From Papaver somniferum (Eukaryota > Streptophyta > Magnoliopsida > Ranunculales > Papaveraceae), in the NCBI RefSeq assembly GCF_003573695.1, contig NC_039358.1:155610920-155674919 (forward strand): a stretch of DNA of 64,000 nt, given 5' to 3'. Made by a program: the position numbers and the translations under genes. Shown one piece after another: positions 1 through 64,000 of the stretch; the first letter of the stretch is position 1; each line of letters begins with the position of its first letter. The notes under the pieces were generated by a model that saw nothing but the letters and a program-made list of their open reading frames with translations, was not told the DNA's origin and ran no database searches.

Positions 1-218
1 ATGCAGATCGACCCTCATCTCTCTTTGTGACTGAATTGACTTTGGAACGGCCATTGTCTTAGTTTAGGTTGGAGTCATATAGATTGATCTCTCGAACTCA
101 TAGCACTCCCCTGCAGTGCATCTGATTGCAAAAGGTTTAAGCAATTTGCTCGATCGAGGGACCGACCGCTCGTCCCTCCACTTTTCCTAAAAAACCAGCA
201 GATCGTTTTCACCTATCA
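1..218 (+). repeat. 3' end of a diverged Tat-type LTR
   Basis: This matches the last 220 bp of the Tat LTRs that end at 21087, 36694, 48686 and 57064. It shares the block around 'gactttggaacggccattgtctt', the 'attgatctctcgaa' block and the terminal 'gatcgtttt...cctatca'. It is clearly more diverged than those four. The rest of this LTR lies left of the window. No Tat primer-binding site follows, so it is probably the 3' LTR or a solo LTR. Confidence 0.75.
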
Positions 219-1008
219 ACACCGGGTATGGATACCACTCTGGTTTCAAAACCAACAGTTCTTTTATGGTATGCATACCGGATATGTGTACCATTCCTAG
301 TTCACGATCAACAGACTTTTTATGGTATGGATATCGAGTATGCGTACCAAAAAATTGTTGTCGACATACAACTACTCCGGTACGTGTACTGAGTACATGT
401 ACTAATGTTCCGGATCTATAACATTTTTATCTAGTATGTGAACTAGTATGCATACCGTCCTGTATCCAGATTGACAGTAGTTTTATATTTATATCTAAAT
501 AAATTCGAAACATTCCCAAATAACATCAACAACAGATATCGTTGTTCAAGGCTAATTTCTAATGATAATATTGAATAACGATTTAGATTATGAATAATAA
601 ATTGTTTTTAACCGAAATTCATCAAGTATGAACAAATGTTCATTAAGCTCAGTCATATATATTTCTAGAACTAATAACCAAGATAAACTTGACTCGAAAT
701 TCTTGTTATGATTGCAATAGTCTAATTAGTCAGTGACAACGTCTCGTAGATAGAAAGATGAATATAACTTGAGAAATAGGTGATTCAGTCTTCACTTACC
801 TTTTGTTGAATAAGTTCTCCAAAAACTTCGGTTGATCTTTGCCTTCAAATGGTAGAACCCAGTGATGTACGATTCTCAACTACACATCTATCATATCTGA
901 GACTTGACTAATGGTAGACTGGAAATCAAGATATAGTTTTGATCAACTAAATTTGACAAAAATCTTGATATAGAAACACTTGTGAGTTCTACCGAGCAAT
1001 AACACAAA
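219..1008 (-). repeat. Old antisense SIRE-like LTR fragment
   Basis: Read on the minus strand, 485-1008 aligns with the first part of the SIRE-like LTRs, including the 'acaaaaggtaagtg' block and the 'tttgatcaaaactat'-like block. Positions 225-470 hold the same kind of GTATGCATAC/GGTACG palindromic motifs as the U3 arrays of the two SIRE-like solo LTRs. It is much more diverged than the other copies. The Tat LTR end at 1-218 appears to have landed in it. Boundaries are approximate. Confidence 0.6.
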
Positions 1009-1323
1009 TGATGTCGGGCCAAATGTAATCCCACTACTTGGTAACTACAGATTTCAATGACAAATCATACGTCCCAACTGGTTAAACATATTCTACCAGA
1101 AGCCATATTCACTTAGCCTAAAATGGCTCCACCACTTAGTAACTACCAATATAAGTTGTTTAGCAATCTTCCAACTCATTACAACTTACTTTCCAAGTCT
1201 CATATTTGTTTGTTTAAAACGTAGCCGACTTGCCTACCCTCTAGCAGATCGAGTAGCTGACTCTTTATCCAACTAATCGAAAATAATTTTCCAACTCTCA
1301 AATAGAGTCGGTCATAACTTAAG
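1009..1323. other. Unassigned intergenic or old repeat DNA
   Basis: No ORF of note and no match to any other repeat in the window. It is the left flank of the SIRE-like solo LTR at 1324-3745, and the same stretch continues as 3746-3762 on the other side. It may be old degraded retrotransposon sequence. Confidence 0.4.
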
Positions 1324-1946
1324 TGTTGGAGCACTGCTCAGTCGAACTCGCAAGCGTTTCTATCTCAAGCTTGTTTGTCAAGTTTAGTTGTCAAAACTAT
1401 AAGTCTTGATTCTAGTCTACTTATAGCTATGTCTCGGATTAGGATATAATGTGTAGTTGATTTTTAGACTTCATGACATTCATCAATTAAAGACGAAGAA
1501 CTACTAAGGGGATCTTGTGGAACTTCATCAACAAAAGGTATGTGGATACTTGAACTCATATATCACTCATAAGTCTATTTCTATTCTATCTCATATTGAG
1601 ACAAAAGTCGTATAGTTGTATAGGCTTTACATTATACACATTTGATATTTCGAGCTGAGTTTAACTCGCTTACATATTTCTTGAAATATGTGTTAGTAAG
1701 CTTTCGCTTTAACCAAGTTCATCTTTTATTCTTGACGAAAGTCAAAAGATGATCATGTGAAAATTTCCTATATGATTTTTTTGTGATACAGTCATTCGAT
1801 GTATGGTCGGAATGTTTCGTATTGATCATTTGATCACTTGAAAATGTCTTTAAAGATAATAGTTTGTGTCAGACAGCTATTCTCGTCGAATGTTTCAATG
1901 ATTAAAATGGGAGTTTAGAACTTTTAACCATTAATTGGATATAGCA

Positions 1947-2174
1947 CAGTATGCGTACTTGTATGCTAAATGTTGCACGTGTATTCCAAGTCCGGGAATT
2001 TAGTATGCATACCCGTATGCGTACTGATTCAACAGTTGAAGTCCGGGAACTATAGTATGCATACCCGTATACGTACTGAGTTCGGTCGTGAACGACAGTG
2101 TGCGTACATGTTTGCATACTGGCGGACAGATCAAGTCTAGAACTCTAAGTATGCGTACATGTTTGCATACTTGA
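1947..2174 (+). repeat. U3 array of GTATGC(A/G)TAC palindromic motifs
   Basis: Repeats of AGTATGCATACCCGTATGCGTACT type, spaced by 20-50 bp and separated by 'aagtccgggaa' pieces, lie about 450-650 bp upstream of the TATA box. Related arrays sit at 6838-7062 (antisense solo LTR) and 225-470. The motif contains TGCATA, resembling the core bound by plant B3-domain factors. That role is inference only. Confidence 0.6.
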
Positions 2175-2615
2175 GTGGTTAAGTTCTAAAATCGGTTATT
2201 CATGAACAAATACATTTATATAATAAGGAATGCAATCTTTGCAAACCATGTCAAATACATTCGAGTGAATCAAAACCTATTTTGCTTCAATTGTGTCTTG
2301 TATACTTCTATGAGAATATAAACAATTGAACAACTCTATAAATAGTTTCATTTGAGTCATTTGAACTAGTTGTGATTAAGATTAACAAGGATGATATGAA
2401 AGTGTTCATATGACTAACTTAGGTTAACTATTGTTGGGTGTTTAGGTATGGTTACCCATATCCAAATAAAGGTACATTTCATTTGTGTGTAACAAGCTAA
2501 GACAGTATAACGGTTGAAAGATATTAGCTTGAATCTAATCAGGTTTTCATCTAACGGTGAATATTGAATGCATTGTTACCAAGGTAACATTGATTGCAAA
2601 CTCTGATTTGAAGAC

Positions 2616-2623
2616 TATATAAG
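2616..2623 (+). promoter_or_regulatory. LTR TATA box (TATATAAG)
   Basis: TATATAAG in 'gaagactatataagggaaaac'. The same context and spacing recur in the other SIRE-like LTRs at 6359-6366 (minus), 15435-15442 and 32626-32633, so this is the probable retrotransposon promoter, with transcription starting about 30 bp downstream. Confidence 0.65.
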
Positions 2624-5073
2624 GGAAAACTCTAGCAACTGGGAAACCTAATACCCACACCTCATGTGTGATACTAGTTGTGACAAGAGTCAATTCTCCT
2701 TTAACCTAGGTTTTTCTTAAACCCATTATTATAGGTTAACGACTTAAAGACTTTATTGGGATTGTGAAGCCAGACACAACTATTTTCTCTGTAGTTGCGT
2801 CTTATGATCTTACTTTGTTCTCTCGTATTGTGTAAGATTTGCTCGAGATTTAATCTTCGATAGGTAAGATAAAAAGTAATCACAAAGCTTTTCGTCTCAT
2901 TCTTTGTGATTCCACAATATCTTGTTTCGCTATCATACAGTTAAGTTATTGTGAGGTGATTGATATTACTAGGTTGTTCTTTGAGAATATAAGTATGATG
3001 TATCAATTGGTTCCTGTTCACCTTGATTTATCAAAAGACGAAAAAAACTCGTAGGTATTTCTGTGGGAGACAGATTTATCTATTCAATAGACTTTCCTGT
3101 GTGAGACAGATTTGTTTATCAAGTCTTCGACTTTGGGTCGTAGCAACTCTTAGTTGTGGGTGAGATCAGCTAAGGGTATCAAGTGCGTAGAGTCCTACTG
3201 GGATTCAGAGGCGTAAGGAATGCGACTGTACCTTGATCAGTGTGAGATTGGTTAGGGCTAAACTACATTCCAGTCTGAAGTTAACTTGTAGTAGGCTAGA
3301 GTCTGTAGTGGCTTAATACAGTGTGGTGTTCAAATCTGGACTAGGTCCCGAGGGTTTTTCTGCATTTGCGGTTTCCTCGTTAACAAAATTTCTGGTGTAT
3401 GTGTTATTTCTTTTCCGCATTATATTTTCTATATAATTGAAATATCACAGGTATGTGTAGTTCAATCAATTAGATAATCCAACCTTTGGTTGTTGATATA
3501 AATTGATTGATACTTGAACATTGGTCTTTGGTACCTTTCAAGTTGTTTCTCATAATAATCAGGCTCGCGGATTTCCATCTGTTTGATTTGTTGATTACGT
3601 TGAGAAACAGAGATATAACTCTTGGATGTATTTTCCTTGATTGAGTCTGACTGTCTAGTTGATTCTCTTGGAAATATATTGGAGTTAGTCCATACAGATT
3701 GCCTAGACGAAATATTGGGTGTGGTTGTTAGACCCCCGCTTTTCACTAAGAAACGACATGGTTGAAAAGACGAGGGTACCCAAATACACCACAATCTTTA
3801 AATTATCCACCTATAAGTCCTCTTACCGAAAGTGATATTCTATGGACAAAATCGAGACAATACTACAAAACGGCATTCACAGTTACTGTGATCGTCTATG
3901 GATACGAGATCGAGACAATACAACAATCAAAGTGTGATTACTTGATAATAGGTTCAGACTTAACCAAACTCTATAGGATCACTATCAAGTAATACGGAAT
4001 TAACGTTTACGTAATTTACTTTAAATTATGATAACAACAATTATAATTGCGGAAAATAAAAGTAAATGACAGCAAGATTTTGTTAACGAGGAAACCGCAA
4101 ATGCAGAAAAAACCCGGGACCTAGTCCAGAATTGAATACTCTCAGAATTAAGCCGCTATACAAAACCTAACAAACTTCATATAGTTGAGACCAAGAAACT
4201 AAACCTATAGTTCACTTAGTTTCTTCAATATCCCTGCGCTTCCGACATTCAATAAGTGCATGCACTGGAACAATTCCTTTGGATCCTATTCCAAACTGTA
4301 AAGGAACAACAAATCTGTTTGGTAACAACTCTCTTGATTCTTTAAGATGAAGATATATCAAGTCATATGCAAAGGCTCTTCCGTTTAACTAATAAACTCC
4401 TTTGCCTGGTTAGATCAATCTATCCAACAACTCCCGAAGTATCAGAGTTTAGATTTGCAATCAATCAATATAGATTCCAACAAGAAACTATAAGGTGATC
4501 TCGATCTTACACAACTAATCAAACGAATAAATCCGATTCTAGTTGGATATTAGCCGATCAAGGTTTGTGCACACCTAAAGATATAAAAACCAAATAAGAA
4601 ATCTTCATTGTCTTCAAATCTTCTTTAATCTTCAATAAACACATGCACAACACCATTTGAATCTCTTGTGATCAATCACGCACAGAACGAAGTCTGTTAG
4701 CAATGGATTATCACAAGATGTCTTTAGATCTACAAACAGTTCTAAAGATACCATCGACACTTCGATCTAGTTTGAGTGAATCTTATATCAGAAGAGAATA
4801 TTCTCAAGAATAAACAAACTAGGTGCAATCAAATTTCAACAACCGTTAGTCAATCAAATGCATCGAAGACTAAAATAAACTGCAATTATCTAGTTTCGCA
4901 CAAACGGTACTCGTAGAGCTTGTTGATCCCACAGAAGTCTTTAAATGAGCGGTTGTAAGAGATTTCGCATAATTAGGGTACTTTCCTCTCCGGATATACG
5001 GGTCCACCAGAAACAACAAGAAGATGAAGTTTGTCTGGCTCTTAGGATAGTTTGCTCGAAATGCAAACTTGGA

Positions 5074-5081
5074 TATTTATA
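5074..5081 (-). promoter_or_regulatory. Family-2 LTR TATA box (antisense)
   Basis: The minus strand reads TATAAATA in 'gtctataaatatccaagtttgcatttc'. The sense family-2 LTR has the same box at 51134-51141 with near-identical flanks. Confidence 0.6.
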
Positions 5082-6358
5082 GACAAAGGATGTTTGGACA
5101 CCAAGGAATTTCCACAACCGAATATTCTCAAGATATGCAATAAATTCCCAAATCGGTTTTCATAATTCCTGGAAATGCTTTGCCTAATATTTCCGAAATA
5201 TCACTAGAAAATCTCCAATTAGTAAATGAAAAAACGGGGGTCTAACAACCACACCCAATATTTCGTTTGGCAATCTGAATTGACAAACTCCAATATACTT
5301 TCAAGAGAATCAACCAGACAGTCAGACTCAATCTATAAAATAGTATATCAGAGAGTTTTATATATTTATCTCTCAATTAAATCTGCAATCATCAAATAGG
5401 AATTTGTGAGCACGATTGAATTAAGAGAAGTAACTTGAATGGTACCAAAGACCAATGTTCAAGCATCAATCAACAACCAAAGGTTGTATTCACCAATTGA
5501 TCGATTCAACGCACAACCAATGATATTTCAATTATATAACAAAATATAATGCGGAAAAGAAATAACACAGATACCAGAATTTTGTTAACGAGGAAAACCG
5601 CAAATGCAGAAAAACCCCGGGACCTAGTCCAGCTTTGAACACCACACTGTATTAAGCCGATACAGACACTAGCCTACTACCAATGAACTTCGGACTGGAC
5701 TGTAGTTGAACCCTAATCAATCTCATACTGATTCAAGGTACAGTTGCGCTCCTTATGTCTTTGATCCCAGCAGGATACCACGCACTTGATTCCCTTAGCT
5801 GATCTCACCCACAACCAAGAGTTGCTACGAAAGTGTGTCGAAGACTTGATAAACAAATTTGTCTCACACAGAAAAGTCTATTGGAATAGATAAATCTGTC
5901 TCCACAAAAATACCTACGAGTTTTGTTCTGTCTTTTGATAAATCAAGGTGAACAGGAAACGATTGATAAACCAGACTTATATTCCCGAAGAACAGCCTAG
6001 TATTATCAATCACCTCACAATAATCTTAATCGTATGGTAGTGAAACAAGATATTGTGAAATCACAAATGATGAGACGAAGATGTTTGTGACTACTTTTAA
6101 ACTTACCTATCGGAGATATAATCTCGAGCAAATCTTAGAGAAGATAGTAATCAATCACGATAGAAGAAGTAAGATTAGAACACGCAACTACAGAGAAAAT
6201 AGTTGGGTTTGTCTTCACAATCCCAATGAAGTCTTTAAGTCGTCAACCTACAGGGTTTCGTGAAAAACCTAAGATTAAAGGAGAATCGAATCTAGCTTAT
6301 ACAACTAGTATCACACAGGAGATGTGGGGATTAGGTTTCCCAGTTGCTAGAGTTCTCC

Positions 6359-6366
6359 TTTATATA
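6359..6366 (-). promoter_or_regulatory. Solo-LTR TATA box (antisense)
   Basis: The minus strand reads TATATAAA in 'gaaaactatataaaggag', equivalent to the box at 2616-2623. Confidence 0.6.
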
Positions 6367-6837
6367 GTTTTCAAATCAGGGTTTGCAATCTAAGTTACCT
6401 TGGTAACAAAGCATTCAATATTCACCGTTAGATAAAAACCTGATTAGATTCAAGCTAATATCTTTCAACCGTTAGATCGAACTTAGCTTGTTATACACAA
6501 ATGAAATGTACCCTCATTTAGGTTTAGTAACCCTACCTAAACATGTACGCCATGTTGGCTCAACAGTAGTTAACCAAGGTTAGCTATATGAACACTCTCA
6601 TATCAACCTTATTCATTTTAACCATAACTAGTTCAAATGACTCAAATGAAACTAGTTAAAGAGTAGTTCAATTGTTATATTATCATAGAAGTATACAAGA
6701 ACACAATTGAAGCAAAATCGTTTGATTCACTCGAATCAATTCATGAACATTATAGCCACGGTTTGCAAATAATGCATTCCTTAATATATAAATGTATTAG
6801 TTCATGTCACAACCGATTCTAGAACTTTAACCACTCA

Positions 6838-7062
6838 AGTATGCAAACGGGTACCCATACTTAAGTAGCCGGTCTGAGTTTGGGTTCGCAAGTATGCGAA
6901 CATGTACGCATACTTAGTACACTTCCAAATCCCAACATAAATTCTCAGACCTATACCTTACGCAAGTATGCGTACCGATATATGTACTTGGTACACGGAA
7001 TTTCACAACTACAAGTACGCATACGGGTATGCATACTTTAGTTCCGGTCATGGATCACATAC
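6838..7062 (-). repeat. U3 array of palindromic GTATGCATAC-type motifs
   Basis: At least six motif copies, such as 'aagtatgcgaacatgtacgc' and 'agtacgcatacgggtatgc', sit at the same LTR position as the array at 1947-2174. Spacing and sequence have drifted between the two copies. Confidence 0.55.
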
Positions 7063-8059
7063 ATGCAAGAATGCGCACTATGTTATAATCCAATGATGGT
7101 TAAGTATTCTAAACTCTATTTCAATCATTGAAACTTTCTTAGAGGATGACAGTAGCCGTTTTCACACATTATTAGCATCAAAGCAATTTTCAAGTTATTG
7201 AAATAATCATGAAGAAACATTCCAAGTCTACACCAAATGATTGTATCACACAAACCATGTAAGATGTTACTCGGAGATTTTCACATGATCATCTTTTGAC
7301 TTTTGTCAAGAATATAAGATGAACTTGGTTGAAGCGAAAGATTACCAACACATGTTTCGAGAAATATGTAAGCGAGATAAACTCAGCGCGAAATCTCAAA
7401 TGTGTATAATCGACAACTATATAGTAATACGACTTTTGTCTCAATATAGGAGATAGAGTAGAAATAGACTTTCCAAGTGATAGATGAGTTTTAGTCTCCA
7501 CATACCTTTTGTTGATGAATTTCCACAAGCTCTCCTTAGTAGTTCTTCGTCTTCAATTGATGAATGCCGTGAGGTCTAATGCTCAACTACACAATCTATC
7601 CTAGTCCGAGACATCACTATAAGTATACTAGAAATCAAGACTTATAATTTTGATCACTAACATTGACAAACAAGCTTGAGATAGCAACGCTTGAGAGTTC
7701 GACCAAGCAGTGCTCTAACAGTAAATGCACATTACCAATTTTTATTTTCCAGAGATATGCATTTAATTGTTGATAATTAAAGCATATAAAACTAACAACC
7801 TTAAATAAAAGATTCTTAATTTATTTCAGTCCGGGATATCCTTGAGTCATTGAGGAATATCTTTGAACAATAAATGATAAGAGTTACTGATCATGTTCAA
7901 GTATGTCGAAATCTTTTCTTTGTAAATCCTCTTTCATATTTACAATCTTGGAATCGATTATACCACATTTCCAAACAAATTTAGAATTGGTTCATCTGTA
8001 TTCCAAGACAACTATGTGATTGATCAAATATCAAATCACTAATCATGGGTTTACGTTCT

Positions 8060-8360
8060 ACTAAACACAAGGATCGGTTCTACCTTAATATGGTTACTGG
8101 GACCTGTTACATCAGTTACCAGGATCGGTTACGTCAATTACCAGGACCGGTTACCATATACTCATGGTATTACTTGTGGTCTGTTACACAAGTCACTAGG
8201 ATCGGTTACACCAATTACTAGGACCGGTTATGCTAATTACAAGGATCGATTACACAACTCTTTTATGATCGGTCACACCAATTACTAGGATCGGTCACAC
8301 CAATTATAAATATCGATCATACCCTCTTAGATGATTAATTAGAATCGGTTACACTAATAA
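8060..8360 (-). repeat. Degenerate tandem repeat in family-2 U3 (GATCGGTTACACC units)
   Basis: About ten imperfect units of 25-30 bp with core 'aggatcggttacaccaattac' lie in the U3 part of the antisense family-2 LTR. The sense LTR has a matching but shorter array at 50330-50650. These sit where the other SIRE-like LTRs carry unrelated short-motif arrays. Confidence 0.6.
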
Positions 8361-9049
8361 AAGTCATACCAAATCATAAGTCAGGCACTGTGACTAGTTT
8401 TACCAAGATACATAACAAGTTATGATCGGTTCTACTAACTCACACATATTGGTAATCCAAATATATGCAATGAATAACAATACCAATAAGCCTAACGATT
8501 TACCTTTCGATTCATAAAACAAGTTCATGAATGTACTTCCTTTAAAAAAATGTAAACATTGTTTCCTAGGAAGAAATATTCACCTTTACCCATACACATA
8601 ATCACAATAGCATTCATACGACTATGTCGATGCCTTATATACGAAATTCAAAAGATAAACGTTATACTTCGTATTCTAATTCCTTAACACTATGATCATG
8701 TGATCATGTCTTACTACTAGAGTATAATCATTCACAGCTGCGCAGTTGTGTTTTCAATATAAGACGACTTGAAATATACGTTAGGAATGAAACAGTTCAA
8801 GTCAAAATATTACTAACCTCAAGAGCAAGGATGATGTCGTCGTTGTAGCTTGTTACTTCTTCACATTTTTCAAGTCTTCGAGTAATACTTGTATGTCTCA
8901 TAATCCTAGACTTTCTAGTCTTAACCTATACGAAGTTGTCTCTAGTACATAATCAAGCGACTCTTTAGATGAGTTTTGATTCACTAAAATATGACAACCA
9001 AACTTGACATACCAACGCTTGGTAGGTTCAACCGAGATATGCTCTAACA

Positions 9050-9064
9050 ATCTCCCCCTTTGTC
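9050..9064 (-). other. Polypurine tract of the antisense family-2 element
   Basis: The minus strand reads 'gacaaagggggagat' directly before the LTR start TGTTAGAGC at 9049. This is the expected primer site for plus-strand DNA synthesis and is identical to the tract at 49656-49670. Confidence 0.8.
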
Positions 9065-10098
9065 AATTTTAGTGACGAAACTCTTAATACATATGGATAA
9101 ACAAATTACAAGAATTCATTACACATACGCTTGATTCCAAGTTTCAACAGTATAATACCCTGCATATATTCAATCCATAAATGTCGTTGTTGACATTTGA
9201 TTAACAAAGCTAATACTCCCCTAAAGGTAAGATAGGTAGATTTTCAATCCGGACGTCTTTGTTATTCCCCTTTTGTAGTCAAGATAACTACAATAGCAAT
9301 ATGATATGTTGCTCCCCCTTAGTCAATGCTTTACTCTTTCGTTCGATATAACGTTTAAGCACAAATTTCATTTACTTAGTGATTACAAATCACTTTTTTA
9401 CTCCATATATTTCTCCCCCTTTTTGTCACAAAATGACAAAGGTTCTTGCAAATAAAAGGTCAAACCGAAAAGATCTTACAAATCTAAAAGACTTGTACAA
9501 CCTATAAGAGTTAAGCACGAAGGTTTCACGTACCATTTTAGATAGCCAATATCAAAAACGAAACTACAAGTAATTTGGTTTTAATATGTTATCAAGGAAA
9601 CAATTTCCCGAAGCAATTTTCCCAAACAGTTTAACAAATTGACTAAGAAACTTAGTTCCCTTGCTAAACCGATTACACAAGACAAGACAAGTACTAGGTT
9701 AGTTAACTAGTATTTGTTGTCAAGGCATTCGATTAGACTTGAATAATTGAATCCTTCACTTTGACAAGTCTTACTAGGATCAGAATTAACTTAGTTTCTC
9801 TTATCCAGAATCGAATTGGACTAAACAAATGATCTTGTAGTTTGTTAAGCCATAAACAATACATACAAACCAAATAAATTGACTTGCACAATTGTTTCTC
9901 TTAACCGAAAGCAATTGAAACAAACATAGACATTATAGCACCGCAATTGCTCCGAAATTTCGTTAAGCCAAAAACAATTGATACCAAAACAATAAAGAAA
10001 GATATCAAACAATAGTTTTTCTTAACCGCAAACAATTGAATCATACACACACACACATCCATACACACATAATGGAATAAAAACCAATTGTATCGAAT
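9065..10098 (-). other. Non-coding 3' internal region of antisense family-2 element
   Basis: Aligns in reverse complement with 13340-14173 plus 49367-49670. It contains several further G-rich PPT-like tracts on the minus strand near 9220, 9310 and 9410. Positions 9340-9365 preserve the uninterrupted sequence (…cttaaacgttatatc… on the minus strand) into which the family-1 element inserted in the sense copy. No convincing ORF. Confidence 0.7.
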
Positions 10099-10842
10099 TT
10101 TGCATAGTCTTGACAATTATTGTGGTAGTTGTTATTGGATAGATCTAAGAACCTGACAAAGGAGTTTATTGGGATAAACGGAAGAGCCTTTTGTCAAACT
10201 CATGTCACGGTGTTTGAAAAGAGATGTTACCGAACAGATTTGTTGTTCCTTTACTGTTTGGAATACGAACCTAAGGAATTGTTCCAAGTGCGTGACTTAT
10301 TGCAAGTTGGAGGCGCAAGGATACAGACGGAACTAGGTGAACTATAGGTTTAGTTGCTTGGTCTCAACTATACGAAGTTGGTTTAGATTTTGTATATCTG
10401 CTTAATCCTAGGAGTATTCAATTCTGGAAAAGGTCCCGGGGTTTTTCTGAATTTGCGGTTTCCTCGTTAATAATATCTTGTTGTGTCTTTTATTTTTCTA
10501 TTTCCGCAATTATAATTGTTTTTGTTATAATTAGAAGTAAAATACACAAACGTTAGTTCCTATTTACTTGATAGCAATCCTATTGTGTTTGGTTAAGTCC
10601 GAACTTATTATCAAGTAAACATACTTCGTTGTTGTATTGTCCCGATCTTGTATCCATAGTCAATCACACAAGTTATCTTGTTGTCGTATTGTCTCGATCT
10701 CGTATCCATAGACGATCACACGAAGTGTGAACCGATTAGTTGTATTGTCTCGACTCAGTCCATAGACAATCACTTTCGAAGAAAGGACTTATAGGTGGAA
10801 AAGTTTTAGATTGAGGTATATTTGGGTATCCTCGTCTTTTCA
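10099..10842 (+). repeat. 5'-truncated family-2 LTR (R-U5 part)
   Basis: From 'catagtcttgacaatta' it is nearly identical to 51767-52437 of the 3' LTR and then continues to the true LTR end '...ggtatcctcgtcttttca'. The U3, the TATA box and about 600 bp of presumed R are missing. The left joint shares TTG with the antisense sequence it adjoins. Confidence 0.85.
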
Positions 10843-10844
10843 AT

Positions 10845-10856
10845 TGGTATCAGAGC
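10845..10856 (+). other. Primer-binding site, initiator Met-tRNA
   Basis: TGGTATCAGAGC lies 2 bp after the LTR end. It is complementary to the 3' end of plant initiator methionine tRNA, the standard primer of Ty1/copia elements. The same site occurs at 16554-16565 in family 1. Confidence 0.9.
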
Positions 10857-10912
10857 AGGCAAACACGAAAAGATCTAACAATCTGTGTTTGGTGCGATCC
10901 AAACTATAAGAT

Positions 10913-11464
10913 ATGAGTCAAAATAAGAAAAGAAAATCTAAACTTATTAAGAACTCAGTTAACGTATGTCAAGATAATGAGAATAAGATCTTAGAGAAGG
11001 TCAATGGAAATTGGTCTCGAAAGTCTTTTCGAAAATCAAAGAAAAAGTTTATGCCTAATAACTTGATTGTGAATCAGGTTCCTGATCGGAAAAGAATGAA
11101 TCTGAAACTCAAGAAACATGTTTTGGATCAGACTCCAATCTCTAGTGAAAAATCGTCTGTTTCCAATTGTGAAAAGAGATTAGATTCACTAGCCTTCCCA
11201 AGTTATGAATTTCTTCAATTGTTAGAAAGATTTTTCAAACATGTTGAAAACTTTTCAGAAAAGGGAAAAACCATTGACAGTCTAGAACATGTCCTAGAAC
11301 TTATTGTTCAATTGAATGTAAGAATTTGTGAAGGAAAGCGAGAAACACTCAGTCTTCAAAATAATATGGTAGATTATGTGAAACAAAAATTGGCTATATG
11401 CAACGAAGTTCATCAACAGACTACAGAGTGTGAAATTCTTACCCAATCGCTGGAGCATTCATAA
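10913..11464 (+). CDS. Family-2 gag-like ORF, N-terminal part (183 aa)
   Basis: The ORF starts at an ATG 56 bp after the primer site, the usual place for gag. Its first ~80 residues are very rich in Lys and Arg. Residues about 90-175 look helical, with heptad-like leucines, and include a stretch starting LDSLAFPSYEFLQLLERFF. It shows no zinc knuckle and ends in tandem TAA codons. I do not recognise it from sequence alone and call it gag by position and by its relation to family 1, which shares the gag tail and what follows. Probably a degenerate or shortened gag of a non-autonomous element. Confidence 0.45.
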   Translation: MSQNKKRKSKLIKNSVNVCQDNENKILEKVNGNWSRKSFRKSKKKFMPNNLIVNQVPDRKRMNLKLKKHVLDQTPISSEKSSVSNCEKRLDSLAFPSYEFLQLLERFFKHVENFSEKGKTIDSLEHVLELIVQLNVRICEGKRETLSLQNNMVDYVKQKLAICNEVHQQTTECEILTQSLEHS

Positions 11465-11588
11465 ATAAGGAATAATATCCTTATTGAAGATCTTCTTACA
11501 GAGACATGTCTAAAGGTATATCTAGACAAGTGTTTAGAAAAACATTTCCAACAAGGAATGGATACCTTAAGAGGATATATAGAATATC

Positions 11589-11828
11589 TTGAGAAAAAAG
11601 ACATCTACAATCTGTCGGATGGAAGATCTAGACCACACGGGTTCAAGTTCAAGGAACATACCATCCTGGGCACAAGATCTAATCAAGGATATAACATCTC
11701 GCAATATTCCTAATGAAGAGGATGGATTCAATACCCACACAAGGGATCATGATAATGTCCCCAATAGTAAAGAGGAAGAAATTCCTCAAAAGGAATTTGG
11801 TGAGGAAGATCCTCACCTCAACGCTTAA
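11589..11828 (+). pseudogene. Family-2 gag C-terminal remnant
   Basis: An acidic reading frame, offset from the first gag part, ends in EEDPHLNA. The following non-coding sequence 'gttggaatgtgcatcc...gtaaggaagcacac' aligns with the sequence after the family-1 gag stop (21885-21950), where gag ends in FVHPNAT. The shared tail and shared downstream sequence indicate the 3' end of gag. The CCHC-bearing middle of gag is missing in this copy. Confidence 0.45.
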
Positions 11829-12220
11829 TTACGTTGGAATGTGCATCCTTACAATGCCCAATATACTGATGTAAGGAAGCACACATATCTGGTCAATCTG
11901 TATCATGTCGATAATCTCTTATTCAACATAGAGAGTTTACACAATCTACCTGAAGATGCATAATCTGTCTCCATGTGTAAAAAAGTTTTCTTGCAAACAA
12001 CTTGTGTAAACAAGATAAGTTTTCTATCTAAAAGTATCTCTTGATACTGATCGAGAAGATAATTTCTTCGAAGAAAGTTATGTATCAGTAACACATAAGA
12101 TGCGAAAATCCTTTCAAATCATGTCAGAATTATTTATTTAAGGCTTACATCTATGTTTGGTATGTGTTAAAGATATTTCAAGTATATGTACTCAACATGT
12201 CTGAGAACTTATGCTAAAGG

Positions 12221-12661
12221 ATGTATTCTCAAACCAGATCTCAAGCGAAACTTCTGAAAGCCTTGAGTGGAATGACTTCTAAGGAAACTGTTCATCTTGA
12301 TGATACCTTCAAGAAATCTGGTTGTGAAGATATAGAAAATGAAAAGGAAGATGTGACTCATCTCCTTGTCCAAAACAGTTTGGATGCTAAGATTGATATT
12401 ATCAATCTACGACAATTCCTCCCCAACACTATTGAAACTCATCATAGACAGGCAACACTAAGAAGAGTTGTTATCTGTAACCAAAGAAAGCTGATTAAAC
12501 TTGGAATCGGTAATATGGTGTATGCTCGAAATATTAATCGAAAGGTTAATGCTTTAGCCTGTGAACATAATCAAGGTACTGTGTGCAGAATCCGAGATAT
12601 CAGTCGAGATGTTGTTGATGAAGATCCTGAAAAATTTGAGGAAATTGAAGATGATCTTTGA
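12221..12661 (+). CDS. Unrecognised family-2 second ORF (146 aa)
   Basis: ATG-initiated, charged, with a mixed N-terminal half and a basic stretch around residues 80-110 (RRVVICNQRKLIKLG), ending in a Glu/Asp-rich tail. It sits after the gag tail. I do not recognise a domain. The antisense family-2 fragment at 52969-53268 has an ORF at a similar position with weak resemblance at best. It may be a remnant of an accessory retrotransposon ORF or a chance reading frame. Confidence 0.3.
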   Translation: MYSQTRSQAKLLKALSGMTSKETVHLDDTFKKSGCEDIENEKEDVTHLLVQNSLDAKIDIINLRQFLPNTIETHHRQATLRRVVICNQRKLIKLGIGNMVYARNINRKVNALACEHNQGTVCRIRDISRDVVDEDPEKFEEIEDDL

Positions 12662-14173
12662 AAAATATGTTGAAAAAAAAGGCATTGGTTTTTAATTATT
12701 TCAATAAAGTCTATTATGAATAAAACTATCTATTATTATGAATAAAATTATTAGTTTATAATTTTTCTTGTGATAGTTTTCGATTACATAGCATGTGCTT
12801 GAATGCTTTATTTTATTGCTATGTATGTTTATGGGATGTTTGATTTCGGTTTTCATCACCTTAATGTTCAATATCATGTGGTGTGAACCCTTATGGTTTG
12901 GGTGACTATTTGGTTTAGCAGGATTAAGTTCTAGCCCATTTTGGTAGGCTTTATCAAAGGATCATAAGGGGTTCTGATTGAAACTAATATGTGAAAAAGT
13001 CCCAATATATTGAGTCGTTTGGTTTAGCATAAAATCATATGTGTTTCGGGGTTTCAACTTTTGCATTGCATTAGTTAAAACCGGTTTTCAACCTTTCTCT
13101 GGTAAAGGTTGGTCCTTGTTGTTGTTCTTTTGTCCTGCGAGAAGATGACAACACAACGGGTGGGGGAGGGGGGGGGGTGGAGGGTGGGGGGAGGGGGAGT
13201 TCTGAATTGAACTTGCTCTTACTGATATATCTTTCTGGGGAGAAGAGGATGCGGAGCTTGAGGTAACGAATTTGTTAGTTAATCGTTTTCGTATTTAAGA
13301 AAAGCCTGATTTTATTGCATATATTTATTGCTTTTTCTTAACAAAATTTCGGTACAATTGATATTTATTCCATTATTTGTGTATGGATGTGTGTGTGATT
13401 CAATTGTTTCCGGTTAAGGAAAACTATTGTTATCTTGCTTTATTGTTTGGTATCAATTGTTTAGGCTTACAAAATTTCAGTGCAATTGTGGTACTATAAT
13501 GTCTATGTTTGTTTCAGGGTTAGGTAAATAATTATGCAAGTTGATTTATTTGGTTTGTATGAATTTTTTATGTATTAACAAAAAGGTTTTCGGGATGAAT
13601 TGTTTAGTCCAATTCGATTCCGGATAAGAGAAACTAGGTTAATTCTGATCTTAGTTAGACTTATCAAAGTGTAGGTTTCGGTTATTTAAGTCTAATTGAA
13701 TGCCTTAACAAGAAATGCTAGTTAACTAACCAAGTACTTGTCTTGTTTAAAAGTGGAAGGTCTATGTTATTATTCGATAATTAGAACCTGATGAGAAAAA
13801 TAGAGTTAATTCTGATCTTTATTTTGGTCTTATCCAACAAGTGATTTAGCAAAAGAACTAAGGTGCTTAGTCGATTTTTGATTTGCTAAAGTATTAGCGT
13901 AAAATTGCTTCGGGCAATTGTTTCCTTGATAACATATCAAAACAAAATTACTTTATACTTTCGGTTTTGATATTGGTTATCTAAAATGGTGTGTGGAACC
14001 CTCGTGCATAACTCTTATAGGTTTTGCAAGTCTTTTGAGATTTGTAAGATCCTTTCGGTTTGTCCTTTATTTGCTCGTACCTTTGTCATTTTGTGACAAA
14101 AGGGGGGAAAATATATGGAAAATATATGGAGTAAATATATGGTATCACTAAGGAAAGGACAATGGTGCTTAAA
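12662..14173 (+). other. Non-coding 3' internal region of family-2
   Basis: No gene. 12680-13200 aligns in reverse complement with 52441-52960, and 13340-14173 with 9300-10098. It contains the poly-G tract at 13158-13199 and a PPT-like run at 14100-14108. It stops where the family-1 element inserted, and its last ~300 bp lie at 49367-49670. Confidence 0.7.
13158..13199 (+). repeat. G-run tract with G-quadruplex potential
   Basis: Forty-two bases that are almost all G, with runs of 3, 5, 11, 3, 6 and 5 G separated by single A or T or a short spacer. The homologous place in the antisense family-2 copy (near 52441-52455) has only 'ataatgggggagag', so the tract expanded in this copy. Confidence 0.8.
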
Positions 14174-14781
14174 TGTTATAGCTCGGTCGACCTCGCATGC
14201 GTTGCTATATCAAGCATGTTTGTCAATGTTAGTGATCAAAACTATGAGTCTTGATTTCTAGTCTATTATAGCTAAGTCTCGGACTAGGATAGAAAAGTGT
14301 AGTTGAGCTCAAGGACTTCATGGCGATTCATCATACAACGACGAAGATCTACTCAAGGAACCGTGAAACTTCATCAACAAAAAGGTATGTGGAGACTTGA
14401 ACTTATCTATCACTCAAAAGTCTATCTATTCTATCTCGTTCTTCTTATGAGACAAAAAGTCGTATGCTATATAGACTGGATCATACGCATTTGACATTTC
14501 GAGCTGAGTATTCACTACTTATCTTTTTCTCGAAATCGTGTGTTGGTAAAGCGTTTCGCTTTGATCAAGTTTATCTTCACCTAGTGACGAAAGTCATAAA
14601 AAGTTTCAATTACTTTGAGAATTGCTCTGACGTGAAACGGTCTGTGAATAACGTCTATATAACATCCTCTGAGAATATCTCAATGATTGGAATGAGAGTT
14701 TAGATTACATAACCATGTATTCCTTAATCCGAAGTTTTCGAACTTTGTTGATTGAGAGAAACCGGAGGAATTGTCTTTGCC

Positions 14782-14979
14782 AAGTCCGCGAACTCAGTCC
14801 GTGAACTGACGGAAGTTCTCTTACCGAGAATTTCTGCTGGGATTTTCCAAAAAATCGTTTGCGTGTTTAGTCCGCGAACCTAGTCCGCGAACTGGCGGAA
14901 GTCTCTTTGCCGAGATTTTCTGCTGAGTTTGGAAAACTCTGTCGGTTGCCTTAAGTCCGCAAACTTGTTTGCGAGCTTA
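14782..14979 (+). repeat. U3 array of AGTCCGCGAAC motifs
   Basis: Five to six copies of AGTCCG(C/T)GAAC(T/C), interleaved with 'tgccgagattttctgctg' segments, occupy the U3 position where other SIRE-like LTRs have GTATGC or GATCGGTTAC motifs. The 3' LTR has the same array at 31973-32170, with one stretch lost. Confidence 0.65.
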
Positions 14980-15434
14980 AGTTGTTATGATCTAAAGATG
15001 TGCTCTGAACATGAAACTTAAATTACTAAGGAATGCTTTATGCAAACCGTGGCTATAAAGTTCATGAGCCGATTCATCGAATCGAATCATCTTTGTTTCA
15101 ATTGTGTCTTGTGTAGTTACATAAGATCTCATAGCAATTGAACAACTCTCTAACTAGTTCATTTGAGTCAATTGAACTAGTTATGGTGAAGAAGAACAAT
15201 GTTAATATGAAATGCTCATATGGTTAACCTTTTGGGTTACTATGTTGAACCAACATACACGTACACGTTTGGGCATGGTTTTCACAAACCCAGTAAACGT
15301 CTACCCAAGTGTGTGTGACAATCTAAGTTTTTGATCTAATGGTTGATAAATATTAGCTTGAATCTAAATCAGTTTTTCATCTAACGGTGAATATGGATTG
15401 CTTTGTAACTAAGGCAAAAGCCTGATTTGAAGGT

Positions 15435-15442
15435 TATATAAA
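15435..15442 (+). promoter_or_regulatory. Family-1 5' LTR TATA box
   Basis: TATATAAA in 'gaaggttatataaatgagac'. The equivalent in the 3' LTR is TATATAAA at 32626-32633. Confidence 0.65.
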
Positions 15443-16553
15443 TGAGACATCTAGCATTGTGCAAAAATAATCCCCACACGTCTGTGTGATACTAGTGCGC
15501 TCGCTAGAGTCGATTCTCCTTTAACCTTTGGCTTTCTTCTCTAAAACCAGGTTAACGACTTAAAGACTTCATTGGGATTGTGAAGCCATACCGATACTAC
15601 TTTATCGTAGTTGTGTGATCTGATCTTGCATCTTCTATCTTACGAGTACAATCTTTGATTTGCTTGAGATCGTGAGAGTTCTCCGATAGGCAAGATAAAG
15701 AAGTCACAAACATCTTCGTCTTACTTTTTGTGATTCCTCGACAAACCTCTTGTGTAGTCAAGAAGGATTGTTGAGAGGTGATTGATTAATCTAGACCGAA
15801 TTATCAATTGGTTCTTTTTCACCTTGATTTTATATCTTAAGACAGAACAAAACCTAGGGTTTTTCTATGGGAGACAGATTTATCCTTTGATAGACTTTTC
15901 TGTGTGAGACAGATTTGTTTATTATCAAGTCTGCAATTTTGGGTTGCAGCAACTCTTAGTTGTGGGTGAGATCAGCTAAGGGAATCAAGTGCGCAGTATC
16001 CTGCTGGGATCATAGGCGTAGGAGTAAAACTGTACCTTGAATTAGTGGGAGAATGATTGGGGTTCAACTATATTCCAGTCCGAAGTTAGCTTGTAGTAGG
16101 CTAGTGTCTGTAGCGGCTTAACACAGTGTGTATTCAATCTGGACTAGGTCCTGGGGTTTTTCTGCATTTGCGGTTTACTCGTTAACAAAACTTCTGGTGT
16201 CTGTGTTATTTCTTTTCCGCATTATATTTTTTATACAATTGAAATAATACAGGTTGTGCGTTAAAGATCATCAATTGGAAATCCTACCTTTGGTTGTTGA
16301 TTGATATTGATTTATCCTTGGACATTGGTCTTTGGTACCCTCCAAGTTATCTCTCTTTGATAAAGACTCGCAGATTTCCATTTGCTTGAGTAAAAATCAA
16401 ATCGAGAGATTGAGATATAAACTCTTTGATATATCTTTTTATTGATTGAGTCTAACTGTCTAGTTGATTCTCATAAAAAGTATATGGGAGTTTGTCCATG
16501 CAGATTGCTAAGCGAAATATTGGGTGGTGTTGTTAGACCCCCGTTTTTTCAAT

Positions 16554-16565
16554 TGGTATCAGAGC
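16554..16565 (+). other. Primer-binding site, initiator Met-tRNA
   Basis: TGGTATCAGAGC lies 2 bp after the 5' LTR and is complementary to initiator methionine tRNA, as in Ty1/copia elements. Confidence 0.92.
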
Positions 16566-18569
16566 AGGCAAACACGTTAAAGACCTTATAAGTCTGTGTT
16601 TATAGCAATCTGATTATGGACGAGTCTATCTCTAATAACGTACCAGTTCAGAAATTACCAGATGATTCTAAAAGCTTGGATTCACCTGAGAGAACTATCA
16701 CATCTAAGTCAATATTTAAACATTCTCTTGATGTAAAAACTGTTGATTGGAAAACTCTCCTAGAAGAACAGTTGGATGAGCTTTCTGATGAAGGTGATTC
16801 AAATATTGATAGAGATGTTGATGAGGAAGTCTCAGAGTATGTTAAGTTTTTGGATTCATAGAAAATGAAGAAGATTACAACTTCTCATGTCTCACCTCTT
16901 CTGATTCCTCTCTGTCGAGAAAACAATAAATTTAGAAGATGTTACGCAGGTGTTTATTTTTCGAATCGTTATTGCGAATCGATACTCAAGGATTCTGAGG
17001 AAAACCTACGTATGAAGTCACTTGAATGTGATAATCTTTATCAAAAGTACTTTTTGTTGGAAGAGAAACTTGAAGAATCTGAAGCAAGGTTTAACTCTCA
17101 ACAAATTAGTTTTGATGACAGAGAAAGTGCTTGTCTCGCTCGAGAAAAACGCCTTGAGGATGATTTAGCTGCTGCTCTTGATAAAATCAAGATGTTGGAA
17201 GATGACTTGAAAAAGTTCAATACTAGTTCAAGCAAATTAACCACTATGCTAGGAGCAAGTAAAAATCATCGTGATACACGAGGATTGGGCTATAAGGGAA
17301 TATATGCTCCAAGTACTAGCTGTAGATGGTGGATTTTTGACAAAAGCTAAATTCGTAAACTCATAATTATACGAAACTCCGATTCAGCAATCGGACGTGA
17401 GTATCGAGACACGAGTCTCTCATCGAATTCTCAACGGAGAGTACTTTCTCTCAGAGTACATGTAGATATGTAGTCTCACGACTGGACAACGGCATATCTC
17501 ATGAATACTGAATACTTTCAGTGATTATTTCTATATAGCATCACGAGATGGACAGCTCCTAGACAGCTTGCTCTGCTAGTATAGAGCGATAACATCTTCA
17601 GGAACAAACAACGAGTTTACCCTGACTATATAAAGGATATGACTTACGGACAAGCTCATATCGGGATAATTAATGCTCCTGACAGCTTGCTCTGCTAGTA
17701 TAGAGCCACAACGTTAATTATTCCTAATTAAGATTGATTCTGCCGTGACATTCACTACTGAATTCCCAAAATAATCTATTATTGCTCCTATTCCATGGTT
17801 GAATCCATGACTGGTCCCATGGAATGGCAATAACAATTGATCCTATTCCATGTTCGAATCCGCGACCGGTCCCCTGGAATGACAATAACGATTGTTCTGA
17901 TTCTATTATCAAATCCACAGCTTGATCTCATAGAATAGCAATAACTATATTATCTCATTACTCCGATTTCATGATCGAATCCACAACTGGTCCCATATAT
18001 GGTAATAGATAAATCTTAATTACTCTGATTCTATGGTCGAATATACGATCCCATGGAATGGTAATGCTCACCTTATTATTCTGAATTCGTAGTCGAATCC
18101 TCAGTTGATCCTATGAATTAATAATAAACATCTTATTACTCAGTTTTGTGAATTATTCTCCACTGAATTCCACAATTTGTAATAAATAATCAACAACCGG
18201 GTGTCTGAGCTACCTCTAAGTAAGCCCCGGTTCAAATGGTGAAGGTGTATTCAACGATGATACACTAACAATCACCGCACGAACGAGTATTTCAAAAATA
18301 CAACGAAACGATGAACCTATGCAAAATAAAGAAGAAAATAATAAATAATTAAAAATATTGACCAGGATGCTGGGAGCACGGACACACGACCGACCGACCG
18401 TGTCGTGGTCAATCCCACGCCAGTTTTATATATTAATGCATTTTTATTATTTTCCATGATTTGATGAAAATCCTCTCATTTTATCAAACCTCCTTCGTCT
18501 CGAGGAAACTCCTCGGTTTCATGGTACTTCCATAAATCCATAAAAAATAATATAAAATTAAGGAAAGGA

Positions 18570-19375
18570 GTGTGGGGCGTGACCATTGGCCAACCGGCCA
18601 TGCCTTGGTCCTAGCCGGCCCCACACCCACGGTTCCTTATTATTTTATTATTATTATTATTTCTCTAATTTCATGAAAAAAACTCCTTGATTTCATGGTA
18701 TTTTTGCACAAATCATCAAATAATAATAAAATAAAATAAATTATGAAAACTTGTGGGACCGGGCCTTGGCCGGCCGGCCATGCCCTAGCCGGTCCCACAC
18801 GCCCCATTGTTTTATTATTTTATTATTATTAGTTTTCCTTGAATTCATCAAAATCCTTGATTTCATGGTATTTCTCTCAAATAAGGAAAAATTCCCTCAA
18901 ATCATCAAAATACTTAAAAATATTAAAAAAATAGGGAAACTCGTGGGACCGGGCCCTAGCCGGCCGGCCATGCCTTCCACGGTCCCACACGCCCTTGTTT
19001 TTATTATTTTAATATTTTTGTTTCCTTGAACTCATGAAAACTCCTTCAATTCTTGGAAACTCCCAAAATTCATCAAATTTCTCAAAATTCATGAATTTTT
19101 CATAAAATTAAGGAAACTCGTGGGACCGGGCCCTAGCCGGCCGGCCATGCCTTCCATAGTCCCACACGCCCTTGTTTTATTATTTTAATATTTTTTTCTT
19201 CCTTGATTTCATGAAAACTCCTTCAATTCTTGGAAACTCCCAAAATTCATCACATTTCTCAAAATTCATGAATTTTTCATAAAATCATCAAATCATTATA
19301 AAATTAAGGAAAAGGCACCACGGGACCGTGGTCATGACCGGATGACCATGCCTGGACCACGGCAGTCCCACGCCT
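18570..19375 (+). repeat. Tandem 180-200 bp units with GC-rich palindromes in Tat U3
   Basis: Five units starting near 18570, 18753, 18943, 19120 and 19320. Most carry a GC-rich inverted repeat such as GTGGGACCGG ... CCGGTCCCAC around a CCGGCCGGCC core (for example 18753-18762 with 18789-18798), followed by AT-rich sequence containing 'aaactccttcaattc' or 'ctccttgatttcatgg'. The same array is in the other three complete Tat LTRs with small copy differences. Confidence 0.75.
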
Positions 19376-20660
19376 CCTCATTCCTTATTTTATAATTATT
19401 TTTCATCATCTCATGGTGTTTTCCTCAGTTTCGTCGAAACCCTAATTTTGGTATATTTTCTCGAATAGATGCTCAATTGCACGCCAGAAAATATCAAAAT
19501 TCTCAGGACTGAGATGCGGACGCCTTAGGGACACGAGCACGCTATCTTGACCGACCAATATTGGCTCTTTGGCTCACGGAAGCCGGTCCCATCAATTTTC
19601 ACAGTTTTGACCTAATTTGCACAATTGCTCGTATTAGGTCCAAAACTCTTCCAAACACTTTGGATTTTCATGAAGTGATCGTCAGGCGGTCACGTGACAA
19701 CCCAAGGCCGGTTTCATGACTCCATGATCGGTCCCTCGCCTCGTCATAATTAATTAGGTTTTCTCACCTAAGCTTCAGACGAGCATTTTTGAATAAATGA
19801 TTAAGGCAGCATTTAATCATTCTTCCACCAACAAATCGTCAATTCTTCAGGAGTTCTTTGTATTTGCTCACGTGAGCATATGGACACTACATGGTTGATC
19901 CACGGTCCCACGTAGTCGCTCCCTCCTTCGTCCCATGGTTAAAATTCTGACGAACCATGAATTGATCAATTGATCAAATTAGGGTTTCTGAATCCAAGGA
20001 TCATCATTCCAGATTCCAACCTTAATAATTTTACGACGACCTCATGGTCATTAATCTTATTAATTATGCTCGATTCAACAACCAGTACTTTAATTAATAT
20101 TTTGGTCACGCTGCCAATAATCCATCAGATGAGCAACACTTGCTCAGACGATCAAATATTCAACAATTCATCACATGAGCAACACTTGCTCAGATGATAA
20201 ATATTTTCTCAAACCAAGGAATATTGGTTCAACAATCAATATTCAACGATCCATCGAATGAGCAATACTTGCTCACTTCATCGTAAGAACTATACCTCTG
20301 TCTCATGACATGTTCGAGTTTCAGAACATCGTGTTCAACTCAGCAACTACATGGACTCATCGTCCCATCAAACCACGAAGTCATAAATTGACTAACAAAC
20401 CACGAGACGTCAATCGTGTCATTTTGGGGGATATCATTTAAGGTTTTGGTCTGGCGGTCTACGGCACGTGTGTTCAAACACACGATGGAATGTGAGCAAG
20501 TCGTGCAATCAGTTGAAGGAATTCACGAGGTAGTGGGTGGAAAATCAACCAAGTCTCCACACGTTGAGCAACTGGTTTCAAACACGATCTCCACTTCCAC
20601 ACTCCTTGATTCTATCAACTGTCACACTTCATGGGATCATGGTGTCTACAATTCCAGCAA

Positions 20661-20668
20661 TATAAATA
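20661..20668 (+). promoter_or_regulatory. Tat LTR TATA box
   Basis: TATAAATA in 'ccagcaatataaataagtctctgaatc'. It is identical in the other Tat LTRs at 36268, 48257 and 56635, so it is the likely promoter, placing R-U5 in the last ~400 bp of the LTR. Confidence 0.7.
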
Positions 20669-21878
20669 AGTCTCTGAATCATGATTGAATCATCAACAAT
20701 ATCATCAATCTCACGTCAAACTGACAACACGAGATCATCAACTCATCAATTGAGCAACTACTCACAATTGAGCAATTTCAATCACTCAGATCCTATCATA
20801 TTCAGAATTCACACACCCGCAATCTTTGATTACCATTGATTCCACACATTTATCAGCTTACCTCCTACAGATCAACCCATCCTCTCTTGTGACCGAATTT
20901 ACTCTGGAACGGTCATTGTCTTGATTTAGGACAGAGTACTACAGATTGATCTCTCGAATCTAAAGCACCCCCTTTGCAGCGGTGCATCTGTGTGAGGTTT
21001 AACATTTCGTTCGGTTCGAGGAGTCTCTTCCATACGGTCGTATCCTCAATTCCTTAAAAACTAGCAAATCGTTTTTTCCCATCTACACTAGCAAAGAGGT
21101 AAAATTTTCCAAGGCTAGTGATTCTTCTCAACAAAAGGTTTCCACTGATGGCAAAATTGAAATACCTTCTCCGGCAGTTAAGGTTCAAAAGAGAAAAGTT
21201 TATCAACCTCCAAAGTTAGCACACACAGATCGAGGTAAGAACATTCCTTATGTTTGCCACTATTGCGGAAATAAAGGTCACCTGGAAAGGAGATATCGTT
21301 TCCGTATAAGGAATGAGAAACTTCATGATGTTCTTGTTTGGGCATCACAAGAAGTTGTGAAACCAAGATCATACGTTAAGACTGATCCTCTTAACGTTAC
21401 AGGTTGTAATTTTCCAACCTTGAGACAAAGGAATCAGTGCTATGATAGACCTAGATTTGCCTATAAACGTCGTACGAATCCTTTTCATAATCGTAATGGT
21501 TATCAAAAGGATAACTTCGTAAAGACGAAGACAAGATCCCATGCTCCCAATTGGAGAAAGACTAACTTGCAAAAGGATAGTCAATCCAATTCTCTTCCAA
21601 GAATTCTAGAAGAGAGTGATGGGAAGAAGGTTCCGACTGTTCCTAAACGCACTCAGAAGTGGATACCGAAGAAAGACAATGATGTTTTGAGTGTGAAAAG
21701 GAATGATCTTCCAGAAAACTCCATGACTATGGAAAAGGCAGTATCCATGATGTTAGAACTTAACAAATTTTTCGGAAAAATGGAATTGGATGTGAAAGGT
21801 TCTAAAAGTGATCTCTTTCATGATAATCCAAAGGTCATTTGTGGTGAGCAAGACTTTGTTCACCCCAATGCAACTTGA

Positions 21879-23079
21879 TTGTGTTGGAAGTGCATCCTCA
21901 CCAAGGAATGCCCTACTTTGTATACGGTGAGGGAAGCACAAGAATTGGGGCACACAAATTATGTTCGATAAGGCGGTAGAATTCGATTAGATTCATCTAA
22001 AAAGGTATGTCTATAAACTTGAGCAAGATTTGTACTTTTATTTGCTTAGAATACTTATAATAATCTTGCTTATCGTTCATTTCTACCTAACTTGATTTGT
22101 GTTTAAGGTTCTTAAATGTTTAGGTTTGAAAATAATAGTTCGGGATGTTTGGACTACATGGTACACATACCAAGTATGCATAACAACATTCAAAATCAAA
22201 ATCCAGGGGTTTAAGTTCGCAAACCCGTATGCATACTTGACGTCGATATTCGGTAAACTTGTTTTGGCCGTAACTTCTTCGTCCGAACTCGGATTTACCT
22301 CATTCTTTTTGAATTCTCTTACTTATTGAATTCCCTTCAAAATGGAGATGATAATTGTTGAAATTGGATGAGTTAATATTGGTCTTTGTCTTGTCTCTTG
22401 TTTTTTAGTGTTTGCTCCGTTTCGTTGCACTTGTTCTATTCTCTTGGACTTGGGCACTGGGATTCTTGGAGAAATCCTATTCTAAGATATTTTTTGGATG
22501 TTACAAGAGTGATGTTGGTGAATCACAAAGAAGGAAGTTCGAGAATGGGTAGTAGTTCACATTTCTATATATTCTTGAGTGTTCACAATCATTTCATGTG
22601 AACCATGGTGCATAGTCGTCAATGACTTTGTATGTTCTTCTTTGTTAAGGAAATCTTTTTATACGATTTTGGTAACCACTCTTGGTATAAATCCGTGCGA
22701 AAAAGATTGATTCTACCTTCTAAGGGCAAAGATTGTTATTGCAGTATTAATCTTTATGATTTTGTGATGTTGCAATTGTTTATGAGATATGTATTGTTTG
22801 CATCCGTGAACTTGAAGGTCCCATATGTTATCAAAAGTAAAGTCGTTCATAAATTGGTATTCGTATTGATGAAATGACGAATGAACTTTTGACAAATACA
22901 AAAGTTATACCTATGCAGTCATTTATTTGATGGAAAATAGGGTAAAATCTTTTGTGTGACAAGGATAAAGTCTATTATGTCATTATGCAAATAGTGATGG
23001 AAAGATAGAATAGATCCTTGTATGTATTCCACGGTATTGATCTTCATTGATACATTTTGTTATGTTTTACCGTGAAGGC
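21879..23079 (+). other. Family-1 internal non-coding region after gag
   Basis: The first 70 bp align with the sequence after the family-2 gag tail (11829-11900). At 22150-22235 there are GTATGCATAC-type motifs like those of the solo-LTR U3 arrays. Short ORFs (for example 22386-22601 and 22632-22877) lack any recognisable domain. There is no protease or pol. It ends at the family-3 insertion. Confidence 0.6.
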
Positions 23080-24542
23080 TGATAGACGCATTTATGTGTC
23101 TATTTTGTTCTCAATATTCTGTATTGTTAGACTCGATTAAGTACTTATTGTGTTATTTTGTGTTTTTGTAGATGTTTTTATAGAAATAAGCCTTTGTGGC
23201 GAAATGAGCTCGAAAAGTAGTGTTTTACACCCCAGGATAATGTACCGGAGGCACCTCAGAAATGCACCGGAAGCGTCCCATAAATGTACCGGAGGAACCC
23301 AGAAAAATTAATATTTCCACCCCAATTTCTAAAGGGACACCCGTACAGGATTAGGGGGAGGACACTTTTCTTCTCACTGGCAGTTGAGTCGATCGATTTT
23401 GGGAGGGGTTAGAGTTCGATTAAACCTCTGATTTTCAATGGGTATTTGTGATATGGATAGAGGAAGACATTTTGGGTGTTAGGATCGATCATAATTGGCT
23501 GGAATCATCGCAATCAAGAAATCAGGAAGCACGTTCAAGAAATGAGTATCACACGATCACATCAAATTTAGACGTGTACTCATGTGTTTGGAGAGTGTTG
23601 AATCAATTCTACAGCGTGTAAGATCATGTTTGGAGTGTTTATACATCATTTCAGCGCGTGGAGAGCTAATTAAAGGAAGAAAATATCCAAAAAATATTTT
23701 CTCTTTAAGCCGAGTAAAGAGAGAATTATCTTGAGTTATGGCGTGATTAAATGAGGCTGAGGAGTATAAATAGATTTCTGGTATCACAGAGAAGGGGTGT
23801 GGAGAGTTTGGGGTCGATTGGGAGACCACAGGGAGGTTGCAGAGGCGAAGAGAAGAACTGCAGGAAAGTTTCCTGCTGCTGTTGAAGAAGAAGGAGAAGA
23901 CGAAGAACAGACGTCCCAGGACCGTCGTTCTTCAACAGTCTCAACAGCAACAGCTAAGTATCGTTGTTTTACAGCAGTACACTTCTATCGTTGATTTCTG
24001 GACGCCTTTTGTGGGTCGTATATTCACTGTTTTATACTTTTTCACTCTTTTAATCAAATTTTGAGCATCAATTATGTATTTTGAGAACATGATTAATATG
24101 ACGAGTTAAACCCCAAGCACTGGGACGACGGAGGAGGCCGTGTTTCATCCATGTGATAATTTAAATTAATTCTTTATTTACTTTTTGCACCAATTTTAAT
24201 TGAATTAAGATTTTAATTAATTATTTGTGATTTTATTTGATGGAGCATGCTTAGTCTTAGGGATTCTTGATGCGCCATGCTCATTAAATACAAGTAATAT
24301 TTTATAGAATCTACTTTAGCAAAGAATAGAGTTAATATTTGTTTTGTTTTGAACTATAATCGCCTAGAATTAAATTCTGAACCACTTGAAAATGAAAAAT
24401 GGCTGAATCTTTAGTTCCAGTTTCTCGCACCAGTGTTAATATTTTTATTGTATATTTTTTTTTATTAAGTTTAAAAAATTATCCTTCACAAGTCCGAGAG
24501 TTTGAACCTCACTACCACAACTTCATCAAAAAATTATAATCA
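23080..24542 (+). repeat. Family-3 5' LTR
   Basis: 1463 bp with TATA box TATAAATA at 23765-23772. Compared with the 3' LTR it lacks a ~43-bp segment between two 'ttcttctca' repeats and one copy of a ~22-bp tandem duplication. Small ORFs on both strands (23557-24064) occur in both LTRs and are not supported as genes. Confidence 0.92.
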
Positions 24543-24545
24543 TTT

Positions 24546-24563
24546 TGGCGCCGCCGACGCGGA
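24546..24563 (+). other. Family-3 primer-binding site
   Basis: TGGCGCCGCCGACGCGGA starts 3 bp after the LTR. The first eight bases match the complement of the 3' end of plant tRNA-Asp (TGGCGCCG...), the primer typical of Athila-like Ty3/gypsy elements. The rest diverges, so the tRNA assignment is tentative. Confidence 0.6.
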
Positions 24564-24710
24564 TTTGTGTTTAGGTAGAATTTTTAGGTTTTTTTTTTTT
24601 TTTATTATTCCATTTGTTTTTTTTACGTCTCTTTGGTATGTCTTTGTATTACAGGTTTGAAGTTGGATACTAAAGACCATGGAATCAATGCTTAAAGCTA
24701 AAAGAGAAGG

Positions 24711-24744
<34 letters not shown>

Positions 24745-24768
24745 AGAAAAAGAAAAAAAAAGAGAGAA
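24711..24768 (+). repeat. Poly-A / GA-interrupted A tract
   Basis: A run of about 30 A followed by A-rich sequence with GAGAG interruptions, then T-rich sequence to about 24865. It produces a low-complexity Lys/Arg reading frame that should not be taken as a gene. Confidence 0.85.
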
Positions 24769-25020
24769 TTATTTTTTTTAAGAGACTTTCCATTTTTTTT
24801 TTGTAATTATTATTATTATTATTTTTTTCTTTGGACTGGACAATCGGGACATTATTTTTATTTATTTTTTTAAACCCTACGGAAGGGTACCCTTAAATAC
24901 AAACTGTTTGCAGGGAAGGACGACGATTACTATATCGTCTCGGCCCCTCGGGTTCGCACATGACATAGGAGTCGTGGCCCGAGTCGACTACAACGGTTCG
25001 TCACCCGTCTGGTACGGGAG

Positions 25021-25546
25021 GTAAGTCCAATCGAAACACCCGCGAATCTCCTGCAAGCGGGTTACTGTATTCCTTAAGGTGATTCATTGATTGAGGACGA
25101 ATTTGGACTGTTTTTAAATTCCTAGTAAAGGGCAAGGCCTGGCCAATACAAGATAATGGTTCGGATTTCATCATCGTTCCCTTCTGGCCCGCCTTAGGTA
25201 AACGAAACCTAACGCGAACCCAAGCTTAAAATCTGATTAGAACGAGACCGATAGGGTAACGAGCTTGGTAGGAAAATCTTTCGAAAAATATTGGTTACTC
25301 TTTTAAGCATACTTCAAAGTTCTTGATGGTTTCTGTAAGTTGAATGCGTGACTGCGCCGCCTTGTGATAGCGGTGAGGCCTTGGGTATCAAAGCCCCATT
25401 GAGCTTCCCTCGCCTCGATTCAACTTACATTAGCTCGGATTGATTCCAGAGGGGTGTGCTCAAATTGTAACGAATTCCTTTTCGAAGGAATAGAAGCTGG
25501 TCTAGAAAACAATTTAAGTGGAGCCATCATGCTTTTTGTTTGCTAG
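25021..25546 (+). other. Candidate leader intron of family-3 element
   Basis: A strong donor, GGGAG|GTAAGT at 25020/25021, lies in the untranslated leader. A pyrimidine-rich acceptor 'gctttttgtttgctag' ends at 25546, 68 bp before the ATG of the ORF. Removing the 526 bp would shorten the leader and eliminate several upstream ATGs. Splice-site match is visible; splicing is inference. Confidence 0.35.
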
Positions 25547-25614
25547 ATTCTATAGGTTTGATTTGGTCGAGTCATCCTTGTTTGTGATTGTGTAGAATTC
25601 CCTTGCAATTAAGA

Positions 25615-27333
25615 ATGTCGAACTGGTATGATAGAAGCCAATACAATGAGTATCGATCTGAATTTGAATATGGACATCATCATTTTTATGACCATGTTGG
25701 GAATAGTGGTTGGGAACGCCATCCTTTTCAAGGTTATGGTTCATACCATGGTGAGCCCAATTACTATCCACACGCGAATTGGTCTTACGAGCAAGAAAAT
25801 CAGGAACACTGTAGTACTGGTTACTCGTTTTTGGAAACTAGTCCTGATTATGATTTTTCTGAACCTGTTCCATCTCTAGAAGAGACCCAACAACGGATTG
25901 AAAGGACGTATAAACGTTTAGTTGAAATCAATAGTTTAAAAAAAGAGTGTACACGATATTCTGAGATGATAAACGAGAGTGGTGAACGTATAAGTGTTAT
26001 GCTCAGTGAAATTCAGGCACGTCTAGAGGCAGAAAATGAACAGTTGGCTAATGCTGCTCGAAATAATCTAAATTTCCAAAATAGGGTTTCTAATTCTACC
26101 CTTGATATCAATAGTGAATATTTGCCTAATTTAGAGGACGAGGCTAGAATAAAATACACTACTTATTTAGATAAGGTTCAATCATCTTTGTACTATTATG
26201 ATGATGAGGATAGTAGTAATGAAGAATCTGAAATATGTAGGCATAGTGATCAGGAATCTATTAATCCAATTGAGCTTTATAATGATTATATTATTTCTAG
26301 TTCAAATCCAAATAATTTTTATGATTATTCACCTATTAAAAAGGACGAGGATTTGATTAGGGATACCACCGTTTTAGACGATGTAGTTTTTCCTTTTGAT
26401 TACGAAGCCGATAGTAGTTTAGAGGAACGGGTTTATTCCGAAAATGTTGTTTTAGAGTCTAGCGACTTAGAAACAATAGTATTAGATGAATAAGATATAC
26501 CCGTAGATATGACTAAAGATGCACTACCTGATAATAAATTAGAAGAATCAATTGACCATTTTCAAGAATCTAATGATCCAGAAATTAGGGAGATTGTAAC
26601 TAGTCTATCTAGAGACACTGAAAACTCTAAGTTTGGGGGTGATTATCACCTTCCTAGTGCCTTACCTTTAACTCTCAGAAAGTCCCTTCACTTATGACTT
26701 GATATCTCTGTCTCGACAATTTTACAAGATTACCTTCATACTCGTTTTCCCGAACCTAATGATGTCCAGGAAGAAGTTCAGTCGTTAGAAACCCATCCTC
26801 TAGTTGATGTGGTTTTCCCAGGATATGATCCCCAGATTGACTTTGTTTTCCCACAAAATAGTTTTCTTCCAACTGTGGGAACGTTTATATTCCAAATGTG
26901 TCGAATATTAAGTTGTGAGACTAAACCTAAATGCTTTAGGAAATTAGAATCGACACATTTGCTTAGGAATGACCACTACTCTCATTGTGGTCAATTATGT
27001 AAGTCAAATCTTATTGACTTAGAGGATCCTCAGTTATTTAGGTTATTATTGTGCGCTTCTAAGATCATATTTGAGTTTTTCCAAACTCTAAGACCTAATG
27101 ATTCGGATCCCACCTATGAAGAAACGCAGCCAATGAAAATTTTCTATTTAGACCTTTTCATAGAACCTGAACCTGAACCACAATTAGATATAAATTTCTT
27201 AATCAGGAAACTAAGTAAGGGCATGCTAGTCTTGTTCACTTTCTTGGTTCATTGCAGTTTCCTTTGGTCAGCTCTATTTAGTTTTGAAGACCCACAGTTA
27301 TTTCGACTGTTACTATATGATTCTGCGTGGTGA
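25615..27333 (+). pseudogene. Family-3 long ORF, unrecognised, coiled-coil plus hydrophobic C-terminal segment
   Basis: One continuous frame of about 573 codons from ATG 25615 is broken only by TAA (26491-26493) and TGA (26695-26697). The N-terminal ~90 residues are rich in Tyr, His, Asn and Trp (MSNWYDRSQYNEYRSEF...). Residues ~95-165 form a likely coiled-coil with many Glu, Lys and Leu. An acidic middle follows. Near the end a hydrophobic stretch, MLVLFTFLVHCSFLWSALF, could be a membrane segment, followed by PQLFRLLLYDSAW. It has no protease DTG, YVDD or CCHC motif. I recall similar ORFs in Athila-like non-autonomous plant elements, but their function is not known to me. It could be an env-like or gag-like remnant. 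Confidence 0.6.
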
Positions 27334-28549
27334 CTAATCCCTGCTTAGTCTGGCTGAAGACTTTAAACTTAGAACTTCTTGGGAGGTAACCCAATATTCA
27401 TGCGACACGGTAATATCTTTCCTTATCTCTTTTTCTTCACTGGTAACAGTTTCTCCTTGTTCATGTTTTTAATTTTATCTTTAGAACATTGAGGACAATG
27501 TTAGGTTTAAGTTTGGGGGTGTGGGAGAAACTTTTTAGTTGCATAATAAATAAACTCCAGAGCCTAGAAATTTATGCTTATTTAGGATGACACTAACCAA
27601 TCTAAATGGATGGAAGCATTTTGGTTTTAGGAGTTGAGGGACCAATCTGACTAGATGGAAACATCTAAAGAGTCTATTCATAAAAGCACAGAGCTCAGGT
27701 GTTAGGAAATAACATGATAGTTTCGCCATATCTCGTTGAGTCCTTTTCATTTCTGTTTCTATTTTTATTTTTAAACTATGTTTCTCTAGGTGATTAGGTG
27801 GGGCTCACGATTCAAGTTGTTACCACTGCTAGGGTAAAATAGAGTGACTGAGTATTGAAAAAAAGAAGAAAAAAAATTGAAAAAATGAAAAAAAAAAAAA
27901 AAAAACAAAGTTATGAAAAAAAAAATTAAAAAAAAAAAGTTTTAGACCAGACCATTTGACCAAACGAAATAAAATTCAATAAAGTCGGCCACTGGAACCC
28001 TTGTATATGCCAGTTGTGTTGACCTAGAGTTAGGATTATCGAACACTGGTTCCCTTGTATATGCCGGTGATTTGATATTAGTCAGACTATCTCAGTCATT
28101 TAGGATAGGTTTATCTTGGCAGTGGCCTTCAGACAGATATGAGAAACATCGTTCACCTAGTTAACATCAAAACCATCTATATTTTTTCTATATCCATCTC
28201 TTAATCTATCCATATGATTAGTCTGACTCCGAGTATGATGTCCATCGTGAAACTATCTGAGTAGAGCTCTGTCACTTATATGAATTTTAGGATGCTTGAG
28301 TGCAAACTCGTGTACAACAATTGGAATTTCGCATCAGGGTTCTTCCTCCCATAGTCAATAAGTATGCCAACCAATGAGGTTCTTTAGTGCCTTCCAAGGT
28401 TCTGTATAGACGGCTAGGGTCTGGAGTAAAGGTTTTATGGGTACACCTCTGGTAAACCCTCCCGAGATTAACTCGGTCACTAGGGACACCTAGTGAGTTA
28501 GGATTTTATTTTTGCTCGAGGACTAGCAAATAATAAGTTTGGGGGTATT
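27334..28549 (+). other. Family-3 3' non-coding region
   Basis: Begins with 'cttgggaggtaacccaa' (a short hairpin, near 27378-27395), seen after the coding region of Athila-like elements. It contains AAGTTTGGGGGT at 27509-27520, an A-rich tract near 27860-27945, two similar blocks '(c/t)cccttgtatatgcc(a/g)g' near 27990 and 28050, and the PPT at 28535-28549. No gene. Confidence 0.65.
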
Positions 28550-30075
28550 TGATAGACGCATTTATGTGTCTATTTTGTTCTCAATATTCTGTATTGTTAG
28601 ACTCGATTAAGTACTTATTGTGTTATTTTGTGTTTTTGTAGATGTTTTTAGAGAAATAAGCCTTTGCGGCGAAATGAGCTCGAAAAGTAGTGTTTTACAC
28701 CCCAGGATAATGTACCGGAGGCACCTCAGAAATGCACCGGAAGCGTCCCAAAAATGTACCGGAGGAACCAAGAAAAATTACTATTTCCACCCCAAAATTA
28801 CTATTTCCACCCCAATTGCTAAAGGGACACCCATACAGGATTAGGTGGAGGACACTTTTCTTCTCATAATTCAAAATTTTGGAAAAAGGCGGGAAAATAT
28901 TTCTTCTCACTGGCAGTTGGATCGATCGATTTTTGGAGGGGTTAGAGTTCGATTAAACTTCTGATTTTCAATGGGTATTTGTGATATGGATAGAGGAAGA
29001 CATTTTGGGTGTTAGGATCGATCATAATTGGCTGGAATCATCGCAATCAAGAAATCAGGAAGCACGTTCAAGAAATGAGTATCACACGATCACATAAAAT
29101 TTAGACGTGTACTCATGTGTTTGGAGAGTGTTGAATCAATTCTACAGCGCGTAAGATAATGTTTGGAGTGTTTATACATCATTTCAGCGCGTGGAGAGCT
29201 AATTAAAGGAAGAAAATATCCAAAAAATATTTTCTCTTTAAGCCGAGTAAAGAGAGAATTATCTTGAGTTATGGCGTGATTAAATGAGGCTGAGGAGTAT
29301 AAATAGATTTCTGGTATCACAGAGAAGGGGTGTGGAGAGTTTGGGGTCGATTGGGAGACCACAGGGAGGTTGCAGAGGCGAAGAGAAGAACTGCAGGAAA
29401 GTTTCCTGCTGCTGTTGAAGAAGAAGGAGAATACGAAGAACAGACGTCCCAGGACCGTCGTTCTTCAACAGTGTCAACAGCAGCAGCTAAGTATCGTTGT
29501 TTTACAGCAGTTCACTTCTATCGTTGATTTCTGGACGCCTTTTGTGGGTCGTATATTCACTGTTTTATACTTTTTCACTCTTTTAATCAAATTTTGAGCA
29601 TCAATTATGTATTTTGATAACATGATTAATATGACGAGTTAAACCCCAAGCACTGGGACGACGGAGGAGGCCGTGTTTCATCCATGTGGTAATTTAAATT
29701 AATTCTTTATTTACTTTTTGCACCAATTTTAATTGAATTAAGACTTTAATTAATTATTTGTGATTTTATTTAATGGAGCATGCTTAGTCTTAGGTATTCT
29801 TGATGCGCCATGCTCATAAAATACAAGTAATATTTTATAGAATCTACTTTGGCAAAGAATAGAGTTAATATTTGTTTTGTTTTGAACTATAATCGCCTAG
29901 AATTAAATTCTGAACCACTTGAAAATGAAAAATGGCCGAATCTTTAGTCCCAGTTTCTCGCACCAGTGTTAATATTTATATTGTATATATTTTATTTTTT
30001 ATTAAGTTTAAAAAATTATCCTTCACAAGTCCGAGAGTTTGAACCTCATTACAACAACAATCAAAAACATAATCA
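28550..30075 (+). repeat. Family-3 3' LTR
   Basis: 1526 bp, nearly identical to the 5' LTR, with TATA box TATAAATA at 29298-29305. It has an extra 'attactatttccaccccaa' duplication near 28778-28815 and an extra ~43 bp near 28866-28908. Confidence 0.92.
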
Positions 30076-30080
30076 AAGGC

Positions 30081-31360
30081 TCCATTGTGTATCTTATGTT
30101 GAGCACCTTACAACTATGTCGATTAATATTGGCCTTGTTGGTTGTTCCATGAGATGCTATATGTTGAGCATTCTTGAACAAAATTAATCATCTTGATTGG
30201 TTATTTAGTTATTTGCTCTGAAAGTCTTCTTTTGTCGAGCAAAATCTTTTGACAATTAAATTGATTGCTTCGGTAATTAGTTTGATTGTGTATTCCAATT
30301 AGATTAATTAGAGGTTCTCTTGTAATTAATCTAGTTGAGTTTTCATATATTCCAAAAGTTCTTGTGTTGAGTATATGAACGGCTATACTAATCATGTTCT
30401 ATTGGTTGATGTAGTCGTATATTCCGTAAGGTTTTCCTTATGTTGAGTATTTGAATGATTAAGGTAGTAATTTCCGTGTGGTTATCTTAGTCGTAGCTTC
30501 ATGAGTTTTCTTATGTTGAGCACAATCAATTAAATTGATCACTTTTGTGGTTTGATTTAGTTGCGTACTCCGATTAAATTAATCATGGGTTTACTTGTGA
30601 TTAATTTGGTTGAGTTTTGGATATAGAAAATCATTTCCATGGTTTTTGGTGTTCAATCCTTCTTTTCTTTCGAAATTAAGGTCGCTCTTGTTGTTCTTTC
30701 GGGAATGAAATCAAATGGGGGAGAGTTCTTTTGAACTTGTGCTTAATGGTAATATCTTGCGAGGTGTGCGACTGTGGAATTTTATAGGGGTTATCTTGTA
30801 TCTTAAAACTCCTTGATGAATGCATTTAGCTTAGGCTTTTGATTGCATCTAAATTAAGTTGGTATGTATTTTTCTTTTAGTCAATAAAATGTCTCTTGTG
30901 GAAATTTCATTATGATCCCGTTCTTTTACCTTTGCCAATTTTATTGACAAAAAGGGGGAGAAATAATGTAGTTCACACTACAAATACATATGGTTTTTGG
31001 ATCATTGTGTAAGGGGGAGTGGTTTCCATGATCGAGATGGAGTATTGACTAAGGGGGAGTGGTACATATCACCATAGTATTGTTGTTAAAGTCGTGATGC
31101 AATTGGAATTTGATGTTACATAATGATACTATGACACTATATAATAATGATCGAGAATCTCGATTTCTCTGTTATAGCTATGGATCTTCAACAACGGCGG
31201 TGCTAAACTTACAACCTTTGGGATCATTGGAGTACTTGGAAGGACGAAGATTTCAAGGAACGTTGAATATTAGACTATGGAATAGGAGCCACTAAAGTTT
31301 ATCTTTTTTGTATTCCATATGTATTAATAGTTTTGTCACTAAAATTGACAAAGGGGAGAT
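30081..31360 (+). other. Family-1 3' non-coding internal region with several PPT-like tracts
   Basis: T-rich sequence without a convincing gene. Modules of the type 'ttgacaaaaagggggagaaat' recur: near 30715, 30945-30965, 31010, 31050 and, directly before the 3' LTR, 'ttgacaaaggggagat' at 31345-31360. The last is the functional PPT by position. Confidence 0.65.
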
Positions 31361-33087
31361 GGTTAGAGCATAGATAGGTCGACCTCGCATGCGTTGCTAT
31401 ATCAAGCATGTTTGTCAATGTTAGTGATCAAAACTACGAGTCTTGATTTCTAGTCTATTATAGCTAAGTCTCGGACTAGGATAGAAAAGTGTAGTTGAGC
31501 TCAAGGACTTCATGGCGATTCATTATACAACGACGAAGATCTACTCAAGGAACCGTGGAACTTCATCAACAAAAGGTATGTGGAGACTTGAACTTATCTA
31601 TCACTCAAAAGTCTATCTATTCTATCTCCTACTTCTTATGAGACAAAAAGTCGTATGTTATATAGACTGGATCATACACATTTGACATTTCGATCCGAGT
31701 ATTCACTACTTATCTTTTTCTCGAAATCGTGTGTTGGTAAAGCGTTTCGCTTTGATCAAGTTTATCTTCACCTAGTGACGAAAGTCATGAAAAGTTTCAA
31801 TTACTTTGAGAATTGCTCTGACGTGAAACGGTCTATGAATAACGGCTATATAACGTACTCTGAGAATGTCTCACTGATTGGAATGAGAGTTTAGATTACA
31901 TAACCATGTATTCCTTAATCCGAAGTTTTCGAACTTTGTTGATTGAGAGAAAACGGAGGAATTGGCTTTGCCGAGTCCGCGAACCCAGTCCGCGAACTGA
32001 CGAAACGAACTAATGGAAGTTCTCTTACCGAGAATTTCTGCTGGGATTTTCCAAAAACTCGTTTGCGTGTTTAGTCCGCGAACTGGGGGAAGTCTCTTTG
32101 CCGAGATTTTCTGCTGAGTTTGGAAAAATCTTCCGGTTGATTTAAGTCCGCGAACTTGTTTGTGAGCTTAATTGGTTATGATCTAAAGATGTGCTCTGAA
32201 CATGAAACTTAAATTACTAAGGAATGCTTTATGAAAATCGTGGCTATAAAGTTCATGAGCCGATTCATCGAATCGAATCATCTTTGTTTCAATTGTGTCT
32301 TGTGTAGTTACATAAGATCTCAAAGAAATTGAACAACTCTCTAACTAGTTTATTTGAGTCAATTGAACTAGTTATGGTGAAGAAGAACAGGGTTAATATG
32401 AAATGATCATATGGTTAACCTTTTGGGTTACTATGTTGAACCAACATACACGTACACGTTTGGGAATGGTTTTCACAAACCCAGTAAACGTCTACCCAAG
32501 TGTGTGTGACAAGCTAAGTTTTCGATCTAACGGTTGAGAAATATTAGCTTGAATCTAAATCAGGTTTTCATCTAACAGTGAATATGGATTGCTTTGTAAC
32601 TAAGGCAAAACCCTGATTTGAAGGCTATATAAAGGAGACATCTAGCAATGTGCAAAACTAATCCGCACACGTTTATGTGATACTAGTGCGCTCGCTAGAG
32701 TCGATTCTCCTTTAACCTATGGTTTTCTTCTCTAAAACCAGGTTAACGACTTAAAGACTTCATTGGGATTGTGAAGCCAGACCGATACTACTTTATCGTA
32801 GTTGTGTGATCTGATATTGCATCTTCTATCGTACGAGTACAATCTTTGATTGGCTCGAGATCGTGAGAGTTCTCCGATAGGAAAGATAAAGAAGTCACAA
32901 ACATCTTCGTTTCACTGTTTGTGATTCCTCGACAAACCGCTTGTGTAGTCAAGAAGGATTGTTGAGAGGTGATTGATTAATCTAGGTTGTTCTTCGGGGA
33001 TATAAGACCGGATTATCAATTGGTTCCTGTTCACCTTGATTTTATATCTTAAGACGGAACAAATCCAAGGGTTTTTCTGTGGGAGAC

Positions 33088-36000
33088 TGTAGATGGTGGA
33101 TTTTTGACAAGGGCTAAAATCGTAAACTCATAATTATACGAAGCTCTGATCCATCAATCAGACGTGAGTATTGAGACATGGGTCTCTCATCGAATTCTCA
33201 ACAGAGAGTACTTTCTCTCAGAGTACATGTAGATATGTAGTCTCACGACTGGACAACGGCATATCTCATGAATACTGAACACTTTCAGTGATTATTTCTA
33301 TATAGTATCACGAGATGGACGGCTACTAGACAGCTTGCTCTGCTAGTATAGAGCGATAACGTATTCAGGAACAAACAACGAGTTTACCCTGACTATATAA
33401 AGGATATGACTTACGGACAAGCTCATATCGGGATAATTAATGCTCCTAGACAGCTTGCTCTGCTAGTATAGAGCCACAACGTTAATTATTCCTAATTAAG
33501 ATTGATTCTGCCGTGACATTCACTACTGAATTCCCAAAATAATCTATTATTGCTCCTATTCCATGGTTGAATCCACGACTGGTCCCATGGAATGGCAATA
33601 ACAATTGCTCCTATTCCCTGGTCGAATCTGCGACTGGTCCCACGGAATGGCAATAAACAATTGTTCTGATTCTATGATCAAATCCACGACTTGATCTCAT
33701 AGAATAGCAATAACTGTATTATCTCATTACTCCGATTTCATGATCAAATCCACAACTGGTCTCATAAATGGTAATAGATAATCTTAATTACTCTGATTCT
33801 ATGGTCGAATCTACGATCCCATGGAATGGTAATGCTCACTTTATTATTCTGAATTCGTCGTCGAATCCTCAGCTGATCCTATGAATTAATAATAAACATC
33901 TTATTACTCAGTTTTGTGAATTATTCTCCATTGAATTCCACAATTAGTAATAAATAATCAACAACCGGGAGTCTGAGCTACCTCTAAGTAAGCCCCGATT
34001 CAAATGGTGAACGTGTATTCAACGACGATACACTAACAGTCACCGCACGAACGAGTATTTCAAAATACAACGAAACGATGAACCTATGCAAAATAAGGAA
34101 GAAAATAATAAATAATTAAAAATATTGACCAAGGTTCTGGGAACACGGACACACGACCTACCGACCGTGCCGTGGTCAGTTCCACGCCAGTTTTATATTT
34201 TTAATACATTTTTATTATTTTCCATGATTTGATGAAAATTCTCTCATCTGATCAAATCTCCTTCGTCTCGAGGAAGCTCCTCAGTTTCATGGTACTTCCA
34301 TGAATCCATAACAAATAATATAAAATTAAGGAAAGGAGTGTGGGGCGTGACCATTGGCCAACCGGCCATGCCTTGGTCCCAGCCGGCCCCACACCCCACG
34401 GTTCCTTATTATTTTATTATTTTATTATTATTATTATTATTTCTCTAATTTCATGAAAAACTCCTTGATTTCATGGTATTTTTTGCACAAATCATCAAAT
34501 AATAATAAAATAAAATAAAATTATGAAAACTTCTGGGACCGGGTCACTAGCCGGCCGGCCATGCCCTAGCCGGTCCCACGGGCCCTTTGCTTTATTATTT
34601 TATTATTATTTATCCTATTTTTCCTTGAATTCATCAAATTCCTTGATTTTATGGTATTTCTCTCAAATTAGGAAAAATTCCCTCAAATCATCAAAAATAC
34701 CTAAAAATATTAAAAAATTATGAAAAAACTCGTGGGACCGGTCCATAGCCGGCCGGCCATGCCTCCATGGTCCCACACGCCCGTGTTTTATTATTTTAAT
34801 ATTTTGCTTCCATGAACTCATGAAAACTCCTTCAATTCATGGAAACTCCCTAAATTCATCAAATTTCTCAAAATTCATGAATTTTTCATAAAATCATCAA
34901 AATAATATAAAATTAAGGAAAAGGCACCACAGGACCGTGGTCACGACCTGCCGATCATGCCTCAAGCAAGGAGGTCCCACGCCTCCTCATTCCTTATTTT
35001 ATAATTATTTTTCATCATCTCATGGTGTTTTCCTCAGTTTCGTTGAAACCCTAATTTTGGCATGGATGCTCAATTGCACGCCAGAAAATATCAAAATTCT
35101 CAGGACTGAGACGCGGACGCCTTGGGGACACGAGCACACTATCTTGAACGACCAAGATTGCCTCTTTGGCTCACGGAAGCCGGTCCCATCAATTTTCACA
35201 GTTTTGACCTAATTTGCACAATTGCACGTATTAGGTCCAAGACTCTTCCAAACCCTTTGGATTTTCATGAAGTGATCATCAGGAGTTCACGTGACTACCC
35301 AGGGCCGGTTTCATGCCCCCATGGTCGGTCCCTCACTCCGTCATAATTAATTAGGTTTTCTCACCTAAGGCTCAGACGAGCATTTTAGAATAAATGATTA
35401 AACCAGCATTTAATCATTCTTTCACCAACAAATCGTCAACTCTTCAGGAGTTCTTTGTATTTGCTCAGGTGAGCATATGGACACTACATGGTTGATCCAC
35501 GATCTCATGTAGCCGCTCTCTCCTTCGTCCCATTGTTAAACTTCTGACGAATCATGAATTGATCATCAATTGATCAAATTAGGGTTTCTGAATCCAAGGA
35601 TCATCATTCCAGATTCCAACCTTAATAATTTTACGACGACCTCATGGTCATTAATTTTATTAATTATGCTCGGTTCAACGACCAGTATTCTAATTAATAT
35701 TTTTGGTACGCTGCCAATAATCCATCAGATGAGCAACACATGCTCAGAAGATCAAATATTCAACAATTCATCACATGAGCAACACTTGCTCAGATGATAA
35801 ATAATTGCTCAAACCAAGGAATATTGGTTCAACAATCAATATTCAACGATCCATCGAATGAGCAATACTCGCTCACTTCATCGTAAAAACTATACCTCTG
35901 TCTCATGACATGTTCAATTCATGAGTTTCAGAACATCATGTTCAACTCAGCAACTACATGGACTCATCGTCCCATCAAACCACGAAGTCATCAATTGACT

Positions 36001-36694
36001 AACATACCACGAGACGTCAATCGTGTCACTTGGGGGGATATCACTTAGGGTTTTGGTCTGGCGGTCTACGGCACGTGTGTTCAAACACACGATGGAATGT
36101 GAGCAAGTCGTGCAATCAGTTGAAGGAATTCACGAGGTAGTGGGTGGAAAATCGACCAAGTCTCCACACGTTGAGCAACTGGTTTCAAACACGATCTCCA
36201 CTTCCCCACTCCTTGATTCCATCAACTGTCACACTTCATGGAATCATGGTGTCTAAAATTCCAGCAATATAAATAAGTCTCTGAATCATGATTGAATCAG
36301 CATCATCAGTATCATCAATCTCACGTCATCGACAACACGAGATCATCAACTCATCAATTGAGCAACTACTCTCAATTGAGCAATTTCAATCATTCAGAGC
36401 TTATCATATTCAGAATTCACACACCCCAATCTTTGATTACCATTGATTCCACACATTTCTCAGCTTCCCTCCTACAGATCAACCCATCCTCTCTTGTGAC
36501 CGAATTTACTCTGGAACGGTCATTGTCTTGATTTAGGCCGGAGTACTACAGATTGATCTCTCGAATCTAAAGCACCCCCTTTGCAGCGGTGCATCTGTGT
36601 GAGGTTTAACATTTCGCTCGGTTCGAGGAGTCTCCTCCGTACGGTCGTCTCCTCAATTCCTTAGAAACCAATAAATCGTTTTTCCCCATCTACA
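33088..36694 (+). repeat. Tat element 5' LTR
   Basis: 3607 bp, TGTAGATGG...CATCTACA. Palindromic ~55-bp units lie near 33535-33660 and GC-hairpin units at 34340-34975. A short conserved frame precedes the TATA box. It retains a 178-bp segment (35573-35750) missing from the 3' LTR. Confidence 0.95.
36268..36275 (+). promoter_or_regulatory. Tat 5' LTR TATA box
   Basis: TATAAATA in 'ccagcaatataaataagtctctg'. Transcription is expected to start about 30 bp downstream, giving R-U5 of about 390 bp before the primer site. Confidence 0.7.
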
Positions 36695-36697
36695 GAT

Positions 36698-36714
36698 TGG
36701 CGACCACAGTGGGA
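36698..36714 (+). other. Primer-binding site, tRNA-Arg type
   Basis: TGGCGACCACAGTGGGA lies 3 bp after the LTR. It fits the complement of a plant tRNA-Arg 3' end (…TCCCACTGTGGTCGCCA), the primer used by Tat/Ogre elements. The tRNA match is from memory. Confidence 0.75.
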
Positions 36715-36835
36715 GATTATTCTCTCGGTTGCAATCTCACTATCTCACAAGTTTGGCAGAGTTGGATCAACTAATTCAACTAATTCAGATCAGAATATTT
36801 CAGACGGCAACATTCCTCATGTTACACCTGGCGGC

Positions 36836-37930
36836 ATGGAAGGCAGAGGGATCCCAACTTTGGCAGAGTTGGATCAAATCCTAGAGGTCCATACCAGGAA
36901 CATGGACCTGATGAAGGAGACGATAAACCACATCCTCGACTTTCTCATCAGATTAACATCCGAGTTACGCGGTATCTCCGCTCCAGAAGCCTCAACACCG
37001 GGGACTGAGACGTCATCTGACCCTCAAATCAACAGCTTCACCACATACGAGAAGCCGGTGGAACAAGAGGTCACACATTTGATTGAAAATCTATGTGAAC
37101 TCATGCACTTCTCCAGGGATCAGCGCACAGACACATTTTCAGCACTCAACCAGATATCATCCAGCGTGCAAATAACGCCACCAACACCCTCAGTTGAAGA
37201 AGTCTCCCTAGTGCCTGGACATTCGATCGACAACATTTCTTTTGGAGAAGAAGATCGCATGACGGATGAAAGACACAACCGAGCATTGTATGTCACTGGT
37301 TTCATCAAAGGCACCGAATTTAGAAGAGCTCTCGTCGACACCGGTGCTTCCACCAACATTGTCACTATGAAGACTCTCAAGATGGCCAGATTCCCACAAG
37401 GTAAAATCGTTCGATATCCCATCCTAATGACAGGATTTGAAGGAAGTCAAAGCCATACATATGGATATGCATACATAGATTTGAGGGTGGGGCCGATTCG
37501 ATCGAAAGCAAAGTTTCATGTGATCGAGCAAGAACCTGAATACCACATAATACTGGGACGCCCATGGCTCCATGATAATAAGGTGGTTCCTTCAACATAC
37601 CATCAATGCATGAAGGCTCTGCTCGACAACAAGATCGTTCGCATTCCGGCTTCATCATCTCCTTATGCTCACGTCTATGATACTGAGTTCCTTGAATCTC
37701 AAAAAGGCGTCCCGGAACCTCCAAGCAGGATTCGCAGTACTCCACTTCCAAGCTGGAAGACTATCGAAAAGGCTGATAACTACGATCCGTTATCCTCAGC
37801 TACTAAAATGATCAAGTCACCTACCACACCGACTAAACGCCATAATGATCAAATCTCAACTCCAGGGTCAAACATCACGACCGATCGAGATGTAGAAGGG
37901 AGAGTCATTTATCGCCGACGGAAAGATTAG
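36836..37930 (+). CDS. Gag N-terminus fused to aspartic protease (364 aa)
   Basis: Residues 1-100 resemble the N-terminal part of Gag of the second Tat element (GIPTLAELDQI against PPPTIADLIKM, 57330-57400). The Gag core and zinc knuckle are absent. From about residue 150 the frame is a retropepsin: LVDTGAST at ~166-173 holds the catalytic Asp, and ILGRPWLH at ~238-245 is the conserved downstream block. It ends with a TAG in a readthrough-like context, after which the same frame continues into RT. The start is the first ATG after the leader. An internal deletion of gag in this copy is the simplest reading. Confidence 0.8.
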   Translation: MEGRGIPTLAELDQILEVHTRNMDLMKETINHILDFLIRLTSELRGISAPEASTPGTETSSDPQINSFTTYEKPVEQEVTHLIENLCELMHFSRDQRTDTFSALNQISSSVQITPPTPSVEEVSLVPGHSIDNISFGEEDRMTDERHNRALYVTGFIKGTEFRRALVDTGASTNIVTMKTLKMARFPQGKIVRYPILMTGFEGSQSHTYGYAYIDLRVGPIRSKAKFHVIEQEPEYHIILGRPWLHDNKVVPSTYHQCMKALLDNKIVRIPASSSPYAHVYDTEFLESQKGVPEPPSRIRSTPLPSWKTIEKADNYDPLSSATKMIKSPTTPTKRHNDQISTPGSNITTDRDVEGRVIYRRRKD

Positions 37931-37936
37931 CAATTA
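37928..37936 (+). other. Stop codon in tobamovirus-like readthrough context (TAG CAA TTA)
   Basis: The only stop between the Gag/protease frame and RT is TAG followed directly by CAATTA. This fits the CARYYA context known to promote readthrough at UAG in tobamoviruses. The frame is the same on both sides and stays open from 36836 to 39928 otherwise. Confidence 0.45.
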
Positions 37937-39931
37937 ATCAGGGAGAACGATGAAAAGTCTCCACACCACGAAGAATCGTTTCAAAGTGAGCTATCACTTG
38001 AAGAAGAAGTCCAGGATTCCCCACGAAAACTACAGGACGACACTGACTCTACCACTGACGATCTCGAAATAATCAACATTGGGACTGAAGACGATCCAAG
38101 GCCAATCCTGATCAGTTCAACACTATCACCAGAGGAGCGGACCGAGCTGATAAAATTGTTGAAAGAATATCAAGATGTCTTCGCCTGGACGTACGAAGAA
38201 ATGCCGGGTCTGGATGACAAACTCGTCACCCATCACCTGCACATCGTCCCTGGTTCCAAAGCTTTCAAACAACCTCCCATACAATTTAGACACGAAGTCG
38301 AGGAGCAAATCAAGGTCGAAATTCATAAACTGTTAGCAGCAGGGTTCATCAAGCCTATTCTTCATCCAACGTGGCTAGCAAATGTGGTACCTGTTAAGAA
38401 TAAAAATGGTCAAATCAGATGTTGTGTCGACCTCAGGAACTTGAATAAATGTTGTCCAAAGTATGATTTCCCTCTACCCAACATTGACATGCTCGTCGAT
38501 GCAACCAGTGGTCATGGTATGTTCTCATTCATGGATGGCTATAGTGGGTACAACCAGATAAAGATGTATGAAAATGACGCCAACAATACTGCATTCCGTA
38601 CTCCCATTGGGAATTTTCACTACACTGTGATGCCCTTTGGATTAAATAATGCTGGTGCCACCTATCAACGAGCCATGACTACCATATTCCACGATATGAT
38701 GCACAAGCAAGTAGAAGACTATGTTGATGATGTGGTGGTAAAATCGAAGACTCGAGCATCTCATCTAGAAGTTCTAAGACATGTGTTTGAAAGATGCAGA
38801 GAATACAAATTAAAAATGAATCCTTTAAAGTGCGCATTCGGAGTTTCTTCCAGAAAATTCTTAGAATTCCTGGTCACGACTGAAGGGATCAAAGTCGACC
38901 CGGACAAGGAAAAAGCTATTACCACCATGCCTCCTCCACGAACCGTGAAGGAAATACAGAGCTTTATGGGCAAGGTAAATTATATTCGACGCTTCATTCC
39001 TGGATTAGCTCAACTTATTGCTTCGTTCACACCTCTGCTGAAAAAAGGAGCAAACTTCACCTGGACAGCTGTTCAACAAGAATCTTTCCATAAAATACAA
39101 CAGATATTATTGTCACCGGCCGTCATGAGGTCTCCAGTACATGGACGACCTCTGATTCTTTACACAGCCTCCAGTGACGTCGCCATCGGCGCACTCCTCG
39201 CTCAGGAAGACGACGAAAGCGTCGAACGACCGATTTACTACTTCAGCCGCACAATGAGAGACGCTCAACTCCGATATCCAAAGGCCGAAAGGGCATGCCT
39301 GGCATTGGTACATGCAATCCAGAAGTTCAGACATTACTTACTATGTAACAGGGTCGTACTCATCTCCAAAGCTGATCCCATAAAGTTCTTGCTATCAAAG
39401 CCAGCCTTGATAGGGAGAACAGCGAAGTGGCTACTCCAGATGTTGGAATTTGACATAACTTGCACGCCACCTAAAGCCATCAAAGGTCAAGCGGTCGCGG
39501 ACTTGCTCGCTGCTTTTCCAGGGGAAGACACAACAACACTGCATGAAGAAGTGCCCGGAGAATTCCCTGACATCTTGGTCATCAAGGAAGAAACATGGAT
39601 TCTATACTTTGATGGATCTGCCACCCCTAGTAGTGACACTGGAGGAGCGGGCGTAGTACTGGTGTCTCCATCTGGTGAAGTTTTCTCACATTCGTTCAAG
39701 TTGGATTTCCACTGCACCAACAACTCCGCGGAATGTGAAGCCTTCCTATTAGGATTATCTTTGGCCAAGCAAGCAGGAGCAACACACCTCGAGATAAGGG
39801 GAGATTCAAAATTATTGGTCAACCAGATGAATGGAACATATTCTCTCAAAGAAATCACACTTGCTCCATTCAGAACCGAAGCTCAGCGACTGTTGACCTA
39901 TTTTGCTGATGCAACAATCGTCCATACTTGA
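37931..39931 (+). CDS. pol: Reverse transcriptase, Ty3-type RNase H and second (archaeal-type) RNase H
   Basis: The frame continues from the protease through the TAG. RT blocks: 'VPVKNKNGQIRCCVDLRNLN', 'GYNQIKM', 'MPFGLNNAGATYQRAM' and the active site YVDD at 38720-38731. The Ty3-type RNase H follows (ASSDVAIGALLAQ, 'YPKAERACLALV'). Then a second RNase H has FDGSA, NNSAECEAFLLGL and RGDSKLLVNQM, three of its catalytic acidic residues. The TGA at 39929-39931 cuts the second RNase H before its final Asp block (…NRHVDCLA, still readable downstream). That TGA could be a C-to-T change in a CGA codon. The protein would act in cytoplasmic virus-like particles to copy genomic RNA. Confidence 0.9.
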   Translation, partial: QLIRENDEKSPHHEESFQSELSLEEEVQDSPRKLQDDTDSTTDDLEIINIGTEDDPRPILISSTLSPEERTELIKLLKEYQDVFAWTYEEMPGLDDKLVTHHLHIVPGSKAFKQPPIQFRHEVEEQIKVEIHKLLAAGFIKPILHPTWLANVVPVKNKNGQIRCCVDLRNLNKCCPKYDFPLPNIDMLVDATSGHGMFSFMDGYSGYNQIKMYENDANNTAFRTPIGNFHYTVMPFGLNNAGATYQRAMTTIFHDMMHKQVEDYVDDVVVKSKTRASHLEVLRHVFERCREYKLKMNPLKCAFGVSSRKFLEFLVTTEGIKVDPDKEKAITTMPPPRTVKEIQSFMGKVNYIRRFIPGLAQLIASFTPLLKKGANFTWTAVQQESFHKIQQILLSPAVMRSPVHGRPLILYTASSDVAIGALLAQEDDESVERPIYYFSRTMRDAQLRYPKAERACLALVHAIQKFRHYLLCNRVVLISKADPIKFLLSKPALIGRTAKWLLQMLEFDITCTPPKAIKGQAVADLLAAFPGEDTTTLHEEVPGEFPDILVIKEETWILYFDGSATPSSDTGGAGVVLVSPSGEVFSHSFKLDFHCTNNSAECEAFLLGLSLAKQAGATHLEIRGDSKLLVNQMNGTYSLKEITLAPFRTEAQRLLTYFADATIVHT

Positions 39932-41660
39932 CGGACTAACAATAGGCATGTTGATTGCCTAGCAACTCTCGCCTCCAAGCTGCAATTCGAAGGAGCACAG
40001 AAAACGATCACTGTACAGAGGCGTACAGTATCTTAGACTTGGCTCACTCAGATCGAAGACATTCCAGCGAACGATTGGCGAGCACCCATCATTCATGAAT
40101 TGAGCAGCTCTATTTCAGAAGGCCAAGTCATCCTCAAGGAAGTAAAGAACTACTTCTTGCTTCATGGAGGGCTATACTATCGAAACCCTGATGGATCTCT
40201 ATCACGATGTCTTGGGAGCGACGAAGCGGAAGAACAACTCAAGCGCATACATGAGGAAGTCTGTGGGCAAACGTTAGTGGTAACACTTTATAGAAAGATT
40301 CAAAGAATGGGGTACTAATGGCCATCCATGGAGACTCAGTCAAGAGCTTTACAAGGATCTTGTCCTGATTTCCAAACACCTCCTCATCACTTGGAGGTTT
40401 TGACGGTCCACCACACTGGGGACTGGAGGGAGCCTTACATCAAATACCTCCGGGACAACGAACTACCTCTGGAAAAGAAGCAAGCAGTCAAACTCATTCA
40501 GAAATCTAAGAGATTCGTCTATCTCTATGGGATCTTATACCGCAAAATCTTTGGTGGAAATTTACTGAGGTGCTTAGCCGAACATGAAATCCCTACAATC
40601 CTGAAGGAAGTACATGATGGAGAACATCAAGGAAAGAGGAAACTATTTCTTCAAATTCATGAGAAATATTATTGGCCAACCATGGAAGATGATGCAGCCG
40701 CACACGTTCAGAGGTGTCACCAATGCCAAACCCATGGTAATCTCACCACTCCTTGTCTCCCGTTGAATTCTGTGAATAGTCGTGGCCTTTCTACAGCTGG
40801 GGACTAGATATCATTGGGAAGATCAATCCAGCATCTTCAAAACAACATGAATACATCATCACTGCGACAGAGTACTTCACCAAGTGGGTCGAAGCTATTC
40901 CTCTTCGAAGCACCACTGGAGTTACGATTGCCGCCTTCATCAAAGAGCACATAATATGCAGATTCGGAGTTCCTAAGCATATCATCACAGATAACGGAAC
41001 TCCTTTTGCCAATCAAGATGTTGAGAAGCTGCTCAATAAATATGGGATCAAACAAATCTTCTCCACGCCTTACTATCCACAAGGAAATGGTCAAGCAGAA
41101 AGTACCAACAAGACTTTGGTCAGGATTATCAGTCGGACGATTCATGACAATCCTCGATCATGGCATGAGCAATTACCCATGGCTCTATGGGCTTACAGAA
41201 CTGCACCAAGGAGCTCGATCGGTACTTCGCCATATTCCCTTGTCTATGGAGCCGACGCCATACTTCCAGCAGAAATCAAAGTTCCCTCAGCCAGGATTGC
41301 AGCATCCAGTGGTGTACAATGGGATGAGGCCGAAATCTCCAGATCAAGAATCGCTGAGCTAGATATGCTGAATCAAGGAGAACCAAGGTGGAAAAATATG
41401 TGGAAGCTTACAAACAGAGGATCTCCAGAGCCTACAACAAAATGGTAAGACCTCGAACATTTCAAGTAGGAGATTTGGTATTAAAGACGGCAAAGCACAT
41501 TCAACAAGACATGTCTGCTCCTAAGTTCTCTCCTAAATGGGAAGGGCCATATGTTGTTATCAAAGCAGTGTCTAGCGGATACTACAAAATTTTAGCAATC
41601 AATGGAGGAAAGGAAGGAAACATCATCAATGGCAAATGGCTCAAAGCTTATTATGCCTGA
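39932..41660 (+). pseudogene. Integrase region, broken by stops and two frameshifts
   Basis: Same frame as RT, with TAG near 40034 and TAA at 40316-40318, then the zinc-binding domain ending in CHQCQTH near 40715. A frameshift near 40778 precedes the catalytic core, whose DDE residues are at 40807 (WGLDIIG), 40990 (TDNGT) and 41098 (QAEST). The last two are 35 residues apart, as expected. 'YYPQGNGQAEST', 'WAYRTAPRSSIGTSPYSLVYG' in two parts and a second frameshift near 41380 follow. The C-terminal domain (VRPRTFQVGDLVL, KFSPKWEGPYVV) ends at TGA 41658-41660. It would insert cDNA into host DNA but is not functional here. Confidence 0.88.
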
Positions 41661-41853
41661 TCCATGAAACAAACTACCTCTTCATCATTTCAAGCATTTT
41701 CAAAATGTAATTTCATTCCTCCAAAGAGCATGCGAATGCTCCTTTGTTCATTAAACATTTCATAAATGAGCAAAATTCGTTCATACCATGATCAACTGTT
41801 TCACCTAACTAGAAACTCAGATTTATCAAAAAACAACAACCACAAATGCTCAC

Positions 41854-42844
41854 TCAGAGCAAACCATCCAGCAACGGATAATCCCTGTAAGAAGCCTCGT
41901 CAAGCTTCTTCTGAAAAATCTTGGTCTTTGCCTTCAAGTCTTCGACCGCTTTCTCAACCCTTGCTGACTCCAGAGCCAGTATCCTCTCCTCATCCAGTAA
42001 AGCTGCATTCATGGAAATTGCATCAGCAGCCTCTGCCGCCTTATGAACCTTGATTATCTCAAGACGACGACGGAGCCAGCTTACATTGAATCGCAATATC
42101 TCACAATTCGAGATCATTTCATCCCATTGGTGCAGTTCATGGTTTTTGACGTCTCGCAAGTGCATCTGATTCATTTCCTCGATGATCGGCAATAGCCCCG
42201 CTACCGTGGTTAAAAGGGTTGGAAGAAAACCTTTCCACACTTCTGTGGTAGCAATGTGACCATACTTCTTCCAGATCTTGGTGTACAGAGACGCATGACA
42301 TTTGGGAATCACGAATCCGCCGACCATTTCATTGTCTGGGAAGGTATTAATCAATGGGGCTTCGAATAAAAGTCCAGCGGTTGGGTATTCACGAGCATGG
42401 ACACTGTCTCCAGTCTCCACGGATCCTGCAGAATCTTCACATGCCTGGTTACTGCTTTCCTCAACCTCAACCACGGTCACGGACTTTCCACTCTTTCTTC
42501 GTCTATCGACGACGACACGGACATCCGCCTACGATGAAACGAAGGAGTGTTAATCCCGGGACTCAGTACAATCTCAAGAGTCATAGGTTTACTTACAGAC
42601 GATCCAGCTTCAGCACGAGCCGATCCATACCGGGCAGGAGCTCTAACAGTCCGCTTAGGCCTTGCATTATGAGGAGTAGCATTCTTCTTACAGTCCTACG
42701 ACAAATCATTCTCTTGTGATCAACAATCTCGATTGAACAGAGACAAGAAAGGAGAAGAAGAAGTGTACAACTTACTGAGATAGACGTTGCTATTTCACGC
42801 TTCGACTGAAGATCATCTTGAGAAGAAATGCTATTGCTCGACAT
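41854..42844 (-). CDS. Antisense three-exon gene of the Tat element, PEARLI-4-like domain (280 aa)
   Basis: On the minus strand: exon 1 42844-42776 (ATG, 23 codons), exon 2 42695-42597 (33 codons), exon 3 42528-41854 (TGA). Both introns (80 and 68 bp) begin GTAAGT, end in TAG and are phase 0. The spliced frame has no stop. Residues ~30-75 are basic. From ~100 on: EYPTAGLLFEAP, VGGFVIP, LYTKIWKKYGHIATTEVW, then FNVSWLRRRLEIIK and a C-terminal coiled-coil. This pattern recalls the plant PEARLI-4 (phospholipase-like) domain, whose role is unclear; that call is from memory. A homologue lies at 61174-61854. It ends tail-to-tail with pol, 193 bp away. Confidence 0.7.
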
Positions 42845-42937
42845 GACGGCAAGAGGTAGGATCAAAACTTCTCTGCACGATGAAACTAACTCAGGAATGG
42901 AAGAAATTTTTGCGTGGATCACATATTTGGAGTCTTG

Positions 42938-42950
42938 AAAATATATATAT
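42938..42950 (-). promoter_or_regulatory. Candidate promoter of the antisense PEARLI-4-like gene
   Basis: The minus strand has TATATATATTTTC about 95 bp before the ATG at 42844. About 50 bp further upstream is AAACCCTA (42998-43005 on the plus strand), a telo-box-like element common in plant promoters. The arrangement fits a short 5' UTR. Function is inferred. Confidence 0.4.
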
Positions 42951-43336
42951 CGGATATCATCACTCGCGAATAGTCAATTCAGTTACGAGTTTCGCTGAAA
43001 CCCTAGGCTTCAAAGACAGATACTGAAGACGCGGAGGAAAAACACACAATGGGGACTGACCATCACGGGTCGGATGGGACACGTGTCCTTGTACACGTCA
43101 AGAATTCTCAGTCGTGTGTTATATTACTTCTCATGAGAATCGACAAGCCATGATGAATTTGGATGTGTGGACATTGGTCCATGTCATGGATTAGAAGGTA
43201 TCGACGTTAACAAAATGTTCATCATTCAGAAGAAAAGTCTAATTGAAGTAAAGTCATTTAAACAATCAAAAGAAAGATATCCACTATGAAGACTAAAAAG
43301 GGAATGCTCTAACGTCTAAATAATATGCAAGTAAAA

Positions 43337-43891
43337 CTACTCGTCGGACTCATCCGAATTGTCAGCTTCATCGTCACTGTCCTTCTCGGAATCATCTTCT
43401 TCAGAGTCACTGTCAGGATCATTGGTGAAGTCCGGTGGACGAAAGATAACATCATCATATGAATCCGAGTTATCTTCTGTTGCAGCTTCAGCTTCAATTT
43501 TCTTCATCATCCTCTGATGCTCTCTTTCATATCGATCAGGCTTAATGTAACGCTCAGATGGTTCCCATGTGATCTCTTCTTCAGAAGCATCAGCATCAGA
43601 ATCAGAAGGCACTCCATCCAAGAATCGACGCTTCTCATCAACCCTCTGTCTCTTACGCCGGGTGCGATCTTTCTCACATTGACGGGCATCCTCCTTTTTG
43701 TCTTCAGCTCCTCTTTTCTTGAGTTCAGCAAAAGAGACTCTTCGCTCACCCAAGGGAACATTAGGCTTCGCCCCTTCATGGGTAACCCTAGCCTTTGATT
43801 TCGCTACAGGAGCGTCAGAATCCTCATCAGAAGAGCCAGAAGAAGAAGAGGAATACCAGTAATCATAATTGTTGTTATTGTTGGTTGACAT
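43337..43891 (-). CDS. Antisense acidic, low-complexity protein (about 184 aa)
   Basis: ATG at 43891, stop TAG at 43337. The N-terminus is Asn-rich, followed by YDYWYSSSSSGSSDEDSD. The middle (~45-100) is strongly basic (Lys/Arg runs such as DRTRRKRQRVDEKRR) and the C-terminus is almost entirely Asp, Glu and Ser. It looks disordered and possibly nuclear. The ATG lies 3 bases after a good acceptor (cttccggttccag|AAAATG), matching a 5' UTR exon at 44865 upstream. It lies upstream of the PEARLI-4-like gene on the same strand. I do not recognise the family. The second Tat copy has an ATG and a short acidic frame at the matching place (63210). Confidence 0.55.
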   Translation of the reverse strand: MSTNNNNNYDYWYSSSSSGSSDEDSDAPVAKSKARVTHEGAKPNVPLGERRVSFAELKKRGAEDKKEDARQCEKDRTRRKRQRVDEKRRFLDGVPSDSDADASEEEITWEPSERYIKPDRYEREHQRMMKKIEAEAATEDNSDSYDDVIFRPPDFTNDPDSDSEEDDSEKDSDDEADNSDESDE

Positions 43892-43912
43892 TTTCTGGAA
43901 CCGGAAGATCAA

Positions 43913-44864
43913 AGATTACTACTATGTAAACGAACCAACATCAGCAAAAAGGGTAACTCTGAACTTTTTACAATTCTACTAATGATAATAGTTATGCCGT
44001 AAGAGTTAACACCTCAAAATCGTGCGTCTCTTCGAAAACTGCAAAAACGAACGAAACTTTATTTAATCTCCGAAACTGATTTTTCATGAAATCACGGACA
44101 CAATTTTCATAATGTGAGCATTCACACAACTGACCTATGAAGTTTATAACAATAAAATATTTCATCATAAATATATTGTCTATCTTCGAAGGTTCCTCAA
44201 AACACACGCTTTGATTTTTCAAAAAAAAAACCCAGCAATTAATGCAACATTGCTTACATAAATTCTCAAGAATTTTATCTAATGAAAACAAATTCATGCA
44301 AATAAAATATATCATCATATTTTACACAATATATGTCACGGCTGCATATATATATATAAAAAATTATTTTCCTTCGTATCGTCGTTGTTTGTCTTTAAAA
44401 CGAAGGTTTATTTCAAAAATATTGTGAAAGCTCACATCTCATACATATGATAAAGTTTTGTATTTACATGAAATCTCATAAGAAAATTTTTATCACTGGA
44501 CACAAGTTCATCATACATATTTTCCTTCGTGTCGTCGTTATTTGTCTTTAAAACGAAGGATTATTCCGATTTCATGAAAATTCACTTCTTTTATGATGAA
44601 ACCTTGGTATACATGAAAGCTCATACACTAAGTTTTATCACTGGACCTAGGTTCATATTTAAAAAAAAAAATCTCTCCTAAATCAGAGATTATAGTTAGT
44701 TTTCAAAACTAACGATCGAACGAACGTACGTTTTCAAAAACGAGGGTTTTTTCATAAAACTCACACTAATATATACACATGTATATAATTTCATCTTGAT
44801 CAAGGCATGAACAATTCATTAAGTTCATAGAATCAGCAAAAATCAAAAAAAAAAAAAAACGTAC
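43913..44864 (-). other. Probable 5' UTR intron of the antisense acidic gene
   Basis: On the minus strand a CCCAG|GTACGT donor (exon ends at 44865) pairs with the acceptor ending at 43895, giving an intron of about 970 bp. It is AT-rich, contains the two hairpin repeats at 44371 and 44524 and a palindromic 'atatatacacatgtatata' near 44770. Homologous sequence occurs at 63220-64000. Confidence 0.45.
44371..44559. repeat. Two 36-nt hairpin repeats, 153 bp apart
   Basis: 44371-44406 and 44524-44559 each read CCTTCGT, 22-nt loop, ACGAAGG, with almost identical loops. The second Tat element has the equivalent pair at 63678-63710 and 63825-63857 with stem CTCTCGT/ACGAGAG, a compensatory change. 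Confidence 0.65.
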
Positions 44865-45005
44865 CTGGGAGCGTCGGCCGGAAATTGGCCGACGGCGGCA
44901 ACGATGGCGACTGGCGGCGGCAGGTGGATCGGGCGGCGGCGAAAATTCAACTTCTCCTGCTCGTGAAGATGGAGAGGTGATGAAGAGTTGGTCGTGAAAA
45001 AAATA
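44865..45005 (-). other. Candidate 5' UTR exon of the antisense acidic gene
   Basis: On the minus strand, a GC-rich stretch (GCCGCCGCC-type) without an ATG follows a TATA-like box and ends in the consensus donor CAG|GTACGT at 44865/44864. It is the only strongly GC-rich non-LTR piece of the element. The start (~45005) is estimated from the TATA-like box. Confidence 0.45.
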
Positions 45006-45030
45006 TAAAAGAAAATAGGAGGGTTAATCC

Positions 45031-45097
45031 CTTTTATGCTAATTTTTACTTCCAAAACCTAATTTTCTAAGGATTTCCTTATTGGGCCCGGCCCGCG
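45031..45097 (-). promoter_or_regulatory. Candidate antisense promoter with TATA-like box and site II motifs
   Basis: The minus strand has CGCGGGCCGGGCCCA (45097-45083), containing GGGCCCA, a site II type element bound by plant TCP factors, and then CATAAAAG (45038-45031). It lies between the 3' LTR and the presumed first exon, so it could drive antisense transcription from just inside the LTR. Confidence 0.4.
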
Positions 45098-45320
45098 AAT
45101 CCTAACTAACCACGGACTCGTCATCCAAACCAGCTGTTCAACACCAATTTATGCTCATCAAACGACGCTCCAATCATGACATTGAAGCCTTTATCAAGTC
45201 GTGGTTTGCTCATGCTCTCTAAATCCGGTAACGTCTCAACTTACGACTAAGTTCAATTACTGGTATTATTTATGGCCGGAAAATCACCATTTAATGCTGA
45301 CTGAGAAACACAGCTTTCCT

Positions 45321-45339
45321 CAGTAAGAAGGGGACTTAA
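45321..45339 (+). other. Tat polypurine tract
   Basis: 'cagtaagaaggggacttaa' directly before the 3' LTR start TGTAGATGG at 45340. GGGGACT-type sequences also recur elsewhere in both Tat elements. Confidence 0.75.
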
Positions 45340-48300
45340 TGTAGATGGTGGATTTTCGACAAGGGCTAAAATCGTAAACCCATAATTATACGAACCTCTG
45401 ATCCAGCAATCAGACGTGAGTATTGAGACACGGGTCTCTCATCGAATTCTCAACGGAGAGTACTTTCTCTCAGAGTACATGTAGATATGTAGTCTCACGA
45501 CTGGAAAACGGCATATCTCATGAATACTTAACACTTTCAGTGATTATTTCTATATAGTATCACGAGATGGACGGCTCCTAGACAGCTTGCTCTGCTAGTA
45601 TAGAGCGATAACGTATTCCGGAACAAACAACGAGTTTACCCTGACTATATAAAGGATATGACTTAACGACAAGCTCATATCGGGATAATTAATGCTCTTA
45701 GACAGCTTGTTCTGCTAGTATAGAGCCAAAAAGTTAATTATTCCTAATCACAATTGCTCATATTCCATGGTCGAATCCACGACTGGTCCCATGGAATGGC
45801 AATAACAATTGCTCCTATTCCATGGTTGAATCTGCGACTGGTCCCACGGAATGGCAATAAACAATTGTTCTGATTCTATGATCGAATCCACGGCTTGATC
45901 TCATAGAAAAGCAATAACTATATTATCTCATTACTCCGATTTCATAATCGAATCCACAACTGGTCTCATAAATGGTAATAGATAAATCTTAATTACTCCG
46001 ATTCTATGGTCGAATATACGATCCCATGGAATGGTAATGCTCACTTTATTATTCTGAATTCGTATTCGAATCCTCAGCTGATCCTATGAATTAATAATAA
46101 ATATCTTATTACTCAGTTTTGTGAATTATTCTCCATTGAATTCCACAATTAGTAATAAATAATCAACAACCGGGCGTTTGAGCTACCTCTAAGTAAGCCC
46201 CATTCAAATGGTGAAAGCGTATTCAACGAAGATACACTAACAGTCACCTCACGAACGAGTATTTCAAAATACAACGAAACGATGAACCTATGCAAAATAG
46301 GGAAGAAAATAATAAATAATTAAAAATATTGACCAAGGTGCTGGGAACACGAACACACGACCTACCAACCGTGTTGTGGTCAGTTCCACGCCAGTTTTAT
46401 ATTTTTAATACATTTTTATTATTTTCCATGATTTGATGAAAATTCTCTCATCTGATCAAATCTCCTTCGTCTCGAGGAAGCTCCTCAGTTTCATGGTACT
46501 TCCATTACAAATATTATAAAATTAAGGAAAGGAGTGTGGGGCGTGACCATTGGCCAACCGGCCATTCCTTGGTCCCAGCCGGCCCCACACCCGACGGTTC
46601 CTTATTATTTTATTATTATTTTATTATTATTATTATTTCTCTAATTTCATGAAAAACTCCTTGATTTCATGGTATTTTTTGCACAAATCATCATATAATA
46701 ATAAAATAAAATAAAATAATAAAAACTTATGGGACCGGGCCACTAGCCGGTCCCACACGCCCTTTGCTTTATTATTTTATTATTATTTATCCTATTTTTC
46801 CTTGAATTCATCAAATTCCTTGATTTTATGATATTTCTCTCAAATTAGGAAAAATTCCCTCAAATCATCAAAAATACCTTAAAATATTAAAAAATTATGA
46901 AAAACTCGTGGGACCGGTCCATAGCCAGCAGGCCATGCCTCCATGGTCCCACACGCCCGTGTTTTATTATTTTAATATTTTGCTTCCATGAACTCATAAA
47001 AACTCCTTCAATTCATGGAAACTCCCTAAATTCATCAAATTTCTCAAAATTCATGAATTTTTCATAAAATCATCAAAATATTATAAAAAATTAAAGAAAA
47101 GGCACCACGGGACCGTGGTCACGACCGGCCGATCATGCCTCGACCACGGCGGTCCCAAGCCTCCTCATTCCTTATTTTATAATTATTTTTCATCATCTCA
47201 TAGTGTTTTCCTCAGTTTCTTCGAAACCCTAATTTTGGCATGGATGCTCAATTGCACGCCAGAAAATATCAAAATTCTCAGGACTGAGACGCTGACGCCT
47301 TGGAGACATGAGCATGCTATCTTGACCGACCAAGATTGGCTCTTTGGCTCACGGTAGTCGGTCCCATCAATTTTCACAGTTTTGACCTAATTTGCACAAT
47401 TGCACGTATTAGGTCCAAGACTCTTCCAAACCCTTTGGATTTTCATGAAGTGATCATCAGGAGGTCACGTGACTACCCAGGGCCGGTTTCATGCCCCCAT
47501 GGTCGGTCCCTCACTCCGTCATAATTAATTAGGTTTTCTCACCTAAGGCTCAGACGAGCATTTTCGAATAAATGATTAAACCAGCATTTAATCATTCTTT
47601 CACCAACAAATCGTCAACTCTTCAGGAGTTCTTTGTATTTGCTCACGTGAGCCTATGAACACTACATGGTTGATCCACGGTCTCATATAGTCGCTCCTTC
47701 CTTCGTCCCATGGTTAAACTTTTGACGAATCATGAATTGATCATCAATTGATCAAATATTCAACAATTCATCACATTAGCAACACTTGCTCAGATGATAA
47801 ATATTTGCTCAAACCAAGGAATATTGGTTCAACAATCAATATTCAACGATCCATCGAATGAGCAATACTTGCTCACTTCATCGTAAGAACTGTCGCATGA
47901 CATGTTCAATTCATGAGTTTCAGAACATCATGTTCAACTCAGCAACTACATGAACTCATCATCCCATCAAACCACGAAGTCATCAATTGACTAACATACC
48001 ACGAGACGTCAATCGTGTCACTTGGGGGGTATCACTTAGGGTTTTGGTCTGGCGGTCTACGGCACGTGTGTTCAAAGACACGATGGAACGTAAGCAAGTC
48101 GTGCAGTCAGTTGAAGGAATTCACGAGGTAGTGGGTGGAAAATCGACCAAGTCTCCACACGTTGAGCAACTGGTTTCAAACACGATCTCCACTTCCCCAC
48201 CTTGATTCCATCAACTGTCACACTTCATGGGATCATGGTGTCTAAAATTCCAGCAATATAAATAAGTCTCTGAATCATGATTGAATCAGCATCATCAGTA

Positions 48301-48686
48301 TCATCAATCTCACGTCAAACTGACAACATGAGATCATCAACTCATCAATTGAGCAACTACACTCAATTGAGCAATTTCAATCATTCAGAGCTTATCATAT
48401 TCAGAATTTACACACCCGCAATCTTTGATTACCATTGATCTCACACATTTCTCAGCTTCCCTCCTACAGATCAACCCATCCTTTCTTATGACCGAATTTA
48501 CTCTGGAACGGTCATTGTCTTGATTTAGGCCGGAGTACTACAGATTTATCTCTCGAATCTAAAGCACCCCCTTTGCAGCGGTGCATCTGTGTGAGGTTTG
48601 ACATTTCGCTCGGTTCGAGGAGTCTCCTCCGTACGGTCGTCTTCTCAATTCCTTAAAAACCAGCAAATCGTTTTTCCCCATCCACA
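45340..48686 (+). repeat. Tat element 3' LTR
   Basis: 3347 bp. Compared with the 5' LTR it has a 178-bp deletion at 47751 between ATCAAAT repeats and a shortened palindrome near 46731-46765. The terminal CATCCACA has one change from CATCTACA. TATA box TATAAATA at 48257-48264. Confidence 0.95.
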
Positions 48687-49371
48687 GAGACAGATTTATC
48701 CTTTGATAGACTTTTCTATGTGAGACGGATTCGTTTATTATCAATTCTGCGATTTTGGGTTGCAGCAACTCTTAGTTGTGGGTGAGATCAGCTAAGGCAA
48801 TCAAGTGCGCAGTATCCTGCTGGGATCAGAGGCGTAGGAGTACAACTGTACCTTGAATTAGTGGGAGACTGATTGAGGTTCAACTGTAGTCCAGTCTGAA
48901 GTTAGATTGTAGTAGGCTAGTGTCAGTAGCGGCTTAATACAGTGTGTATTCAATCTGGTCTAGGTCCCGGGGTTTTTCTGCATTTGCGGTTTCCTCGTTA
49001 ACAAAACTTCTGGTGTTTGTGTTATTTCTTTTCCGCGTTATATTTTTTTATAATTTAAATAATACAGGTTGTGCGTTAAAGATCATCAATTGGAAATCCG
49101 ACCTTTGGTTGTTGATTGATATTGATTGATCCTTGGACATTGGTCTTTGGTACCGTCCAAGTTATCTCTCTTTGATAAAGACTCGCAGATTTCCATTTGC
49201 TTGAGTAAATATCAAATCGTGAGATTGAGATATAAACTCTTTGATATATCTTTTTATTGATTGAGTCTAACTGTCTACTTGATTCTCATAAAAAGTATAT
49301 TGGAGTTTGTCCATACAGATTGCTAAGCGAAATATTGGGTGGTGTTGTTAGACCCCCGCTTTTTCACGTTA

Positions 49372-49670
49372 TATCTAACGAAAGAGTAAAGCATGGACTA
49401 AGAGGGAGTAACATATAATATTGCTACTTGTGGTTATCTTAACTACAAAGGGAATAACAAAGACGTGCGGATTGAAAATCTACCTATCTTACCTTTAGGG
49501 GGAGTACTAGCTCTGTTATTATAATGTCAACCGTGACATTTATGGATTGAATGTATACAGGTTATTGTGCTGTTGAAACTTGGAATCAAGCTTATGTATA
49601 ATGAACTCTTGTAATTTGTTTATCCATATGATATCAGAGTTTAGTGACTAAAATTGACAAAGGGGGAGAT
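49372..49670 (+). other. End of family-2 3' internal region with PPT
   Basis: Continues the sequence broken at 14173 and matches the reverse complement of 9050-9360. The PPT 'acaaagggggagat' (49657-49670) abuts the 3' LTR. Additional G-rich tracts lie near 49409 and 49496. Confidence 0.8.
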
Positions 49671-52440
49671 TGTTAGAGCATAGCTCGGTTGAAACCACCA
49701 AGCATTGGTATGTCAAGTTTGGTTGTCATATTTTTGTGAATCAAACCTCATTTAAAGAGTCGCTTGATTATTTACTAGAGTCAACTTCGTATAGGTTAGC
49801 TTGAAAGTATTAGGATATAAGACATTACAAGTATTACGTGAAGACTTGAAGAAAGTGAAGAAGTAAGAAGCTACAACGACGAGATCATCCTTCCTCTTGA
49901 GGTTAGTAATATTTGACTTGAATTGTTTCATTCCCTAAAGTATCTTTCAAGTTGTGCATATTGAAAACATAACTGCAAAGCTATGAATGATTATACTCTA
50001 GTTAGACATAGTATTAAGGAATTACAATATGAAGTATAACGCCTATCTTTTGAACTTTGTATATAAGACATCGACATAATCATATGAATGCTATTATGAT
50101 TATGTATGGGTATGGGTGAAGATTTCGTCCTAGGAAACAATGTTTTACATTCGGTTAAAGGAAGTAAAATTCATAAACTTGTTTTATGAATCGAAAGGGA
50201 AATCGCTAGGCTTATGGGTACTGTTATTCATTGCAAATCTTTGGATTACCAATATGTGTGTTTAGTATAACCGTTCATAACTTGTTTATGTATCCTGGTA
50301 AAACAGGCCTGACTTTTGTATTGGTATGACTTTTATTAGTGAAACCGATCTTAAGTAGAGATGATATGATTAATTTAGTGTAATTGGTATGACCAGCTCT
50401 AGACATTGGGGAACTGATCTTCTTAAGAGGTGTAACCGATCAGATGTAAGAGGGAATCGATCCTTGTAAGAGGTGCAACAAGTTTTTAGTAATTGGGGAA
50501 CCGATCCTATGACCTGTCCAACCGAATACAAGTTTATACCATAAATATGTGGTAACCGATCCTAGTACCTAGTCAACCAAATTTTGGGAAGCTAGTGTGA
50601 CTGATCCTAGTACCCACATGGAGGTAGAACCGAAACTTGTTTTGGTAGAACCGTGAAACCCATTAATGGTGATTTGATAGGATAATCAATCACATAGTTC
50701 TTGGAAGTCAGATGACCAATTCTAAACTTGTTTAGAAGTGTGGCAAATCGGTTCCAAGATTGTAAATATGAAAAAGGATTTACAAAGTAAAGATGTCAAC
50801 ATACTTTGAACATGTGCAATAACTTTTATCTTTTATTGTTCAAAGATATTCCTTAATAGCTAAAGGAGAATCCCGGATCGAAATAAATTGAGAATCTTTT
50901 AATTAAGGTTTTTAGTTTTATATGCTTTTAATTTCCATCAATTAAAATGCATATCTTTAGAAAATAAAAATTGGTAATGTGCATTTACTAATTGGAGATT
51001 TTCTATTGAGATTTCGGTCAATATTTGGACAGAGCGTTTCCAGGAATTATGAAAACCGAATTTGGAAATATATTACATATCTTGAGAATATTTTAGGTTT
51101 TGGAAATTTCTTGGTGTCCAAACTTCCTTGGTCTATAAATACTGAAGTTTGCATTTCAAGCAAACTAATCCTCAGAGCCAGCAAAACTGCCTAGTTGTGT
51201 TGTTACTAGTGGAGCCGTCTATTTGGAAAGGAAGGTACCCTAATTAGGCGAAATCTCTTACGACCGCTCGTTTTAAGGACTTCTTTGGGATTGGGAAGCT
51301 CTACGAGTACTGTTGGTGGGAAACTAGAATTGCAGTTTACTATAAGTTTTCGATTGATTTGATTGACTAACGGTTGTTGAACTTTGATTGCACCTAGTTT
51401 GTTTATGCTTGAGAATCTTCTCTTCTGATATAAGATTCACTCAAACTAGATCGAAGTGTCGACGGGGATCTTTACACTGTTTGTAGATCTAATGACGTCT
51501 TGTGATAATCCTTTGTTAACAGACTCCGTTCTGTGTGTGATTGATCATAAGAGATTCAAGTTGATTGTTTGCAGGTGTTTATTGAAGATATAAGAAGATT
51601 TGAAGACGAAGAATATTTCTGATTTGGGTTCATAATCTTTGGTGTGCACAAGACTTGATCGGTTGGGGATCCAACTATGATCGGTTTATCTTTGTGATAA
51701 CCTTGATTGATTAGTTGAGTAGATCGGCATCAATACATTTCTTTGTGATTCAAAGTATTGATTGCATAGTCTTGACAATTACTTTGGTAGTTGTTATTGG
51801 ATATATCTTAGAACCTGACAAACGAGTTTATTGGGATAAACGGATGAGCCTTTTGTCAAACTCATATCACATTGTTTGGAAAGAGTTGTTACCGAACAGA
51901 TTTTTTGTTCCTTTACTGTTTGGAATACGAACCAAAGGAATTGTTCCAAGTGTGTGACTTATTGCAAGTTGGAGGCGCATGGATACAGACGGAACTAGGT
52001 GAACTATAGGTTTAGTTGCTTGGTCTCAACTGTACGAAGTTGGTTTAGATTTTGTATAGCGGCTTAATCCTGGGAGTATTCAATTCTGGACAAGGTCCCG
52101 GGGTTTTTCTGCATTTGCGGTTTCCTCGTTAACAAAATCTTGCGGTGTCTTTTACTTTTCTATTTCCGCAATTATAATTGTTTTTATTATAATTAGAAGT
52201 AAAATACACAAACGTTAATTCCTATTTACTTGATAGCAATCCTATTGTGTTTGGTTAAGTCCGAACCTATTATCAAGTAAACATACTTCGTTGTTATATT
52301 GTCTCGATCTTGTATCCATAGTCAATCACACAAGTTATCTTGTTGTCGTATTGTCTCGATCTCATATCCATAGACGATCACACGAAGTCTGAACCGATTA
52401 GTTATATTATCTCGACTCAGTCCATAGATAATCATTTTCA
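49671..52440 (+). repeat. Family-2 3' LTR, truncated at its 3' end
   Basis: Starts TGTTAGAGCATAGCTCGG. It aligns with the antisense LTR (9049 to 3763) and with 10099-10842, and includes the uninterrupted site at 50979-50990. TATA box TATAAATA at 51134-51141 and a U3 array at 50330-50650. It stops at 'cattttcaagaa', short of the true end '...cctcgtcttttca'. Confidence 0.88.
50330..50650 (+). repeat. Degenerate U3 array in family-2 3' LTR
   Basis: Imperfect units containing 'gtaaccgatcctagtacc' or variants, the sense-strand counterpart of the array at 8060-8360, with different unit number and order. Confidence 0.5.
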
Positions 52441-53332
52441 AGAACTCTCCCCCATTATGTTGTCATCCTATCGCAAGAACAAAAGAACAACAACAAAAAG
52501 CAACCTTTACCAGAGAAAGGTTGAATCGGTTTTAACTAATGTGTGCCAATAGCAAAAGTTGAAAACCCAAAACACACATGTTTATGCTAAACACAACTCA
52601 TATAAACACAAATTGATTCAACACATTGTGACTTTTTACATTTGAGTCTCAATCAGAACACCTTATGATCCTTTGATAAATCCTACCAACATGGGCTAGA
52701 ACTTAATCCCGCTAAATCAAAAAGCCACACAAACCATAAGGGTTCACACATATGAGATTGAATATTAAGGTTATGAAAACCGAAATCAAACATCCCATAA
52801 ACATATATCAATAATATTAAACATTCAAGCACATGCTATGTAATCGAAAAAACTAACACAAGAAAAATCATAAAATAATAACTTTATTCATAAATAATAT
52901 ATAGTTTTATTCAGCAATAGACCTTATACAATAATTGAAATAATCAAAAACTGATGTCTATTCTTCTTCTAATCATGAGTCTTATGAAGATCGCTTTCGA
53001 ATACTGGATTAAAATTCTTCTGAGCACTTCCCTTTCCAATAGATGATATGTTCATCTCAAACAGTTGAGAATGAAGATCATCTAGTACTTCTTTTGAATC
53101 CTTTATCATCAGCTCATGGTGTCGAATGCAACTTCTAACAATAAGAATCTGTTTTCTTAGAGAATCTTGAAGATTATCATGTTGAGAGACATCATGAGTT
53201 TCAATCATAACCGATGCACACAGTGCTAAATCATCAAGGGATGATCCTTGTTTTACCGATTTCTCCATTGACGCAAGATGGTCTTCTTCCAGGCAAGAAG
53301 AATATATTTATCCCAAAGAGTAGATTGTTACC
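52441..53332 (-). mobile_element. Antisense family-2 internal fragment
   Basis: Reverse complement of the region after gag in the sense copy (matching 12680-13195), including 'gattacatagcatgtgcttgaatg' and 'ggtaaaggttg...ttgttgttcttttgt'. Probably the continuation of the antisense element seen at 3763-10098. It ends where the second Tat element inserted. The joint at 52440/52441 shares AGAA microhomology. Confidence 0.8.
52969..53268 (-). CDS. Unrecognised antisense family-2 ORF (99 aa)
   Basis: ATG at 53268. Predicted to be helical and coiled-coil-like, with SLRKQILIVRSC and SKEVLDDLHSQLFEMN. It occupies the place of the second ORF (12221-12661) of the sense family-2 copy but similarity is weak. 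The frame may begin further upstream, where the Tat element cut it. Possibly a gag tail or accessory ORF. Confidence 0.3.
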   Translation of the reverse strand: MEKSVKQGSSLDDLALCASVMIETHDVSQHDNLQDSLRKQILIVRSCIRHHELMIKDSKEVLDDLHSQLFEMNISSIGKGSAQKNFNPVFESDLHKTHD

Positions 53333-56300
53333 TGTAGATGGTGGATTTTCGACAAGGGCTAAAATCTTAAACCCATAATTATACGAACCTCTGATCCAGC
53401 AATCAGACGTGAGTATTGAGACGCGGGTCTCTCATCGAATTCTCTGACTGAGGATACTTTCTCTCGGAGTACATGCAGATATGTAGTCTCACGACTGGAC
53501 AACGGCATATCTCATGAACACTGAACAGTTTCAGTGATTATTTCTATATAGTATCACGAGATGGACGGCTCCTAGACAGCTTGCTCTGCCAGTATAGAGC
53601 GATAACGTCTTCAGGAACAAACAACGAGTTTACCCTGACTATGTAAAGGATATGACTTACTGACAATCTCATATCGGGATAATTAATGCTCCTAGACAGC
53701 TTACTCTGCTAGTATAGAGCCATAAAGTTAATTATTCCTAATTATAATTGCTCCTATTCCATGGTCGAATCCACGACTGGTTCCATGGAATGGCAATAAC
53801 AATTTCTCCTATTCCATGGTCGAATCCACGACTGGTCCCATGGAATGGCAATAACAATTGATCCTATTCCATGGTCGAATCCACGACTGGTCCCATGGAA
53901 TGGAAATAACAATTTATCTTATTACATGGTCGAATCCACGACTGGTCCCGTGGAATGGAAATAACAATTGCTCCTATTCCATGGTCGAATCTGCGACCGG
54001 TCCCACAGAATGGCAATAAACAATTGTTCTGATTCTATGATCGAATCCACGGCTTGATCTCATAGAATAACAATAACTATATTATCTCATTACTCCGATT
54101 TCATGATCGAATCCATAACTGGTCTCATAAATGGTAATAGATAAATCTTAATTACTCTGATTCTATGGTCGAATCTACGATCCCATGGAATGGTAATGCT
54201 CACTTTATTATTCTGAATTCGTAGTTGAATCCTCAGCTGATCCTATGAATTAATAATAAACATCTTATTACTCAGTTTTGTGAATTATTCTCCACTGGAT
54301 TCCACAATTAGTAATAAATAATCAACAATCGGGCGTCTGAGCTACCTCTAAGTAAGCCTCGATTCAAATAGTGAAAGTGTATTCAACGACGATACACTAA
54401 CAGTCACCGCACGAACGAGTATTTAAAAATACAATTAAACGATGAACCTATGCAAAATAGGGAAGAAAATAATAAATAATTAAAAATATTGACCAAGGTG
54501 TTGGGAACACGGACACACGACCTACCGACCGTGTCGTGGTCAGTTCCACGCCAGTTTTGTATTTTAATACATTTTTATTATTTTCCATGATTTGATGAAA
54601 ATTCTCTCATCTGATCAAATATCCTTCGTCTCGAGAAAGCTCCTCGGTTTCATGGTACTTCCATAAATCCATAACAAATAATATAAAATTAAGGAAAGGA
54701 GTGTGGGGCGTGACCATTGGACAACCGGTCATGCCTTGGTCCCAGCCGGCCCCACACCCCACGGTTCCCTATTATTTTATTATTATTATTATTTCTCTAA
54801 TTTCATGAAAAAAACTCCTTGATTTCATGGTATTTTTTGCACAAATCATCATATAATAATAAAATAAAATAAAATAATGGAAACTTATGGGACCGAGCCA
54901 CTAGCCGGCCGGCCATGCCCTAGCCGGTCCCACACGCCCTTTGCTTTATTATTTTATTATTATTTATCCTATTTTTCCTTGAATTCATCAAATTCCTTGA
55001 TTTTATGGTATTTCTCTCAAATTAGGAAAAATTCCCTCAAATCATCAAAAATACCTAAAAATATTAAAAAATTATGAAAACTCGTGGGACCGGTCCATAG
55101 CCGTCCGGCCATGCCTCCATGGTCCCACACGCGCGTGTTTTTTATTATTTTAATATTTTGCTTCCATGAACTCATGAAAACTCCTTCAATTCATGGAAAC
55201 TCCCTAAATTCATCAAATTTCTCAAAATTCATGAATTTTTCATAAAATAATCAAAATATTATAAAATTAAGGAAAAGGCACCACAGGACCGTGGTCACGC
55301 CGGCCAACCATGCCTTTGCCTCGGCGGTCCCACGCCTCCTCATTTCTTATTTTAAAATTATTTTCCATCATCTCATGGTGTTTTCCTCAGTTTCGTCGAA
55401 ACCCTAATTTTGGCATATTTTCTCGAATGGATGCTCAATTGCACGCCAGAAAATATCAAAATTCTCAGGACTGAGACGCGGACGCCTTGGGGACACAAGC
55501 ACGCTATCTTGGCCGACCAAGATTGGCTCTTTGGCTCACGGAAGCCGGTCTCATCAATTTTCACAATTTTGACCTAATTTGCACAATTGCTCGTATTAGG
55601 TCCAAGACTCTTCCAAACACTTTGGATTTTCATGAAGTGATCGTCAGGCGGTCACGTGACAACCTGGGCCGGTTTCATGACTCCCTGTTCGGTCCCTCGC
55701 CTCGTCATAATTAATTAGGTTTTCTCACCTAAGGCTCAGACGAGCATTTTTGAATAAATGATTAAGCCAGCATTTAATCATTCTTCCACCAACAAATCGT
55801 CAACTCTTCAGGAGTTCTTCGTATTTGCTCACGTGAGCATATGGAAACTACATGGTTGATCCACGGTCCCATGTAGTCTCTCCCTCCTTCGTCCCATGGT
55901 TAAACTTCTGACGAACCATGAATTGATCATCAATTGATCAAATTAGGGTTTCTGAATCCAAGGATCATCATTCCAGATTCCAACCTTAATAATTTTACGA
56001 CGGCCTCATGGTCATTAATTTTATTAATTATGCTCGGTTCAACGACCAGTATTCTAATTAATATTTTTGGTATGCTGCCAATAATCCATCAGATGAGCAA
56101 CACATGCTCAGACGATCAAATATTCAACAATTCATCACATGACCAACACTTGCTCAGATGATAAATATTTGCTCAAACCAAGGAATATTGGTTCAACAAT
56201 AAATATTCAACGATCCACCGAATGAGAAATACTTGCACACTTCATCGTAAGAATTATACTTCTGTCTCATGACATGTTCAATTCATGAGTTTCAGAACAT

Positions 56301-57064
56301 CATGTTCGATACTCAGCAACTACATGGACTCATCGTCCCATCAAACCACGAAGTCATAAATTGACTAACAAACCACGAGACGTCAATCGTGTCACTTGGG
56401 GGGGATATCACTTAGGGTTTTGGTCTGGCGATCTACGGCACGTGTGTTCAAACACACGATGGAATGTGAGCAAGTCGTGCAATCAGTTGAAGGAATTCAC
56501 GAGGTAGTGGGTGGAAAATCGACCAAGTCTCCATACATTGAGCAACTGGTTTCAAACACGATCTCCACTTCCCCACTCCTTGATTCCATCAACTGTCACA
56601 CTTCATGGAATCATGGTGTCTAAAATTCCAGCAATATAAATAAGTCTCTGAATCATGATTGAATCAGCTTCAACAGTATCATCAATCTCACGTCTCATCG
56701 ACAACACGAGATCATCAACTCATCAATTGAGCAACTACTCTCAATTGAGCAATTTAAATCATTCAGAGCTTATCATATTCAGAATTCACACACCCACAAT
56801 CTTTGATTACCATTGATTCCACGCATTTCTCAGCTTCCCTCCTACAGATCAACCCATCCTCTCTTGTGACCGAATTTACTCTGGAACAGTCATTGTCTTG
56901 ATTTAGGCCGGAGTACTACATATTGATCTCTCGAATCTAAAGCACCCCCTTTGCAGCGGTGCATCTGTGTGAGGTTTAAAATTTCGCTCGATTCGAGGAG
57001 TCTCCTCCGTACGGTCGTCTCCTCAATTCCTTAAAGACCAGCAAATCGTTTTTCCCCATCTACA
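53333..57064 (+). repeat. Second Tat element 5' LTR
   Basis: 3732 bp, TGTAGATGG...CATCTACA, with an expanded 55-bp array (53746-54020), GC-hairpin units at 54700-55335 and TATA box TATAAATA at 56635-56642. Full length without the 178-bp deletion of the 48686 copy. Confidence 0.94.
53746..54020 (+). repeat. 55-bp palindromic tandem repeat, five units
   Basis: Units start at 53746, 53801, 53856, 53911 and 53966, exactly 55 bp apart. Each unit is itself an inverted repeat: TATTCCATGG ... CCATGGAAT around 'tcgaatccacgactggtc'. The other three Tat LTRs have two or three units here, plus degenerate ones downstream. Confidence 0.85.
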
Positions 57065-57067
57065 AAT

Positions 57068-57084
57068 TGGAGACCATAGTGGGA
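57068..57084 (+). other. Diverged tRNA-Arg primer-binding site
   Basis: TGGAGACCATAGTGGGA differs at two positions from the site at 36698-36714 and is at the same distance from the LTR. Confidence 0.65.
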
Positions 57085-57121
57085 GATCATTCTATCGGTT
57101 GCAATCTCACAACTCCACAAG

Positions 57122-59334
57122 ATGGATGGTCTTAGGTCTGGGTTAGTCACAGGTTTCAACGCAAACGGAACTAGCACTAGCAACAACAACAACAACGACA
57201 GCGAGGATATCCTAGAAACAATTCCTGCCTCTAACACTGACGATGGTGACGTTACTCCTCCTCACGTCAACACGGAGGGTCATCCTTTGTTCTGCCGACA
57301 CCATGAGGAATTCAGAGGAAATCCACCACCTACCATTGCTGATCTCATCAAAATGCAAGAGACTCTTGTAAAGAATCAAACCGATATGGCTACAGCACAG
57401 AAGGAGTTATTTAATCAACAGAAAGCTCTCACTGATACAAGGAAGACCCAAGGAAAAGGAAAAGAGAAGGAAAAATCCTCAGACGCTGATCCTGAGGTAA
57501 TTCTGATTCATACAGTAGATGATGATGAAGTCCGCAAAGCTGCAGATGATCCATCGGCGAAGGAGTCATCAAACTTCATCACTCGGGAGGATTCGGAACG
57601 CCTTATGGAGAACCGTGGAAAAGACAAAACCCCACATGTCCATCGTCACCATCCTCCGTACCCGTCTGCTACGCAAAGATTCCTCTTTCAAAAGGTTATA
57701 CCTCTCCAACCTTCACTTTGTATGACGGAACAGGCAATTCTCGGGAACATATTTCTATTGGGTGAACACGAGCACAACCATGTCGTCCGTCTGAAGGAAT
57801 TTTCAAAGTTTATGACAGGCAGAGCATACACCTGGTACAACAACATCGCACCGGGAAGTACCACCGATTGGGGAGAGATGATTAATGCTTTCTACAGAAA
57901 ATACTTTTTCGTGTCAGAGCAAGTCACTCTCTCTGATCTAGGAAGGATGTTTCGAAGGAGCAGCGAACATCCTGATGATTATGTGAAAAGGTTCAGAATT
58001 CAAGCCTTGGACTGCCACGACCCAAACGTCACATAACAACAACTTGTAGACTTGTACGTCAACAAAATGATCCCGGTCTACATAGCTTTGCTGGAAAACC
58101 TCTGGTTCCACACTTTCTCATAACTTCATGAAGCAACCAAAACGACCAGAGACTAGTAACTGAGCAAAGTCTACAAGGTCGAGGAACCTCGGAGCAGCCG
58201 ACGCCTGATCAACAAAAAGTACGATGTCCAACCTTTCATGAACATTGTTGCTCAAGGAAGAAAAAGGAAAGCTTCTGCTCAAACATGCAACATCCAACAC
58301 CTCTTCCTACAAAAGCATCACGGAAGGATAACCAATCTTGCACAAACCTCGACCTGGCATCAACAAACGGGAAAATGATCGGACAGACTCAAACTTCTCA
58401 TGAAGGAGTGATCGACTTACTGGAAGTCTGGGTTCAAGACGGTGCAATCAAATTGTTGCTCATCATAGAGAGCCAACATGAAGAATCCAAGGTACTGTCA
58501 CCTTCATAGATTTATCAATCAGTCGACAAGTAACTGCAATATTTTGAAGCACGTCACCAAAGATAAGGTTGATCCACAATAGCTTCAACTGGGCACTGTA
58601 GGAGTACACAAGAATCCTCTCCCAATCATAACCTTTACACTCTCTGAACATCCTATCAAAGAGGCAGTTCAATCCTTGGTCGAACGTGAATTGCTCTATC
58701 TTTCGAAGGCACAAAAGAGAGACATGTTCACAGCACTGAACCACATCGTGTCAAGAAGTCCATTCCGGAAATACTTCTTGAGCCTCCAGCCACAAACCAA
58801 GAGATGTACGACTGGTGACTGCTTTCCACAGTCGTAGAAACAAATTTGGAAGAACGTTGATCGATGCCGGCACCGCCATCAACATCATTCCACTGAAAAC
58901 CTCAGAGCTGCAGGCATCAGTCGACAAGAAGCTACTCATGCTCCTATCTCAATCAGAGACCTTGAAGGGGCGCTTGGAATACTTATGGCTACATCGCTCT
59001 CAAAGTGAACATAAGTTCAACACTGTACAGAAACCAAGTTTCACATAATCAGGAAGATCCAGCATATGACATGTCCTTCAGACGAGCGTGGATCCACACT
59101 GAAAAGATGGGTACCTACAAAGCGCCTTTGGTTACACGTCTCTCCAACGAAGAAAGTTCTGATCCAGAAGATTTGACGGACATTCCATCATCAGAGTACT
59201 TGGAGGAATTTCAAACTTCGACGAGGTTGAATAAAGAACCTGCAAAAGATGCATATACATCCATCAAGAGGTCCCGCACTCAGGCAAGTCTCATCCCACG
59301 TCTATGTCATTTATTTCCTCACATGCTATCCTAG
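57122..59334 (+). pseudogene. gag: Gag with degenerate protease
   Basis: ATG 57122 opens a 304-aa frame. It has an Asn/Ser-rich start, a coiled-coil near residues 75-115 and the retrotransposon Gag core (FSKFMTGRAYTWYNNI, WGEMINAFYRKYFF, RRSSEHPDDYVKRFR). TAA at 58034-58036 interrupts it, but the same frame continues with QQLVDLYVNKMIPVYIALLE, a typical Gag continuation. Protease remnants appear near 58850 (RTLIDAGTAINIIP), where the catalytic DTG is DAG, and further acidic linker frames run to 59334. It lacks a visible zinc knuckle. It is the Gag that the other Tat copy has lost. Confidence 0.75.
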
Positions 59335-61173
59335 CATGGGGACTCAATTTTTCTAGCAACTCTGCAAGACGTTATGAATGATAGCTTCACCACATTAGTA
59401 TTTTACCAAGTGGTTGAATCTGACGCTCCTCCGAATCAAGAACTGAAACATTCATTACCGATATGATGTCCAAATATGTCAAATAACACTTTGGGTGTTT
59501 CTCCTGCAAGTCCATGTGTTCCACAAAATCATAAAGCTCTGATGTCTGCACAAGTGTCGAATCCCACTACCGCAACGAAAGGGATGATGAATCAATGGAA
59601 GATACTCCAGGTCCGAGATGATCAAACATTCGATGCTTAAGGAATATACGCTTCAACGATCAAGCATCTAAGAAGCCATCAAATTGTACTCCCAATCAAA
59701 GAGTACAGCTTCAGCACAAATATCTCGACGATGACACATTGATTCAACACCAGCACATCAAAGTGTAACTAAATGATAAGTCTTCATTATCCCATGATAA
59801 GACTTCTGAAACATATGCAACATAATTCATACATGGATGACACTAACTCCTTCAATATACACTGGGCAACCTGAGGTGATTTCGTGAAACTTCATCAACG
59901 GGTTTTCGCTACATCACAAGCCCCTGCATGATTGAGAAACTTTCTCTCTTCACCAATCACATCCAGTATGAAAACTCTTGATGCCAACCGCAACAATTTT
60001 GACTCACTGACAAAGCCAGTTCGTGGTAAAGTTATGCTTTCAAGAGCATTCAGGTTGAACTCTCAGTACACCTTCATCTTACGGACGCTCAACTCATCAA
60101 CTAGTTCGTGAATGTAAAAGGCTCACTGGATGGAGGAGCAAAGATTATATCTATAATCATGGTTCTAGACTTTTTCGGTCTTTGGAGCAATTACAACCAT
60201 GGAATCAACATTAAATAATCTCTAAAGGAACACCATCCATGATCTCAGCATCGACAAGGATCTCTGGAGCGTAATCATTCATGGTCTCAGCACCAACAAC
60301 GGTCTCAGGAGCAACATCCTCAGGGATTCATAAACTAATCATTCTCTTAAGTGTTACACATGAAGCAGACTTCTCCAAGAACTAATGATGTGTATACCTG
60401 ATAACATGCTCACATGAAAGTCTTCCCAAAGCTGGCACGATTGTTGGGAATAATCCAAAGTCTCCTCCAAGATGTTCTCATCGCCTCTACAAATGAGATA
60501 CGACATGCTCCGGGCCATGGGTTTACAGAAACGTACCAATGGGTGAGGAATAGGACAATACTTCCTCAACGAAAGATGTTCGTCTATGTTTCTTCTACAA
60601 CATACCAAAAGGCGCATCAATCGGACATACGAGCTGAAAGATATGGCCTTTACCGTCAGGTCTACGGAATCTGAAAAATTTGTACGGGATTACAAATTAC
60701 AAATGCGCACGCTTCGTTGGATGACCTCTACAACTCCAAATTGAGTGATTCTTTTCTCATGTGATAACTCAGCCTCTTAGCTTCGAAAGTTGGGGTCAAG
60801 CATCGAATTCCGACCTTGTATGAGGTCCCTACAGCTTCTAGAGCATACAACATGCAAGCAACAATTCTTAGACAGGATTCATGACTTCCACAGTAGATCG
60901 GTGTCCACCAGGTCTCTTCGCTAAGTCTTTCATCAAGGTACCTCCAACTTCGACCACCTAGGTCTTTACATCAATTTTTCTGCCTGGGTCCTCTATCTAG
61001 GTCTCACCAGAAGAAGGGAAAACGAAAGGGAGAGACTTAAAAAAATACTGGGGACTGACGATCCACTTGTCAAGACGCTGATTTCACAATCCAAAACCGA
61101 TCAAGAAATCAAGACCAGAACAAAACCTCACATCTCTCAGAAGTCCAAGGTTCAAGATATCATGGAAATAAAA
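59335..61173 (+). other. Unassigned internal region of the second Tat element
   Basis: The place where RT, RNase H and integrase should be. I see no YVDD, DDE or RNase H motif in any frame, only short unrelated ORFs (for example 60414-60674). A 'ctggggactga' sequence near 61045 resembles the PPT-like GGGGACT motifs of this family. It may be a replacement sequence or a heavily mutated remnant. Confidence 0.5.
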
Positions 61174-62673
61174 CTAAAGAAAGTTAGCAAAATAAGATTT
61201 CTTCTTTTCTTCATCCATCTTCTTCAACATGGCATCACTGGTGGTGAAAGAAGTGTCACCTTCCACCGCTTTCCTTATAGCATTAATCTTTTTACGAAGT
61301 CACTTCAAATTGAAGCCAAGTTCTTCAGCTTTCTTCAAGTTGTACTCCCAATCAAAGAGTACATCCCGGGTTACAGTATTTCTAGTTGTGATGCGGATAT
61401 CATTTATAACACGCAATATAGCTTCTACTTGCCTCGTCAAGAAATAACTATGCTCTGGATCCTTGGTAACGACGATGTGCCCATACATCTTCCACGGTTT
61501 CTCGTACAAGCCTGCATATCCAATGGGAACGCTGAATCCGCCAACTAGTTCATGATACGGGAGTGAAGCATCGAACGGAGGATCAAAAGCAACTCCTGCA
61601 CTTGGATATTCATGCACCATTATACGGTTCTCAATTACTGGAGCAGCCTCCAGGGCAACAGTTTCTTCAGTATTCTCTACTGGTGTTTTGGTTTCTTCTA
61701 TCACTGAAGCAGCAACAATCTGAGTTTCCAAGACTTCAATAACAACCTTCTCATGGCCTTGAAGTGCAGAGATGGTTGTCTCTTCATCAATAACTCCAGG
61801 GCAGTTTGAGTTATCTTCATTGGTTTCAATATCCTCAACTTCGGTATTTGACACCTAATACGAAGATTACATGAGGTTAGAGTCATTTAAGCTTGAAACC
61901 AAATGAGATCATAAAATACATCATACAAGCAATCCAACATTATCAATATTAATCATTATACACTCAAGGCACGAGCAAATAGCATGAAAGTCATGAAAAT
62001 ACGTTTTACGGTAACCTCGTCTGAAGAAACTGTACTCTGCCCTGTACTAAAAGATGAACTGGGAGAAATCTACGAGGAATCTGAATATGGTTATATACCA
62101 TTCTCTTCGTATAGATGTCCTCTACAACGTCTCAAAATTTTATGACAATCCGATGAACGAGCAAAGAGATGTGGCTAAACTATGGAGCAACATGCCATCT
62201 GAAAAAGTTCTAAAGGTCTCCTGGAAGTTCACTATTTCTCCTTTTTCAGGCCCTAAACATGCTCAAACTTCAAATAGCTTCTTTTCTAAAGCTTGGAAAT
62301 TTCCTGGGATTGAAGATACATATGCAAACCGCGAAAATCCGACTTCGGACGAAGATTCTACAGCGTTTCTAGTAAAATCTAAAGTCTGGAATTTTCCGGT
62401 GACGTATTTCGGCAAAGTTATCCATAAATTCACATGGATTTTCATTCATTCATTCATTCACGAATCAGCGATATCATACTTCTTTGACGAAATTACAAGA
62501 GATATACTTACTAAGGGAGTCTCTAAATCATTTGAAGGCTCGACGATGCCAGAATCTCCTTTGACAACACCGCTATCTCCATTCGGTTCGGGATTTCGGG
62601 AATTCTCCATATTCCCATATCCCAAAGAAGAGTGCGCTTCATCAACATGATTCTTATCTACAATGATTTCTTC
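61174..62673 (-). pseudogene. Antisense PEARLI-4-like gene homologue, one nonsense codon
   Basis: On the minus strand the main exon starts at 61854 after a TAG acceptor (cttcgtattag|GTGTCAAAT), as in the first Tat copy. It encodes an acidic linker, then EYPSAGVAFDPP, VGGFSVP, LYEKPWKMYGHIVVT and LGFNLK. A TGA at 61302-61300 replaces the conserved Trp codon of the WLR motif, and the frame then stays open for 41 codons to TAG at 61176-61174. A candidate upstream exon, 62673-62512 (54 codons, acidic), ends at a GTAAGT donor and would join in phase across a 657-bp intron. Homology with 41854-42528 is clear in the core and absent in the linker. Exon 1 is uncertain. Confidence 0.6.
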
Positions 62674-63108
62674 CTGGATTCATCAACAAAAATTATTATT
62701 ATTTCATTCAAGGAGATGCCGCGATCACCTGCACGAAAGAGATATTTACATCGACTTCTTCATCAGTACTGGATTCCTGAATTGTTCGCCTGGGAACAAG
62801 TTGAAGACCGTCAATCGATGGATAAAAGGTCTGAAAAGAAATAACAAAACCTTGGTCTCGTGATCCTAATTGCACGGGCAAGAAAAAGTCATGACACAAG
62901 GAGCGCTAACAACTCACCAAAGAAACGGCTGGGGACTGCACGTCATTTGCTAACATCCTATAGTCCTTACTTCTGGCTGCTCCGCCCCGAAGACTTTCTT
63001 CCATTTCTGAGGAGTCTACATTGATCTGAAACCTCACTACATGATCATCCTGTGGTATAGTTGATGAAATAACCAGGAGTACAACTCAGTATGAAGGATC
63101 TCTCACCA

Positions 63109-63210
63109 TCACTCAGAGGTCCCAGAAGTACCATTTCTTGAAGTTACACCCGCGGAGATGTCATCCCTGGAAACATCGTCTTTGAAAGTGTCATCATGGG
63201 AGTCAGTCAT
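63109..63210 (-). CDS. Short acidic antisense ORF, homologous position to the acidic gene
   Basis: ATG at 63210, 33 residues beginning MTDSHDDTFKDDVSRDD, TGA at 63109. The sequence just upstream on the minus strand aligns with that before ATG 43891 of the first Tat element ('gcaaaaatggtaactttcaac' against 'gcaaaaagggtaactctgaac' on the plus strand). It is far shorter than the 184-aa protein there, so either a shortened copy or a first coding exon. Confidence 0.3.
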   Translation of the reverse strand: MTDSHDDTFKDDVSRDDISAGVTSRNGTSGTSE

Positions 63211-63677
63211 TCTTGCAAAGTGGTTGTGACAGATGCATAACATTCAGCGCATCATTTATACAAAGCACAGGATTCAGAAAAACAACGAATCATGGAATAA
63301 AGATGCTCACATCAGCGTCTGCAAAAATGGTAACTTTCAACTCTTACCTGTTTACGATTCCACCAACAGTACATGAGTTAATACTTCAAATCTTGCTCGT
63401 TCCTTGAAACCTGCTAAGACGAGCAAAATTCTGACATGATTTTCACAATACCGTGAACAACCCACGTAAATTTTACAATGTGAACATTCACTGGTTTCTC
63501 AAAATCTGGACAGACGTCCATTCTACGATTGTGAAAACCCACATATAAACATTATTTCACCATGTATAATTGTCTACTTTCAACAGTTGTTCAAAATCAA
63601 AACATTGATTTTACAAAATATATATATTCAACGTGAAACTCACGTAAATTTGAAAAATATATCTATATATTTTTGCT

Positions 63678-63857
63678 CCCTCGCACGAGCATCTGTCTTT
63701 GAAGCGAGAGTATATTTTCAAAGATTTCTGAAAGCTCGAAGATAAAAACTTTCATGAAGGCTCATAAAATTTTTTTTATTACTAACAGACGCACGTCTAT
63801 CAAAAAAAAAAAAAAAAAACTTTTCTCTCGTACGAGCATCCACCTTTGAAACGAGAG
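63678..63857. repeat. Hairpin repeats homologous to 44371-44559
   Basis: 63678-63710 (CCCTCGC...GCGAGAG, one mismatch) and 63825-63857 (CTCTCGT...ACGAGAG) have the same spacing and the same 'gtcttt/cctttgaaa' loop end as the pair in the first Tat copy. 63857-64000 continues the same homologous AT-rich region. The window ends inside it. Confidence 0.6.
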
Positions 63858-64000
63858 TTTATTCCACTTTGTGAAATCTCACATATTTAAAATATAAAAT
63901 TCCGGTTTTCGTGAAAGCTCATAGAGGGATTTTATATCATTAGACTCAGGTCTATTTTGTTTGTTCCTTAAACTAACGAACGAACGAGCGTCTATTCATA

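Follow-up and report, generated by a model that had tools for sequence, protein, structure and literature searches.

A Tat-type LTR retrotransposon of opium poppy (Papaver somniferum) very probably carries a true accessory gene, antisense to gag-pol and placed between pol and the 3' LTR, whose coding sequence is divided by two short introns. Here, we describe this gene in a window of 64,000 nucleotides (the whole stretch of DNA analysed; NCBI RefSeq assembly GCF_003573695.1, contig NC_039358.1, positions 155,610,920 to 155,674,919, forward strand) and in diverged copies elsewhere in the genome. The gene structure, the conservation of introns and splice signals in three subfamilies, selection on exon 3, promoter-like motifs and a constant place within the element support this reading; transcription, splicing, translation and a nuclear role are what we infer from these features of the sequence. 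Antisense genes of plant retrotransposons have so far been found through unbroken reading frames; a conserved, selected and intron-bearing gene shows that searches of that kind can miss or truncate antisense genes.

The host element

The element is one complete LTR insertion (Table 1) with LTRs that are 96.1% identical over 3357 aligned sites, and a homologous site without the insertion lies at 15871-15875 of the same window. Further LTRs of this long type occur at 17320-21087 and 53332-57121; their long pieces match the LTRs of the element at about 88-95% identity. A protease domain is found in ORF 36836-37930, the ORF scanned for domains upstream of RT, and ORF 38156-39931 contains RT_RNaseH at residues 331-432 and RVT_3 at residues 485-590. 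A second (archaeal-type) RNase H beside the RT-RNase H is described as a mark of the Tat lineage (Neumann, 2019, PMC6317226), and the RVT_3-type domain found here between RT and integrase supports assignment of the element to the Tat lineage of Ty3/gypsy, as an earlier note made from the letters alone had proposed. That note also called pol of this copy damaged, and pol is indeed broken into several frames.

Table 1. Positions of the element, its antisense gene and neighbouring motifs, numbered from the first nucleotide of the window
Feature	Position	Strand	Description
5' LTR	33088..36694	+	TGTAGATGG...CATCTACA; 3,607 bp; TSD GAGAC at 33083-33087
pol: RT, RNase H, second RNase H (RVT_3)	38156..39931	+	Pfam
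pol: integrase remnants, several frames	40328..41660	+	zinc finger in ORF 40328-40807; tail ORF 41388-41660
Exon 3	41854..42528	-	224 codons + stop; strong purifying selection; mostly helical in low-confidence model
Intron 2	42529..42596	-	68 nt, GTAAGT...TAG
Exon 2	42597..42695	-	99 nt, 33 codons, basic RPKRTVRAPARY segment
Intron 1	42696..42775	-	80 nt, GTAAGT...TAG
Exon 1	42776..42844	-	69 nt, ATG, 23 codons
TATA-box-like ATATATATAT	42941..42950	-	about 100 nt before the ATG
AGGGTTT	42998..43004	-	upstream of TATA
ORF A, second antisense ORF	43337..43891	-	acidic, acidic C-terminus; ATG at 43891, stop TAG 43339-43337
3' LTR	45340..48686	+	3,347 bp; TSD GAGAC at 48687-48691

Within the Tat lineage, Retand elements carry antisense additional ORFs which, according to the available text of the survey, lie like the poppy gene between pol and the 3' LTR, in a region of 3-6.6 kb and in many copies (Vicient, 2025, PMC11963269). 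The second RNase H between RH and INT, a Retand trait held in common with Ogre, is present in the poppy element, and the 3,679 bp from the end of pol to the 3' LTR (41661-45339), which hold the antisense gene and ORF A, fit the Retand range of 2,933-6,566 bp. The LTRs, at 3,607 and 3,347 bp, lie outside the 315-1,194 bp of the published Retand clusters (315-1194 bp vs 3.3-3.6 kb; PMC11963269). TRP28, reported there in 97% of clusters and lacking in two, has no match in the poppy element: a Pfam scan for TRP28 (PF04195) gave none in the 280 aa protein, the exon 3 ORF or ORF A. The element is not filed as Retand within Tat, as the antisense region fits and the LTR length and absence of TRP28 do not. 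Ogre is, like the poppy element, an intron-bearing member of the Tat lineage, but its intron is in sense orientation, between gag-pro and RT, and together with a plant mobile domain eORF this intron serves as a criterion for Ogre (PMC6317226).

Gene structure in the window

On the minus strand of the window copy, three exons joined at two introns give 280 codons and a stop. The earlier reading of this structure (donors GTAAGT, acceptors TAG, introns of 80 and 68 nt, both junctions in phase 0) was confirmed exactly in its coordinates, and so was its placement on the strand opposite pol. The gene does not overlap pol: 41660 is the last position of the pol tail ORF, and the stop codon of the antisense gene occupies 41856-41854. 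Exon 3 has an open frame of exactly 675 nt, and the first in-frame stop upstream of it is the TAG of the intron 2 acceptor. The predicted protein has a basic N-terminal part (RPKRTVRAPARY, RRRK), and an AlphaFold model of exon 3, for which only four sequences went in, is mostly helical (mean pLDDT 49.5, pTM 0.25).

The chance of such an extension was estimated with exon 3 fixed and the 808 nt upstream shuffled 2000 times with dinucleotides preserved, allowing extension to an ATG through at most two introns. An equal or longer extension was obtained in 18 of 2000 shuffles with a strict GTAAGT donor and in 30 of 2000 with GTRAG. Extension by chance in one copy is unlikely on these figures, which are not overwhelming evidence; comparative evidence is therefore needed, and it is the comparison of subfamilies that secures the gene structure.

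Copies and subfamilies

Subfamily A consists of 40 copies including that of the window, scored from 2013 first-look candidates of a genome DNA search (97-100% identity); these copies were chosen by their match to the gene, so that comparisons of gene with flank within A are biased. Across 25 colinear A copies, exon 3 differs by 0.020 vs 0.054-0.119 for 43913-45339, which comes partly from this gene-based picking. Searching the genome at the protein level with the NCBI model P0003 yielded 15213 first-look candidates, of which 102 were scored, and a diverged branch from this search forms subfamily B (30 loci, L048-L077). Subfamily C is a third branch of three loci (L079-L081). The B gene alignment includes 25 loci, with L053, L056, L057, L073 and L074 left out for missing or disrupted exons, and L078, an A-like copy with an internal deletion, was also excluded from alignment. 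Many copies are dead, the spliced frame being interrupted in 22 of 40 A, 17 of 25 B and all three C copies.

The start of the 3' LTR is found upstream of the gene in 27 of 30 B loci (L048, L071 and L072 gave no match in the stretch examined). Two loci, one of B (L082) and one of C (L083), were tested for the pol tail, and each has it downstream of the gene on the other strand (in two frames in L083). Since diverged branches share this location, the gene is a lasting part of the element and not a one-off capture.

Intron conservation

Both introns are at the same positions in A, B and C. Intron 1 measures 76-86 nt in A (83 in 20 of 40 copies), 70 nt in 21 of 25 B copies and 66-67 nt in C; intron 2 measures 68 nt in 33 of 40 A copies, 77 nt in 23 of 25 B copies and 75-76 nt in C. 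Exon 1 is 69 nt long in 24 of 25 B and two of three C copies, and exon 2 is 99 nt long in 25 of 25 B and again two of three C copies. Donors are GTAAGT, with GTAAGC at intron 2 in most B copies and in C, and the acceptor is TAG in subfamily A but CAG in the other two, a few mutated copies aside. Copies that retain GT and AG at both introns number 36 of 40 in A, 22 of 25 in B and 3 of 3 in C. Because the length of intron 1 shifts between subfamilies (mostly 80-83 nt, then 70, then 66-67), the frame relation that exons 1 and 2 would have without splicing is lost, and the frame read unspliced from the ATG ends by codon 85 (A), 42 (B) or 41 (C). Gaps per 100 sites between A and B amount to 3.26 in intron 1 and 1.90 in intron 2, and to 0.39, 0.18 and 0.37 in exons 1 to 3. 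Conserved positions, GT-AG ends and lengths that change faster in the introns are what was found, as is characteristic of spliceosomal introns.

Substitution rates by themselves fail to set introns apart from exons. Substitutions per site between A and B are 0.41 in intron 2, 0.199 in intron 1 and 0.16, 0.234 and 0.227 in exons 1 to 3; intron 1 diverges less than exon 1 in both A-C and B-C; among A copies, intron 2 and exon 3 vary alike (0.026 and 0.025), and among B copies the figure for intron 1 (0.057) is lower than that for any exon (0.083-0.086). The alignment of other family members that the earlier note had suggested was run, with the outcome that intron positions and splice signals persist while lengths change; in the comparison of exons with introns that it also suggested, exon 3 has a low dN/dS, and substitutions alone give no separation. 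It is positions, splice signals, lengths and open frames that argue for the introns.

No match to the joined A-type junction 1, as an intronless retrocopy would carry, was found in 2.7 Gb at up to 3 mismatches, which is expected if copies arise only from sense RNA. L078 (C3:99440648), where ORF A and exon 3 lie only a short distance apart, was considered as an intronless copy and rejected, having intron-size gaps at both places and a deletion from ORF A to exon 1; at this locus (C3:99440300-99442155) the deletion fuses ORF A directly to exon 1, and the gaps between exons 1, 2 and 3 remain. Five loci with long frames of 663-724 aa were likewise considered, and the three that were examined (L058, L067 and L079) keep both introns.

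Promoter motifs

Nearly all copies (39 of 40 in A, 24 of 25 in B, 3 of 3 in C) have a TATATA or TATAAA that begins 96-107 nt ahead of the ATG; of shuffled controls, a fraction of 0.17-0.27 have such a TATA anywhere in 160 nt. Further upstream, AGGGTTT, which we take to be telo-box-like, is present in 38 of 40 A, 23 of 25 B and all three C copies. The ATG of exon 1 itself is kept in 38 of 40, 22 of 25 and 3 of 3. A promoter of the gene's own had been suggested earlier, and the sequence motifs, above all the conserved TATA about 100 nt before the ATG, lend it backing of their kind. They fit a promoter like that described for gene23 of maize Grande (Vicient and Casacuberta, 2020, PMC7264820).

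Selection on the exons

Exon 3 is under strong purifying selection, with dN/dS of 0.12 (A-B), 0.06 (A-C) and 0.14 (B-C). In the codon-position test that had been proposed for the predicted exons, near-fixed differences in exon 3 are dominated by the third position (positions 1/2/3: A-B 23/20/86; A-C 11/10/70; B-C 18/11/60). Amino-acid constraint is only modest in exon 2, with dN/dS of 0.37, 0.63 and 0.58 for A-B, A-C and B-C (A-B codon positions 8/2/9), and none is clear in exon 1, with 0.51, 0.44 and 0.91 (A-B codon positions 1/4/3). When all six frames of exons 1 and 2 were compared, the coding frame was not the best conserved in every pair, and its amino-acid identity was not clearly above that of other frames. 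Within subfamily A (40 copies), variants found once (77/66/68 at codon positions 1/2/3) and those shared by two or three copies (13/16/18) lack a clear codon bias, which agrees with the copies being dead; on their own, close copies would thus not have settled whether the exons code. The protein-level case rests on exon 3.

Alternative explanations

One alternative is that only exon 3 codes, as an antisense ORF of about 208 codons, with exons 1 and 2 an untranslated leader and the introns part of that leader or unspliced. Nearly all of the detected selection lies in exon 3 and none clearly in exon 1, and one NCBI model, P0001, is the exon 3 ORF alone; against these points, exons 1 and 2 hold frame and length while intron lengths change, their coding frame has the fewest stops of the six in each comparison, both splice pairs are retained in three subfamilies, and the exon 3 ORF read alone starts with GTG and has its frame closed by the intron 2 acceptor itself, so that we consider this reading quite improbable. 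A unit that works mainly as RNA, through double-stranded RNA or transcriptional interference, with its protein irrelevant, would agree with the antisense RNA regulation proposed for such elements (PMC7264820), but an exon 3 dN/dS of 0.06-0.14 needs protein-level selection; this is very improbable, and RNA as the sole function of the antisense unit is largely refuted. The three exons might instead be the 3' part of a four-exon antisense gene that starts with ORF A (43891-43337) and has an intron of about 0.5 kb between. In the models P0003, P0007 and P0013, ORF A and exon 1 are spliced together in frame, and near-fixed differences in ORF A are distributed 35/38/65 by codon position (17 A vs 26 B sequences, the A set being the window and 16 copies chosen from the 39 others). 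The TAG stop, however, is present at the end of ORF A (GACGAG-TAG) in the window and 22 of 30 B loci, with an earlier break or altered stop in the other 8; the donor read there is weak (GA/GTAGYT in most); and conservation of the exon 1 ATG and of the TATA before it extends to C. We regard the four-exon gene as unlikely, though worth serious consideration, and the long form joined to ORF A and the separate short gene could both exist.

Recent capture of an intron-bearing host gene in antisense by one element is improbable. Exon 3 is weakly similar to a plant family, Pfam PEARLI-4 (PF05278; E 0.0037 and 0.0071), with scores of 17.4 and 16.4 bits that fall below the curated gathering cut-off of 29.9. 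The shared location of the gene in diverged subfamilies, with the pol tail on one side and the 3' LTR on the other, speaks against a recent capture, which three such subfamilies refute, and the 14 proteins that a profile search gave at E <=0.1 comprise 10 named as Papaver somniferum and 4 without an organism name. Capture of a host PEARLI-4 gene was rejected, given that the similarity is only weak and that the profile search gave no named host family; an ancient capture of a host gene may have taken place. The PEARLI-4 similarity of exon 3 (42528-41854, minus strand) is colinear and is also seen for P0004. The only PDB sequence match, a sialyltransferase (E 0.0098), was taken as chance. An accessory gene belonging to the Tat-type element itself is the reading that we carry forward.

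Proposed mechanism and known systems

For this accessory gene, RNA polymerase II would start at the gene's own TATA promoter (about 42950) and produce an antisense pre-mRNA, from which the spliceosome would take out the two short introns; export and translation would then yield a protein of 280 residues, basic in its N-terminal part and helical in its C-terminal part. Grande, for whose antisense protein such a role has been proposed, and HTLV suggest by analogy that this protein is most likely a nuclear regulator of the element. We know of no relation between the HTLV antisense proteins and the poppy protein, and the HTLV genes would be similar in their way of working and not of the same family. 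The introns would outlast retrotransposition because in the sense genomic RNA they occur solely in reverse-complement form, in which they escape recognition by the spliceosome. If this is true, one element may use its opposite strands for two tasks, a sense RNA serving mobility and a host-like spliced mRNA serving regulation, and retrotransposons can retain spliceosomal introns long-term on the strand that is not packaged. Exon junctions arise only from genuine antisense mRNA, so that a simple assay for them would separate expression of the gene from contaminating DNA or sense RNA.

Antisense ORFs in Tat elements, a promoter of their own in one, and spliced antisense genes in HTLV are already known from the available texts of the sources (PMC11963269; PMC7264820; Romerio, 2023, PMC10186651). 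Gene23 of maize Grande is antisense, has its own upstream promoter and encodes a protein reported as nuclear; it is set beside the poppy gene by description, and introns, which the poppy gene bears, are not mentioned for it in the available text of the review, which calls for a search for antisense and spliced transcripts (PMC7264820). HBZ of HTLV-1 and APH of HTLV-2/3/4 are spliced antisense genes of LTR retroelements with nuclear-localised regulatory proteins; they belong to animal retroviruses and are described as starting in the 3' LTR (with a TATA-less promoter in HTLV-1), whereas the poppy gene has a candidate TATA promoter (PMC10186651). An antisense homing endonuclease gene with a spliceosomal intron is described in an rDNA group I intron, a mobile element as in the poppy case, but element, host and protein are other ones (PMC9548176). 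In the same genus, Papaver Retand sublineages, Retand being called the most abundant lineage, are described with two additional ORFs said to encode transmembrane proteins (PMC12582370).

The Retand antisense ORFs were counted as uninterrupted ORFs, unlike the intron-bearing poppy gene (PMC11963269), and one published survey counted uninterrupted ORFs from 250 codons upward, another those from 600 bp, or shorter ones with TRP28. The word intron is absent from the main texts of PMC11963269, PMC7264820 and PMC12582370, and antisense is also absent from that of PMC12582370. Among the best-ranked titles and abstract openings in the literature on spliced or intron-bearing antisense retrotransposon genes, no plant case with conserved introns was found. 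We suggest tentatively, while leaning slightly against it, that Tat elements hold a hidden class of intron-bearing antisense accessory genes, with TATA promoters of their own and perhaps leader introns, that is invisible to surveys of uninterrupted ORFs, and that two adjacent antisense units may here be alternatively joined into one multi-exon gene. Before the ATG of ORF A, B copies (L049, L061) have AGAG/GTAAGAG ... GGTTTCAG/AAAATG, which resembles a short leader intron (about 73 nt in L049), with TTTTTTGCAG further upstream; the window (about 43980-43890, minus strand) has no such donor.

Gene models of diverged copies

NCBI gene models of this kind can draw on RNA-seq. In models of diverged poppy copies, junction 1 (SIS/D or equivalent) is at the same residues in P0003, P0007, P0010 and P0011, and junction 2 (EAGSS/AD or equivalent) is at the same residues in P0005, P0006, P0007, P0011, P0012 and P0013. 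Departures at junction 1 are P0013 and P0005, which begin exon 2 a few codons earlier, and P0012, which joins elsewhere; at junction 2, P0003 is without four residues and P0010 leaves exon 2 for another place. Several models remove pieces of exon 3, P0001 is predicted as described above, and an N-terminal extension of P0012 was not found in the window or in any locus examined. Some diverged copies of the gene have already been entered among the annotated poppy genes with host-gene names that mislead: P0005, P0008, P0011, P0013 and P0014 hold pieces of the antisense ORFs and are named starmaker-like, TFIID subunit 11-like, nucleolin 1-like and secreted acidic protein 2-like.
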